Below, one piece after another: positions 1-53,542 of a DNA stretch of 53,542 bases. Both the position numbers and the translations under genes were made by a program. The stretch is from Planctomycetaceae bacterium. GTDB taxonomy: Bacteria; Planctomycetota; Planctomycetia; Planctomycetales; Planctomycetaceae. The stretch covers positions 1 through 53,542 of the forward strand of contig JANSXP010000054.1 in the NCBI GenBank assembly GCA_024742875.1, written 5' to 3'. The first letter of the stretch is position 1, and each line of letters starts with the position of its first letter. Below the pieces are notes generated by a model. The model saw only the letters and a program-made list of their open reading frames with translations, was not told where the DNA came from and made no database searches.

Positions 1-157
1 GAGATTGGTTCAACGGAAATGAGTTTCGGCCAGTTTTTTTTGCGATCCAGGGCGGCGGGCCATGGGGCGATCGGCGGCGTGCTTCGGTCTGCCCTGTTTT
101 TTCCGATTGCGGCTGTTTTTGTGTTGGATCGGCGCCGTGATTTCGTCGGCGGGTTCG

Positions 158-1120
158 CTAAATGTCCAGCTGGCAGCGGCTGCGGAAAATCTGTCCGAGC
201 TGCTGCAGAGCGTGTTGCACGGTCACTGGCAGGGCGGCCGCCTCGGGCCCGCTTTGCTGGGTGAACAACCACGCCTGTTCGTAAGCGCTGAGTAACTGTC
301 GCGTCACCTCCGGCGGCAACATTTGTGCGATCCGTTCCAGCGGTGGTCGCTGACACTGTTCGGCCAGCCAGGCAATACGTTCGGTCCGGGGCTGGTCTGC
401 CTGGTGACAGCGCCGGATGGCATCGAGGAATGTGGCGATCAGCAGCAAACGGCTGGATCGCAGTTTGGTGTTCACGTGAACTGCCTTGACGGGCTGATCA
501 GCGAACAGCCAGCAGGCTCGGGCGCGAATGCTGCGCCAGTAGCGATGAATTTCCTGCGTCAGCCAGTGGAATGGCCCGTCCTCCCCAAACTCGGCCGTCA
601 GGGGGGGATCGGTGTACCAGTCCAGCAGCGTTGCCTGCAGTTGCGCGAACCTGCTGTGCCCCCAGACAGGCTGCGCGTCCAGCAGCAGCTGCATGCGCTG
701 TCCGTAGGGCGTGATGGGTTCGTCCACCCGACCACGAACGCTCTCGTCCACAAGCTGTCGCCATGATACGCATTCGGAAAAAATGCCACCGGACATTGGT
801 CTCGGCGGTGGCTGCGGCAGTGCGGATGACACCAGTGACCAGGTGTCGTCGTAGATGTCTTCCAGCACGCGGGGCGAAAACTGTGTGTGCTGATCGTCGA
901 CAACAACCAACAGGTCAATGTCGGATTCCTCGTGAGACTCCATCCGAGCCAGCGATCCGGACACGGCGACACACGCCAGTGCCGCAGAGGGGACGTGCGA
1001 CTGCAGCGCCGCCACGAGCTGTTGCAGTCGATCCCGAGAGAAGCTCCACGCCTTTGCGAGTTGTGGCGCCGCGGTGGCGGGAAACGGGCAGTCTCGGTCC
1101 TGAGCCCATGAACTGGTCAT
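158..1120 (-). CDS. Nucleotidyltransferase-fold protein
   Basis: This is a 320-residue cytoplasmic protein with the minimal nucleotidyltransferase signature near the N-terminus: Gly-Ser at residues 55-56 followed by Asp67 and Asp69 in a S-D-I-D-L context, the usual metal-binding pair of pol-beta-like transferases. The rest (about 90-320) is helical, rich in Trp and Leu, and resembles the substrate-binding helical half of aminoglycoside or tRNA-type nucleotidyltransferases, but I cannot assign a substrate. It reads in the same direction as kbl, 15 bp downstream of the kbl stop, so the two may be co-transcribed. The 157 bp beyond its stop hold no convincing gene. Function beyond the fold is unknown. 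Confidence 0.75.
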   Translation of the reverse strand: MTSSWAQDRDCPFPATAAPQLAKAWSFSRDRLQQLVAALQSHVPSAALACVAVSGSLARMESHEESDIDLLVVVDDQHTQFSPRVLEDIYDDTWSLVSSALPQPPPRPMSGGIFSECVSWRQLVDESVRGRVDEPITPYGQRMQLLLDAQPVWGHSRFAQLQATLLDWYTDPPLTAEFGEDGPFHWLTQEIHRYWRSIRARACWLFADQPVKAVHVNTKLRSSRLLLIATFLDAIRRCHQADQPRTERIAWLAEQCQRPPLERIAQMLPPEVTRQLLSAYEQAWLFTQQSGPEAAALPVTVQHALQQLGQIFRSRCQLDI

Positions 1121-1135
1121 GCGGTGCCGTCGCGT

Positions 1136-2311
1136 CTAAATCACGCCGAGTTCTTTGCCACATTCCACGAAGGCAGCGTGCGCTTTTTCCAAATCCTCAC
1201 GACTGTGGGCGGCCGACATCTGCGTGCGAATTCGAGCCAGTCCTTTGGGAACGACGGGAAACGAGAACGCCACGACATAAACGCCACGCCTGAGCATTGC
1301 GTCTGCCAGTTTGCTGGCGAGCACCGCATCGCCCAGCATCACGGGGATGATAGCGTGATCCCCATCCAGCAGTTCAAAGCCGGACTTCGTCATGGCTTCA
1401 CGGAACCAGCGGGCGTTGTCGCGCAGTTGTTCCAGCAAAGCGCCGGATTCCTGCAGCAGCTGCAGCGTTCGCAAAGAGGCATTGGCAATTGGTGGGGCCA
1501 GCGTGTTGGAAAACAGATAGGGGCGGGAACGCTGCCTGAGCAAATCGACAATGGGCTGTCGGGCTGCCGTGTATCCTCCGCTGGCACCACCGAGCGCCTT
1601 GCCCAGTGTTCCGGTGATGATGTCAATGCGGTCCATCACGTCAAAATACTCGTGGGTGCCGCGGCCCTGCTTTCCCGTGAAGCCGACGGCGTGGGAGTCG
1701 TCGACCATCACCATGGCATCATACTTGTCGGCCAGATCGCAAATGGCCGGCAGGTTGGCCAGGTAGCCATCCATCGAGAACACGCCGTCGGTGGCGATCA
1801 GGCGAAACCGGGCCGACTGGGCCTGCTTTAACTGTTCTTCCAGATCGGCCATGTCGTTGTTTTTGTAGCGGAAACGCTGAGCTTTGCACAAACGCACGCC
1901 GTCGATGATGCTGGCATGGTTGAGCTGATCGGAAATGATGGCGTCTTCCTTCGTCAGCAGCGTCTCAAACAGCCCGGCGTTGGCATCAAAGCAGGAGCTG
2001 TACAGGATGGTGTCATCCATTCCCAGAAACTCGGACAGCGCCTTTTCCAGTTCAATATGAACAGACTGGGTGCCGCAGATGAATCGTACCGACGCCATCC
2101 CGTAGCCCCAGCGATCCAGTCCTTCGTGCGCGGCTTTGAGGATCTCCGGGTGTCCGGCGAGTCCCAGATAGTTGTTGGCGCAGAGGTTGAGAACGGCGGA
2201 GCCGTCCTGCAGCTCGACCTCGGCATTCTGAGGAGAATCGATCAGCCGTTCCGACTTGTAAAGCCCCTGTTCTTTGATGTCTTCCAGCTGAGTGGTGATG
2301 TGTGAGAGCAT
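1136..2311 (-). CDS. kbl: Glycine C-acetyltransferase (2-amino-3-ketobutyrate CoA ligase)
   Basis: A 391-residue PLP enzyme of the alpha-oxoamine synthase family. It converts 2-amino-3-oxobutyrate and CoA to glycine and acetyl-CoA in threonine degradation. The sequence carries N-N-Y-L-G-L near residue 47, F-I-C-G-T-Q near 77, the D-D-S-H-A-V-G motif around 204-210 and the Schiff-base lysine K238 in G-T-L-G-K-A-L-G-G. Length matches the bacterial family (about 395-400). The related families BioF and KBL differ in their N-terminus; the full-length match to KBL-type sequence favours Kbl over 8-amino-7-oxononanoate synthase. A threonine dehydrogenase gene is not in the window. Confidence 0.93.
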
Positions 2312-2677
2312 TTTGGTGGGACCTGTTGAGGGTGAACAGAAGGAGCCGGGAATGATGCCAAATGACCACAGGGGAAACCAGCCTTGCCTTGAGAATCCCT
2401 CGGGGAAATCTGGGGGTTATTCCGTGATCACGGCCAGACAACCGCCAGCGATTCCGGTTCTGTTGTCGTGGCGGTTTCAAGCCCCGCCCCATGCGATGCC
2501 GACAGTCCTGTGCACACGTTTGTCGTTCGATGTGATCCTGTTTCCGGGGCACCTGCCCCTGGCTGCACGTGGCTGCCGAAAACATTCCAGCCGCGGTGCG
2601 AGAGTGCCTTTTCGCTAAGGAAAGCGAACGCTATTGTGCGGCTTTGCTCTCCGGAATTTTCATACGGTCTTTGCAGT

Positions 2678-3484
2678 ATGTCTTCAGTACCGACACGCAT
2701 CGATGGCCCTGTCGCTGTCATCGGCGATGTCCACGGACAACTCGATAAACTGGAACGCGTCATTGCCAAGCTGGGACGCACCCCGGGGATCGCGGATCGA
2801 TGGATTGTCTTCATCGGTGATCTGGTGGATCGGGGGCCGGATTCCAAAGGTGTGATCGACAAATACTGTGACCTGGCGTCACGGCACGACAAGGTGACGT
2901 GGGTCTGTGGCAATCACGAACTGGGAATGGCTGGTTCGCTGGGGCTGTTTGACGTGCCCGATTTCGTGGACTGGCCCGGTCGGTGGCTGCCCTATTACGA
3001 CTCGGAAGTGACATTCGAATCATACGGTGTGCCGCACGGCGATCTGGATGCTCTTCGGGAGGCGCTGCCGGAGGAGCATGCTCGGCTGATGAAAGATCTG
3101 CCGTGGAGTGTGGAACACGGTCAGTACCTGTTTGTGCACGCAGGGCTGGATAACAACCTGCCGTTCGCCACTCAGATACAGATTCTTCGAGCTCGCGACT
3201 ACTCGCTCGCTCATCCGCCCTGGCTGTTCGATAAACAGTTTGTCTTCGGGGCCAAAGCGGCGGACTGCCCCGTCACTGTGGTTGTGGGCCATGTGCCGCT
3301 GCCGCAGGTTCGGTTTGGCCCTGGAATCATCGGCACCGATACTACAGGAGGCGTGCAGGGGGAACTGAGCTGTGTTTTGCTGCCGGAGAACGTTGTTATT
3401 ACGTCTGGCGATGACCCTCCCGGCGGGCATCGTCCGCCGCCACCTCGTCCGCCCAAAAAGAAGCCATGGTGGCGCCCCTGGTAG
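2678..3484 (+). CDS. Metallophosphoesterase (PPP-like phosphatase)
   Basis: A 268-residue calcineurin-like phosphoesterase. The three core metal-binding blocks are present in order: G-D-V-H-G at 16-20, G-D-L-V-D-R-G at 47-53 and G-N-H-E at 78-81; later His residues lie in V-H-A-G-L and V-G-H-V-P. This is the bacterial PrpA/ApaH-like layout, so likely substrates are phosphoproteins or dinucleoside polyphosphates. The ATG at 2678 is chosen because an open stretch upstream does not resemble the family and the conserved fold starts about 12 residues after this Met. The C-terminal tail is an unusual proline/lysine/tryptophan-rich segment of about 20 residues. Confidence 0.88.
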   Translation: MSSVPTRIDGPVAVIGDVHGQLDKLERVIAKLGRTPGIADRWIVFIGDLVDRGPDSKGVIDKYCDLASRHDKVTWVCGNHELGMAGSLGLFDVPDFVDWPGRWLPYYDSEVTFESYGVPHGDLDALREALPEEHARLMKDLPWSVEHGQYLFVHAGLDNNLPFATQIQILRARDYSLAHPPWLFDKQFVFGAKAADCPVTVVVGHVPLPQVRFGPGIIGTDTTGGVQGELSCVLLPENVVITSGDDPPGGHRPPPPRPPKKKPWWRPW

Positions 3485-3693
3485 ATGGCAGGCCGACTGC
3501 CGTTCTCAGGTGAGACGGACTGGCAAAGGGGTGCTTCCAGCGATCGAAGCGGTCCGCCCAACGCCAGCCCCAGCCGTGCTTTGAACTGCCGTGGATCGAC
3601 GTGCCGGGGGCATGGTGCCCAGAGAATCGGAGCTTGAGGCGACCATGACAGCGGCACGGCCCGCACAATTTTGAGGGACCCACGCAGCAACAG

Positions 3694-4362
3694 CTAGTTG
3701 TTTTCCGGATGATACGGAGGTGGTTCCGGCGGCGGCTCGTCGGGGCCCGGACCGGGATCTGTGGCGGGCGGCGGCGGCTGGGAAGACGGTGGTCGGTTTT
3801 GAAACTGCTGGTAGGCATGCACCAGGGAATCCAGCAGTCGGCGGGCATTGGGGGCTGCCACGAAGACCCGACTGGAAACGGCGGATCGCGGGAAGAACGT
3901 GGTGATAAAATCGAGAGAAAACTCTGACGCTGTGTGCCCGATCATCACGGCATTGGCGTAGACCCCCGACATGTCTTCGTCGTTGAGCTTCAGCTGGTCG
4001 TAGAGGTCCTGAGCGGACTGCTTCGGTGCGTCGGGGTTGGTCACAGGAGGCGTTGGCAGGCTGATAGGGCCAAAGCGGTCTTCGTGCTTTTTTAGGTTTT
4101 CCTGTAGCGCCTGAATGAACTGAGCCACAACGGCCGGCGGCAGAACGACACGCGCGGCCACCTGCTGGGGTTGCTGCATTCGCAGCAGAAAATCCACGAT
4201 GAATTCGTGCTGTCCCTGCAGCACAACGGCTCCGGTGCTGAAGATGCCGCGGGCCACGTGGGCCGGAACCAGCGCGCCGACAGGGCTGTGCCGCACTTCC
4301 TGACTCTGGGGATGGTCGGGAGATGGGTTGCTGTCTTCCGGGTTCGAAAACTGATCCGACAT
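3694..4362 (-). CDS. DUF3467 domain protein
   Basis: A 222-residue protein. Residues about 45-190 form a DUF3467-type domain (family known from sequence only): an N-terminal strand with V-L-Q-G-Q-H-E-F-I-V-D-F, a helix A-Q-F-I-Q-A-L-Q-E-N, then Y-A-N-A-V-M-I-G-H-T-A-S-E-F. The C-terminal 30 residues are proline-rich and probably disordered. Start at 4362 is preferred: the domain follows directly, an AGAGGA-like ribosome site lies upstream, and further upstream codons are low-complexity. It is transcribed divergently from the HIT gene across a 313-bp gap (4363-4675) in which I see nothing specific. Confidence 0.8.
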   Translation of the reverse strand: MSDQFSNPEDSNPSPDHPQSQEVRHSPVGALVPAHVARGIFSTGAVVLQGQHEFIVDFLLRMQQPQQVAARVVLPPAVVAQFIQALQENLKKHEDRFGPISLPTPPVTNPDAPKQSAQDLYDQLKLNDEDMSGVYANAVMIGHTASEFSLDFITTFFPRSAVSSRVFVAAPNARRLLDSLVHAYQQFQNRPPSSQPPPPATDPGPGPDEPPPEPPPYHPENN

Positions 4363-4675
4363 CGCGGCGGCATTCCTCTGACGGGGGGGGCTTGACGCCA
4401 GCAGTGTAACGCCGCGGAAAACTGAATAACACCGACTGTACTGGCCGGGCGAACAGTTCCACGGCAATTGCCGGGCGGGTGCCACGTCTGTTCGACGGCA
4501 GCCCGCCCGCCCGCCGGATGGCCGAACGACGGCGATTGCTGGAGTTTTGGGTGCGTGGCTGCTAGTCTCCCCGCCGGTTTCGGGCCCGTTGCCGACGGGA
4601 TTCAGGCACGTCAGCAGGGCCCGAGTCCTCAAATCTGTCCTCCTTCTTCTGCTCAACGGATCTCAGGGCTGCGTT

Positions 4676-5011
4676 GTGACCATTTTTACCAAGATCATTG
4701 AGCGGGAAATCCCGGCAGACATCGTGCACGAAGACGACTTGTGTCTGGCGTTCCATGATGTGAGTCCGCAGGCTCCGACGCACGTGCTGCTGATACCCAA
4801 AAAGCCGATTGTGTCTTTGGACGCGTTGACCGCAGACGACACGGCTGTGGCCGGCCATCTGCTGATGATGGTGCCGCAGGTGGCCGCCAAACTGGGCCTC
4901 GAACAGGGTTACCGCACGGTGGTCAATACGGGTGAGCACGGCGGACAGTCGGTCTTTCACCTGCATATTCATATACTGGGTGGTCGTGCCCTGTCATGGC
5001 CTCCCGGCTGA
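4676..5011 (+). CDS. HIT family (HINT-type) nucleotide hydrolase
   Basis: A 111-residue histidine-triad protein, the standard HINT length, likely hydrolysing nucleoside phosphoramidates or related nucleotides. The signature [11 protein letters not shown] lies near the C-terminus and the N-terminal [12 protein letters not shown] block is typical for the family. The start is a GTG at 4676 placed exactly where the family begins; the in-frame codons upstream from 4547 look non-coding. A DUF3500 gene follows 54 bp downstream in the same direction. Confidence 0.88.
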
Positions 5012-5065
5012 TCTTTGAGTTCACTCAAACCCTCCCCAACTTCCCTCCTTTTCAGGAACAGGCGT

Positions 5066-6079
5066 ATGCTCCGTTCGCACATTCTTCTTCTGGCTGCTGG
5101 TGGAATTCTGCTGGTACCATCCACTTCACTCGCCCAGTCCGACGCCCGTCCCGGTGGGGCGATGGCTCAGGCCGCGTCGCGTTTTCTGGAGTCTCTGGAT
5201 CACAGCCAGAAGTTGGCTGTCAGTTTTGGCTACGATGACCCTGAACGCCTCAACTGGCACTTCATCCCGCGTGAACGCAAGGGGGTCGGCCTGTGGGACC
5301 TGGAGGGAGCCGCCTACGATGCCGCCTGTGATCTGGTGAAGTCCGGATTGACGACCGCTGGCTATGAAAAGACGCTGGAAGTCCGCAGTCTGGAAGAAGT
5401 GCTCTACCTGTTCGAAGGTGGAGAAGAAGAGGAGCGTCGAAAAAAACGCCATCCTCACAAATACTATGTGAGTCTGTTCGGCAAGCCGGGACCCAAAGGT
5501 CTGTGGGGCTGGCGGTTTGAAGGGCATCACCTGTCGCTGAACTTCAGCATCCAGGACGGCAAAATTGTCAGCAGCACGCCCGAGTTTTTTGGCGCCAATC
5601 CAGGCTTGATTGATGCGGGCCCGGGACGAGCACTGCGTGTACTGGGAAAACGCGAAGACATTGCCCGTCAGATTCTCAAAGCCTGCAGCAAAGACACGGT
5701 TGGCAAAGTCTGGCTGTCCAAAGAAGCGCCCAAAGACATTCGCGGAGGCGGTGTTGCTCAGCCCGTGTTGTCTGAGCCGGAAGGTCTGCGATACGCCGAT
5801 ATGTCGATGGAACAGCAGAAGCTGGTCCGTGATCTGATTGCCGAGTACCTGACAGCCATGCCATCAACCGTCGTTCGCGAACGCATGGCGGCCATCAAAG
5901 CCGACGGCATGGATGACATTCACTTTGCCTGGTGGGGCGGTTCCGAACTCAACGAGCCACACCACTACGTCCTGCAGGGCAAGTCGTTCATTGTGGAGTA
6001 CAACAACACGCAAAACAGCGCGAATCACGTGCACGCGATCTGGCGAAAGACGTCCGGTGACTTTAACGTGAACCGCTAG
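5066..6079 (+). CDS. Secreted DUF3500 family protein
   Basis: A 337-residue protein with a Sec signal peptide (Arg near the N-terminus, then a leucine/alanine core, cleavage likely after S-L-A-Q about residue 24). The mature part matches DUF3500 in organisation: W-H-F-I-P-R-E-R-K-G, a helical stretch ending in G-Y-E-K-T, G-W-R-F-E-G-H-H and a C-terminal F-A-W-W-G block followed by H-H-Y-V-L-Q-G and Y-N-N-T-Q-N-S-A-N-H-V-H. The conserved His and Trp residues suggest a metal or ligand site, but the biochemical role is unknown. ATG 5066 is chosen for the signal peptide and the CAGGAACAGG ribosome-site-like sequence just upstream. A terminator follows. Confidence 0.85.
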   Translation: MLRSHILLLAAGGILLVPSTSLAQSDARPGGAMAQAASRFLESLDHSQKLAVSFGYDDPERLNWHFIPRERKGVGLWDLEGAAYDAACDLVKSGLTTAGYEKTLEVRSLEEVLYLFEGGEEEERRKKRHPHKYYVSLFGKPGPKGLWGWRFEGHHLSLNFSIQDGKIVSSTPEFFGANPGLIDAGPGRALRVLGKREDIARQILKACSKDTVGKVWLSKEAPKDIRGGGVAQPVLSEPEGLRYADMSMEQQKLVRDLIAEYLTAMPSTVVRERMAAIKADGMDDIHFAWWGGSELNEPHHYVLQGKSFIVEYNNTQNSANHVHAIWRKTSGDFNVNR

Positions 6080-6100
6080 GTTTGTTTGATTGATCAGGGG

Positions 6101-6131
6101 ACCGGATCTTCGCGAGGAAGGTCCGGTTTCT
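6101..6131 (+). terminator. Rho-independent terminator after the DUF3500 gene
   Basis: An 11-bp stem (6101-6111 with 6117-6127, one G-U pair) with a 5-nt loop, followed by a short T run, lies 21 bp after the DUF3500 stop. Confidence 0.7.
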
Positions 6132-6195
6132 CAGGGTTCCTGAAGCCGTCGGCAGGTTGCCACGCTGGCTGGAATTCGTAAAGCAGCAGGAAGAA

Positions 6196-7458
6196 ATGAC
6201 ACGACAGGAATTTCAGACGCTCACCTTGTCCAACGGGTTGCAGGTTGTCGTGCAGCCCATGCCCGGAGTGCAGTCCGCCGCACTGTCTTTGATGATTCCC
6301 GCAGGCGCTGTTCTGGACGAAGACGGGAAGTCGGGGACCACAGCAATTCTGGCTGACATGCTGCCGCGGGGAGCCGGTCGGTTTTCTGCCCGAGAGCTGT
6401 CATCCCGCATGGACAACATCGGGCTGCAGCGTTCCGTGTCCGGAGGCGTGCGTTATCTGACAATCTCAGCGGCCACCACGGCCGACCGACTGGCAGATGC
6501 TGTCCCGCTGATTGCCGATCTGGTCTGCCGGCCCCATCTGGCCGAAGATCAGTTTTCGGCCGCACAGGGGCTTGTCGCTCATGGTCTGCAATCCATCGAA
6601 GATGATCCCCGGCAATTGCTCGGCCAGAAGCTTCGCGGCTGCAGTTACCCGAGGCCTTATGGAAATCCGGCGGAAGGTCGCCTGCAGGACGTGCCTGCAA
6701 TCACCATTGAAGATGTGCGTGCCCATCACGAGAAATTCATGGTGCCCGGACAGGCGGCGCTGGGCGTGGCGGGCAACATTTCGCTGAGCCAGCTGCAGGA
6801 CGTGCTCGAACGCGAACTGTCTGACTGGCAGTCTCGTCCGGTGATGCTGCCGCCGGCCACTCCCCCTGTCCCTGCTCCGCTGCATGTGGAGCACGATTCG
6901 GTGCAGACACAGATTGGGCTGTCGTGGGAGTCCGTGCCGTATCCGCATGAGCGATATTTTGAATCATGGGCGGCCACCAGTATCCTGAGCGGCGGTTCGA
7001 GTTCTCGCCTGTTCACGGAAGTTCGCGAACGACGGGCCCTGTGCTACGCCGTTTCTGCTTCTTTGTCGACACAGGCGGATCGAGCTCGTGTGCTGGGGTA
7101 TGCGGGAGCCACCAATGATCGGGCGCAGGAAACGCTGGATGTGATGGTGTCCGAAATCCGTCGGCTGCATGAAGATCTGACGGAAGAGGAATTGCTTCGC
7201 TGTCAGGCCCGAGCCAAGAGCACGCTGATTATGCAGCAGGAATCCACGATGTCACGGGCCGCCTCGCTGGCACGTGACACGCTCTATCTGGGACGTGCTG
7301 TGCCGCTGCAGGAAATTCGAGCGAAGATCGAAGACCTGACCATTGATCGAGTTCGTAACTACATTGTTGACCACGCGCCGGAGCAGATTGTGCTGGTGAC
7401 TGTGGGCCCGCGCCAGCTGGACGCCACCTGTGTGCAGTCTCCCGTCGCCAGTGTCTGA
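6196..7458 (+). CDS. M16B peptidase-like subunit lacking HxxEH
   Basis: A 420-residue M16 (insulinase/processing peptidase) family protein with two tandem M16 half-domains. The catalytic H-x-x-E-H motif is absent: the equivalent stretch at about 49-54 reads T-A-I-L-A-D. The C-terminal half keeps the R/Y substrate-binding pair in S-S-R-L-F-T-E-V-R-E-R-R-A-L-C-Y. It is followed 100 bp downstream by a partner with the opposite pattern, so the two most likely form an obligate heterodimer of the kind known for M16B pairs. Start 6196 has an AGGAAG ribosome site. No signal peptide is visible, so it is probably cytoplasmic. Confidence 0.88.
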   Translation: MTRQEFQTLTLSNGLQVVVQPMPGVQSAALSLMIPAGAVLDEDGKSGTTAILADMLPRGAGRFSARELSSRMDNIGLQRSVSGGVRYLTISAATTADRLADAVPLIADLVCRPHLAEDQFSAAQGLVAHGLQSIEDDPRQLLGQKLRGCSYPRPYGNPAEGRLQDVPAITIEDVRAHHEKFMVPGQAALGVAGNISLSQLQDVLERELSDWQSRPVMLPPATPPVPAPLHVEHDSVQTQIGLSWESVPYPHERYFESWAATSILSGGSSSRLFTEVRERRALCYAVSASLSTQADRARVLGYAGATNDRAQETLDVMVSEIRRLHEDLTEEELLRCQARAKSTLIMQQESTMSRAASLARDTLYLGRAVPLQEIRAKIEDLTIDRVRNYIVDHAPEQIVLVTVGPRQLDATCVQSPVASV

Positions 7459-7558
7459 CGACTGTGGCCTGCGGTTGCCGTCGGGGTTTGATCCACTTCT
7501 GCCAGCGTGCGACAGCCCACGGCTGGGCTGACGCGACTTCTTTTGCAAAGTATCTGTC

Positions 7559-8794
7559 ATGCAGTTTTATCACCGAACACTTGAGAACGGCCTGGATGTC
7601 GTTGTGGAACTGAATCCCTCAGTTCATAGCCTGGCGGCCGGATTCTTTGTTCGTACAGGATCGCGTGATGAAACCGCTGAGGTGGCGGGAGTCAGCCATT
7701 TTCTGGAACACATGGCGTTCAAGGGAAACGAGCGTTTCTCCGGGGATGACATGAACCGGATTCTGGATGAGCTGGGTGCCAGCAGTAATGCGTCGACCGA
7801 TCAGGAGGTCACCAATTACTACGCCGCCGTGCTGCCGGAATACCTGGATCAAACCATGGAACTGCTGGCGGCCATGATGCAGCCGTCGCTGCGGCAGGAA
7901 GATTTCGATACAGAAAAGAAGGTCATCCTCGAAGAAATCGGGATGTACGAGGACCAGCCAGGTTTCACCGCATACGACCACGTGATGGCAACGCATTTCT
8001 CCGGTCATCCGCTCAGCCAGAGTATTCTGGGGACGAACGAAAGCATCGAAGCGCTCACGTCCGAGCAGATGAGGCACTACCACGCCGCGCAGTACAAAGC
8101 GGGCAACATGACGCTGGCGATCGCCGGCAATACGGACATCGACTCGTTGATGGAAATCGTGGAACGCCACTGTGGCGGCATTCCGGCCGGCAAAACCGAG
8201 CGATCAGCGCCCGCCTTCCAGCCGCAGTCCCGTCTGCATATGGTCCACCGCGAAAGCAGCGTGCAGCAGCATGTGATGCAGATGGGAACCGCTCCGGAGG
8301 GGGACCATGAGCTGAGGTTTGCGGCCGAACTGCTGAGCGTCGTGGTGGGTGACGATTCCGGCAGCCGGCTGTTCTGGGAGATGACGGATCCCGGTTTTGT
8401 CGATTGTGCGGATCTTGGCTACGGGGAATTCGATGGAGCCGGAACGTGGATTACTTATCTCAGTTGTGAGCCGGAAGACGTCGAAAAAAACCTGCAGAGG
8501 ATGCAGGCTGTTTTTGACGAAGTCAACGCCGACGGCATCACCGAGGACGAGCTGGAACAGGCTCGCAACAAGGTGGCTTCCCGCGTCGTGCTGCGAGGAG
8601 AACGGCCGATGGGGCGTCTGTCCTCGCTGGGAAACAACTGGGTCTACCGCGGCGAGTATCGTTCCGTGGCGGACGACCTGAATATCGTCCGCAGTGTGAC
8701 ACTGAATGATATCAATGCACTGCGGGAACAGTATCCACTGACAATGAACACCACGGTCGGAGTCGGCCCCAGAGACGCACTGCAGTTACCGTAG
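7559..8794 (+). CDS. M16B zinc peptidase, catalytic subunit (HFLEH)
   Basis: A 411-residue M16B peptidase. The inverted zinc motif H47-F-L-E50-H51 is intact and is followed by the glutamate-rich V-I-L-E-E-I-G-M-Y-E helix that supplies the third zinc ligand. In its C-terminal half the R/Y pair is degenerate: after S-G-S-R-L-F-W-E-M the sequence is T-D-P-G-F-V-D rather than R-E-x-x-x-L-x-Y. Together with the preceding gene it gives one complete active site split between two chains. Substrate unknown; peptides or signal-peptide remnants are typical for the family. Confidence 0.9.
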   Translation: MQFYHRTLENGLDVVVELNPSVHSLAAGFFVRTGSRDETAEVAGVSHFLEHMAFKGNERFSGDDMNRILDELGASSNASTDQEVTNYYAAVLPEYLDQTMELLAAMMQPSLRQEDFDTEKKVILEEIGMYEDQPGFTAYDHVMATHFSGHPLSQSILGTNESIEALTSEQMRHYHAAQYKAGNMTLAIAGNTDIDSLMEIVERHCGGIPAGKTERSAPAFQPQSRLHMVHRESSVQQHVMQMGTAPEGDHELRFAAELLSVVVGDDSGSRLFWEMTDPGFVDCADLGYGEFDGAGTWITYLSCEPEDVEKNLQRMQAVFDEVNADGITEDELEQARNKVASRVVLRGERPMGRLSSLGNNWVYRGEYRSVADDLNIVRSVTLNDINALREQYPLTMNTTVGVGPRDALQLP

Positions 8795-8840
8795 CGTGTC
8801 TGCGGCGGAGTCGACCTGACGCTATTGAAAGGTCGCACTC

Positions 8841-9914
8841 ATGATTCACGCCGTCATTATGGCTGGTGGTTCCGGTACCCGCTTCTGGCCTCAGAGTCGA
8901 CAGCGACTGCCCAAGCAGCTGCTGAAACTGGCCGGCGATCGCACGATGATTCAGCAGACCATGGATCGTTGCGGTGACCTTGTAGGTCACGAATCCTTCT
9001 GGGTAGTGACCAATGCCGTTCAGGTGGAGAAAACACGCGAGCAGCTGCCGGAACTGCCGGCGGAGAACGTGCTGACAGAGCCGGCCGCCCGCAACACGGC
9101 GCCATGTGTGGGGCTGTCCGCGATCCACGCGCTGCACCGCGATCCGGAAGCGATTCTGTTTATCATGCCGGCGGATCACGTGATTTCGCCCATCGAGATG
9201 TTTCAGTCGGCTGCGCGCAAGGCCGTGGAGGTGGTCCAGGCGGACGCGTCTCGACTGGTCCTGTTCGGCATCACACCCTCGTTTCCCGCGACCGGCTATG
9301 GATACATTGAACGTGGCCGTCTGATGGACGGACAGGACGGCGTGTTTGATGTGGAGTCCTTCCGCGAGAAGCCGGAACTGGCTCTGGCAGAGCAGTACGT
9401 CGATGCCGGCAACTTTTACTGGAACTGTGGAATCTTCTGCTGGAAGGCGGCCACTATTCTGGAACATCTGCAGCAGTATGAGGCGGATTCGTGGCAGCGA
9501 CTGCAGACGATTGCGGCCGCGATTGGGACGCCGGATTACGATGCCGTTCTCGCCGATGAGTTTCCGCAGATGAACAGCATCTCCATTGACTACGCCGTGC
9601 TGGAGCGGGCGGCGGGCGTGACTGTGCTGGAGGCTCCCTACAACTGGGATGATGTCGGTAGCTGGCTGGCCGTGCCGCGTTTGGCAGGCACCGATGGCAG
9701 TGGGAACACCATCGACGGTGATGTGGTGACAATCGACACCAACAATACGATTGTCCGCACGACGGACGATCATCTGGTGGCCACGCTGGGAGTCGATGAT
9801 CTGATCATTGTCCACACGCCCGATGCCACGCTCGTCGCCCGCCGGGACGACTCGGAGCGTATCAAGCAGATTCTGGCGGAACTGAAAGAGCGGGGAGCCG
9901 ACCAGTATTTGTAG
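8841..9914 (+). CDS. manC: Mannose-1-phosphate guanylyltransferase
   Basis: A 357-residue nucleotidyltransferase that makes GDP-mannose from mannose-1-phosphate and GTP for glycan synthesis. The N-terminal pyrophosphorylase loop G-G-S-G-T-R-F-W-P with the following P-K-Q-L-L is diagnostic, as are F-I-M-P-A-D-H-V and F-R-E-K-P. The C-terminus has the left-handed beta-helix extension with N-W-D-D-V-G-S-W. It lacks the cupin-type isomerase half of bifunctional AlgA/ManC proteins, so it is the short single-function form. It lies 46 bp after the M16 gene in the same direction. Confidence 0.9.
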   Translation: MIHAVIMAGGSGTRFWPQSRQRLPKQLLKLAGDRTMIQQTMDRCGDLVGHESFWVVTNAVQVEKTREQLPELPAENVLTEPAARNTAPCVGLSAIHALHRDPEAILFIMPADHVISPIEMFQSAARKAVEVVQADASRLVLFGITPSFPATGYGYIERGRLMDGQDGVFDVESFREKPELALAEQYVDAGNFYWNCGIFCWKAATILEHLQQYEADSWQRLQTIAAAIGTPDYDAVLADEFPQMNSISIDYAVLERAAGVTVLEAPYNWDDVGSWLAVPRLAGTDGSGNTIDGDVVTIDTNNTIVRTTDDHLVATLGVDDLIIVHTPDATLVARRDDSERIKQILAELKERGADQYL

Positions 9915-10011
9915 ACTGCCATGCGGCACTGTGAATTCCGCACCAGGAGCTCATCATCCTGCATCCGCAGTTCGAAAGACTGACAGGCCCGAATGTAGAC
10001 GGTGTGCCACC

Positions 10012-11091
10012 TCAGTCTTTGCGACCGAACAGCTTGACGGCCACGATGACAGACAGCCCCACCACGAGAAAACCGTAAAATGGCCAGATCGCAATGACCC
10101 AGCGAAATTCGCGTGAGTAAAGAAAGAAGATCGGAGCGAAGCTGGCCAAAGCGAGAAACATGCCGACACAGCCACCACCGACGATCGGGCCCATTTGCAG
10201 GTTCACGCCAATGGGAAAACTGCTGGTTGCCGTCAGCGGCGTTGATGTGCGGACAGTTTTCGTCAGCGCTTCACGAATGCGCCCCGCTTCTGTGATGGCG
10301 GCTGATACGTTGCCGGCTGTCAGTAGACGGTTCTGCTGCCACATCACCAGTGTGCCGTCGGAAATCTCAAAGTTCCATTTGAAGGGACTGTCCATGACAG
10401 CGCGGACAAACGGCAGCTGCAGGATGGGCCGGATGGTGTCGACGTAGCCGGCTGGTGGCGTCGCGAGCGATTCGGGCGGAGCGATGTAAAACGCCTCATT
10501 GAACTCCGCCAGCAATTCGATGTCACGAGGATCGGTGTAGATTTGATCGGCATTGAGCACCACGCCGTCGGCATTGGCAAACATCGCTGACCACAGCTTG
10601 CGGACCAGCTGAACAGGAGCGCAGAGTTCTTCCGGGAACGGTTGCAGGATGACAGTGTGTCTTTGAGTCTGCACGTTGCGGTCGCTGCTGCGGTATTCGC
10701 GATGAAACTCCAGCATCTGCAGGTCGACACCGTTCACTTGTCCGCAGGCGTAATTGTATCCGCCCACCCAGTCTTTCAGGCAGTGAACCTTTTGTGGCAG
10801 GGCGGGGTCCGAACGCTGGATTTCTTCCTGAACGTCCAGCCCCAGTGACATCAACGTCGACCGCAGCTGATTGCGACGCCACGCGGCAAACAGCAGAACA
10901 ATGGCAGAGCCGACCACGGCCAGACCACTTGCTGTGGCAATCCAGACTTTCACGTCATTGAGCGGCCACGCCTGCTTCTCCAGCAGGCCCCCCTGTTTAT
11001 TGCCGAACCAGTCGTTGATGGTCCACCAGGCAAAGCCGGAAAGGATGGCACCTGGAACAGCGTTGAGCAGGCTTTTCAGGAGGATTTTCAT
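10012..11091 (-). CDS. Membrane protein of unknown function, three predicted TM segments
   Basis: About 359 residues. Visible features are a hydrophobic segment near residues 5-25, a second at about 50-70 (V-W-I-A-T-A-S-G-L-A-V-V-G-S-A-I-V-L-L-F-A-A-W), a soluble middle of roughly 220 residues and two close C-terminal segments before a basic F-G-R-K-D end. The middle contains C-x-x-x-W and several acidic patches but no motif I recognise. Start 11091 is preferred over the open frame up to 11166 because it begins directly before the first membrane helix. It is divergent from prfB. No function is proposed. Confidence 0.6.
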   Translation of the reverse strand: MKILLKSLLNAVPGAILSGFAWWTINDWFGNKQGGLLEKQAWPLNDVKVWIATASGLAVVGSAIVLLFAAWRRNQLRSTLMSLGLDVQEEIQRSDPALPQKVHCLKDWVGGYNYACGQVNGVDLQMLEFHREYRSSDRNVQTQRHTVILQPFPEELCAPVQLVRKLWSAMFANADGVVLNADQIYTDPRDIELLAEFNEAFYIAPPESLATPPAGYVDTIRPILQLPFVRAVMDSPFKWNFEISDGTLVMWQQNRLLTAGNVSAAITEAGRIREALTKTVRTSTPLTATSSFPIGVNLQMGPIVGGGCVGMFLALASFAPIFFLYSREFRWVIAIWPFYGFLVVGLSVIVAVKLFGRKD

Positions 11092-11237
11092 GGTGGCATG
11101 CTGAGCGAAAACTGTGAGATACGCAACCGTGCCAAATACCACCGTGGCAGGCAGACTGCGTTGCATCCGGCAATCGACTGTGCTGAAATCCGCCCCTTCA
11201 ATCCGTCTTTTGATCCGAGCCTGAGAAAATACTGGTC

Positions 11238-12348
11238 ATGGAAGCTGAACTGCGCGACAAATGTGAAGAACTGATGCAGCGAATCGTACACCTTCGGGGG
11301 TGTCTTTGACCTGGAATCCAAGCAGTCACAGCTGGCGGAAGTCAGTGACAAAATGAATGCCACGGATTTCTGGGACAACCAGGAATCCGCTCAGGCGACA
11401 GTCGCAGAAATGCAACGGCTCAAAGCCGTCACCGGACCACTGGAAGATCTGATTTCTTCCGGTGAGGATATGCAGGTGCTGATGGAGTTTGCTGAAGAGG
11501 ACGCCGACAGCGCCGTGGAACTGGAGTCAGCTGTGAAAGAACTGCAGCTGGCGGTGGACCGGGTGGAACTGCAGGCGACGATGGCAGAGCCAGAGGATGT
11601 CTGCGGCGCCTACGTGCAGGTCCAGGCGGGTGAAGGCGGGACGGACTCGGCGGACTGGGCGCAAATGCTGCTGCGGATGTACGCGCGGTGGGCAGAGCGA
11701 CGTGGTTTTAAGCTGGAAGAGATTGACATCTCCCACGGTGAAGAGGCCGGAATCCGCAACGCGACAATTGCCATTCGTGGCGAGTATGTGTTTGGTTACC
11801 TCAAGGGAGAGACGGGCAATCACCGGCTGATTCGCATCAGTCCGTTTGATTCGGCCGGTCGTCGCCACACGGCTTTTGCTGCCGTCGATATCAGTCCCGA
11901 ACTGGATGACAACTTCGAAGTCGAAATCAACTGGGACTCTGATGTCCGCGAAGACACGTACCGTGCCGGTGGTGCGGGGGGGCAGCACGTTAACAAAACA
12001 GATTCGGCCGTCCGTTTGACGCATGGGCCATCCGGCGTGGTGGTCCAGTGCCAGAACGAACGCAGTCAGCATAAAAATCGGGCCACAGCCCGGAAGATGC
12101 TGCAGGCCAAACTGTATCAGATGGAGATGGAAAAACGGGATGCTGAGCTCTCGGCCAAACGTGGTTCCAAATCCAAAATCGGATTCGGTGGCCAGACGGT
12201 ACGCAACTATGTGCTGCACCCGGATCAGTATGTGAAAGATGCCCGCACGGCAACGAAGGTGGGCAACCCGCAGCCCGTGCTGGATGGCGATATCGATACG
12301 TTTCTGGAAGCGTTTCTGCGGTGGACGCTGTCTTCCCAGAACAACTAA
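11238..12348 (+). CDS. prfB: Peptide chain release factor 2 (programmed +1 frameshift)
   Basis: RF2 recognises UGA and UAA stop codons. The gene starts at ATG 11238 and reads 23 codons to an in-frame TGA at 11307-11309; a +1 shift on CTT continues at 11308 to give a 369-residue product, close to the usual length. The main body contains the anticodon-like S-P-F motif and the catalytic loop [10 protein letters not shown]. Reading only from the downstream ATG at 11353 would lose the conserved N-terminus, so the frameshifted form is the real gene. It is autoregulated: scarce RF2 slows termination at UGA and raises frameshifting. Confidence 0.95.
11295..11310 (+). promoter_or_regulatory. prfB programmed frameshift site
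   Basis: The GGGGGT element sits three bases before the slippery CTT TGA C, the same spacing as the classical RF2 frameshift signal (internal Shine-Dalgarno, CUU, UGA, C). Confidence 0.93.
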
Positions 12349-12392
12349 ACAAAGTGGTGTGTCCCGTTGGGGAGGCATCAGCAGGGGGCTCT

Positions 12393-13709
12393 ATGAGATT
12401 GACACTGATCACACTGCTTGCGCTTGCTGCCGCTGGCTGTTCGTTCGAAGAAGATCGGCCGCAGTCGGGTGTGTCTGTTATCAGATCGGAGCCGGCCACC
12501 GCGCCCGCTGAGAAAAAGGCAGACCCTACACCGGAGCCGTCGGGTACAACGCCGCCCTGCGTTTTTGCCGCCCCGCAGTTGACGGAGCAGGAATTGCGGG
12601 ATGGCTGGATCAGTTTGTTTGACGGAGCGACGCTGTTTGGCTGGGACGTGCCCGACAATGCCAACTGGCGCGTGGAAAACGGCTGCATCGTGGCCGATGA
12701 AGGCGATGTGAGTCTGCTGAGAACTCCGTTTCGGTTTGGCGATTTTGAATTGCGGTGTGATTTCCATCTGGCAAAAGGCGGCAACAGCGGCGTCTTTCTG
12801 CGAACCGCGGACGGGGCGACCAATCCTGCCAAAAACACGTACGAGCTGAATATCGCCGACGTCCACCCGTCCCATCCCACGGGCAGTCTGGTCGCACGCT
12901 ACAAGGCAGAAAACGTGCCGGCGGTCGAAGGGGCCTGGCACACCTTCCATGTGGTCTGCCAGGGATCGCGGGTCACGGTGAAACTGGACGACCAGCAGAT
13001 TGTCGACTTTGACGACCAGACAGAAAACGCACGCAGCGAAGGTGTGATTGGTCTGCAGATGAATTCCGGACGAGTGGCGTTCCGCAATGTGTTTTTGAAA
13101 CCACTGAACACGACTGAGCTATTTAACGGCGCGGACCTGACGGGCTGGCGGGAAGTTCCCGGCAGCAAGGGCACGTTTGGCGCGGTTGATGGTTCCATTC
13201 ATGCTGAAGGTGGGCCTGGTTTTTTGGAAACCGAAGGCACATTTGCAGACTTTGTGCTGCACGTGGAAGCCAATATCAACGACACGAAGGCCATCGCCGA
13301 TGGTCGACCGGCCAACAGCGGCGTGTTTTTTCGAGCCATCGCAGGAACCGAAAAGGCGCCGTCGCACGGTTATGAAATGCAGATTCAGCACGACTATAAA
13401 AACGATGACCGCACTCAGCCGGCCGACTTTGGATCGGGGGGCATCTATCGCCGCGAACCTGCCCGCTATGTCGTTGCCAATAACAACGAATGGTTTACCG
13501 AGACGCTCATCGCTCAGGGAAATCGCTTTGCCACTTTTGTGAACGGTTATCAGGTGCTGGACTGGGTGGACACACGCGAGCCGGATCCGAATCCTCGCAA
13601 AGGGCAGAGGCTTGATGCGGGGCATCTGAGTCTGCAGGGCCATGATCCCACGACGCTGCTTGATTTCCGCCGTCTGCGAATTCACGAACTGCCTGAGGCC
13701 ACGAAATAG
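12393..13709 (+). CDS. Lipoprotein with tandem DUF1080 (3-keto-disaccharide hydrolase) domains
   Basis: A 438-residue lipoprotein: signal L-A-L-A-A-A-G-C with lipidated Cys about residue 15, then a short Pro/Glu-rich linker. Two DUF1080 domains follow, about residues 60-240 and 245-435. Each begins with the L-F-D/N-G-x-x-L-x-G-W motif and contains N-S-G-V-F-L/F-R and Y-E-x-x-I. DUF1080 proteins are concanavalin-like beta-sandwiches; characterised members act on 3-keto sugars, and planctomycetes carry many. ATG 12393 is chosen for the lipobox and a GCAGGGGG ribosome site. It may be translated after prfB (45-bp gap) and is followed 2 bp later by mtnA. Confidence 0.88.
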   Translation: MRLTLITLLALAAAGCSFEEDRPQSGVSVIRSEPATAPAEKKADPTPEPSGTTPPCVFAAPQLTEQELRDGWISLFDGATLFGWDVPDNANWRVENGCIVADEGDVSLLRTPFRFGDFELRCDFHLAKGGNSGVFLRTADGATNPAKNTYELNIADVHPSHPTGSLVARYKAENVPAVEGAWHTFHVVCQGSRVTVKLDDQQIVDFDDQTENARSEGVIGLQMNSGRVAFRNVFLKPLNTTELFNGADLTGWREVPGSKGTFGAVDGSIHAEGGPGFLETEGTFADFVLHVEANINDTKAIADGRPANSGVFFRAIAGTEKAPSHGYEMQIQHDYKNDDRTQPADFGSGGIYRREPARYVVANNNEWFTETLIAQGNRFATFVNGYQVLDWVDTREPDPNPRKGQRLDAGHLSLQGHDPTTLLDFRRLRIHELPEATK

Positions 13710-13711
13710 AC

Positions 13712-14800
13712 ATGTCGAGACCGTTGATCGCCCATGCGGATATCCCCCGCAATCGTCTGAATCTGCCCGAGACCATCTGGTGGCAGGACGGCGAGTTGTT
13801 TCTGCTGGATCAGACGCAGCTTCCATTAACGGTGGTGGGTGAGCGGCAGGACGATATCGAACAGGTGTTTGCCTCCATTAAGGCGCTGAAGGTGCGGGGC
13901 GCACCAGCGATTGGCGTCGCGGGCGCTTACGGGCTGCTGGTGGGACTGCGTGACCACCAGCAACAGCCGCTGGCGGAATTCATAAAGCTGATCCAGCAGA
14001 AGGCCGACTGGCTGGGGGAAGCTCGTCCGACGGCCGTCAATTTGAAGTGGGCTCTGAATCGGATGGTGGCTTACGCTCAGGACTGCACGGCGGACAGTTC
14101 GGCCGCGCTTTATGAGCAACTGGTGCAGGAAGCTGTTCGCATACATACAGAGGATCGCGAACTTTGTCGCATGATTGGCGTGCACGGTGCACCACTGATC
14201 AAACCCGACACTGGCATCCTGACACACTGCAATGCCGGCTCTCTGGCGACGTCGGAATTTGGCACGGCCACATCCCCAATGTATGTTGCCCACAGTGAAG
14301 GGACCGCTTTTCGCGTGTATGCGGATGAAACGCGTCCGCTGCTTCAGGGCGCCCGCCTGACGAGTTGGGAGCTACAGCAGGCTGGCATCGATGTCAGCCT
14401 GATCACGGACAATATGTCGGCCCACCTCATGAGCCAGGGGCTGATTGATATGGTGATTGTGGGCACCGATCGCGTGGCGGCCAACGGGGATGTGGCCAAT
14501 AAGATCGGTACCATGGCGGTCGCCATTCTGGCCCGCCATTTCGGCATCCCGTTTTATGTGGCACTGCCCTACTCCACCATCGATTTTGACATGCCTGCCG
14601 GCAGTGGTATTCCCATCGAAGAACGTGGCGAAGAAGAAGTGACCAGCTTCGGAGCCAGACGCACGGCCCCGGAGGCCATGCGGGTTCGAAATCCGGCGTT
14701 TGATGTGACTCCGCATGAGTTCGTGACCGGTCTGATCACCGAGCGTGGCGTGGTTCTGCCGCCGTTTGCTGAAAACCTGAAAAACCAGTATTCCGAATAG
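13712..14800 (+). CDS. mtnA: S-methyl-5-thioribose-1-phosphate isomerase
   Basis: A 362-residue eIF2B-related sugar-phosphate isomerase of the methionine salvage pathway, converting methylthioribose-1-phosphate to methylthioribulose-1-phosphate. The family markers are all present: K-V-R-G-A-P-A-I-G near residue 50, the catalytic Cys in T-H-C-N-A-G-S-L-A-T, the catalytic Asp in V-G-T-D-R-V-A-A-N-G-D, and N-K-I-G-T. Length is typical. It starts 2 bp after the DUF1080 stop, so these genes share a transcript. Confidence 0.95.
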   Translation: MSRPLIAHADIPRNRLNLPETIWWQDGELFLLDQTQLPLTVVGERQDDIEQVFASIKALKVRGAPAIGVAGAYGLLVGLRDHQQQPLAEFIKLIQQKADWLGEARPTAVNLKWALNRMVAYAQDCTADSSAALYEQLVQEAVRIHTEDRELCRMIGVHGAPLIKPDTGILTHCNAGSLATSEFGTATSPMYVAHSEGTAFRVYADETRPLLQGARLTSWELQQAGIDVSLITDNMSAHLMSQGLIDMVIVGTDRVAANGDVANKIGTMAVAILARHFGIPFYVALPYSTIDFDMPAGSGIPIEERGEEEVTSFGARRTAPEAMRVRNPAFDVTPHEFVTGLITERGVVLPPFAENLKNQYSE

Positions 14801-14833
14801 CCGTGCGAGTGCCGGGCGGAAGAAGGAGCCGTG

Positions 14834-15823
14834 ATGAATTCACCGCAGCCCCCAGCGCCGACAGGCACCGACGAGCCAAAGTCCCGTGTTGCTGTGAACG
14901 ACGAGGCCGGCGGTTCTCGACGTTCCCGACGGTTGTCGACGCGAATGCTGGTGGTGCTCCGCCGTGTTCACATGTACGCGGGCCTGTTCCTGCTGCCGTG
15001 GGTGTTTCTTTACGGAATCACGGGCGCGATGTTCAACCACTACGGGCTGTTCACTGATGCGCAGATCGTCAGTTCGTCACCCGGGCTGCTGGCGGAAACA
15101 GCGATGGAGCAGTTTCCCACGACCGATGCGCTGGCTGATGATGTTGTGCGGGCGCTGCAGGCGGCATCGCCCGGGATTCGGATTGAGCGAGATCCGTCGT
15201 CGCCGGCGGAGTTCGTTAACGACATTGTCCTGCAGGTGACAAACGACGAGATCCGACACGCCGTTTACATCAACCCGGTTGACCATTCCTCCTGGGTGTC
15301 AACGACAGAACGCGGTCAGTTTGGTGAGAACGATCTGCTGCCGGACGTTGATCACGTGTCGCTGGACAATTCACCGTACGAAATGGCCCGTCAGTCTGTT
15401 CCGACTGTCGTGAAAGAGGCCGGACTGGAGATGGTCGGTGAAGTGCGGCCCTTTGGCTGGTGCAAACTGAATTTTCTGGCCCGCGTGGACGGGCGGCCCG
15501 CGCGAATCACCTATGTGCTGCGGGACGGCCATGTGGACGTGGCGGAATACACTGGAGAGCCGCCAATGACAATGCGCAGTCTGTTTCTGCGACTGCACAC
15601 CACGCACGGCCAGCCGCCTCACTGGAACGGCCGCATGATCTGGTCTCTCTTTGCGGACATCATGGCGGCCGCCATGGTGCTGTGGGGCATTTCCGGTGTG
15701 GTCATGTGGTGGCAGATCAAGCGAACCCGCGTCCTCGGCGGTTTCGTGCTGCTGGCAAGTGTCGGGACCGGGGCAGCGGTGTACCTGAGTGTGGTTCACT
15801 TCTACGCCACCACACGCTTGTAG
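14834..15823 (+). CDS. PepSY-associated transmembrane protein
   Basis: A 329-residue inner-membrane protein. After a hydrophilic N-terminus, a helix at about 45-70 (R-R-V-H-M-Y-A-G-L-F-L-L-P-W-V-F) carries the His typical of PepSY-TM proteins. Further segments lie at about 275-298 and 300-325. The soluble region between has PepSY-like character. Family members are often linked to iron, haem or flavin reduction, but no substrate can be read here. ATG 14834 is preferred to the adjacent GTG at 14831 because AGAAGGAG lies 6 bp upstream of it. This is the last chromosomal gene before the mobile element. Confidence 0.8.
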   Translation: MNSPQPPAPTGTDEPKSRVAVNDEAGGSRRSRRLSTRMLVVLRRVHMYAGLFLLPWVFLYGITGAMFNHYGLFTDAQIVSSSPGLLAETAMEQFPTTDALADDVVRALQAASPGIRIERDPSSPAEFVNDIVLQVTNDEIRHAVYINPVDHSSWVSTTERGQFGENDLLPDVDHVSLDNSPYEMARQSVPTVVKEAGLEMVGEVRPFGWCKLNFLARVDGRPARITYVLRDGHVDVAEYTGEPPMTMRSLFLRLHTTHGQPPHWNGRMIWSLFADIMAAAMVLWGISGVVMWWQIKRTRVLGGFVLLASVGTGAAVYLSVVHFYATTRL

Positions 15824-15960
15824 GTCCCGGTTTGGCAGTCGCTGGTGTTGAACGATTTGCCGTGACCAGGTGCGGCTCTCAAAACACTGAGGCTGCTCGG
15901 AGACGGGTTCCTGTGAAAACCGTCTGGTACGCGGTGATGCCCGCTGCATTCGGCTGGCGA

Positions 15961-15971
15961 ATTCCCTATCC
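15961..15971 (+). repeat. 11-bp repeat outside the left element end
   Basis: ATTCCCTATCC here recurs in the same orientation at 48670-48680. Each copy lies about 100 bp outside the 18-bp repeat. It is an alternative candidate crossover core, with the 18-bp repeats then acting as integrase arm sites. Confidence 0.35.
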
Positions 15972-15984
15972 AAATAAATCGACT

Positions 15985-16020
15985 AAGGCCAGCCTTTTGA
16001 AAATCGGGCTGGCCTTTTTA
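15985..16020 (+). terminator. Rho-independent terminator
   Basis: A perfect 10-bp stem AAGGCCAGCC / GGCTGGCCTT (15985-15994 and 16007-16016) with a 12-nt loop and a T run. It closes the chromosomal transcript ending in the PepSY gene. Confidence 0.85.
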
Positions 16021-16062
16021 ACTGGTTTGAGCGGTCCGTTTGTCCGGCGTGTGTCCGGTTTT

Positions 16063-16080
16063 TTATCCAAACAGGTCACA
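16063..16080 (+). repeat. Left attachment-site candidate (18-bp direct repeat)
   Basis: TTATCCAAACAGGTCACA, identical to 48570-48587. In this copy the frame L-S-K-Q-V-T ends with TAA directly after the repeat. Confidence 0.75.
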
Positions 16081-16395
16081 TAAATCAGAGTCCGGTTAAT
16101 GTCCGGTGCTGGCCCCGCATTCAGACGCCGCTGACCGCCGTTTTCGGTTGAATGGTGGACATTCAAAAATAGAAGGATTTCCGCGTAAGCGATCAGCGCT
16201 GACAGCCGTCACCGGCTACAGTTCAATATCGAGGGAGGCAGTTAAGCCAAACGCCCCGTCAAGGACTGCTGTTAGATCAGTGGGGGACTTCGGGGCGGAC
16301 TGTCGTCCGGTCGCCGACTATCGGTGAACCTGCCAGGCCTGAATAAGCCTGGGGGAACGTGACGGGAGGCCCGGTACTTCCGGGAACCATCGTCG

Positions 16396-16415
16396 CAAAC
16401 AAATCCGTTTGTTTG
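16396..16415 (+). promoter_or_regulatory. Palindromic operator-like site
   Basis: CAAACAAA and TTTGTTTG form a perfect 8-bp inverted repeat around TCCG, 23 bp before the first gene of the left cassette. It could be an operator for the element's own HTH protein or a leader hairpin. The 16081-16395 stretch holds nothing else I can name. Confidence 0.5.
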
Positions 16416-16438
16416 TCCACGTTCCAAAGGTTCCCACA

Positions 16439-16825
16439 ATGGTCAGAGAGACCCCCAGAAAGTCCCCCAGCGCAACCAGCCGCGCCGTCGCCGAATCACT
16501 CACCGAAGCCGTTGACAGGCTGGCAGACGTATTCGAGCGATCCGACACGCCCCGCGAGATCGACGGTCTGGCGACGTTTGAGACAGTCGGCAAGATCATC
16601 GGACGCAAGCCCGATTCCGTCAGCCGGTTCTGCAAAGACGCGGGCGTCCCAGTCTACTACGCATTCCGGCAGGGATTCGTCCCGCTGGTCGATCTGGCAA
16701 ACGCTATCCGCCAGAACACCGAACCGCAAAGCCGCCCGGATGCGATGAGCCGCGAGGCGATCGAAGCGAACGCCAAAACCTGCAACAGCGAAGCCGCGCT
16801 GGCCGCCGCGAAAGGTGGTGAGTGA
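16439..16825 (+). CDS. Element-encoded protein of unknown function
   Basis: A 128-residue protein. The first 25 residues are Ser/Arg-rich. A helical segment follows (T-E-A-V-D-R-L-A-D-V-F-E), then a region that looks like a small DNA-binding helix-turn-helix (T-F-E-T-V-G-K-I-I-G-R-K-P-D-S-V-S-R-F). Its stop overlaps the next ATG (TGATG), so it heads a translationally coupled string of genes. A role in replication control or regulation is plausible from position only. Confidence 0.65.
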   Translation: MVRETPRKSPSATSRAVAESLTEAVDRLADVFERSDTPREIDGLATFETVGKIIGRKPDSVSRFCKDAGVPVYYAFRQGFVPLVDLANAIRQNTEPQSRPDAMSREAIEANAKTCNSEAALAAAKGGE

Positions 16826-17091
16826 TGGTCGACGCCAAACTATGCAGCACAGCCGGTTGCGACGAGAAGCGAAAGAAGGACTTCAGATTCTGCAAGACCT
16901 GCCTGCGGGTGATGCGAGACAGAATGAAGTCAGACGGCTTTCTTGAATCGGAGCCCGATCGCACCCGCCCCGCGCACACGTGGGACGGAACTCCAGGTGA
17001 TTCGAACGACAGCGAGCGCGGACACGAGTCTATCGATCTGGGACGCTATCTGAGACAGGCGCAGCGATACGACGCGAAACGAGGTGCGTGA
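16825..17091 (+). CDS. Small zinc-finger-like protein
   Basis: An 88-residue protein with a Cys pattern C-x4-C followed 13 residues later by F-C-K-T-C, suggesting a zinc ribbon. The C-terminal half is acidic and polar. It overlaps both neighbours by one base (TGATG junctions), indicating coupled translation. Family unknown. Confidence 0.6.
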   Translation: MVDAKLCSTAGCDEKRKKDFRFCKTCLRVMRDRMKSDGFLESEPDRTRPAHTWDGTPGDSNDSERGHESIDLGRYLRQAQRYDAKRGA

Positions 17092-17867
17092 TGTATCAGC
17101 GGGAAATCGAACGTCGATTGCTCCAGACGCTTCACACCTGCGAGGACCGCGGCTGCCGCCTCAGATTTCGCCAAGCGATCAGCGACCGCAAGCCAACGCA
17201 CTCCGAGTCGGTACTGTTCTCAAGGATAGTCCGCAGACTGTGCCGCGACGGTTATATTGAGTGCGACAGCCGCTCAAGCGCACGGCAGACTGTTCTTTGG
17301 AGGGCGCGGATCACCATCGCCGGAATCGGCTATCTCGACCAATTGAGCCGCGAGGGGAAAAGTCCAGAACCGGCAGGGATCAACGCATCTTTGGCACTGC
17401 CAATTCACGAAAAGGCAGAACAAACCGCCGAGCCGGAGACGCCCCAAGCCCGGTTCCTTTATGTGATCGAGATTGTGACCGATCGTTTTGCCGCACTGAA
17501 AATCGGCGTAAGCATCGACCCGCGGGATCGACTGGCGGCTATATGGCGCGACATCGAGAGAAAAACGGATTGCACGGTCCATGCGTTGCGGTGTCACGCG
17601 ATTTACAAAGCCGGCAAACCCTTCAGGCTGGAGGCAGACTGCCAGCAACACCTAAAGCTACTGGGACACCAAGTGCATTTTAGCGATGCGTGGACCGGGC
17701 ACACCGAAGCGTTTGATCCTGGCAGCCTCGATGCCGCAATAGACTTTTTGAACCAGACGGATGCAGAGCGAATCCGACCGGACGAACTGATTGACAATCG
17801 CGGACCGATTCCAACCGCTGTCAACCCAAATCCGCCGATTCCGGGCAGAAATCCGGAAAATAATTAA
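17091..17867 (+). CDS. GIY-YIG-like (T5orf172/Mug113 type) protein with N-terminal winged helix
   Basis: A 258-residue protein. Residues 1-85 look like a winged-helix DNA-binding domain (I-E-R-R-L-L-Q-T-L ... L-C-R-D-G-Y-I-E-C). Residues about 120-215 match the T5orf172/Mug113 branch of GIY-YIG nucleases: L-Y-V-I-E-I-V-T-D, L-K-I-G-V-S-I-D-P-R-D-R-L, the metal-site glutamate in R-L-E-A-D-C-Q-Q-H-L, and a final aromatic block. The first motif is V-I rather than G-I-Y, which is common in this branch. Likely a phage or plasmid nuclease or DNA-binding protein. The 146 bp after its stop lack a gene. Confidence 0.65.
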   Translation: MYQREIERRLLQTLHTCEDRGCRLRFRQAISDRKPTHSESVLFSRIVRRLCRDGYIECDSRSSARQTVLWRARITIAGIGYLDQLSREGKSPEPAGINASLALPIHEKAEQTAEPETPQARFLYVIEIVTDRFAALKIGVSIDPRDRLAAIWRDIERKTDCTVHALRCHAIYKAGKPFRLEADCQQHLKLLGHQVHFSDAWTGHTEAFDPGSLDAAIDFLNQTDAERIRPDELIDNRGPIPTAVNPNPPIPGRNPENN

Positions 17868-18013
17868 AGGCGGATCTTCTTACTATGCAAGGGGTTAGGA
17901 ACACACCCCATAAGGTGCCGGGAGAATGCCCCCTTTTAATCGAACTAATCCGCAAGGTTCGCACGTCTTGTTAAGAGTGGACGCATTTTCACGACTCAAT
18001 ACAGGTAAGCGAC

Positions 18014-18229
18014 ATGATCACTACACCATTGCCGAACGACACGCCGCAAATTCTGACCGGCCAGCAACTTGCCGACTTGCTGGGCGTCCATCGCAGGACG
18101 CTTTCCAAATGGCGGCAGGATGGCACGTTGCCACCCGCCAACAAACTGGGCCGCGCGTGGGTCTGGCACAGAGACGCAATCGAAGCCTGGATTGCCCGCG
18201 GCTGTCCGCCACAGGAGGCGGCAGAATGA
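18014..18229 (+). CDS. Excisionase-like helix-turn-helix protein
   Basis: A 71-residue protein of the helix_turn_helix_17/MerR-N type: L-T-G-Q-Q-L-A-D-L-L-G-V-H-R-R-T-L-S-K-W followed by G-T-L-P and the wing W-V-W-H-R-D-A-I-E-A-W. In tyrosine-integrase elements such proteins usually act as directionality factors or repressors. Its stop overlaps the next start (ATGA). Confidence 0.8.
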   Translation: MITTPLPNDTPQILTGQQLADLLGVHRRTLSKWRQDGTLPPANKLGRAWVWHRDAIEAWIARGCPPQEAAE

Positions 18230-18648
18230 GGGCCACCGACCACCCACTTTACGTTCGCTGGAAGTCGATTCGGCAACGCTGCCAGGATCCGAGCCACAGC
18301 GAGTTTCCGCGCTACGGCGGGCGAGGGATTCGACTCTGCCGCCGCTGGCAGGACTTCTGGCAGTTCGTCGCCGACATCGAAGCCGACATCGGCCCGCGAC
18401 CTGATGGCCGCACGCTGGACCGCATCCAGAACCGGCGCGGCTACTGTCGCGGGAACCTGCGCTGGGCAACGGCTCGCGAGCAGTCCAACAACCGCCGGAC
18501 GAATCGTTTCCTGCGACTGGACGGCATCCGCCAGACGGTCGCGCAATGGGCCAGGCAGATGGGCATGAACGCGACCACGCTGCATTCCCGACTTGCCGCC
18601 GGATGGACGACACGCGACGCAATCACCACGCCCGTGGGGTGCCACTGA
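18226..18648 (+). CDS. Phage-type HNH/AP2-like protein
   Basis: A 140-residue protein resembling small phage proteins with a degenerate HNH fold: R-G-I-R-L-C-R-R-W-Q-D-F, then T-L-D-R-I-Q-N-R-R-G-Y-C-R-G-N-L-R-W-A-T and E-Q-S-N-N-R-R. The last 50 residues look like a DNA-recognition helix-turn-helix (T-V-A-Q-W-A-R-Q-M-G-M-N). It may nick or bind DNA. Start 18226 overlaps the previous stop and the stop overlaps the next ATG. Confidence 0.65.
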   Translation: MRATDHPLYVRWKSIRQRCQDPSHSEFPRYGGRGIRLCRRWQDFWQFVADIEADIGPRPDGRTLDRIQNRRGYCRGNLRWATAREQSNNRRTNRFLRLDGIRQTVAQWARQMGMNATTLHSRLAAGWTTRDAITTPVGCH

Positions 18649-18845
18649 TGCTGCCAGAGTGTGACCCACCCGAAACACTGCGCGGCCGTCGTCTGCAGAC
18701 CTGCGGACTGACCAACGAACAATCCGCAAACGTTTACGAATTATGGTGCGCGTTCGTGCCAAAAGCTGCGATCGCAAACCTTCTCGATCTTGACCCGCGC
18801 GAAGTGCGCGAGTTCATCCGCCGCAACTTTGAGGAATCGAACTGA
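18648..18845 (+). CDS. Small element protein of unknown function
   Basis: A 65-residue protein. It contains a possible helix-turn-helix (A-A-I-A-N-L-L-D-L-D-P-R-E-V-R-E-F-I-R-R-N-F). Coupled by one-base TGATG overlaps to both neighbours, which is the main evidence that it is translated. Confidence 0.5.
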   Translation: MLPECDPPETLRGRRLQTCGLTNEQSANVYELWCAFVPKAAIANLLDLDPREVREFIRRNFEESN

Positions 18846-19054
18846 TGACCCTTGCAACAACACCGACTGCCGACCTGCACCGCGAACTTGACAAAGCAGA
18901 AGCGGCTTTTCTGAAAGCGAAACCAGCCGACAAGCAACGCGCACGAAACCGCGTGGCAAACGTCATGGCAGAGATCCAGGCACGGCATCAGGCATGCCAC
19001 GCTGGCCGGATTTACGACCAGGGGCGGCGACGCTGGGTGACGGCAACCGCGTAA
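18845..19054 (+). CDS. Small basic helical protein
   Basis: A 69-residue protein, mostly one long amphipathic helix rich in Ala, Lys and Arg (D-L-H-R-E-L-D-K-A-E-A-A-F). Coupled to the gene before it. No family recognised. Confidence 0.5.
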   Translation: MTLATTPTADLHRELDKAEAAFLKAKPADKQRARNRVANVMAEIQARHQACHAGRIYDQGRRRWVTATA

Positions 19055-19134
19055 CACCATCTTCGCCGAAGCGCACAAAAAAAGCCCCGCAGTCGTGCCA
19101 GACATACGGGGCAATAAATCGGAGTAAGGAAATT

Positions 19135-21453
19135 ATGACAACCACGGATGAAAAATTAACCGACTACGCCATTAAATTCGAAGATCTTAGGGATCAATTC
19201 GATGAGTTCGTAAGCCACACATTCGACGGGCAACCATTCGAAATCCGCGCGTTCGATCAGTCCAACCGGGCACGCAGTGAAGTCGTCACCACGCCAGACG
19301 AAGCGGCAGCCGCCGCACAACGTCTGCAGTGCTACGGCGGTGTCTACTATAACCTAAACCCGGCAAGCGGATTCACCGAAAGACGAACGGTTAACGCCCA
19401 GCTGATTGAACGCCATTCCTGGCTTCTGGTCGACATCGACAGTGAACGCCCCAAAGGTCTGCCAGCTGACGGCCCGGAAGTCCTCGCCGCTGGCAAGCTG
19501 TCCGAATGGATCACTGCGTTTCTGGCAGGGCATCACTTCCCGAAGCCAACAGTGATCGCCAGCGGCAACGGCATCCACCTGAAATACCGAATCGACTTGC
19601 CAAATCCAGGCGGGCAGGAATTGGTCAAAGCGATTCTGATTCGGCTGGATCAGATCACCCGCGCCGATTGCCCAGAACTGACGGCGATCTGTCACGTCGA
19701 TAAGGCCGTTCACGATCCCGCCCGCGTCGTGCGGATGCCGTACACCCAGAACCAGAAAGGCGAGGAACAGCCCGGCAGGCCGCACCGCTGGGCGCACGTC
19801 TGCGCGTACGGAAGCGACACCACCATTCCCGAATTCATCCTGCAGAACTTTCTGGCCGCCACTGAATCCTACGCACCGCAGAAGGCGGCACCGCAGACGC
19901 CTGTCAACAGTTCGCCGCAAACGACTTTCACCGGCCCGCTGGTTGAACGCCGTTTCCTGATGGAACGCTACATGCAGCACCACGGGATCCAGGCGTTAAG
20001 CCAGACCGACAGCGAAGGCGTTCGCCGCTGGCATATCACCTGCCCGTTTGATTCGTCGCACACTGGCACCGACGCTTATCTATTCGTCAGAGACGGCGGG
20101 GCGCAGGGGTTTCACTGCAGCCATGACAGCTGCCAGCACAACCGCTGGCAACAGTTCAAGGCGAAACATCCGCCACAGGGTGATGACTACGATCCGCCGA
20201 AGTCGCAGCCGGCAGAGATCACGAAGGCCGAACTTGCCGCCGTAGGTCTGGACTCTGTCTTCACTGCAACGGTCGAAACATTTGCCCCGGCATTCCGGGC
20301 GAACGCTGATCTGCAGCGAGCGACGATGCCAGACGGCACAATCGACCCGCCTGCGATATGGACACCCGAACGGCCGGTGATCACCGACCTGGCCCAACGC
20401 GAATTTGGCGGGATGGAGGCGAGCGACCCGGCATTTTGGAACTTGGCAGAGCAGCGTATCGACTGGCTGGTCGAAGACGTTTTCGCGTTCGATCAGCCAA
20501 CCATTTTTGGCGCCATGATGAAGTGCCTGAAAACGACCTGCCTTTGCGACCTGGTCGTAAGCCTGATCACCGGTCTTCCCTGGCTGGGGCGGTTTCCCGT
20601 TGCGACAACCCGCCGCGTCCTGTTTGTCACAGGCGAGGCGTCGAAGGCAGCCGCCAGCCGCCGCATTCGAAAGGCCGCCGTCAGCAAGAATCTGGGCCGC
20701 GGCGATATGGGCGGGCTGTTCATTGAAGCGATGAACTTCCCGAATCTCCCCGACGCTGCCGACTTACAGGCACTGGCGCTGCACGTCAAGAGGCGACAAG
20801 CCGACGTGCTGGTTTTGGATCCGCTCTACATGGGCCTGCAAGGCGTCAACACGGCCAACCTTAACGAAACCGGTCCGGCACTGCGGGGCGTCCTGGAACA
20901 CTGCCCCGGCGTCTCTGTGATCTTCGCTCACCACGTCAAGAAGTCCGCCCAATTCAGCGACGCGCCCAATCTGGAAGATCTGAGCCAGGCAGGGATCGCG
21001 GAGTTTGCCGGGAATTACTGGCTGATGGGGCGGCTGGAAGAATACCGGCACCAGGGGCAGCACGATATTGCGGTGCGAACCGGTGGGCGTGACGAGCAAT
21101 TCGCAATGCACCGGATGGAGTTCGACGAAAACGCCTGGCACTTCGGATTCTCGAATCTGTCTGATTACGAGCAATCGAAGAAACAGGCCGCCGAAAACGA
21201 CAAATACAGCAACGTGAAGCAAAAGGCACTGCATGCCCTTTGGCATGCCCCTGACGGCCGGACCCGAAACAGCTTCGATGTCAAGGTTGTCAGCAAATCC
21301 GGACGCGATCCGATCGACCGGATCGTGGTTGACCTGGTCGACGCCGGGCTGTGCGAGGAATACGAAGCGAAGGCAGGGAATGGTCGGCTGGCACTGCACA
21401 TCCGACCGACCCGAAAGCTGACCGATTCACCCAAACCCCACTGGCCAGATTGA
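19135..21453 (+). CDS. Primase-helicase (RepA-like AAA ATPase) of the element
   Basis: A 772-residue replication protein. The N-terminal half resembles plasmid/phage primase domains: H-S-W-L-L-V-D-I-D-S, then V-I-A-S-G-N-G-I-H-L-K-Y and H-D-P-A-R-V-V-R-M-P. A zinc-like patch (C-P-F-D-S-S-H, H-C-S-H-D-S-C) lies about residues 300-340. The C-terminal half is a RepA/AAA_25-type ATPase with F-G-A-M-M-K-C-L-K-T-T as Walker A, V-L-V-L-D-P as Walker B and F-A-H-H-V-K-K as sensor. The Walker A is degenerate (Gly before Lys replaced by Leu). Start 19135 has the ribosome site GGAGTAAGGA. It probably drives replication of the excised circle. Confidence 0.8.
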   Translation: MTTTDEKLTDYAIKFEDLRDQFDEFVSHTFDGQPFEIRAFDQSNRARSEVVTTPDEAAAAAQRLQCYGGVYYNLNPASGFTERRTVNAQLIERHSWLLVDIDSERPKGLPADGPEVLAAGKLSEWITAFLAGHHFPKPTVIASGNGIHLKYRIDLPNPGGQELVKAILIRLDQITRADCPELTAICHVDKAVHDPARVVRMPYTQNQKGEEQPGRPHRWAHVCAYGSDTTIPEFILQNFLAATESYAPQKAAPQTPVNSSPQTTFTGPLVERRFLMERYMQHHGIQALSQTDSEGVRRWHITCPFDSSHTGTDAYLFVRDGGAQGFHCSHDSCQHNRWQQFKAKHPPQGDDYDPPKSQPAEITKAELAAVGLDSVFTATVETFAPAFRANADLQRATMPDGTIDPPAIWTPERPVITDLAQREFGGMEASDPAFWNLAEQRIDWLVEDVFAFDQPTIFGAMMKCLKTTCLCDLVVSLITGLPWLGRFPVATTRRVLFVTGEASKAAASRRIRKAAVSKNLGRGDMGGLFIEAMNFPNLPDAADLQALALHVKRRQADVLVLDPLYMGLQGVNTANLNETGPALRGVLEHCPGVSVIFAHHVKKSAQFSDAPNLEDLSQAGIAEFAGNYWLMGRLEEYRHQGQHDIAVRTGGRDEQFAMHRMEFDENAWHFGFSNLSDYEQSKKQAAENDKYSNVKQKALHALWHAPDGRTRNSFDVKVVSKSGRDPIDRIVVDLVDAGLCEEYEAKAGNGRLALHIRPTRKLTDSPKPHWPD

Positions 21454-21466
21454 GCAAAGGGCAGCC

Positions 21467-21557
21467 GTTTGCCCCTTGCCCTTGCCCCTTGCCTTTTGGG
21501 GAGGGCAAATCCAACGGGCGGCAGGCCCCTATAGGGGGCCGCCCGCCGTTGTTGCCT
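21467..21557 (+). repeat. GC-rich hairpin and TTGCCC-type repeats
   Basis: Directly after the primase-helicase stop there are several TTGCCC(C) repeats, then an imperfect GC-rich inverted repeat centred on CCCCTATAGGGG (about 21526-21537) with outer arms CAACGG / CCGTTG. It may be a replication origin or a strong terminator. Confidence 0.45.
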
Positions 21558-21637
21558 CCCCCCGCCCGCTGCTGAAACGAATAGACCAGAGGCAGAATCA
21601 GATCTGCCCTTTGCCCTTAGACAGAGGAACCGAACCA

Positions 21638-21949
21638 GTGAAACGATTCAACCCCACGAGCAGACGCCGCAGGCTGCGGACGCTGACGACGGAAGAACTG
21701 ATAGACCGCAGGAGACTGCTGGAAGACCGCGCCCCGGTCCGCCCCGATGGACTGGGCGACGGGTACACCGAACTGATGGCGGACCTGTTGAACGCGGACA
21801 CAGTGCCGCCACCGGATACGCCCGAACTGCAGCGGGTACACCGCGACATGCTGGAGCGGCTGCGCGACTGCTGCCAGCTGTTCCTGGTTCGTGAAGAACT
21901 GGCCCGCAGATACCCGTCAGGCCAGTCAGACGCCCCGCTGCCGTCCTGA
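21638..21949 (+). CDS. Small element protein of unknown function
   Basis: A 103-residue protein starting with GTG at 21638, with GAGGAAC about 10 bp upstream. The N-terminus is strongly basic (R-R-R-R-L-R) and is followed by an acidic helical stretch. No recognised family. Hypothetical but with convincing element codon use. Confidence 0.55.
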   Translation: MKRFNPTSRRRRLRTLTTEELIDRRRLLEDRAPVRPDGLGDGYTELMADLLNADTVPPPDTPELQRVHRDMLERLRDCCQLFLVREELARRYPSGQSDAPLPS

Positions 21950-22021
21950 AACCAAATTCCCGACTGATCCACCCGTGCCGACGATCAGGACGGCTCACAG
22001 AGGCACACAGGAGCCCACAGC

Positions 22022-22300
22022 ATGTTTGGACAGAACTTTGAACGAAACCCCACCAGCGCGATCGTCAGCGCTGTCGACCAATTCGAATTCAGCCGCTGCC
22101 GTCTGGTGGTCAGCTTGCCCGGTCTTCGCGCTGGCAGCTTGCTGGTGCCGTTGAACCGGAAGACTGAGATTCGCGCCGCACTGCGGCAAGCCGTGGACGG
22201 GATGACCGACCCGGACCAGATCAAAGCCGCTGTGATCCGCGTCGGCGAACAGTTCGGCGTGGCGCACAACTACGCCGAGACCGCCACAGACCCCCGGTGA
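22022..22300 (+). CDS. Small element protein of unknown function
   Basis: A 92-residue protein with a beta-rich centre (C-R-L-V-V-S-L-P-G-L-R-A-G-S-L-L-V-P) followed by a helical C-terminus. No family recognised. It is the first of three close small genes (22022-22723). Confidence 0.5.
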   Translation: MFGQNFERNPTSAIVSAVDQFEFSRCRLVVSLPGLRAGSLLVPLNRKTEIRAALRQAVDGMTDPDQIKAAVIRVGEQFGVAHNYAETATDPR

Positions 22301-22304
22301 CGCC

Positions 22305-22442
22305 ATGAACCGCATCGACTGGACACCACGACCGAAACCGGACCCGAAGGGACTGGAAGCATTCCTGCGGGCATTCAAGCCCGTCGCACTCAACGAGCCG
22401 CCGCAATGGTGGCAACGAACACCGAAGGACAAACAACGATGA
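22305..22442 (+). CDS. Very small element protein
   Basis: A 45-residue protein, basic and Pro/Trp-rich (P-P-Q-W-W-Q-R-T-P). It starts 4 bp after the previous stop and overlaps the next gene by ATGA, which supports translation. Function unknown. Confidence 0.45.
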   Translation: MNRIDWTPRPKPDPKGLEAFLRAFKPVALNEPPQWWQRTPKDKQR

Positions 22443-22723
22443 TCACGCAGACACGCCAGACATGGGCAGAACTGACAGAACGACGGCGGGAAGTCGGCAA
22501 GCAAATCACGCTTGAAGTTTTCGTGCCGCAAAAGCTGACATTCGACGAACTCAGCTTGCTTCGGCGATACCTGACCGAATCGCTGACAGTTGGAACCGAA
22601 CGCGAGCAGAACAACCGCCGGATTAAGCTGGGATTGATCGAAAAGACTCTGGCCAGTCACCCGACGAAGCGGAAACGCTACAGCGACTGGGTCGCGCCGT
22701 GGATGGACGCACACCTAGGGTGA
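22439..22723 (+). CDS. Small helical element protein
   Basis: A 94-residue, charged, mainly helical protein (W-A-E-L-T-E-R-R-R-E-V-G). Start 22439 overlaps the previous stop. It is the last gene of the left cassette. Function unknown. Confidence 0.5.
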   Translation: MITQTRQTWAELTERRREVGKQITLEVFVPQKLTFDELSLLRRYLTESLTVGTEREQNNRRIKLGLIEKTLASHPTKRKRYSDWVAPWMDAHLG

Positions 22724-23529
22724 CGTCGACGTAACCCCTTACGGGGTAACGGGTTATGCACCCGCCGGGTCAGGTACCACTTTGGGTCACCTGACGCACT
22801 GGCTTTTCCAGTCTTCCGGCTCTGGGCTCTTGCCGTAGATTGAATATTTAATTGTCTGTTCCTTCCATTGCGGTGACGGCCAGCGTTCGGATTGACAATT
22901 TACTCATCGCATGATTCGTAAACGCGACAGGAACCGGAATTGCCCGACTAGCCAGCTGGGGGTAGCTGGATGGCACACATAACCTAAGCGTAGGACAGCG
23001 AAGCGGTCGAGCCCCCGGTTCTAGTGCTGCTGGTTGAACTCTGAACTGTGGCCAACACGAGACCATTCGCCTCCGTAGCCGCAAGGGGGGGCACTCGCCT
23101 CGGGTGAAGCCGGAAACAGCGCTCGACGCCACTACGTTGCTTCGCCAGTTCTTAGACGTGGGAGTCCAGCGACGTTCGGTAGTAAAGAATCGTATGGAAG
23201 TCGTGACAACTTTGCGGAATGACGCTTCCTCGCTATGGTGCCCTGCGTCGGCGACGCTTACGCGCGTCGGAGACTGTGTGTTTCCTGAGTTTTTGCCCAA
23301 TGTGTCGAGGGCCAAGAGACTGGGGCAAGACATAGTCGGATTGAAGCTGAGAATCCCCCTCAAGGCATGCTCGCACGCTGGCGAAACCAACGGTTGTCTT
23401 CGCTGTGCCAGCTTGCCAACCGGGGTCGCCAGACCGGCTCGACAGCCTGGACCGTGGGCTGCTGCGAAGAGACTGCGACAGCACACGCCCCGTGCCGACC
23501 GTATTTTATTTCTTTCCCTGTCACATTCT
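22724..23529 (+). other. Gene-free segment with hairpins and intron-like sequence
   Basis: No convincing protein gene. A perfect 7-bp inverted repeat GTCAGGT / ACCTGAC (22769-22775, 22789-22795) and an ACCCC/GGGGT hairpin lie at the start. Farther on, CCTAAG (22983-22988) and TATGG (23193-23197) match the two halves of the 11-nt tetraloop receptor found in group II intron domain I. No domain V or maturase is visible, so if it is an intron only a 5' fragment remains. Confidence 0.3.
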
Positions 23530-23871
23530 ATGGGATCATCTCACGATGAGGCAAAACGTCCGGCCTCAAACAAACAGGAAAACAGATCACAGACTTCACC
23601 GTCCTTTAAATTGAAGGATGGGCCACTTTCAGCCACCGTATTTGCTCGCAGCAAGGGCAAAGACGAAGTGCACCTGTTCATTGTTCCGGAGCGAGCTTAT
23701 TTCGTCTTGCACCCCACTGGGTTCACCCCTGTAGAGAAATGCCTCAGCACTACCCGCGTTTTTCGCCCAGAGCACGCTCAACGAGCCTTGCCCGAACACG
23801 CCCATTCCCCCGCTCTGAGCGTGCCGCGGAGTTCGCTCAAGTCACGGCCAGGGACTACCCAATGTTGTTGA
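23530..23871 (+). CDS. Possible small planctomycete protein, probably degraded at the C-terminus
   Basis: A 113-residue open frame. Residues about 27-90 (F-K-L-K-D-G-P-L-S-A-T-V-F, then V-P-E-R-A-Y and T-R-V-F-R-P-E) look like the small hypothetical proteins common in planctomycete mobile DNA. The last 30 residues are Pro/Ser-rich and look out of frame. Whether the gene is still functional is doubtful. 23872-24300 holds nothing else recognised. Confidence 0.35.
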   Translation: MGSSHDEAKRPASNKQENRSQTSPSFKLKDGPLSATVFARSKGKDEVHLFIVPERAYFVLHPTGFTPVEKCLSTTRVFRPEHAQRALPEHAHSPALSVPRSSLKSRPGTTQCC

Positions 23872-24300
23872 GAACTCGCCGTCGCCACGCCCAGAGCATG
23901 CTCACGCACCCAGCGAATCAACCGGCGACTCCTCTACTTCAGCCCTTGAACACAACATTTGATCAACACCGTTCTGCGAGTCCCAATCGATGCTGATCGT
24001 GCCCAACCATTCGCTCACGTTCACTCCCCCTATTGGAGTACGGCCACGAGCAAGCCCTCGCGAACCAGCCATGTCACCGCCCGAAGACGAACAGCCGCAT
24101 ACCAAAATCAGATGAACCAATCCATGAGCGTGCAGTGAGCGAGTCCCGAAGGCCAACCCGTGAACCGGCGTCCTCGTTTTCGTACAGCCATCGCCCCAAC
24201 ACCGGCCACGCCCACGAGCACGCCGCCGTCACGCCCATGAGCAACCTCTTGCGAGCACCCCAACCTGCGCTATTCTGGAACCGTTCATTCCCCTCTTGTT

Positions 24301-24854
24301 ATGACCTCCCAATACCTGACACTGAAAGAAGCTCAGCAATTCACCCCAAAGTCCCGCAGCACTCTGCGACGCTTCGTTGCAGGCATCGTAAAGACCGACG
24401 ACCACGCTGACCGTGCCTCAATCCTGCCAACGGTTTCCGAAGTCGCTGATCACAAGTAGGACAACCAACCCTTTTCATGGCGAATCTCAGGAGAACTGTT
24501 GACTCGCGAGTTTCAAGCTCCCGAAGAAAAGCGGCCAGCGGAAGAGGGGCGTCACACCAGCCATCACCACGATCGCCTCGTCAGTGTTCTTGAAAAGACA
24601 GTCGTCGTGCTGCAGGAAGATTTCAACGAAAAGAACCGGCAGATTGACGCCTTCCAGGATCGTCAACACGAGCAGCACCACTTGATGCGAAGCCTCTCGG
24701 AGCAACTCGCTTTGAAAGCACCAGCCTCCCCGGCCCACGAAGTCGTTGTTGAGGCCGCCGAAGAGAAATCGTCGAACTCCGACCCAAAGCAGAGGAGCCA
24801 GCCATCGAAAAAAAGTTCTGGCTGCGGGAGTTCCACCTCTTCGGCCGAGGCTAA
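24301..24854 (+). pseudogene. Broken HTH/coiled-coil regulator of a plasmid-type Rep module
   Basis: The first 52 codons encode an HTH-like start (L-T-L-K-E-A-Q-Q-F-T-P-K-S-R-S-T-L-R-R). TAG at 24457 interrupts, yet the same frame continues with W-R-I-S-G-E-L-L-T-R-E-F and a coiled coil (about 24580-24720: L-E-K-T-V-V-V-L-Q-E-D-F). The natural end W-L-R-E-F-H-L-F-G-R-G is in another frame after an A7 run at 24808-24814, with TAA at 24852. So there is one amber codon and one frameshift. A TTG at 24499 with CAGGAGAA upstream could still start the second half. Rep follows 17 bp later. Confidence 0.6.
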
Positions 24855-24871
24855 CCGTCCGCACATTGTTC

Positions 24872-26142
24872 ATGGCCCCTTCCAAATCACAACGTCGGCC
24901 GGAGTCCAAGCCGTTTACCGGATTCGAATCGCTTCAAGCGAGCCACGTCTATCTGTTCAATCAATTCTTCGACGTGTGTCTGCCGAATTATTCGCGTGGT
25001 ACTGTTCGCATCGTCGCCTCTGTGCTGAGACAGACGCTGGGTTGGCTCGACAAAGAGGGGAATCCGATTCGTCAGGATGTTACGGTTACGTATCGCGACC
25101 TTACTCAGAAAGCGGGTGTCAGTCGCGGTGCAATCACCCAAGCACTGCAGGATGCCGTCGCTGGCAACTTTCTGATTTGTACGCAACGGGCCAACGAATC
25201 AGCGGCCGGTAAATCGTCGCAGACGGCTGCTTACCGACTTCGTTGGGACACAGAAGGGGATTACACCGCCGCCCCCGCCAGGTTCCGCGGGTTCTATCGT
25301 CGCCAAGGCAACCGAGCGTCTGTTCCAAACAGCTACTTCGACATGATCATTCCAACTCAATTGCCGTCCGTTGTGAAGGTGGGTGGCGCAGTGATTCGTC
25401 ATGCGATCGGCGATCAAAACCAACTCGGCGGCCGGCGGACTGTGGCACCGTTGTCGTATTCGCGTCTGCAGCACTGCACGAAGGTTGCCGACCGCAGCAC
25501 GCTGTCCGCTGCGATCCGGCATTCAAAAGACTCCGGTTACATCTGCTGCGACGATCCCGGTGAATTTCCGCCAGGCTCACGTCAACAGAAAGCGGCTACC
25601 TTTTCGATTCGCTAGTAACATAAAGCCGAAAAGCCCAACCCCGGTACAACAAAGCCGACCAGCGAATAGGGGGTCCAGAAACCAGACCAGAAAACCGGTG
25701 CACAAACCAGACCAGCAACAAAACAACACAGAGAAATGACAACTTAAAACAACAACCTGCTGCTGTTGATCTGAATCTGGTTCAACTGCTGAGGCAGCAG
25801 GGGATGGATCGTTACGCTGCCCAATCCCTCGCAACGAACCATCCCGCCGACGTGATCCGGCAACAGATCGAATGGCTGGACGATCGCAATCCCACCAAAA
25901 ACCGAATCGGCATGTTCCGAAAGTCGCTCGAACTACGATGGGATGCTCCAAAGTCTGTCATGCTTCGACATAAGCGAAGCGAACAACGCCAGAAAGATCG
26001 ACAGCAGGCAGCGAAGCATCGTCAGGAAGACGCTGCCATCATCCTGCGACGAACAGATCCGTCAACCGGCGAGCCGCACTTCCAGGTGCTCGATGCGATC
26101 GCGGCCGAGCGACAACTTCCAACCGTTTCCAGCGTCAACTGA
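24872..26142 (+). pseudogene. Frameshifted plasmid/phage-type replication initiator
   Basis: From ATG 24872 the frame encodes a winged-helix initiator domain: F-N-Q-F-F-D-V-C-L-P, then T-V-R-I-V-A-S-V-L-R-Q-T-L-G-W and V-S-R-G-A-I-T-Q-A-L-Q, the layout of phage-O or RepA-like proteins. It stops at 25615. A second frame (readable from about 25735, with M at 25804) encodes what looks like the C-terminal domain of the same protein (Q-Q-I-E-W-L-D-D-R-N-P-T-K-N-R-I-G-M), ending at 26142. The two halves are out of frame, so the gene appears broken unless it is expressed as two pieces. This is a second, older replication system inside the element. Confidence 0.55.
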
Positions 26143-26558
26143 TTTGAAGGCCGTGTAAGAACGTTCGCGACCCGGCCGAGTAAGAACTACCACAAATGGC
26201 CCCGACCGTCACACGCCTCAACGAATCGCCATTCTAAGGGTGTCCGGAACGTGATCCGAAAGGTGTCCCCATAACGGATCAGCCAGCGGGTCACGCAACG
26301 GGTCGATACAATCGAACCCGTTCACCGCTCGGACAAGCCGAAACGACGCCTCGACGAGAGCGGCTGCGTCGACGGGCTATCGCCCGCGACCCGCAGAGCT
26401 TTTCCGACGACGCCGGGACGGCTGCTCCAATCTCCGCGGGTCGCGGTCACTCGCTTCGCTCCACCCCTGACGCAGCCTCCGCACACCGCTCCCGCGGCAA
26501 AGCCGCCGGCCCAAATCGGCTATCGCCGATGACTCCACACATAGCTGGAACCTTTACA
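26143..26558 (+). other. Gene-free GC-rich segment
   Basis: 416 bp between the Rep remnant and the membrane-protein stop. It contains short GC-rich inverted patches (for example CGGGCTATCGCCCG near 26378) but no frame I would call a gene. Confidence 0.5.
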
Positions 26559-27437
26559 CTACACATTGGGCCAGCTCCGCAGTACGTCGACGAGGCGATT
26601 CATCACCTTATCCGATTGCTCACGAGCTTCAGAGGCGTCAATCTCACCGGCGGACAGTTGAGCCAGAACCGTGTCGAACTTCGTCTTCCAATCGCCGCAC
26701 TTTTCGACGAACCAGTCACGCTCTGCATCGGTGAGAGCCGCGTGGCGGGAATTGATCAGCTTTTCACAGTTGCTGCTTACATCCTGCAAAAGCGACGTCA
26801 GTTGCTGCGTAGTATCGCGGGGCTGGCCAAACCAATTTTGGCCGGAATCGGCGATGCGTTGAAAGTACTCGGCTGATGTCGCCACGTCGTTGGCGGTCAG
26901 GTTGGCCTCGCCCAGAACACCCGCTGAGTCACTCCCGCCATGGAATTGCCAGACGACCGCTCCCAGCATCAGAGACATGGCAACCACGGCCACCCACGCC
27001 GCACGGCGAGATCCTCGCGGGGGGGGATCCGGGACGGGCGATTTCGTAGTGAGTGTCGCAGGATCGGTCACCACGGAGCCCAGTTTCGTCTTCACTCGAG
27101 CCGCCGCTTCCTGCAGCGATGGCTCTGTCGCAAGCCCAACCTGTTTCCAGTATTTGGTTTCGTTGAGCAAAATATTCTCCTGTAGTTTTAACAAAGCATC
27201 GGGACTGTTGAGCAATTGCTGGATCTTCTCACCCCCCACGTCCGCCAAGCCATGGCGGGTGACGTGCCTCAGTTCGTCCGAGGAAAGGATTTCACCAAGG
27301 CGACTTGCGTTCGACTCGTCACCACTCAGACGTAATTCTTCGATCAGCTCCCCAAAGTGAAGGCTGACAAGCTCTTGCTCCAGCCAGCCTGGCCAATCCG
27401 CGGGCGAATCCGGGATTGTTAATAGATGAATCGTCAT
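26559..27437 (-). CDS. Predicted anti-sigma-like single-pass membrane protein
   Basis: A 292-residue protein: a cytoplasmic N-terminus of about 145 residues ending in a Pro-rich, Arg-containing stretch (P-P-P-R-G-S-R-R), one TM helix at about 147-165 (A-W-V-A-V-V-A-M-S-L-M-L-G-A-V-V-W), and an outer domain with paired Cys and long helices. It overlaps the sigma-factor stop by 4 bp (ATGA), so the two are co-translated, as for sigma/anti-sigma pairs. No zinc-type anti-sigma motif (HxxxCxxC) is visible, so the anti-sigma role is inferred from position and topology only. Confidence 0.65.
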   Translation of the reverse strand: MTIHLLTIPDSPADWPGWLEQELVSLHFGELIEELRLSGDESNASRLGEILSSDELRHVTRHGLADVGGEKIQQLLNSPDALLKLQENILLNETKYWKQVGLATEPSLQEAAARVKTKLGSVVTDPATLTTKSPVPDPPPRGSRRAAWVAVVAMSLMLGAVVWQFHGGSDSAGVLGEANLTANDVATSAEYFQRIADSGQNWFGQPRDTTQQLTSLLQDVSSNCEKLINSRHAALTDAERDWFVEKCGDWKTKFDTVLAQLSAGEIDASEAREQSDKVMNRLVDVLRSWPNV

Positions 27438-27976
27438 GGCAGCTTCGTCTCCATGCAGGCTCGCAGCTTTGCCTTGGCTCGGTGGACGTCTTTGTCGATC
27501 TGACCGCGGCTGGTGCCAATGTCGTCCGCAACATCAACGGGGGCGTCGCCGTCCAGCTTCACGCGATTGATGACTGTAAGCAACCGTTCGCTCAGCTGTT
27601 TCATGCACTCAGACATGGCAGCCAACTCGTCGTCACGCTGCGAACTCGATGTTGATTCCGCCTGAACCACGTCATCTCCTTCGACCAGCGGGCTGGCAGT
27701 CTGCCGGTTGGATTTCCGGCGCCAGTTGACCACTTCGTTGTGAGCAATCCGAAACACCCAGCCTCGAAAATGCGCACCGTCGAATTTTCCTCGTTTGGAC
27801 CACACGAGATCCCAGATCGTTTGGCTGACATCTTCGGCGTCCGGCATGGTAGTCAATCGACTTCGCAAAAAGGCGAGGACAGCGGGCGCATGCTGATCGT
27901 ACAGCTCACTGAAGGCTGTTGAATCACCACCGATGAAACGACGGCAAATTTCAGACTGTTGTTCATCCTGCTGCAT
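27434..27976 (-). CDS. ECF-type RNA polymerase sigma factor
   Basis: A 180-residue sigma-70 family protein. Region 2: F-S-E-L-Y-D-Q-H-A-P-A-V-L-A-F-L, D-A-E-D-V-S-Q-T-I-W-D-L-V-W and F-R-G-W-V-F-R-I-A-H-N. Region 4: the C-terminal helix-turn-helix with V-A-D-D-I-G-T-S-R-G-Q-I-D-K-D-V-H-R-A-K-A-K-L. Start 27976 (M-Q-Q-D-E) matches family length; 5' codons up to 28153 look non-coding. It is the only evident regulator next to the caspase cargo. Confidence 0.9.
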   Translation of the reverse strand: MQQDEQQSEICRRFIGGDSTAFSELYDQHAPAVLAFLRSRLTTMPDAEDVSQTIWDLVWSKRGKFDGAHFRGWVFRIAHNEVVNWRRKSNRQTASPLVEGDDVVQAESTSSSQRDDELAAMSECMKQLSERLLTVINRVKLDGDAPVDVADDIGTSRGQIDKDVHRAKAKLRACMETKLP

Positions 27977-28153
27977 TTCGTCCGCAGGATAACGAGCCTG
28001 CAGGCCTGGCGGCAGCCAGCACCAGCACTGGGTTAGAATTCGCGCGAAATGTGAACGGTCGAGATGGCTGTCTGAGAAATAAGTCTGGGGCTTCCTTCGA
28101 AAGCTCAGTCCAGCCCCGGCCACCCTTCGATACGCAAACTTCATCTGCCGCAT

Positions 28154-28423
28154 TCAGTGGCTCACTCGAACACGCTTGTAAACGGGCACTTTGACTGTCT
28201 TCCAGCCGGTTGCCCACGCGGTGTAGCGTTGACCGCATTGAGAGTACTTGGTGTACGAATATCGGTACGGCTTTTTCACCGTCTTGTATACGGTGATGGT
28301 CTTGTAGTAGTAGCAAGGTGCGTGGCAGGAATCACCGGCAGACACGGTTGGGGCAGCGATTACCAGCATTCCCGCCAGAACAGCGGCGGCCCACAGTGAT
28401 CGGATGTTGAAGAAAGTTCTCAT
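28154..28423 (-). CDS. Small secreted Tyr/Lys/Val-repeat protein
   Basis: An 89-residue protein with a signal peptide (hydrophobic core A-A-A-V-L-A-G-M-L-V-I-A-A, cleavage after V-S-A). The mature chain has two Cys near its start and beta-like repeats of alternating Tyr/Lys/Val (K-T-I-T-V-Y-K-T-V-K-K and K-T-V-K-V-P-V-Y-K-R-V-R). Start 28423 has GGAA upstream. It lies upstream of the sigma gene on the same strand. No family or function assigned. Confidence 0.65.
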   Translation of the reverse strand: MRTFFNIRSLWAAAVLAGMLVIAAPTVSAGDSCHAPCYYYKTITVYKTVKKPYRYSYTKYSQCGQRYTAWATGWKTVKVPVYKRVRVSH

Positions 28424-28723
28424 CGCATTCGTTCCAATTGAGGTGTTGAAATGACAGCGAAATTGCTGTCCGCGATTAAAACGCTCGTTGAGGATGGATC
28501 TTCCCCGCCATTTCAAGAACTTAGATTTCTGTCTGGCGAATCTTCTGTTTTCCAGTCGTCTTGTTCGCAGACAGACCATTCCAGGCTTCTTGCTGGGATG
28601 ACGTTTTCCGCGAAAGAAAAAATTCTGAGAATCATATGGGAAGATATCTGCACGGCATTCGTTTCCCGGGCAAAGGCTCACCGAGGTTGGTGATCCAAAA
28701 ACAACTTGATGAGGAGATCACTG

Positions 28724-29005
28724 ATGAAATCTTTGCTGCGAAAATATGCACTGCTGACACTTGGAATCACCGCAATTTCTGTTTCACCGGCCGTCTATGC
28801 GACGGAGAACCCAACAAGTCTGAACGAAGTCACCACGACTGCCGGTTCTGATATCACCGGTCATCGATGCTGGAAGCGATACGACTGCTACCGAAAGTTG
28901 TGTGATGCCCGTTACGCGGCAGAAAAGCTGGATTGCCTTGGGTATCACACTCGCATCACCAAGAGTGCGTGCGGCTGTTATTACTGCGTGGACTACTCGC
29001 ACTGA
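28724..29005 (+). CDS. Small secreted Cys-rich protein
   Basis: A 93-residue protein with a signal peptide (L-L-T-L-G-I-T-A-I-S-V-S, cleavage after V-Y-A). The mature part has six Cys (C-W-K, C-Y-R-K-L-C, C-L-G, C-G-C-Y-Y-C) and many Tyr. ATG 28724 is preferred because GAGGAG lies 8 bp upstream. It is divergent from the other small secreted gene. Function unknown. Confidence 0.65.
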   Translation: MKSLLRKYALLTLGITAISVSPAVYATENPTSLNEVTTTAGSDITGHRCWKRYDCYRKLCDARYAAEKLDCLGYHTRITKSACGCYYCVDYSH

Positions 29006-29245
29006 TCGAATGTCCACCACCGTCGTGATGTTTCGGCACAGGCAACTTCGGAGGCCCAACTTCCGACGGAATCGCGCCGCCGAAGTCCTGCCTTTGTCGT
29101 TACATCAACCGGCCCCCATAGGAGCGACCAAACCACTGGCATTTCTGCGTTTGATCTGGATACTCCCTGGAAGGATCGACAAGCCACCGACACCGAAACT
29201 TTGGCTTCCAAGGTCGGCATCAGATAGTTCAAGTTTAGGCAGGTT

Positions 29246-30982
29246 ATGTTTCGAGTCTCCATGCTTCTGGCGATGCTTCTTTGTGAACAGATTGCACAAT
29301 CGGCGGACAAATATGCCCTGCTGATTGGTGTCACCAAGTATCAGAAGGCTCAAATGAATCGCACGCCGTTGCAGTTCCCGGAAGTCGATGCGAAATCAGT
29401 GGGGGAACTGCTGCAAAAAAGCGGTTACACCGTGAAACTGCTGCTGGGCAGTCAGGCGACAGAGGCAGCTATTGAGCGGGAGCTGGCCGAATTCGAACAG
29501 CAGGGCAGCCACGATGGAGTTGTGTTCATTGGCCTGTTTGGGCACGGCGTGCAATACGGGCAGGACGCGTATTTCTGTCCGTACGACACTCGCATGAGAA
29601 AACTGAAGGACAGCAAGGGCAACACGGTTTACACCAACAGTCAGCCCACGCTGGAACCTGATCCTGCATCGATGACGTCGATGAAGCGACTGCTGGAAGC
29701 TTTGAACACGGCCGGAGCCGGTAACCGAGTGATGATGGCGGATTGCTGTCGTGAAGATCCGAGTGCTGCACGTGGTGCTTTAACCGGGCGAGCCTTCGGC
29801 AGCAACGTGAAGCTAACAGACCTTGGGCAGGGCACAGCAGCCATTTTCTCATGCTCCAACAGCGAACAGGCGTTTGAACATCGCGACTGGGGTCACGGAG
29901 CTTTCACGAAGGCGTTTCTGGACTACTGCAACCGCCTGGGAGCGAATGGCGATGCATCGGTGAACTCGATGTCGGCCCCGCTCTATCGCCGTGTCAGCTC
30001 TTTGGTAAAAGCGAAGTCTCCGAATACCAGTCAGCGAATCAATCCAATTACGAATGGCATTGTGGATCTGCAGTTGGAGTCCGGCCCACCCGCAATCCTG
30101 ACCAATCGCACGGGGATGCAGTTGAAGCTGATTCCTGAGGGTTCTTTCCTGATGGGCAGCAGCCAGTCCGCCAGGGAGTTGGCGGTGAAGTATAAAGAGT
30201 ATGGGGCAAATGAATCTTATTTAACGGACGAGCATCCTCGGCATCGTGTAACGCTGACGAAGCCGTTTTATATGGGGATTCACGAAGTCACTCGTGGGCA
30301 ATTTGCGGTGTTTGTGCGGGACCAGAATTACCAGACAGAGCCGGAACGCGACGGTGAAGGCGGATTCGGTTGGAATGAAGCCGACAGAAAATTTGAAGGT
30401 CCTGATCCGAAGTATAGCTGGCATAGCTGGCGGAACGCCGGGGTCGCTCAAACCGACGATCATCCGGTTGTGAACGTGACCTGGAACGACGCGGTGGCCT
30501 TCTGCCAGTGGCTCAGCCGGAAAGAAGGCCGGACGTATCGTTTGCCGACTGAGGCTGAATGGGAGTACGCATGCCGAGCCGAGACGACGGGGGATTTTCA
30601 CAACGGGGACGCCCCCGAATCTTTGGTGAAGGTTGGCAACATTGCAGATGCTACCGCGAGAGCGAAGTATGCCAATTGGACCACGGCGGTGTACGCTGCC
30701 GACGGGCACGTCTTCACGGCTCCCGTGGGGTGTTTTCAGGCGAACGCCTTCGGGCTTTACGACATGCATGGGAACGTTTGGGAGTGGTGCAGCGACGGTC
30801 CGCGGAAATATTCCTCGCGTTCTGTCACAAATCCGATTGGGCCAACAGGCTCCGGGTCGTCTCGCGTTTTGCGTGGGGGCTCGTGGTACTACCACGCGTA
30901 CGGCGCTCGTTCTGCGTACCGCAGCTACTACACGCCCGGCAACCGCAACCACGACCGCGGCTTTCGTGTTGTTTGTGAGTGA
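29246..30982 (+). CDS. Secreted caspase-FGE protein with DGR-type variable C-terminus (gene A)
   Basis: A 578-residue protein with a signal peptide ending about residue 19. Residues 21-270 are a caspase-like (C14) peptidase with His100 in G-L-F-G-H-G and the Cys pair 167-168 in A-D-C-C-R-E-D-P. Residues about 290-578 are an FGE/C-type-lectin fold (G-S-F-L-M-G-S, L-P-T-E-A-E-W-E-Y, G-N-V-W-E-W-C, R-V-L-R-G-G-S-W, G-F-R-V-V-C-E). No catalytic FGE Cys pair is seen near the C-terminus, so this domain probably binds rather than oxidises. The last 30 codons carry the variable region. I infer an outer-facing sensor coupled to a suicide-type protease. Confidence 0.9.
   Translation: MFRVSMLLAMLLCEQIAQSADKYALLIGVTKYQKAQMNRTPLQFPEVDAKSVGELLQKSGYTVKLLLGSQATEAAIERELAEFEQQGSHDGVVFIGLFGHGVQYGQDAYFCPYDTRMRKLKDSKGNTVYTNSQPTLEPDPASMTSMKRLLEALNTAGAGNRVMMADCCREDPSAARGALTGRAFGSNVKLTDLGQGTAAIFSCSNSEQAFEHRDWGHGAFTKAFLDYCNRLGANGDASVNSMSAPLYRRVSSLVKAKSPNTSQRINPITNGIVDLQLESGPPAILTNRTGMQLKLIPEGSFLMGSSQSARELAVKYKEYGANESYLTDEHPRHRVTLTKPFYMGIHEVTRGQFAVFVRDQNYQTEPERDGEGGFGWNEADRKFEGPDPKYSWHSWRNAGVAQTDDHPVVNVTWNDAVAFCQWLSRKEGRTYRLPTEAEWEYACRAETTGDFHNGDAPESLVKVGNIADATARAKYANWTTAVYAADGHVFTAPVGCFQANAFGLYDMHGNVWEWCSDGPRKYSSRSVTNPIGPTGSGSSRVLRGGSWYYHAYGARSAYRSYYTPGNRNHDRGFRVVCE
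30887..30958 (+). repeat. Variable region (VR) of gene A
   Basis: 24 codons between invariant G-G-S-W and G-F-R-V. All 14 aligned variable codons end in C. Fixed codons GCG, GCT CGT TCT, CGC and CGC mark the shared frame. Confidence 0.8.
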
Positions 30983-31069
30983 GTTCTTGCCCAGTCACCA
31001 TACGGTTCGACCGCTGTGCCTTTTCTACTCTGAACTCTGACACTCTGTCCTCTGCCTTCTCTCAACTAA

Positions 31070-31086
31070 GCATGACGCAGTCATGC
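31070..31086 (+). repeat. Perfect 7-bp palindrome downstream of VR A
   Basis: GCATGACGCAGTCATGC, stem 7 bp and loop GCA, 88 bp after the stop of gene A. The same palindrome with conserved flanks follows gene E. DGR targets often carry such hairpins after the variable region. Confidence 0.7.
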
Positions 31087-31120
31087 GTTCGAGTTTGAAA
31101 TCTACGTTTCGCTGTTTTCC

Positions 31121-31153
31121 GTAGGCCGGGCCGAGCGAAGCGAACCCCGGCGG
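31121..31153 (+). repeat. Left flank of an inverted repeat around the RT remnant
   Basis: The sequence beginning GTAGGCCGGGC recurs as an inverted, slightly diverged copy at 31701-31734. The RT remnant ends two bases beyond it. Confidence 0.6.
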
Positions 31154-31154
31154 A

Positions 31155-31637
31155 TCAAGAGATTGGTCGTTGAATCGTCTGCAGCAGAATCTGGTGATCG
31201 ATGTTGGGAAAGAACTTCACAATGTCTGTCTGCAGACACCACGGAAAGCGTCGCTGATAGTGCTGAGCACGCCGGATGGCTCGATGTGTGCCTTTCCCGA
31301 CTCGGCATGCGTAACTATCAAAGATGAATCTGGCTTCGAACAGCGGTTCCAGGACGTTCACCAGAGCGTGATGAACAACCCGGTCGAAACGGAGCGGCAC
31401 TGATTTTTCGAGGCTTGGGATCAGTGATGTGAAAGTGGTAATAGCTGCCGTGTCGATACGTTCCATGCTGTAACTGCTGCTGCAGGCGGAACAGGTTTTT
31501 TGTTCCCACTGAAAATCGAATTTCGTGGCTGGTTGCCGATAGCGTTTGCGACGTTGACAGCGTTGATAAGCGGTCAGCAGATTGTCCCATGACGCCACCT
31601 GCGGCCTCAGATTTCGAAATGTACGAGGCATTTGCAA
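31155..31637 (-). pseudogene. DGR-type reverse transcriptase remnant
   Basis: The frame covers the N-terminal third of a DGR-class RT: W-D-N-L-L-T-A-Y-Q-R, then after a gap D-R-V-V-H-H-A-L-V-N-V-L-E-P-L-F-E, D-S-Y-A-C-R-V-G-K-G-T-H-R-A and D-I-V-K-F-F-P-N-I-D-H. The piece between (L-F-R-L-Q-Q-Q-L-Q-H-G-T-Y-R-H-G, K-P-R-K-I-S-A-A-P-F) lies in another frame, entered at an A-run (about 31495-31501 on the plus strand) and left by a second indel near 31385. It stops after about 160 residues, before the YxDD catalytic motif and thumb. It cannot encode an active enzyme. Confidence 0.85.
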
Positions 31638-31700
31638 TTGCTTCCAAGTAGACGGTGGCTTTTCGCGGGCGTCGATGAGTGATGCCCCTTTGCAAAAGCT

Positions 31701-31734
31701 GCTGCCGAAGTTCGCTTTGCTCAGCCCGGCCTAC
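31701..31734 (-). repeat. Right flank of the inverted repeat around the RT remnant
   Basis: Reverse-complement copy of 31121-31153, reading GTAGGCCGGGCTGAGC on the minus strand. The two copies bracket the RT remnant. Confidence 0.6.
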
Positions 31735-31758
31735 CGAGGGGCTGGAACGACCGGAAGA

Positions 31759-31799
31759 ACAGACCGGGACGTTCGATGACTCAACCAGTCCCGGTCTGT
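31759..31799 (-). repeat. 12-bp hairpin between VR B and the RT remnant
   Basis: ACAGACCGGGAC and GTCCCGGTCTGT form a perfect 12-bp stem with a 17-nt loop, 131 bp after the stop of gene B. It has no T tract, so it is not an obvious terminator. Confidence 0.65.
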
Positions 31800-31930
31800 C
31801 ACCGCGGCTTTGGCCTGAGAGATCACTCAAGCCACGAGACAGACCGTGTCACCCTCTTGTCACGGGCCGACCGTGCGTATGACCTTAAGCCGGGGCAGAA
31901 TCGACATCGGGATGGAAAGATGATTGGAAC

Positions 31931-33568
31931 TCACTCACAAACAACTCGAAATCCGATGTTGTGGCTACGGAGGCCGGGCGAGAGGTCGAAGCGGCGCGCA
32001 GAACGAGCGTCGTCCGCGTTGTTGAGCTCCGAGCCCCCACGCAAAACGCGCCACGACCCGGTGTCTGTCGGACCAGCCGGATCTGTGACAGAACGCGAGG
32101 AATATTCCCGCGGACCGTCGCTGCACCACTCCCAAACGTTGCCCGATGTATCGTACAGCCCCCACCGATTGGCGTCATACGAGCCCACTGAACTCGCGAC
32201 TTCCCGAAAGCGGCCTTTCGTTTCCGTGCCATAGGGATAATTCCCGTCGACATTCGCTCGATCACCGTTCAGCGTGTCACCCCACCAGAAAGGCGTCGTG
32301 CTGCCGGCACGAGCCATGTATTCCCATTCCGCCTCTGTCGGCAACCGATACGTGAAACGCGAATCCTGAAGGCTCAGCCACTCACAAAACGCCACCGCTC
32401 CGTGCCACGATATGCTCTGCATCGGCTGGTTGTCGCTGCTGGCAAACTTCGATGAAGAATTCCGCACCCAGCGACTGCCTGACTTGCGAACGGGACTGTT
32501 TTCACCACCATCTTTGATCCATTGGCTTTCGATCCGGACCCCTGGAGCATTCAACCACTGCAGAACCTGACCAATCGTCACCTCATACTTCCCCGCATAA
32601 AACGGCTTGCTGATCGTCACACGATGCACAGGACCTTCGTCGTCGACACGTCCTTCTTCACTCTCCGGACTGCCCATCAAAAAACTGCCAGCCGGAATCT
32701 TCACGAATCCAATGCCGGCGGCGTTGGGCACGAGGTTGGTGACCGGTGTCAGGCCAAGGTCGACGATTCCATTGGTAATCGGATTGACCGTCTGCCGATC
32801 GGCTCCGTTTGTTTTATCTCGTACGGCTTTCAACACATCCCGATGCAGTGAGACCGAAAGTTCATTTGCTGTTAAGTCAGCTGACGCATCCCTCATCCGT
32901 TGCAGCAATGAATATGTGAACGCTCCATGGCCCCAGTCTTTGTGTTCAAACGCCTTTTCGCTAGCACTGCACGCAAACAAGGCCGCCATTCCCGGCGGCA
33001 GATCGGCAACGGACAGCTTGCTGCCAAACGCTCGGCCGCGGGCCGCACTGGGGTCTTCGCGACAACAATCCGCCAGCAGCACACGGTTGGTTGCACCACA
33101 GGCCGACAGAGCATCCAGAATCGAACGCATGGACGTCATGCTGTCTGGATCTGGCTCCAATTTTGCACTGCCATCAGTATGTCGCAGTCTGTTGCCCTGT
33201 GAGTCCGTGACAAACCGAATGCCCGTGTCATACGGAGCGAAGTACGCGTCGTTGCCATACTGAACTCCATGGCCAAACAATCCCACCAGGCAAACTCCAC
33301 CATTGCTGCCCTGAGTCGCCAGCTTGTCCAGCTCCTTCTGGATCGCAGTCCGTGAGGCTTCTCGCCCCAACAGTGTGGTGACGGTGTACCCGCATCTCTG
33401 CAGTTCTTCACCAACAGACTTCGCATCCGCCTCCGGATACTGCAGTTGAGTATCGTTCATCCGGCTGTGGCTGTATGTCGTGATACCGACCAGCAAAGCG
33501 TGTTTGTCCTGAGCGGAAACGCCACACGAACTGACAAGCAGACTGAGTAGAACAAGTAGGTGTTTCAT
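31931..33568 (-). CDS. Secreted caspase-FGE protein with DGR-type variable C-terminus (gene B)
   Basis: A 545-residue paralogue of gene A, nearly identical to gene D over most of its length. Signal peptide to about residue 19 (V-S-A-Q), caspase domain with His100 and Cys168-169 (A-D-C-C-R-E-D-P), then an FGE-fold domain from about 275. The last codons form a variable region. Its VR differs from those of A, D and E by also replacing the otherwise fixed Trp after G-G-S with Glu. It lies directly upstream, in the reading direction, of the RT remnant (293-bp gap), the canonical target-then-RT order of DGRs. Confidence 0.9.
   Translation of the reverse strand: MKHLLVLLSLLVSSCGVSAQDKHALLVGITTYSHSRMNDTQLQYPEADAKSVGEELQRCGYTVTTLLGREASRTAIQKELDKLATQGSNGGVCLVGLFGHGVQYGNDAYFAPYDTGIRFVTDSQGNRLRHTDGSAKLEPDPDSMTSMRSILDALSACGATNRVLLADCCREDPSAARGRAFGSKLSVADLPPGMAALFACSASEKAFEHKDWGHGAFTYSLLQRMRDASADLTANELSVSLHRDVLKAVRDKTNGADRQTVNPITNGIVDLGLTPVTNLVPNAAGIGFVKIPAGSFLMGSPESEEGRVDDEGPVHRVTISKPFYAGKYEVTIGQVLQWLNAPGVRIESQWIKDGGENSPVRKSGSRWVRNSSSKFASSDNQPMQSISWHGAVAFCEWLSLQDSRFTYRLPTEAEWEYMARAGSTTPFWWGDTLNGDRANVDGNYPYGTETKGRFREVASSVGSYDANRWGLYDTSGNVWEWCSDGPREYSSRSVTDPAGPTDTGSWRVLRGGSELNNADDARSARRFDLSPGLRSHNIGFRVVCE
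31955..32026 (-). repeat. Variable region of gene B
   Basis: 24 codons; all 14 aligned variable codons end in C. Fixed GCG, GCT CGT TCT GCG and CGC codons are shared with A and E. Confidence 0.8.
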
Positions 33569-33851
33569 TAATAGTCACAATGCATAGAGTTTTGCTGACT
33601 AGGTCTGACTTATAAACGACTGAGATCGTGTGTTCTTCCCGAGATTTCCGATCAGTATCGGGAGACCAAGATGTAGACATTCACACCTGAACGTTTGCCT
33701 AGGTCAGGTCAGGCTGCTCGCCTCGTACGCATCCCAGGTTTCCCATCGTCGCGACTCTACTTGGAGCATCGGCTTCGAAATCCCTCGGCTCCGTTTCGCT
33801 TTTGTAGTACTCCATCATTCCATAAATCGAATTAGGGTGACGGTGTAAGCT

Positions 33852-35540
33852 CTAGTCGCAGACAACTCTGAAGCCAATCCATGGTCTTCGATTAGTCAAG
33901 TAACGACCCGTAGCGGCGGATCTTGCGTGAACCGCGCCCTGACTCCAAGATGCTCCCCGGTGGACGCCTGATTCCACGAAGTTCAGCTGTGCGCTATACT
34001 TTCCCCCTCCCAGTGAGTTGCCACCCCCTATTTTCATATAGGTATTTGAACACCATTCCGAGACATTTCCTGATGTGTCAAACAGACCAAAGCCATTCGG
34101 ACTGAAAGAACCAACTTCTATTGTCTTTCCTCGATATCGCCCACTTTCTTTAGTTCCGTAGGGTTCACTACCGTCAATATTCGCCCGATCGCCATTCAGT
34201 TTTTTGCCCCACCAAAACGGAGACGTCGTACCCGCACGTGCCATGTACTCCCATTCTGCTTCCGTAGGTAGCCTATAGGCGAACCGTGGGTCTTGTTGAC
34301 TAAGCCATTTGCAGAAGGCAACTGCTCCTTTTTGAGAGATTCCGTACATTGGATGATTCATGCTACTTGCAAACCGATCAGAGGAATTGACCAACCAATT
34401 TGTTCCCTTGCTTCGAACGGGACTGTTTTCACCACCATCTTTGATCCATTGGCTTTCGATCCGGACCCCTGGAGCATTCAACCACTGCAGAACCTGACCA
34501 ACGGTCACCTCATACTTCCCCGCATGAAACGGCTTGCTGATCGTCACGCGATGCTGCGGACCTTCGTCGCTATTGCGTCCCTCTTCATTTTCTGGACTGC
34601 CCATCATAAAACTGCCCGCCGGAATATTCACGAATTCAATGCCGGCGGCGTTGGGGAGCCGTTCCGTGGACTGGAGCTTTAGTTCTGCCACGCCTTTTTC
34701 CAGAGGCACCACCGTCTGCACGTCCAGACCGTTACTGCGATCGGCGACGAGTTGTTTCACATTACGCCTCAGCCGGGCCCCGAACGAACCGACGTTGTCG
34801 AATTCTGAATTTGCAATCGAGGGCAGCAGATCCAGGAAGCAACGCGTCAACGCACCATGGCCCCAATCAGGATGCTCGTATGCCTGCTCCAAAGCCTGAC
34901 ATGCAAAAATGGCGGCTGTGTTGTCGGGGAGATCCGCTGTCGTCACGTTGCTGCCGAAAGCTCGGCCTTTGGGTCGGTTCGGACTGTTTCGACAACAATC
35001 TGCAAACAGAACGCGACTGCCAGCACCGGATAGTTTCAGGCCGAGCAAAATCGCTTCCATACCGACCAGCGATTCCGGGTTGGGCTCGATCATCGGCTGC
35101 CCGTCTTTGAACAGGACCTCTCCGTTCGAAGCTTTGACGGCTCGTAGCTTGGTGTCATACGGGCAGAACATGGCCTCTTTCGACCCTTCGAACTCGACAC
35201 CATGCCCCCACAGTCCAACAAACACGGCACCGTCCTGGTTCACGTGATTCGCCAGATCCTGCAGTTCCTGTTGAATCGATTTTCGATTGGCCTCGGAACC
35301 CAGCAGATACTTTACCGTGTACCCATGCTCCGACAGAAACGTGCCAACAGCCTTCGCATCCGCTTCTGGAAACTGCAATTGAGGCTTATTCATTTCGCTG
35401 TTGCTGTACTTCGTCACAGCGATCAGCAACGCATAGCGTTTCGCAAGTCCGGGTTCGTCAGCGTTGGAAGCGCTGAATGCAACGGCCAATGCGAGCAACA
35501 GACTGAAGTAATTCAGTGCGATACGTATGAGAGGTTTCAT
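33852..35540 (-). CDS. Secreted caspase-FGE protein without DGR footprint (gene C)
   Basis: A 562-residue protein from ATG 35540 (signal-peptide fit; ten more codons upstream are open). Caspase domain with His113 in G-L-W-G-H-G and Cys182-183 in A-D-C-C-R-N-S-P-N-R, the second subtype found in this locus. The FGE domain resembles B and D up to about residue 500. The C-terminus (H-R-G-A-S-W to G-F-R-V-V-C-D) keeps the fold, but its codons show no NNC bias and the surrounding DNA is more AT-rich. It is therefore a conventional or no longer mutagenised member. It sits between the near-identical genes B and D. Confidence 0.88.
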   Translation of the reverse strand: MKPLIRIALNYFSLLLALAVAFSASNADEPGLAKRYALLIAVTKYSNSEMNKPQLQFPEADAKAVGTFLSEHGYTVKYLLGSEANRKSIQQELQDLANHVNQDGAVFVGLWGHGVEFEGSKEAMFCPYDTKLRAVKASNGEVLFKDGQPMIEPNPESLVGMEAILLGLKLSGAGSRVLFADCCRNSPNRPKGRAFGSNVTTADLPDNTAAIFACQALEQAYEHPDWGHGALTRCFLDLLPSIANSEFDNVGSFGARLRRNVKQLVADRSNGLDVQTVVPLEKGVAELKLQSTERLPNAAGIEFVNIPAGSFMMGSPENEEGRNSDEGPQHRVTISKPFHAGKYEVTVGQVLQWLNAPGVRIESQWIKDGGENSPVRSKGTNWLVNSSDRFASSMNHPMYGISQKGAVAFCKWLSQQDPRFAYRLPTEAEWEYMARAGTTSPFWWGKKLNGDRANIDGSEPYGTKESGRYRGKTIEVGSFSPNGFGLFDTSGNVSEWCSNTYMKIGGGNSLGGGKYSAQLNFVESGVHRGASWSQGAVHARSAATGRYLTNRRPWIGFRVVCD

Positions 35541-35589
35541 GGAATGCTCTTTCACTGGAGAATGTTTCATTCGGGGCGTAGCACTTTTT

Positions 35590-35703
35590 CGCCACTGGAT
35601 TCATCCCAGTGGATTGAGGTTTCTGCACTACCGGACGTCGCAACCGCAGCTGAACGCTACGTAGTGCAAGACCGGTTCCCATCGAGTTAAACTCGGTGGC
35701 GGA
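35590..35703 (+). repeat. Structured repeat, copy 1
   Basis: About 114 bp aligning with 44796-44909 in the same orientation. It contains an inverted repeat CCACTGG/CCAGTGG, a second inverted repeat around CTGCACTAC/GTAGTGCA, and a third near CGAGTT/AACTCG. It lies between genes C and D. Confidence 0.65.
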
Positions 35704-35785
35704 GGAGGGGCAAGAGAAGGCAGAGGACGAGAGATTCAGAGGGCAGAGTCGCAGCGGCCGAATCGCAGGGTGACTGGGGAAGAAC

Positions 35786-37417
35786 TCACTCACAAATAAC
35801 GCGAAACCCGTAGCAGTTGAAACGTTCGTTGAGCGCGCCACTGAAGCGGCACGAAGAACGAGCTTCGTTCGCGCCGAAGTCCCACGAGCCCCCACGCAAA
35901 ACGCGAGACGGCGCAGAGCCTGTCGGACCAAGCGGATCTGTGACCGCACGCGAGGAATATTCTCGTTCACCGTCGCTGCACCATTCCCAAACGTTGCCGG
36001 CTGTATCGTACAGCCCCCACTGATTGGCGTCATACGAGCCCACCGGAGTCGTGACGTCCCGAAAGCGGCCTTTCGTTTCCGTGCCATAGGGATAATTCCC
36101 GTTGACATTTGCTCGATCACCGTCCAGCGTGTCACCCCACCAAAACGGCGTGGTGCTGCCGGCACGAGCCATGTATTCCCATTCCGCCTCTGTCGGCAAC
36201 CGATACGTGAAACGTGAATCCTGACGGCTCAGCCACTCACAAAACGCCACCGCTCCGTGCCACGAAATGCACTGCATCGGCTGGTTGTCGCTGCTGGCAA
36301 ACTTCGATGAAGAATTCCGCACCCAGCGACCGCGTGACTTACGAACAGGACTGTAGTCGCCGCCATCGATCACCCAATCGTCATCAATCTGCACACCTGG
36401 AGCGTTCAGCCACTGCAACACCTGAGCAATCGTCACTTCATACTTCCCCGCATAAAACGGCTTGCTGATCGTCACACGATGCACTGGACCTTCGTTGACT
36501 ATTTGTTCACCTGCCGGGCTGCCCATCAAAAAACTGCCCGCCGGAATCTTCACAAAAACTATGCCGGCGGCGTTGGGCACGAGCTTGGTGATCGGTGTCA
36601 GGCCGAGGTTGACGATTCCATTGGTAATCGGATTGACCGTCTGCCGATCGGCTCCGTTTGTTTTATCTCGTACGGCTTTCAAAACATCCCGATGCAGTGA
36701 AACCGACAGTTCATTTGCTGTTAAGTCGGTTGACGCACCCCTCAGCCGTTTCAGCAATGAATATGTGAACGCTCCATGGCCCCAATCTTTGTGCTCAAAC
36801 GCTTTTTCGCTCGCACTGCACGCAAACAAGGCCGCCATTCCAGGTGGCAGATCGGCAACAGACAGCTTGCTGCCGAACGCTCGGCCGCGGGCCGCACTGG
36901 GGTCTTCGCGACAGCAATCCGCCAGCAATACACGATTGGTTGCACCACAGGCCGACAAAGCGTCCAAAATCGAACGCATGGACGTCATGCTGTCCGGATC
37001 TGGTTCCAGTTTTGCACTACCATCTGCATTTCGCAGTCTGTTGCCCTGTGAGTCCGTGACAAACCGAATGCCCGTGTCATACGGAGCAAAGTACGCGTCG
37101 TTGCCGTACTGAACTCCATGGCCAAACAATCCCACCAAACAAACTCCACCAATACTGCCCTGAGTCGCCAGCTTGTCCAGCTCTTTTTGGATCGCAGTCT
37201 GTGAGGCTTCTCGCCCCAACAGTGTGGTGATGGTGTACCCGCGTCTTTGCAGTTCTTCACCAACAGATTTGGCATCCGCCTCCGGAAATTGCAACTGTGT
37301 GTCGTTCATCCGACTGTGACTGTACTTGGTAACGCCGATCAGCAGCGCGTGTTTGTCCTGAGCGGAAACACCAGTGGCCGTGAAAAAGAAGATCAAAAAC
37401 GTGAATGTGTGCTTCAC
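35786..37417 (-). CDS. Secreted caspase-FGE protein with DGR-type variable C-terminus (gene D)
   Basis: A 543-residue near-duplicate of gene B. The start is GTG at 37417, giving a signal peptide ending V-S-A-Q about residue 20. Caspase His100 and Cys168-169 in the C-R-E-D-P subtype; FGE domain from about 275. The caspase half differs from gene B at only scattered bases, whereas the last 24 codons are almost wholly different. D and B bracket gene C, indicating tandem duplication or recombination. Confidence 0.9.
   Translation of the reverse strand: MKHTFTFLIFFFTATGVSAQDKHALLIGVTKYSHSRMNDTQLQFPEADAKSVGEELQRRGYTITTLLGREASQTAIQKELDKLATQGSIGGVCLVGLFGHGVQYGNDAYFAPYDTGIRFVTDSQGNRLRNADGSAKLEPDPDSMTSMRSILDALSACGATNRVLLADCCREDPSAARGRAFGSKLSVADLPPGMAALFACSASEKAFEHKDWGHGAFTYSLLKRLRGASTDLTANELSVSLHRDVLKAVRDKTNGADRQTVNPITNGIVNLGLTPITKLVPNAAGIVFVKIPAGSFLMGSPAGEQIVNEGPVHRVTISKPFYAGKYEVTIAQVLQWLNAPGVQIDDDWVIDGGDYSPVRKSRGRWVRNSSSKFASSDNQPMQCISWHGAVAFCEWLSRQDSRFTYRLPTEAEWEYMARAGSTTPFWWGDTLDGDRANVNGNYPYGTETKGRFRDVTTPVGSYDANQWGLYDTAGNVWEWCSDGEREYSSRAVTDPLGPTGSAPSRVLRGGSWDFGANEARSSCRFSGALNERFNCYGFRVICE
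35810..35881 (-). repeat. Variable region of gene D
   Basis: 24 codons; 11 of 14 aligned variable codons end in C. The three exceptions (GAA twice, AGT) may be later point changes. Framed by G-G-S-W and G-F-R-V. Confidence 0.75.
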
Positions 37418-37940
37418 TTAGGTTTACTCCGCTATCAGAGACGTTGAGTCAGGTTCAAGCAACCGACGGCCATTGCGATCATACAACTCTTTGCCCTAGG
37501 AATCTCTTAAGGCACTGACTTCGGTATCCTACGGGCGGAATTAGGCGTTATGGAAGAACTCAACACTTTGGCCAAGCAATCCAAGTATGTGTTTCATGTT
37601 AAATCCAATGTAGCAACGACGCGCAGAAGCTAGTCGATAACGAATACGACCACGTATTCTTCCCACGTTATCCTTGAAAACATGCATCAATGTAGAATGA
37701 AGATTCAGAAAAGTACCTGAACGTCTGAGGACGGTTTACCGACGCATTTGGTTTGCAAAACTGCGGCCAGGGGACTGAATGAACCAAGATGCGAAAACGA
37801 ATGCCGTTGCGTCGCTGGTCCACAAATCGCAGCCATCCCCCCCAACTTACTGGCAAATCTGAAATCAGGTGGGAAGAATGGACACGTCAGCACGTTACCC
37901 GTGTACTGACCTGTTCCGAACCTTTAATTGCGAGTACCTC
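37418..37940 (+). other. Divergent intergenic region
   Basis: 523 bp between the starts of gene D (minus) and the haem protein (plus). It presumably holds the promoters of both. I see no gene and no repeat that I trust here. Confidence 0.5.
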
Positions 37941-39725
37941 ATGAAGACTTCGCTCTTCGTCTCAGCGGCATTCCTACTCCTTCTTCCCTGTCAAGCCGAC
38001 GAAGAAACCGCAACGGGCAATGATGATCTGGCCAAAGAAGCCGGGCTGATTCTGCGGCGAAATTGTGCTCGATGCCACAAAGGGAAAGGTTCGGAATCGG
38101 GCTATGCCTTCAACGTGATGGATATCGAATCGCTCACCGAAGAAGGCATGGTTGTGGCCGAAGACCACGAGAACTCCAGCGTCTGGGAAGCCATGTATTC
38201 CGGCCGCATGCCGCCGCGCAATCGGCCTCAACTGCCCAAACCGTCGCCAGAGGACGTGGACAAAATCAAGGAATGGATTCAGGCGGGCGCACCACCCATT
38301 CCTCCTGCCGTTCGTCGGCCACGGGCGACTCTGAAGGACCAGTTGCTGGCGATGAGGTCTCATCTGCAGTCACTGCGTCGAGAAGATCGGCGGAACATTC
38401 GCTACTTTACGATGAGCCACCTTCACAACGACCTGACCATCGACGATGAGCAGTTGAAGACAACGCGACTGGCACTTTCCAAAGCCGTCAACAGTCTTTC
38501 CTGGGAAGCCTTGCTGGTGAAACCCAAAGCGGTTGATGAAAAGCAGGTGGTGTACGCGGTCGATATCGACAAACTGGGGTGGGGGCGAGAACACTGGCTC
38601 ACGCTGACTCAGGCGTATCCTTACGCTCTGTCGTATGGGGCCGTCGACGACGACGAACTGGACGAAATCGATGAGGACATTCAGGATCTGCGAGGTTCTG
38701 ACCGAACGCCGGTTGCCGTGCGAGCTGACTGGCTGGTGGCTGTGGCGACAAAGCCACCGCTGTACTACTCGTTGCTCTACGACCTGAAGCTGCCGGACCT
38801 GGTGGCGCGGCGTGCCGACAATCGTGACCCTGCCAATCCGAAACGCATGACGGACCTCGACTTGGAAATATACCTGGGAGTCGACGCTGCGGCCAACATT
38901 CGTCTTGGAAAAGTGGTTCGATGCGGTTTCACAGAATCCGGAGTGTCCGGTCAGAATCGTCTGATCGAGCGACACAACATGAAGTCGGGCGGATTCTACT
39001 GGAAGAGCTACGACTTCCTGTCAGCCAACCGTCGAGCCATCCTTTCAGAATTTCCACTGGGACCGGAAACTCCGAACAACGAATTCAACGACCTGGCATT
39101 TGAACATGACGGCGGCGAGATCATTTTCAACCTTCCCAACGGAATGCAGGGTTATCTTCTGATCGACGGCAAAGGCAATCGCATCGATGCTGGCCCGATT
39201 GAAGTGGTGGCCGATTCTCTGCGGACATCAGGTAACGAACAGATCTTCGCCGGAGTGTCCTGCATCGCTTGTCACCGCAATGGAATGATAGAAGCTCCCA
39301 ACGACGAGGTACGCAAGTTCTCTGGTGCGGTGGCGGATGCTCGTGATCAGGTTCGCCGACTTTATCCGGAAGACGATGAATTTCGCGAATGGGTTTCCAG
39401 AGACACTCAATTGTTTCAACGAGCACTTGTGGAGGCCACAAGCCCGTTCGTTGGAGAAGACGACATCACCGATCTGCCGGAGCCCGTTGGCGAAGTGGCA
39501 CGTCGATACCACCTGGAATCCATGACACTGGAAACGGTGGCCGCCGAGTTATTCGTGGCTCCCAAACGTTTGCGAGCCGCCATTGATACAGATCCACGTC
39601 TGAAATCAATGGGCCTGCGAATTCTGCTGCGTGATGGCGGCGGCATCAAACGCGGTGCCTGGGAATCTGGAGCCACATCCATGTTTCAGTTGGTCGCCCG
39701 CCAGTTTGGCTTTGACCCAAAATAG
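37941..39725 (+). CDS. Secreted protein with two c-type haem motifs
   Basis: A 594-residue exported protein (signal peptide ending at about Q-A-D). The first haem-binding motif C42-A-R-C45-H46 lies in a cytochrome-c-like segment with M-P-P-R as possible axial-Met region; the second is C441-I-A-C444-H445. The 300 residues between have no motif I recognise. Planctomycetes have many large haem-motif proteins of this type. It follows the caspase-FGE genes and precedes another secreted protein in the same direction. Within a conflict locus it could act as an outer-membrane or periplasmic redox partner, but that is only inference. Confidence 0.8.
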   Translation: MKTSLFVSAAFLLLLPCQADEETATGNDDLAKEAGLILRRNCARCHKGKGSESGYAFNVMDIESLTEEGMVVAEDHENSSVWEAMYSGRMPPRNRPQLPKPSPEDVDKIKEWIQAGAPPIPPAVRRPRATLKDQLLAMRSHLQSLRREDRRNIRYFTMSHLHNDLTIDDEQLKTTRLALSKAVNSLSWEALLVKPKAVDEKQVVYAVDIDKLGWGREHWLTLTQAYPYALSYGAVDDDELDEIDEDIQDLRGSDRTPVAVRADWLVAVATKPPLYYSLLYDLKLPDLVARRADNRDPANPKRMTDLDLEIYLGVDAAANIRLGKVVRCGFTESGVSGQNRLIERHNMKSGGFYWKSYDFLSANRRAILSEFPLGPETPNNEFNDLAFEHDGGEIIFNLPNGMQGYLLIDGKGNRIDAGPIEVVADSLRTSGNEQIFAGVSCIACHRNGMIEAPNDEVRKFSGAVADARDQVRRLYPEDDEFREWVSRDTQLFQRALVEATSPFVGEDDITDLPEPVGEVARRYHLESMTLETVAAELFVAPKRLRAAIDTDPRLKSMGLRILLRDGGGIKRGAWESGATSMFQLVARQFGFDPK

Positions 39726-39856
39726 GACTCTTTCCGTTAACCACATAGCATTGCGGTCTCCGCCGTGACTCAACGACTCTCAGCTGAGACGTTGAGCAAC
39801 GATTTCAGCCCAGCGGTATTGAAAACTCACATACGACATCTGATTGAAGAATGATC

Positions 39857-40996
39857 ATGAAACACCTCCTCCCCCTACTTGTTCTGGCGAGTTCTATTCC
39901 GTCCATGGCCGCTGACACCCGCCGGATCGAGATGACGTTTGAGGGGCAGTTGGATTCTGCCGTCGGCGAACTGAAAGAAAAGATCAAAGACGATCCGGAC
40001 CTCAACGGTCGAGTGCTTCGACTGGGAAAGTTCAGTGGCCCGAATCTTCCCGACAGCACCTTCGACGCTGCCTTTGAAGAAAAGCTCAGGGAACTCATGG
40101 GGAGTACGCTGGGAGAACAATCTGAGTTCGTCGTGAGTGGCGTTTATGACCAGATCGAAGGGACTCTTGCTGAAAACGATGGTCTGGACGTTATTCAGTT
40201 CACGATCGAAATCCGTCACAAACGACGCAAGCTGCTGTCGGTCACGCGTGAAATTAACAACTCCGCCGACATCGCTCGCATTAACGGCGGCACAGTTGCT
40301 TTGCCGGAAAAACGTCCGGGCGAAAAGACAGACGAACACCTGCAACGTCGCAACAAAGCAGCGACAGCAACTGCCAGCGTGGATGGATCCACCGGTCAAG
40401 ATTTCGACATCAAAGATGGCACCCGCGTGACAGCCAAAGGAGCCCCCGATTATGCGGTAGAAATCCTGACCGTCAAGAACGGTGGAACGCCAAAGCCGGT
40501 CACGCCGCGTGCCGTAAATGGCCGAGCGTTCGTCGACATCGCTGTCGGCGAGAAGATTATCGTGAAGGCTTACAACTACGATTCAAAGTTCGCCGCCATC
40601 GCGAAGATCGCCATCGACGGGTTGGATGTCGTGAATACCTTCTCAGAAGACTCTCAGAAGTACGGCGGCTATGTCGTACCCAAAGGCACCAGTTCCGGTC
40701 CCGGCGTCCATGCCGTCCCTGGTTGGCTAATTACAACCAGACGCAGCACCGATAACGTGTACGAGTTCGTCGTGAATAAACTGGGAGAAGGTGCGGCCAC
40801 AGAAATGAAAAGCCGTCATCGGCTGGGCGTCATGCATGTCGAATTTTACGTTGCCGTGCCGGAAAATGGTTCGCTCCCACGTGGTCACGGCGAGATCGGT
40901 CGCGGAAAAACCATGGACGTCGGTTACGAAGTCAAGCCGCTCAAGTTTCGGGACAGCCCGGTGGCCAATATCAGTATTCGATACAGCAATCGTTAG
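39857..40996 (+). CDS. Exported protein of unknown family
   Basis: A 379-residue protein with a signal peptide (L-L-P-L-L-V-L-A-S-S-I-P-S-M-A-A). The first half has strand-rich segments with acidic/basic patches; the second half looks beta-sandwich-like. I do not recognise a family. It lies 131 bp after the haem-motif gene and 75 bp before the FGE-less caspase, all in one direction, so the three are probably one operon. Confidence 0.6.
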   Translation: MKHLLPLLVLASSIPSMAADTRRIEMTFEGQLDSAVGELKEKIKDDPDLNGRVLRLGKFSGPNLPDSTFDAAFEEKLRELMGSTLGEQSEFVVSGVYDQIEGTLAENDGLDVIQFTIEIRHKRRKLLSVTREINNSADIARINGGTVALPEKRPGEKTDEHLQRRNKAATATASVDGSTGQDFDIKDGTRVTAKGAPDYAVEILTVKNGGTPKPVTPRAVNGRAFVDIAVGEKIIVKAYNYDSKFAAIAKIAIDGLDVVNTFSEDSQKYGGYVVPKGTSSGPGVHAVPGWLITTRRSTDNVYEFVVNKLGEGAATEMKSRHRLGVMHVEFYVAVPENGSLPRGHGEIGRGKTMDVGYEVKPLKFRDSPVANISIRYSNR

Positions 40997-41071
40997 TTGT
41001 CACCGCAGAATTGATCGAACGAGCGGATAAGTCACCGGTCGAAGCCCCATCGAGGAAAGGAATTGGATGAT

Positions 41072-42919
41072 ATGTACGCCAAACTTTTTGATGTCAGGCA
41101 ATTGGTTGTTTTGATTCTGGGGATCTTCCCATTTTCATTACAAGCTGTTGCTGAACCGGAGAAACACGCGCTGCTTATCGGAGTGACGACATATCAGCAC
41201 GGTCGAATGAACGAAACCCAATTGCAATACCCCGAGGCAGATGCATTGGCTGTTGGGGAACTGCTTAAGGGCTCGGGGTATCAAGTCGTCACGCTGTTGG
41301 GACCGAAAGCGACGCGCGATGCGATTTCTACGGAATTGCAGAAGCTCTCTAAGCAGGGAACTCAGGATGGGGCAGTAATCGTCGGGCTATTTGGGCACGG
41401 TGTGCAATACGGCGAAGACGCTTACTTCGGTCCGTTCAACACCGGTATTCGAACGGTGAAAGATTCGAACGGAGATACTCTTCGCGACAGAAACGGCCGA
41501 CTGTTGCTGGAACCCGATCCTGCGACAATGACTTCTATGCGGTCGATCCTTGATGCATTGACGAAATGCGGAGCAGGCAACCGACTACTGTTGGCGGACT
41601 GCTGCCGAGAAGATCCTAACGCCGCACGCGGTCGAGCGTTTGGCAGCAACTTGAAGATATCCGACCTTCCCACACGCACTGCCGCCATGTTTGCCTGTAG
41701 TGCAAACGAACGGGCTTTTGAGCACTCCGACTGGGGCCATGGGGCTTTCACCCATGCCTTCCTGAAACGCTGCAGGAACGGCGGCAAACTCACAGCAAAC
41801 GCACTCTCCGCTCAGTTACATGATGATGTCCTGGAGCAGGTTCGTGAGGTAACTCATCAACAGGAAACTCAGACGGTCCATTCGCTATTGAACGGCGTCG
41901 TCAACCTGCAATTGAATACGACTGCCAGTCAAGTCTCTTTGTATCCTCGTGGACAACAGCTTTCTGACGGCGAAGCCAGGCGGCGACGTCAAAAGGCTCG
42001 TTCAGAAATCGGTCAACTTGGATCAGCTGAAGACACGGCGTATATCAGAGGAAAAATTGACGGACCACAGGCATTGTCGTTCAAGCTCGATGACTGGAAC
42101 AAAGACAGAATCCCGTTCTTGCGCGAACTTGCTGCACTGGACCCGATACGGGACAAGGCACTTCTCGAACGCCAATCGAAGATTTTCTTGCAGGCTCTCG
42201 CCGGACTGGATTCCTCGACGCGAGATTCCTATTCATATTTGGGCGATCATGAGTACGGAGTTGGGGCCCCGGACGCCTTTACCGCTATCGCCAGATGGCG
42301 TGGAGAGACGTACTATGCTGTGACCACACAGATTCGACCGGTGCTTGCACTGACAACTCAGGAACAGCGAGATCGCTTTATTAAACCTGAACTGAAACAA
42401 GATCCGAGCGATAAAGCTATCCTTTGTTCTATTCGGGGAGACTACGAAGGGGCTATTCAGAATCTGAAGGATGCTGGAGGCAGCCATTTGCCTTACTGCG
42501 TTATTGCACCAACACTGCTGGGCAACGTTGATAGCGCGTTGTCACTGGCTCAGGCCATGGGTCTCAGGTACGGAGAGCATGAAGGCTTGCTTCTTATCTG
42601 CGACACCCTGCTTGACGAAGGGCGTGCCGAAGAAGCCGCAGCGATTTACGCAGACGTGGATAAATCCAAGCCGATTGGGGTTCTGGTTGGTCTAATCCCT
42701 GTCCCGCTGAATTGCCTGAATTCAGGCGGGACCTCTATTGACTCATTTGAACTGGTCGCGCAGATCGCTGGGCGGCTGGATGACGAATCCGCCTATCGGC
42801 AGGTGAAACAAGCGAGTGACGCACTGGCGGAAGAGCAGAACTGGTCGGAGCAATCAAAGAACGCGCAAAAGATACGACTCCGACGAGTCTTCATCCAGGG
42901 GTTGGTTCGAGACCTGTAA
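41072..42919 (+). CDS. Secreted caspase with helical-repeat C-terminus, no FGE (gene F)
   Basis: About 615 residues. Signal peptide, then a caspase domain of the C-R-E-D-P subtype with His109 and Cys177-178. Instead of FGE, the C-terminal 330 residues are helical and TPR-like (L-A-A-L-D-P-I-R-D-K-A-L-L-E; G-D-Y-E-G-A-I-Q-N-L-K-D-A; A-E-E-A-A-A-I-Y-A-D-V-D). ATG 41072 is preferred, with GAGGAAAGG about 11 bp upstream; TTG 41063 is the alternative. It may be a common effector or adaptor for the FGE-bearing paralogues. Confidence 0.85.
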   Translation: MYAKLFDVRQLVVLILGIFPFSLQAVAEPEKHALLIGVTTYQHGRMNETQLQYPEADALAVGELLKGSGYQVVTLLGPKATRDAISTELQKLSKQGTQDGAVIVGLFGHGVQYGEDAYFGPFNTGIRTVKDSNGDTLRDRNGRLLLEPDPATMTSMRSILDALTKCGAGNRLLLADCCREDPNAARGRAFGSNLKISDLPTRTAAMFACSANERAFEHSDWGHGAFTHAFLKRCRNGGKLTANALSAQLHDDVLEQVREVTHQQETQTVHSLLNGVVNLQLNTTASQVSLYPRGQQLSDGEARRRRQKARSEIGQLGSAEDTAYIRGKIDGPQALSFKLDDWNKDRIPFLRELAALDPIRDKALLERQSKIFLQALAGLDSSTRDSYSYLGDHEYGVGAPDAFTAIARWRGETYYAVTTQIRPVLALTTQEQRDRFIKPELKQDPSDKAILCSIRGDYEGAIQNLKDAGGSHLPYCVIAPTLLGNVDSALSLAQAMGLRYGEHEGLLLICDTLLDEGRAEEAAAIYADVDKSKPIGVLVGLIPVPLNCLNSGGTSIDSFELVAQIAGRLDDESAYRQVKQASDALAEEQNWSEQSKNAQKIRLRRVFIQGLVRDL

Positions 42920-42992
42920 ACTGCGTAGACAACCAACCCGTTAGAAGACTCATGAGATCAGGCCACGAAGTTCCGATGAGAAAGCCAGCAAT

Positions 42993-44651
42993 ATGATGAA
43001 CGTTCCTCGCCACGCCTTCAGCCTTCTGGTGACATGTCTGGCGATGTCATCGGCAATGGCTCAGGAATCGGATCGTTATGCCTTGCTAATTGGCGTAACA
43101 AAGTATCGTCACGCGGAGATGAATAAACCGCTCTTGGCATACCCCGAAATTGATGCTGCCGATCTGGGCAAGTTTCTGGAAGCTCACGGTTACGAGGTCG
43201 AATACCTGCTGGGACCGAAGGCTACCAAGCAGGCGATTGAAGCCAAGCTGGACGGCCTCGGGGCGAAAGGCAGAGACGGTGGCGTCTGCCTTATCGGCTT
43301 ATGGGGGCATGGCGTGGAACTTGACGGTTCGGACGAAGCCATGTTCTGTCCGTATGACGCGTCCATTCGACGGGCAGTAGATTCTGCGGGGAACAAGATC
43401 TTTGACCGCAACGGCAATCCACTTGTTGAACCCAACCCCAATAGTCTGGTGGGCATGAGTTCCGTATTGGGCGGACTTCGCATTGCAGGTGCCAGCAATC
43501 GATTGCTCATCGCGGATTGTTGCCGTATCAGCCCGAATCGTCCTCGCGGTCGAGCCTTCGGCAGTAAAGTGAAACTGAGTGACCTGCCGGACAACACGGC
43601 CGCAATTTTCGCGTGCGAGCAGGGCGAACAGGCTTTCGAAGACAAACGCTGGGGCCACGGAGCGATGACAAAGGCGTTGCTAGATTTGCTACCGGGATTG
43701 GTCAGTCGAAGAGACACGTCTGTTACATCACTGCTAAGTCCTTTGAAACGCGATGTGGCGGACCTTGTCCGGGACGCCAGCAAAGGGCGAGACTCCCAGA
43801 CGATCCATCCCATCTTCAAAGGGCTGCCAGATCTCAAACTAGTGAAAAGTGGAGGATCACTGGACTTACAGCCACGACCGGAAATGCAGACGCGACCAAC
43901 AGACTCTGCTGACTCATCGATGCAAGATTTCATCAACAATAAGATCGGTATGAAACTCAAGCTGATACCTGCGGGCACTTTCCGGATGGGCAGTCCTAAG
44001 AGCGAAGAGCTCCGCGACGACGACGAAGGTCCTCAGCATCGTGTGACGATCAGTAAGCCGTTTTATATGGGCATCCATGAAGTGACTCAGTCTCAATGGG
44101 AATCGGTGATGAGGACAACGCCGTGGAGGGGCTCCCGCTCCGTGAAAGAAGGCGACCACGTTGCGGTGACATACGTGAGTTGGGAGGATGCCGTGGAATT
44201 CTGCAGGCGTTTGAGTGTTCGTGAGGGGCGGACATACCGTCTGCCGACGGAAGCGGAATGGGAATATGCGTGCCGTGCCTGGTCGACGACAGTCTTTCAC
44301 TTCGGTGATTCGGATACCAAGCTCAGCGACTACGCGTGGTGGGGCGGAATTGCTGGTAACGGCAACGCACAGGACGAGCAGTACGCCCACGAGGTTGGGC
44401 TAAAGCGCCCGAACGCCTTCGGGCTTTACGACATGCATGGGAACGTTTGGGAGTGGTGCAGCGACGGTAAACGAGAATATACCATGCGTTCTGTTACAGA
44501 TCCGATTGGTCCATCAGGCTCCGTGTCGTCTCGCGTTTTGCGCGGGGGCTCGTGGAGCTACGCCGCGTACTACGCTCGTTCTGCGGACCGCCTCAGCAAC
44601 GCGAGCGACGTCCGTATTAGTTACGTCGGTTTTCGTGTTGTTTGTGAGTGA
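42993..44651 (+). CDS. Secreted caspase-FGE protein with DGR-type variable C-terminus (gene E)
   Basis: A 552-residue protein: signal peptide (A-M-S-S-A-M-A-Q), caspase of the C-R-I-S-P-N-R subtype with His106 and Cys176-177, then an FGE domain from about 305. It combines the caspase type of gene C with a variable C-terminus like that of A, suggesting shuffling of the effector and sensor halves. The end of the gene and about 80 bp downstream are closely similar to gene A, including the G-T-rich codons after the VR and the palindrome. Confidence 0.9.
   Translation: MMNVPRHAFSLLVTCLAMSSAMAQESDRYALLIGVTKYRHAEMNKPLLAYPEIDAADLGKFLEAHGYEVEYLLGPKATKQAIEAKLDGLGAKGRDGGVCLIGLWGHGVELDGSDEAMFCPYDASIRRAVDSAGNKIFDRNGNPLVEPNPNSLVGMSSVLGGLRIAGASNRLLIADCCRISPNRPRGRAFGSKVKLSDLPDNTAAIFACEQGEQAFEDKRWGHGAMTKALLDLLPGLVSRRDTSVTSLLSPLKRDVADLVRDASKGRDSQTIHPIFKGLPDLKLVKSGGSLDLQPRPEMQTRPTDSADSSMQDFINNKIGMKLKLIPAGTFRMGSPKSEELRDDDEGPQHRVTISKPFYMGIHEVTQSQWESVMRTTPWRGSRSVKEGDHVAVTYVSWEDAVEFCRRLSVREGRTYRLPTEAEWEYACRAWSTTVFHFGDSDTKLSDYAWWGGIAGNGNAQDEQYAHEVGLKRPNAFGLYDMHGNVWEWCSDGKREYTMRSVTDPIGPSGSVSSRVLRGGSWSYAAYYARSADRLSNASDVRISYVGFRVVCE
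44556..44627 (+). repeat. Variable region of gene E
   Basis: 24 codons; 12 of 14 aligned variable codons end in C. Flanking invariant DNA is almost identical to gene A. Confidence 0.8.
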
Positions 44652-44715
44652 GTTCTTCCCCGGTCACCCTGCGATTCGACCGCTGTACCTCTGCATTCTG
44701 TCTTCTGTCTCCTAA

Positions 44716-44732
44716 GCATGACGCAGTCATGC
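44716..44732 (+). repeat. Perfect 7-bp palindrome downstream of VR E
   Basis: Same GCATGACGCAGTCATGC as after gene A, 65 bp after the stop, with conserved flanks CTAA and GTTTGAAAT nearby. Confidence 0.7.
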
Positions 44733-44795
44733 GTTTGCGTTTGAAATTTGAGGTTCCCTCGCTGGTGCTCTCACTGCCCCGCTCATTCGCGCACC

Positions 44796-44909
44796 CGCCA
44801 CTGGGGTTTATCCCATTGGACGAAGGTTCTGCACTACCAAACGTCCCACCTGCAAACCACGCCGGGTAGCGCAGAAGCCGGTTCCCACCGAGATACAGTC
44901 CGTGGCGCA
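44796..44909 (+). repeat. Structured repeat, copy 2
   Basis: Second copy of 35590-35703, again with the CTGCACTACC inverted repeat (partner GGTAGCGCAG). Downstream of gene E in this copy. Confidence 0.65.
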
Positions 44910-45981
44910 GCAGCTCGTCGCGAATTTTGCCTATTTTGAAATCTGGTCAGGGAAGAGGCCCCACTCCGACGTTCTGCTGCTGTTCCTCAACTCAGAATTC
45001 AGGAGAATGCAATGAGCGAGAGAGTCAGATCGTTGTCGCTGGTTTGTTCGCCGTCACCGGATTCAGCATCACAGAAGTCCGTGAGTACCTGCAGGTCGCC
45101 AGGAATCGGGCATCCTCCGCCATCCGCGAGTCGATTCTGCTGGCAATCGAAATCGACCGTATGGAAGTGCTGATCGGCAAACTTGATCAGCAGGTGGCGC
45201 CCAGAAGTGCGCAGTCGCTCGTTCCAGGATCACGCTGCAGGACGCTGAAGCTGAGTACGCTCGCAGCCCGTCCTGCTGCCAGCACCTGCTTGCTGAAATG
45301 AAACATCTTCGAGGGCTGGAAACCTCCGAAAGTTCCGGAGGCTGCCACACAGTGGGGTGCCGGCAATGCGCTCCATTGCGTCTTCCAGCCGCTTCTAGGT
45401 CCGACCGGCCAGCCCATCGGCAGGCAGAAATGGTAACGGCTGAAGTGAATGGTCCTGGCTTGAAACCCGGCTTCGCGTGTCAGAGCCTTCATTCCCATCA
45501 GGACTTGATCATCGATCGGACGTGAAAGAGCAAAGGCGTCTAACCCGTAGATGAGCAGCTTTCTGTTGCTTGACATAGCCTGATTCAGATCATGGCTCGC
45601 TGCGTCTGTGGCTACAGCTCCTTCATCGGGCTGGTCGATGCAGTCTTGCAGGACTCGAACCTACGTTACCTCAGCACTGCCTTTCGTGTCGGGCTACGTC
45701 CTTGCCTCTCGCACTGAGAAAGTCCCAGAGTGGTAGAGCGGCGGCCGTGTTGTAGCGGGACGGCTGCTGCATTGGCGGGCAGTAACTCCGTACCGCAGCT
45801 GTCTGGTGAGACGATTGGATACTTGCTTCAATGGCTTGCCGATGCGATAGCTATCTCTTGGCCCGACGTGCGTCCATTCGATGGTCGAGCCGATGGCATT
45901 GCAACTTAGCAGAGGCGAAGCGGTGTAAACGCTGGTGAGACGGACATGGGCTTTCGAAGACGCACTGAAGGACGGCAAGCA
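44910..45981 (+). other. Junction segment without a convincing gene
   Basis: About 1.07 kb. A stretch near 45015-45190 translates to plausible helices (S-I-T-E-V-R-E-Y-L-Q-V-A-R-N-R) but has no start codon in frame. A tRNA T-arm-like sequence is on the minus strand at 45648-45664. It likely marks the join between the cargo and the integrase module. Confidence 0.4.
45648..45664 (-). other. tRNA T-arm-like fragment
   Basis: Minus-strand GTAGGTTCGAGTCCTGC folds as a 5-bp T stem with the canonical TTCGAGT loop. No matching acceptor, D or anticodon arms were found, so it is not a tRNA gene; it may be an old attachment-site scar. Confidence 0.3.
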
Positions 45982-46194
45982 ATGACCTGCAGCACTGGGA
46001 GAGTGTGCAGGAAAGTCCTTCTGTGTTGGTGTACAAACGCTGCGGTGGCGGTTACGGTTCTGGGTTGTATGGACGACACGCGAGGCTACGCAGCTGCCCT
46101 TGCGATCGTCTGCGGCGGGCTTGGGATCGTCATCGTCCAGATAGCGGCGATGATCTTCGAGAGCGACAGACTGGGAGGCAAGACGAATGAGTGA
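45982..46194 (+). CDS. Small membrane protein of the integrase module
   Basis: A 70-residue protein with two hydrophobic stretches (V-L-L-C-W-C-T-N-A-A-V-A-V-T-V-L-G-C and A-A-L-A-I-V-C-G-G-L-G-I-V-I-V). Start 45982 has AAGGA about 10 bp upstream. It overlaps the next start by 8 bp. Function unknown. Confidence 0.5.
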   Translation: MTCSTGRVCRKVLLCWCTNAAVAVTVLGCMDDTRGYAAALAIVCGGLGIVIVQIAAMIFESDRLGGKTNE

Positions 46195-46375
46195 AGTTAT
46201 CAAAGGCACGACTGCTGGCGTTCTGCCGAAGCGGCACAGTCAGGCAGAGCATGGTGGCCCGCTGTGCGGATCGGCGGCAAGTGATCCAGACGTGACAACA
46301 GATCCCGAGCGAGTGACCTGCGGGAAGTGTGTGGCACGCATGAAGCGAAACGCGCGGCTGCCGCAATGGGGATGA
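46187..46375 (+). CDS. Small phage-type Cys/His protein
   Basis: A 62-residue protein similar in pattern to short phage proteins with H-x-x-x-G-G-P-L-C-G and T-D-P-E-R-V-T-C-G-K-C, a probable zinc site. Overlaps both neighbours, showing coupled translation. Confidence 0.55.
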   Translation: MSEVIKGTTAGVLPKRHSQAEHGGPLCGSAASDPDVTTDPERVTCGKCVARMKRNARLPQWG

Positions 46376-47220
46376 CCGTCCTGCTGGGCATGCTGGCAGG
46401 GTGCGCCGAGCGGCTTCCACAGGCCCCCCAGGAATTCAACACGGCTGATATAGAGACGGTCGAGTGGATGACGTTTGAGCAGCAGCAAGCGATCAAGGTG
46501 CAAGTCCTGGAGCAGTTCGGACTCGCCGACAATCCTATTGCTGCGATGGCTGCTGACAACGCCTGGCGAGCCGCACTGCTCACGAAGGCAGATAAGAAAT
46601 TCGGCACCAGCGAAGCGGCACGGGAATACTTGGCGGATTGGCCAGAGTTTGCCGGTTGGCAGCCAAAGGCGAAACCCGCCGCTGATCCGGAGCCCGAGCC
46701 AGCACCTCTGCCGGAACTTGAGGAACTGCCGCCGAAGCCTAGGCTGCCACTGATGATCGGCCAGTTTCAGAAGATTACAGCCGACGAGCAGGAGGCTGCT
46801 ATTGGCTTTGTCGAGTCCTATCTGCCCACGCGATACAACGGCGAAAAGTTCTACTTCCAGAAGTGGACGATTATTCGCGATGAGTTGGGCGGAATGTTGC
46901 TGAGTTCTGAAGTGATCGCGAGAGGCGGCAACTTCTTTGCGCAACTGCGAGTCACCCGACACCGGGGAGAGTTCGCGCTGATCACGTACAACGGAAGGGG
47001 GCACCGGACAGTCACGGACGCAAACATGATGCGGCTTTACAACCGCGGGGATTTTCTGGAATACCAGAGACTTGAAGAACTGCAGCGATACCAGAAGGGG
47101 GTCATTCCCTACACGGAGGCACTGAGTCGCAATATCAAGCGGCTGGAGGCTGCACCAGAAGGCAAAACGCGACAGTATGTTGCGACAACTCAAGGCCGAG
47201 TCCAGCCGTCTGATGGCTGA
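46366..47220 (+). CDS. Lipoprotein of unknown function
   Basis: A 284-residue protein whose start at 46366 gives a short signal peptide ending in the lipobox L-A-G-C. The mature part contains a Pro/Glu-rich linker (D-P-E-P-E-P-A-P) at about residues 105-120 and then a globular region with many aromatic residues. No family recognised. It lies inside the integrase module; lipoproteins in such modules sometimes act in surface or entry exclusion, but nothing here proves that. Confidence 0.55.
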   Translation: MGMTVLLGMLAGCAERLPQAPQEFNTADIETVEWMTFEQQQAIKVQVLEQFGLADNPIAAMAADNAWRAALLTKADKKFGTSEAAREYLADWPEFAGWQPKAKPAADPEPEPAPLPELEELPPKPRLPLMIGQFQKITADEQEAAIGFVESYLPTRYNGEKFYFQKWTIIRDELGGMLLSSEVIARGGNFFAQLRVTRHRGEFALITYNGRGHRTVTDANMMRLYNRGDFLEYQRLEELQRYQKGVIPYTEALSRNIKRLEAAPEGKTRQYVATTQGRVQPSDG

Positions 47221-47247
47221 GGAAAAGCTAGCGCAGGAGTTGGCGAA

Positions 47248-47424
47248 ATGAGCGAACCCAAACACGCGAATAGCGGCGATCGAATCGCGATCTGGTGCGG
47301 TCTTGCGATCGTCTTCGGCTGCCTGGTCCAGCTTGCGGCGATGGGCTGTCAGGCGACGCCACAGGAGCCACAGCCGCAAGTTGTCGAACCACCACCAATA
47401 CTACCTGCAGGAGAATCGAACTGA
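47248..47424 (+). CDS. Small lipoprotein-like peptide
   Basis: A 58-residue protein with a hydrophobic core (I-W-C-G-L-A-I-V-F-G-C-L-V-Q-L-A-A-M-G-C) ending in Cys and a Pro/Gln tail. Its stop overlaps the integrase ATG (TGATG), so it is translationally coupled to int. Confidence 0.5.
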   Translation: MSEPKHANSGDRIAIWCGLAIVFGCLVQLAAMGCQATPQEPQPQVVEPPPILPAGESN

Positions 47425-48614
47425 TGGACGCAATAAAGGTTACATTGCACAAACGCGGCGATCGAAAGAACTGGGACTGCCGCTGGGTTGATCCGAAGAC
47501 GGGGCGTGTCCGGTGGAAGTCTACCGGAACTGCAACGAAGCGGACGGCAGAGAAGACGGCGGCCGCGCTGGAGGCGTCTTTGAATCACGGCGCGTTCATC
47601 CCTGGTCGGCGCATGCCTTGGACTGAAGCGATCCAGTTGTTCCGCGAAGATCCAACCGTGGACTTGTCGCGGGTGTACGTTCGGCGGGACTTCGAGCGCT
47701 CAATTAACGCGATCAACGACACGAAGCGGCCCGGCACGCTGCAGGAGATAGACACCGATTTTATCGCCGCACTGATACCCGAACTGCAGAAGCGGCCGGG
47801 GACGAATGGCAATCTGGTCAGCGATGTTACGGTTGCGGGATATCTGCGAGTGCTGAAGCGGGTTCTTACTTGGGCTGTCAAGAAAGGGAGTCTGCCAGAG
47901 GTTCCCGACTTCCCACCGTTTCGGGCAGAGGCTGCCGCGAAAGGGAAGGCACTCACAGAAACCGAGTTTCAGCGTATGCTGGCCGCAGCGCCGGAAACCT
48001 ACCCGATGGCTGGCCGGAAATATCAACAGGTTTTGTGGGCGCTGTGGTGGTCTGGGCTGCGGATCGGTGAACTGCGGGAACTGCGCTGGGCTGACGACAT
48101 GAAACACATTTCAGTTGACACGTCACAGGGTTATCCGCGTTTCTGGATTCCGAAGAACGCCGACAAGGCGAAAAAGAAGCGTGCCAGATCCGCACCGATG
48201 GCGCCGGAGTTCTGGGAGTTCCTGTCGCAAAACTTCGCGCCAGAGGATCAGGAAGGCGGCGGGCGCGTCTTTCCGTCCCTCTGCAACAAAGAAGACCTGA
48301 GCCGCAACGTGTCACAGATCGGGCGGACTGCCGGGATCCAGGTCAGCGACCGGGGCAAGTTTGCAAGCGCTCACGACCTGCGGCGATCGTTCTGCGTTCG
48401 GTGGGCAAAGCGGGTGCCACCCAAGCAACTGAAAGATCTGGCCCGGCATGCGAACATCGAAACTACGCTGACCTATTACGCCGATCAGGATGAATTCGAG
48501 ACCAGCGCTTTGATCTGGCAAAAGTCGCCGGTTAGCGTGGCGAAATACGGCTTCGCCGAGGCGTTGAAATTATCCAAACAGGTCACAAATGGTCAGTCAT
48601 TGATCGGTGGGTAG
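47424..48614 (+). CDS. int: Tyrosine recombinase (integrase)
   Basis: A 396-residue phage-type integrase. The catalytic domain (about 180-385) has Arg213 in S-G-L-R-I-G-E-L, H317-D-L-R-R and the nucleophile Tyr351 or 352 in T-L-T-Y-Y. The N-terminal part is an arm-binding/core-binding region (K-R-G-D-R-K-N-W-D-C-R-W-V-D). Start 47424 overlaps the upstream stop. The last codons include the right 18-bp repeat, so the tail N-G-Q-S-L-I-G-G is probably supplied by flanking DNA. Confidence 0.92.
   Translation: MDAIKVTLHKRGDRKNWDCRWVDPKTGRVRWKSTGTATKRTAEKTAAALEASLNHGAFIPGRRMPWTEAIQLFREDPTVDLSRVYVRRDFERSINAINDTKRPGTLQEIDTDFIAALIPELQKRPGTNGNLVSDVTVAGYLRVLKRVLTWAVKKGSLPEVPDFPPFRAEAAAKGKALTETEFQRMLAAAPETYPMAGRKYQQVLWALWWSGLRIGELRELRWADDMKHISVDTSQGYPRFWIPKNADKAKKKRARSAPMAPEFWEFLSQNFAPEDQEGGGRVFPSLCNKEDLSRNVSQIGRTAGIQVSDRGKFASAHDLRRSFCVRWAKRVPPKQLKDLARHANIETTLTYYADQDEFETSALIWQKSPVSVAKYGFAEALKLSKQVTNGQSLIGG
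48570..48587 (+). repeat. Right attachment-site candidate (18-bp direct repeat)
   Basis: TTATCCAAACAGGTCACA inside the integrase 3' end, identical to 16063-16080. Confidence 0.75.
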
Positions 48615-48669
48615 GGTTTGAGTAACTAAAACGCTGTTCTTTTCGCCGTTGCTATTCAAGTCCTCAAGT

Positions 48670-48680
48670 ATTCCCTATCC
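48670..48680 (+). repeat. 11-bp repeat outside the right element end
   Basis: ATTCCCTATCC, second copy of 15961-15971, 82 bp to the right of the 18-bp repeat. Confidence 0.35.
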
Positions 48681-48722
48681 TTGGGGTGTTGATTCATTTG
48701 CCAGGCATTCGAAGGGTTCGCT

Positions 48723-50162
48723 ATGAGTACCACGCGTCGTCAGTTTCTTCAGTCATCCGGTGTGGCGGGTGCTGCCGCTATTGCTGCTACCACCTCGACC
48801 GGCTACGCGTCCGGTTTTCGATCTGCCAACGAACAGCCCGGCATCGCTTTCGTTGGCACCGGCATCCGGTTTCACACGTACCACGGGAAACAGGCACTAA
48901 AGTACGGCCCGTGCATTGCCGTGTGTGACGTTGATTCGCTGCAGGCCGGACGAGCACTGCAGGTCGGCATTGATCATCATCGGGAACAGAATCGTCCGCT
49001 GGTGATTGAAGCGCACGAAGATTATCGCCGCGTGCTCGACAATAAAGACGTGGATGTGGTGGTGATCGGCACGGTGGACCATTGGCACTCCCGCATCGCC
49101 ATCGATGCCATGCGGGCCGGCAAAGATGTGTACTGTGAAAAACCGGTCACGCTGACGATTCGCGAAGGGCAGCAGATTCTAAAGGTCCAGCAGGAAACCG
49201 GCCGGGTGATGCAGGTCGGCACGCAGCAGCGAACCGAGTTCAGCAAACGCTTTGCCACTGCAGCTGCGATGATGAGGGAGAACCGCATTGGCGATGTGAA
49301 AGAAGTGAATATCTGCCTGGGCGGATCACGACTGTGCGACCCTCTGCCGAAAGCCGACCCACCACCGTCGCTGAACTGGGATCTGTGGCAGGGGCAGTGT
49401 CAGCCGGTCGATTACCGGGCGGAAAAGGTCATTCGTGATCAGAGCGGCTGGGGAGCCGGCTTTCCGTTTGGCCGCGCGCACCGCTACTACCGCTGGTTCT
49501 ACGAGTATTCAGGCGGCAAACTGACCGACTGGGGCGCTCATCATGTGGACGTGGCCATGTGGGCACTGGACAAACTGGGCGCGGACATTGGCAAAATTAC
49601 GATCGATCCTGTGGAAGTGGACCACCCGGTTGAGTTCGATGAGAAGGGGATGCCACTTTCTGATGATCGCTTCAACTGCGCGGTTGCTTTCAAGGTGAAG
49701 TGCACATTTGAAGATGGCGTCGAGATGTATGTGCGGGATCGGGCCGATGAGCTGGGGTTTGATAACGGCATCATGTTCACAGGGAAAAATCGCCGTCGTT
49801 TTCTTGTCAACCGCGGCAAGATTGTGGGCTCACCTGTGGAAGAGCTGGAATCAAAGCCACTGGAGGCGGACAGTATCGGCAGGCTGTATGTGGATGATCC
49901 CACCGGACAGGAAGGCTACGGGCAGGACGGCTTTCACATGCGGAACTTCATGGAATGCACCAGGACCCGCAAATCTCCGGCCAGCGACATGCAGTCTCAT
50001 CACCGGATGTTGAATGTGTGCCACGCCATCAACATCGCCATGCGACTGAACCGCCGAGTGGTGTTTGATCCGGCAACAGAAACCTTTGGTGCGGACAAAC
50101 TGGCGAACTCATTTATTGAGCGTGAACAGCGCAAAGGTTTTGAAGTCGATTCTCAGGCCTGA
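48723..50162 (+). CDS. Tat-exported Gfo/Idh/MocA family oxidoreductase
   Basis: A 479-residue protein. The N-terminus T-T-R-R-Q-F-L-Q is a twin-arginine signal followed by an Ala-rich core. The Rossmann half (A-F-V-G-T-G-I-R, V-C-D-V-D-S) and the C-P-like motif E-K-P-V-T-L identify the family; the second half has G-G-K-L-T-D-W-G-A-H-H-V-D. Planctomycetes have dozens of these, thought to act on sugars or inositols in the periplasm with tightly bound cofactor. Substrate unknown. It is the first chromosomal gene right of the element. Confidence 0.9.
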   Translation: MSTTRRQFLQSSGVAGAAAIAATTSTGYASGFRSANEQPGIAFVGTGIRFHTYHGKQALKYGPCIAVCDVDSLQAGRALQVGIDHHREQNRPLVIEAHEDYRRVLDNKDVDVVVIGTVDHWHSRIAIDAMRAGKDVYCEKPVTLTIREGQQILKVQQETGRVMQVGTQQRTEFSKRFATAAAMMRENRIGDVKEVNICLGGSRLCDPLPKADPPPSLNWDLWQGQCQPVDYRAEKVIRDQSGWGAGFPFGRAHRYYRWFYEYSGGKLTDWGAHHVDVAMWALDKLGADIGKITIDPVEVDHPVEFDEKGMPLSDDRFNCAVAFKVKCTFEDGVEMYVRDRADELGFDNGIMFTGKNRRRFLVNRGKIVGSPVEELESKPLEADSIGRLYVDDPTGQEGYGQDGFHMRNFMECTRTRKSPASDMQSHHRMLNVCHAINIAMRLNRRVVFDPATETFGADKLANSFIEREQRKGFEVDSQA

Positions 50163-50183
50163 CGGTACTCACGTTGAACGAAA

Positions 50184-50219
50184 AAAGCCTCTTCGCTGTG
50201 CGGCGAAGAGGCTTTGTTT
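50184..50219 (+). terminator. Bidirectional terminator
   Basis: Perfect 13-bp stem (50184-50196 and 50203-50215) with a 6-nt loop, an A run before it and a T-rich run after it. It serves the two converging genes on either side. Confidence 0.85.
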
Positions 50220-50239
50220 CTGCGGCAGCACTGTTTCTT

Positions 50240-52786
50240 TTAGAACGGTCGCTGCAAACGAATCACGGTGCCATCCAGACCGTCGACGCGGACGTCTTCC
50301 ACATAAGACAGTCCGGATTGATCGGCAATCTTCAGCAGTCGTTTGCGGGAACTGTCGTCCAGCCTGTTTTCTGCGTCGACCACCAGCACTTCACCACCGG
50401 GCACCAGTGCGGTCTGGGCAGACAGCAGCATCGCGGCGGGATTCTCCAGGTACTGCCAGGTGTCGACCATCAGAACCCGATCCACGCGATGGTAGGTCAG
50501 CTGCAGCGATTCCGAATCGTTGCGAACAACAAAAACGCCGTCCAGATTTTCGGCTTCGACGCGACCTTCGATGTGCTCCACCAGTTCAGCCGAGGTTTCG
50601 ATGGCATAGACACGACCGTCAGCCCCAACACTGTCGACCAGTGGCTTCAGGAAAACGCCTGTGCCGCAGCCCAGGTCAGCCACGCTGGCTCCTGGCCGCA
50701 CGTTCAGAGCATCGACAATCGCCTGCCGGGCTCGGATGGCCGCTCGATCGGGGTGTTCCCAGGCGGCCACAAAGTCGGCGACGGTCCGGTTTTCTGTTCC
50801 GGCCAGCAGAGTGGGGACAGGCTTCAGGCCGTCGACCGCTTCGGTAGTGAGTGGCAGTACGGGGGGGGCCGGCGGTGCGTCTGAATCCGGCGCTGCCTCG
50901 GGAGCTTCCAGAGCCGATTCCTCAGGTTCCTCTGCAGATTCGGTGATGGACTCAACAGTCGCATCACTTTTGGCATCACTGGTATTGGCGACGACCTCGC
51001 GTTGAGGGATCGGCGTCGCGGTTGGTGCACTCGCTGCAGCGTCCGGGATCATCAGAGGGGCGGATTCAACTGCTTCCACTGCGGCTGTCGCTTCTGTGGT
51101 GGCATCACCGATCGCGGACGGCGTCTGCTTCGCGTCCGACTGGTCCTGTGTCGAATCTGCAGGTGCTTCCCCTTCTTCAGTCGCCTCAGGAACTGCCGGC
51201 GTTATCGTTTCCAGCTCCGGGGCTGGATCAGCAGCAGGTTTTGCTTCACTTTCTTTGGTGGCTTCCTCTTCAGCGGTCACCTGTTCCGGTGAGGGCGTCT
51301 GAGCGGGGTCCCCCGTCGGGCTGACGGGTTCCGATGCGGCAGGATTCGCTCCCCCGATCTTCTCCTCGGGCACATTGAGCGGTCCCTGCCGTTCTTTCGC
51401 CGTGGCTCGCCATTCGCCTTCGGCAGACTCGGGCGATTCCGCTGGCACGACGACCGGCTTGTCCTGTGGCAGATCGGGGACCGGCTGAAGCTTGTTGGCG
51501 TCGGTCGAATCGGGAACCGGTTTTGGCTGCGAGACAGTCTTGACGGGAACACCTGATTTCTTCGGTTTTGGCTTGTCGGCCTGAACTGTCTTGCGTTCCG
51601 GGTTGATGGCCACCTTGGCGGGCTGAGCTGGATTCACACGATCCAGATAGATATTCAGCGCGTTCACTGTGTGATACAAGGGTGAGCACTTTACGTAGGC
51701 ACGACGGTTATTCATCAGTTCGCGAGCGGCCGACTCGATAGCGCGACGCACCCACGGCTGGTTCAGATCCTTTTGCGGCAGGGCAATCATCAGGAATTCC
51801 AGCGTATGGCCGACGCTCGCCATGCGTTTGTTGAAGTCCGGGTTGTACTCGCGACCGCGGAAATAGTTGGACGACAAAGAGCCGTCACGGTTCTGCAGAA
51901 ATCGGGCCGTGTTGATGTACTTGCGAATTTTGTAATCGGCCTCGAGCCAGACACCTCGCAGCTGGTTGCCCTGCTGCAGATACACATTGCGGGCGTGGGC
52001 CAGCGCGAACAGACCATGGGTGCCACCGCACGGTGCCCCCTTCATCGGCTTGTCGACCTGCTCTTTGACCAGGCGTTCGATACTCCAGTAGTCGCCGTCT
52101 TTGTTGCGCCACTGGGCGGCAGGCGGCAGGTAACGACTCAGTGCCCAGAGCGTCCAGGTGGGTTCATCTTTGCTGGAAACCGTCATCTGAGCGTGCCGAA
52201 TCATGTCACGCATGGTGACCGTACCGTCGGCCGTTCCGAATTCCCGATCGAGCCCGACACCGCACATTGAGATCAGAGCGATGGTCTGATTGGCGTGGCC
52301 TTCAAAAGCGTAAGGGCGACTATACGGGTGAGCGCGGCCGCCGAACTGTGTCTTTTCGAACCAGTACTCGTTCTCAAAACTCTGACCGGCAGCGATCCAG
52401 TCCAGACCAGAGACCGGATTGCCTTCGTGAAGGATGCTCCATTCGTTGCGCAGTCCCAGCAGCGCGTGAATCATCTGCCACGGGGTGTGCTGCTCGGTCG
52501 ACAGCATTCTTCGTGAAGTGACCTCGACGGTCTCTTTGACCAGTTCGACGAGGCGATCGTTGGTTTTGGCGCGACGCGTTCGTGAGACGCTGCGAAAGAC
52601 GGACGGGGCACGTTCACGCAGGTCGACTTTGGGCTCGTCTGCGTTGTCAATGTCCCCGACAGCGCTGGCCGGCGCCGCTTCGAGTATCGCCTCGTCCGCC
52701 TGCGCGTGTGAGGATGGCAGGGCGATGACTCCGAGGACGACCAGCAGAATCGGCCGGATGGTTACGGGAAGCCTTCGTGATGGCAT
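50240..52786 (-). CDS. Exported fusion: helical (terpenoid-cyclase-like) domain, long linker, methyltransferase
   Basis: An 848-residue protein. Signal peptide at 1-30 (ending S-H-A-Q-A). Residues about 70-400 are helical, in the style of prenyltransferase/squalene-oxidase repeat proteins found in planctomycetes (L-L-G-L-R-N-E-W, H-A-N-Q-T-I-A-L-I-S-M-C-G-V). Residues about 410-670 are a Pro/Ala/Glu-rich, low-complexity linker. The last 175 residues are a class I SAM methyltransferase with A-D-L-G-C-G-T-G-V-F at its nucleotide motif. A SAM-dependent enzyme behind a signal peptide is odd: either the protein faces the cytoplasm side of a membrane, or the domain no longer uses SAM. No gene is seen in 52787-53120. 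Confidence 0.75.
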   Translation of the reverse strand: MPSRRLPVTIRPILLVVLGVIALPSSHAQADEAILEAAPASAVGDIDNADEPKVDLRERAPSVFRSVSRTRRAKTNDRLVELVKETVEVTSRRMLSTEQHTPWQMIHALLGLRNEWSILHEGNPVSGLDWIAAGQSFENEYWFEKTQFGGRAHPYSRPYAFEGHANQTIALISMCGVGLDREFGTADGTVTMRDMIRHAQMTVSSKDEPTWTLWALSRYLPPAAQWRNKDGDYWSIERLVKEQVDKPMKGAPCGGTHGLFALAHARNVYLQQGNQLRGVWLEADYKIRKYINTARFLQNRDGSLSSNYFRGREYNPDFNKRMASVGHTLEFLMIALPQKDLNQPWVRRAIESAARELMNNRRAYVKCSPLYHTVNALNIYLDRVNPAQPAKVAINPERKTVQADKPKPKKSGVPVKTVSQPKPVPDSTDANKLQPVPDLPQDKPVVVPAESPESAEGEWRATAKERQGPLNVPEEKIGGANPAASEPVSPTGDPAQTPSPEQVTAEEEATKESEAKPAADPAPELETITPAVPEATEEGEAPADSTQDQSDAKQTPSAIGDATTEATAAVEAVESAPLMIPDAAASAPTATPIPQREVVANTSDAKSDATVESITESAEEPEESALEAPEAAPDSDAPPAPPVLPLTTEAVDGLKPVPTLLAGTENRTVADFVAAWEHPDRAAIRARQAIVDALNVRPGASVADLGCGTGVFLKPLVDSVGADGRVYAIETSAELVEHIEGRVEAENLDGVFVVRNDSESLQLTYHRVDRVLMVDTWQYLENPAAMLLSAQTALVPGGEVLVVDAENRLDDSSRKRLLKIADQSGLSYVEDVRVDGLDGTVIRLQRPF

Positions 52787-53120
52787 CAGGGAACTCCAGG
52801 CAACTTTTGCAGCAAATATCAGGACATGATCAGGGCCGTGGTGGCACTGTCACACTGATCTTCGGTCACAGATGAGTGTCGCTTGACGCTCTCTACATTC
52901 CGAACAGAGCAAACATCCGTTACAAGCCGGACCCCGGTCCACTCTGGCAAAGCGGGTAAACTTTGCGGCCTGAATGCCCCCTGGGGACTAGAGAGTGAAT
53001 GTCCTGAGGCGATCTCTCTGGAGAGGCGAAAACTGCCGACGGAATCCGGCCGTATGAGAGGCGCCTATTTGGGAGGTTATGGCGTGGACAACCACGTCGG
53101 CGCGGACTCAATGAAGAGTT

Positions 53121-53542
53121 GCGTCAGACGCGGTTTGTCGACAGCGGAGCAACGCGGAGCGAGCCGGCGCAGCGACGTTCCACAGGGAATCGACCTCCCA
53201 CGCCATCGTCCGCCGCGACTCGCGGCCTCAGTCGCGGTGCCAGCTGTTTTGTCGACAGCGGAGCAACGCGGAGCGAGCCGGCGCGGGGACGTTCCGCAGG
53301 TAATCGACCTCCCACGCCATCGTCCGCGGCGACTCGCGGCTTCAGTCGCGGTGCCACCTGTTTTGTCGATAGCGGAGCAACGCGGAGCGAGCCGGCGCGG
53401 GGACGTTCCGCAGGTAATCGACCTCCCACGCCACCGTCCGCCGCGACTCGCGGCCTCAGTCGCGGTGCCAGCTGTTTTGTCGACAGCGGAGCAACGCGGA
53501 GCGAGCCGGCGCGGGGACGTTCCGCAGGTAATCGACCTCCCA
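53121..53542. repeat. 114-bp tandem repeat, running off the window
   Basis: The unit, marked by TTTGTCGA(C/T)AGCGGAGCAACG, repeats with starts near 53134, 53248, 53362 and 53476, so the period is 114 bp with about 3.7 copies visible. As 114 is a multiple of three, both strands stay open (38-residue repeat on the minus strand, Pro/Arg/Ala-rich), but no start or signal supports coding. Confidence 0.85.

Follow-up and report, generated by a model that had tools for sequence, protein, structure and literature searches.

What diversified the 3′ ends of the caspase-FGE genes in this locus? The window, by which we mean the whole 53,542-nt stretch of DNA analysed here (Planctomycetaceae bacterium, contig JANSXP010000054.1), carries six genes, A to F, for predicted caspase-like peptidases (C14), an assignment drawn from Pfam, sequence motifs and a structural model of gene D. 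Pfam places both a Peptidase_C14 (PF00656) and an FGE-sulfatase (PF03781) domain in 5/5 of genes A to E. According to a simple heuristic, all six proteins have signal-like N-termini, and are probably exported, as well as GHG and DCC motifs, which we take to be the catalytic His and Cys of the caspase. The gene D model (mean pLDDT 67) matches MALT1 and caspases, and Foldseek also lists the FGE-like PvdO; since the model is good in the caspase part only and of low quality in most of the FGE part, we did not place the variable residues on it. Among solved structures, the best match by sequence to the FGE part of gene E is 2y3c, a variable protein from Treponema denticola; its C-terminal GGSW...GFR stretch aligns with the variable region (VR) stretch of gene E, and it is not known to carry a caspase domain. 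The genes and their VRs are as follows.

29246..30982, + strand: gene A, caspase (Peptidase_C14) plus FGE/CLec, 578 aa, predicted exported (Pfam; signal-like N-terminus and GHG...DCC motifs by simple heuristic)
31931..33568, − strand: gene B, caspase-FGE, 545 aa (Pfam, motif heuristic)
33852..35570, − strand: gene C, caspase-FGE paralogue lacking the VR signature, serving as internal control (Pfam, codon-position comparison)
35786..37417, − strand: gene D, caspase-FGE, 543 aa, GTG start per ORF list (Pfam, ORF list)
42993..44651, + strand: gene E, caspase-FGE, 552 aa (Pfam, PDB sequence match)
41063..42919, + strand: gene F, protein with a caspase domain but no FGE, 618 aa, predicted exported (Pfam, simple heuristic)
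30887..30958, + strand: VR of gene A, 24 codons flanked by GGSW and GFR (codon alignment)
31955..32026, − strand: VR of gene B (codon alignment)
35810..35881, − strand: VR of gene D (codon alignment)
44556..44627, + strand: VR of gene E (codon alignment)

Codon pattern of the variable ends

The initial annotation had claimed that genes A, B, D and E differ mostly at C-ending codons. The pattern is real, well outside what chance would give, and the count is reproduced: across 14 columns of the codon alignment, counted by hand, C is the third base in 51/56 codons. When all 18 amino acid-variable columns of the 24-codon stretch are taken, 59/72 codons end in C, as compared to 69/228 in the FGE domain just upstream (Fisher p = 9e-15). 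The framing codons reported as fixed (GCG, GCT CGT TCT, CGC and CGY) are indeed invariant in the four genes, with exceptions: D has TCG in place of a later GCG, and B has GAG where the others have TGG just ahead of the stretch. Counted at codon positions 1/2/3 over the 24 codons, the differences are 12/8/1 (AB), 14/12/4 (AD), 13/11/3 (AE), 15/11/3 (BD), 15/9/2 (BE) and 11/10/5 (DE), such that a VR pair differs at 1–5 of 24 third positions.

As a control, 24 FGE loci of the same genome were searched for the motif, and the 11 distinct tails that matched—those of A, B, D and E, plus seven others including gene C—were compared gapless and right-justified. The fraction of differing third positions was 0.04–0.21 among the tails of A, B, D and E, and at least 0.54 (median 0.75) in the 49 pairs involving one of the seven control tails; neither gene C nor any of the six further tails compared shows the VR codon pattern. 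Synonymous divergence of the gene bodies (dS ~2.2–2.7) is saturated in 5/6 pairs of A, B, D and E, the B–D pair being at 0.31, and VR dS is 0.06–0.26 in 6/6 pairs. With a dN/dS of 0.19–0.28, versus 2.2–8.4 in the VRs, the bodies of the four genes appear to stay under purifying selection. A stretch upstream of the VR has been homogenised, too, across the four genes.

A relative's template and a reverse transcriptase remnant

No template was found within the window, and a search of the assembly (98.1% completeness, 168 contigs) returned the four VRs only, at ≤3 mismatches. Because the assembly lacks a template of its own, the rule that A's are the bases to vary could be tested only with that of a relative, for which we took locus L059 of another genome of the same family, where the template adjoins a DGR-type reverse transcriptase (RT), and aligned it by protein frame. 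At 25/25 A sites of this template the window is variable, as it is at 14/47 non-A sites (p ~1e-9); 18 other offsets within 9 nt, used as register control, gave p of 0.04 or more. Against the same template, a caspase-FGE gene on a different contig of the relative's genome (L216) is changed at 22/31 A's and 2/89 other bases. Since the relative's template in register explains the variable sites as well as the L216 gene, we consider the DGR reading right: the four ends show the behaviour of DGR variable regions. Counting against it, the 14 variable non-A positions are more than most intact loci have, and at two codons, which are AGG in the relative's template, the template once used in the window cannot have been the same. 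The initial annotation had made its interpretation depend on a sequence in the genome that has A wherever the ends vary; a search of this assembly found none, by which condition the interpretation would fail here, and it is the relative's template that rescues it.

A further feature, which had escaped that annotation, lies between genes A and B.

31155..31637, − strand: remnant of a DGR-type RT, N-terminal part only, with apparent frame changes and without the catalytic half (PDB and profile matches, relatives' RTs)

Its best PDB match is the RT 8ub7 (66 bits), presumably the Bordetella phage DGR RT, whereas the top-scoring group II intron RT reaches 44 bits, and it scores 125 bits against a profile built from four RTs of DGR-like loci. 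Matching with five relatives' RTs ends near 31155, and a search with these five found no second half in the window. For one of these relatives there is, in addition, a match to a middle part that lies in another frame: the remnant is apparently frameshifted, a reading that draws on this one relative's match and could reflect assembly errors, whereas the truncation stands regardless of frame changes. No other DGR-type RT was found in the 98.1% complete assembly, in searches of which the run with the four-RT profile scored 5/16 first-look candidates and the other runs 9/9 and 4/4. Three further RTs of the genome were considered as the missing DGR RT and rejected, two being retron-like (C59, C91) and one UG37-like (C152). 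HRDC proteins accompany the RT in the loci L068 and L034; with these two as queries, no HRDC accessory protein was detected in the window (best match E = 0.08). L068 itself, a 3.9-kb contig with caspase-FGE, HRDC and RT genes, yielded no template/VR pair, and the contig stops just past the RT.

Frozen or still diversifying ends

Of the DGR-type ends proposed initially, what is supported is the variability at the template's A sites; a working DGR is not supported, as the RT is truncated and no template was found. With the RT beside the genes broken and the template not found, the variety looks frozen. Very probably, then, the ends of A, B, D and E are VRs of one DGR whose RT later decayed and whose template was lost, leaving four frozen versions. 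An error-prone DGR RT would once have copied an AAC-rich template, mutating its A's, and the mutated copies would have replaced the 3′ ends of four caspase-FGE paralogues, the majority of which had by then diverged deeply. After RT decay and template loss, the four versions would have been subject to slow drift, their bodies remaining under purifying selection.

Alternatively, the DGR might still be active and diversify these genes in trans. Its complete RT and its template would then fall into an assembly gap or belong to an unassembled replicon, and the remnant in the window would be a leftover copy. An assembly of 168 contigs has room for an unassembled template or RT, a same-family genome does have a caspase-FGE target and template on separate contigs, and activity on remote targets has been proposed for Thiohalocapsa (PMC10907252). 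Yet neither another DGR-type RT nor a template turned up at the given completeness, and the VRs differ at 1–5/24 third positions, whereas in intact loci 9/11 VR pairs show at most one difference over 47–80 non-A sites (the remaining two being L180, with 9/46, and L199, taken as a single VR split by an indel; the L181 pair was left out). We therefore regard ongoing activity in trans as unlikely. An origin without any DGR, in which ordinary positive selection on binding-site codons and gene conversion among paralogues gave the ends their likeness at fixed codons, is highly improbable. Conversion could account for the homogenised stretch upstream of the VR, but it would not preserve third positions where, at most variable codons, positions 1 and 2 are different; this origin is also at odds with the 49 control pairs, which show nothing similar, with a relative's template that predicts the variable bases in register only, and with the DGR-type RT remnant between genes A and B.

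Related systems and the mobile setting

Neither DGR targets of the caspase-FGE kind nor DGRs with several targets are new. In agreement with the initial annotation, caspase-fused targets exist elsewhere (L191, L216/L059; PMC7517822); the number of targets, which had been thought unusual, is not exceptional, given that a survey (PMC6642488) counted several VRs in 271/948 non-redundant DGRs and that one locus in a same-family genome has three VRs on one template. The locus L191 (genome G431) has two caspase-FGE targets, 43% identical, with the architecture and codon signature of A, B, D and E. There, however, one template and one RT adjoin the targets, whereas in the window we found an RT remnant and no template; the L191 VRs differ by 8/6/0 at codon positions 1/2/3 (third positions 0/24), against 1–5/24 third positions in the window. 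The closest full-length caspase-FGE protein among 39 genomes (G021) is 41% identical, and a full-length relative in Schlesneria (L065) has an end without the codon pattern, judged by eye on one gene. Matches to the VR pattern in 98 genomes were confined to the own genome and G051, with 0/7 in same-genus genomes. The end of the G051 gene (L058) fits with two mismatches, but this is a single case, and the RT profile finds nothing in G051 at an E of 1e-20, for which reasons it proves nothing as another VR.

Cyanobacterial DGRs, as described in PMC7517822, act on orthocaspase-CLec variable proteins, remote targets included. These resemble the proteins studied here in their caspase-type N-terminus and a VR in the C-terminal C-type-lectin domain, and a paralogue with remnant TR-VR homology not adjoining any RT is a further likeness to the window. 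Most are predicted to be cytosolic and some secreted, whereas A to F have signal-like N-termini; the window also differs in its broken RT beside four VRs and its integrase-bearing element. Thiohalocapsa and other multicellular bacteria encode hypermutated putative antigen sensors (PMC10907252) that share DGR-diversified FGE/CLec sensor domains, incomplete loci and several targets with the present case, one target having a caspase-like CHAT domain. The partners described there are of the STAND NTPase or MoxR type, while here C14 is fused directly to the sensor; and all but one of their incomplete loci are described as diversifying in nature, while here no working RT or template was found.

As initially proposed, the setting is likely a mobile element: a Phage_integrase gene and an 18-bp direct repeat suggest an integrase-bearing element that includes genes A to F and the RT remnant.

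16063..16080, no strand: 18-bp direct repeat, left copy, candidate attachment site (repeat search)
18994..21453, + strand: AAA_25 protein, 819 aa, near the left end of the element (domain search)
47295..48614, + strand: tyrosine integrase (Phage_integrase), right end of the element (domain search)
48570..48587, no strand: 18-bp direct repeat, right copy, in the 3′-terminal part of the integrase gene (repeat search)

Similarity does not extend past the 18 bp at either copy. The right-flank oxidoreductase, the only flank gene searched, is multi-copy in relatives (best copy listed 51% identical), and no empty site was established.

What might such proteins do? Proteins A to E would be exported, their FGE/C-type-lectin tip would recognise an extracytoplasmic ligand, and this binding may control the caspase domain, making a sensor-protease that is perhaps directed against phages or rivals. 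Such a fusion would combine a predicted protease with a binding tip that differs among four copies in one cell. Tentatively, and with somewhat more doubt than confidence, we suggest that the mobile element carries ready-made exported caspase receptors, receptors whose tips hypermutation made and whose sequence became fixed when the mutator was lost, and which are now inherited, horizontally transferable and still under purifying selection. This would fit an idea put forward for cyanobacteria (PMC7517822), namely that diversification parts may go once a good variant has been selected. If the DGR is indeed dead, its four hypermutated receptor ends are readable as one family via a relative's template alone. 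Finally, a small inverted repeat follows some of the stop codons and may be a DGR-type hairpin, an element known from DGRs.

Codon pattern and adenine register of the variable regions

Among genes A, B, D and E, the variable region (VR; a 24-codon stretch at the 3′ end, flanked by GGSW and GFR) shows a characteristic substitution pattern. Across the six pairs, 11–15 first, 8–12 second and 1–5 third codon positions differ, as compared to 52–61 third-position differences per 101–104 codons in the FGE domain directly upstream (same pairs except B–D). Between B and D, protein identity falls from 90% in this upstream domain to 29% in the variable stretch, and dN/dS by a Nei-Gojobori count is 0.19–0.28 for the gene bodies versus 2.2–8.4 for the variable stretch. 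The initial annotation counted 51 of 56 variable codons ending in C, a figure that can be reproduced from the codon listing; in our tally, C occupies the third base of 59/72 variable codons versus 69/228 upstream. The codons directly before GGSW are likewise homogenised among the four genes: between A and B, conserved residues use a different codon at 2/22 sites before GGSW versus 21/51 farther upstream. As controls, comparison of gene C with the other four gave differences at 17–18 of 23 third positions, and the third-position difference is no lower than 0.54 in the 49 pairs formed with seven other FGE tails of the genome (24 loci given, 11 tails fitting the motif search).

The same annotation proposed that the variable sites correspond to adenines of a diversity-generating retroelement (DGR) template, to be sought genome-wide. 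No such template was found within the window or in the assembly, using two patterns and allowing up to 3 mismatches. A genome of the same family (G021) carries an HRDC gene, a DGR-type reverse transcriptase (RT) and a template on one contig (C1004), and on another (C400) a caspase-FGE gene that is 41% identical to gene D and differs from this template at 22/31 A's and 2/89 other bases. We set the G021 template in register with the window VRs by protein frame, in an alignment chosen by the analyst. Over 72 aligned positions it carries 25 A's, every one of them at a site that varies across the four genes, as opposed to 14 of the 47 non-A positions (p about 1e-9); shifting the register by 1–9 nt in either direction gave p of at least 0.04. 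Since the template derives from another genome, the test is not circular. The proposed match between variable sites and template adenines held for the relative's template, in register only.

A reverse transcriptase remnant

One further candidate component lies among the caspase genes:

Between genes A and B, minus strand: putative RT remnant, a 191-aa open piece

Its best match among solved structures is 8ub7, the RT of the Bordetella phage DGR (66 bits, residues 36–189); the top-scoring group II intron RT reached 44 bits. A profile built from two planctomycete and two cyanobacterial RTs scored the piece at 125 bits. The RTs of five relatives match it in one frame. For one of the five (L199), a second frame also gave a match, to a middle part containing the DPK...ISAAP stretch seen when the RTs are aligned. 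The window lacks the second half of the RT, for which only weak matches at E of 0.8–0.9 were obtained. Because of the DGR-type matches, the second frame and the missing second half, we interpret the piece as a dead DGR RT; its truncation is more certain than the frame changes. Within its own genome, no second match to the profile was found at E of 1e-20 (5/16 candidates scored), and the fragment as query matched only itself at E of 0.001. REP-like repeats of opposite orientation lie on either side of the piece, at 31121 and 31734. The genome also contains two retron-like RTs and one UG37-like RT (L001, L002 and L003, on contigs C59, C91 and C152).

Related loci in other genomes

Among 392 genomes from the host's phylum, 108 gave RT matches at E of 1e-20, many of these matches probably being group II introns. 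We compared the regions around the 40 matches with the highest scores, several of which ended early at contig ends; 33 held a template/VR pair inside the fetched stretch. A Pfam scan of 20 chosen RT-adjoining FGE proteins identified Peptidase_C14 in three, namely the two L191 targets and the L199 target. In others, the domains present include NACHT or STAND ATPase, kinase and further types. At L186, a caspase-GYF protein is a separate neighbour, outside these three. The two L191 targets resemble the window genes: they are 43% identical, and their VRs differ at 8, 6 and 0 first, second and third codon positions. A Nostoc locus (L109) holds a template/VR pair together with a caspase-FGE gene, and in a Planctomycetaceae locus (L068) a caspase-FGE gene occurs with HRDC and RT genes.

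In 9 of 11 VR–VR comparisons (the L181 pair, which ran past the end, was left out), 0 or 1 difference was seen at 47–80 non-A sites; the exceptions were L180 (9/46) and L199 (26/37), the latter taken to be a single VR interrupted by an indel. With 1–5 of 24 third positions different, the window VRs have decayed further than the majority, bearing in mind that third positions and non-A sites are different measures. In a further locus of the family (L208, genome G057), one DGR RT is surrounded by four FGE reading frames, and three VRs share one template without a difference at 74–76 non-A sites. In genome G051, which yielded no match to the RT profile, an FGE gene fragment (L058, 1–1197) has an end resembling the window VRs.

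Metacaspase-FGE proteins are on record (33/671 sequences; PMC3501461), and FGE-type (FGS) domains have been linked to DGRs in conflict systems (PMC7159879). In cyanobacteria, orthocaspase-CLec proteins are reported as DGR targets, along with a remote VR remnant (PMC7517822). Also on record are DGR-diversified putative antigen sensors, with incomplete loci and action in trans (PMC10907252). Of 948 non-redundant DGRs, 271 have several VRs (PMC6642488). The main text of one survey (PMC8144416) lacks the word "caspase". Among the titles and abstract openings of the literature searched, none described an array of four caspase-FGE targets together with a dead RT; such reports may exist elsewhere. 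We file the array as a known type of system in a decayed state.

Protein architecture and genomic setting

How might the caspase-FGE proteins work? Peptidase_C14 and FGE-sulfatase domains are fused in all five (A–E), while gene F encodes the caspase domain only. GHG and DCC motifs are kept in proteins A–F, and a simple heuristic gave all six a hydrophobic N-terminus with signal-like ends, taking an internal Met as the start of C and F. By sequence, the closest solved structure to the FGE part of E is a Treponema denticola variable protein. Most likely, these proteins would act as exported sensor-proteases, whose caspase domain would be governed by a ligand bound at the FGE tip. Amid the caspase genes, a c-type cytochrome protein (37869–39725; Cytochrom_C, PSCyt1) has a signal-like N-terminus and, by eye, two CxxCH motifs. 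A 381-aa protein beside the caspase genes (39851–40996), also with a signal-like N-terminus, had no Pfam match and none among the loci listed.

The window is contig C147 (1–53542) of an 8.18-Mb genome, assembled into 168 contigs with 98.1% completeness. The best 10 of 80 loci listed for protein E are all planctomycete records, on which ground the host is taken to be a planctomycete. Its candidate mobile-element features are:

18994–21453: AAA_25 protein
47295–48614: tyrosine integrase
16063 and 48570: copies of an exact 18-bp repeat, bracketing ~32.5 kb

The window yielded no tRNA, and examination of the right flank established no empty integration site. The placement of the caspase-FGE genes inside a mobile element, as first annotated, is likely right, given the integrase and because the exact repeat brackets ~32.5 kb without similarity around its two copies outside the repeat itself. 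GC content is 0.53–0.56 in the caspase region (28000–44000), lower than the 0.57–0.61 across the first 24 kb. At the contig end (53164–53506), repeats occur at 114 bp spacing.
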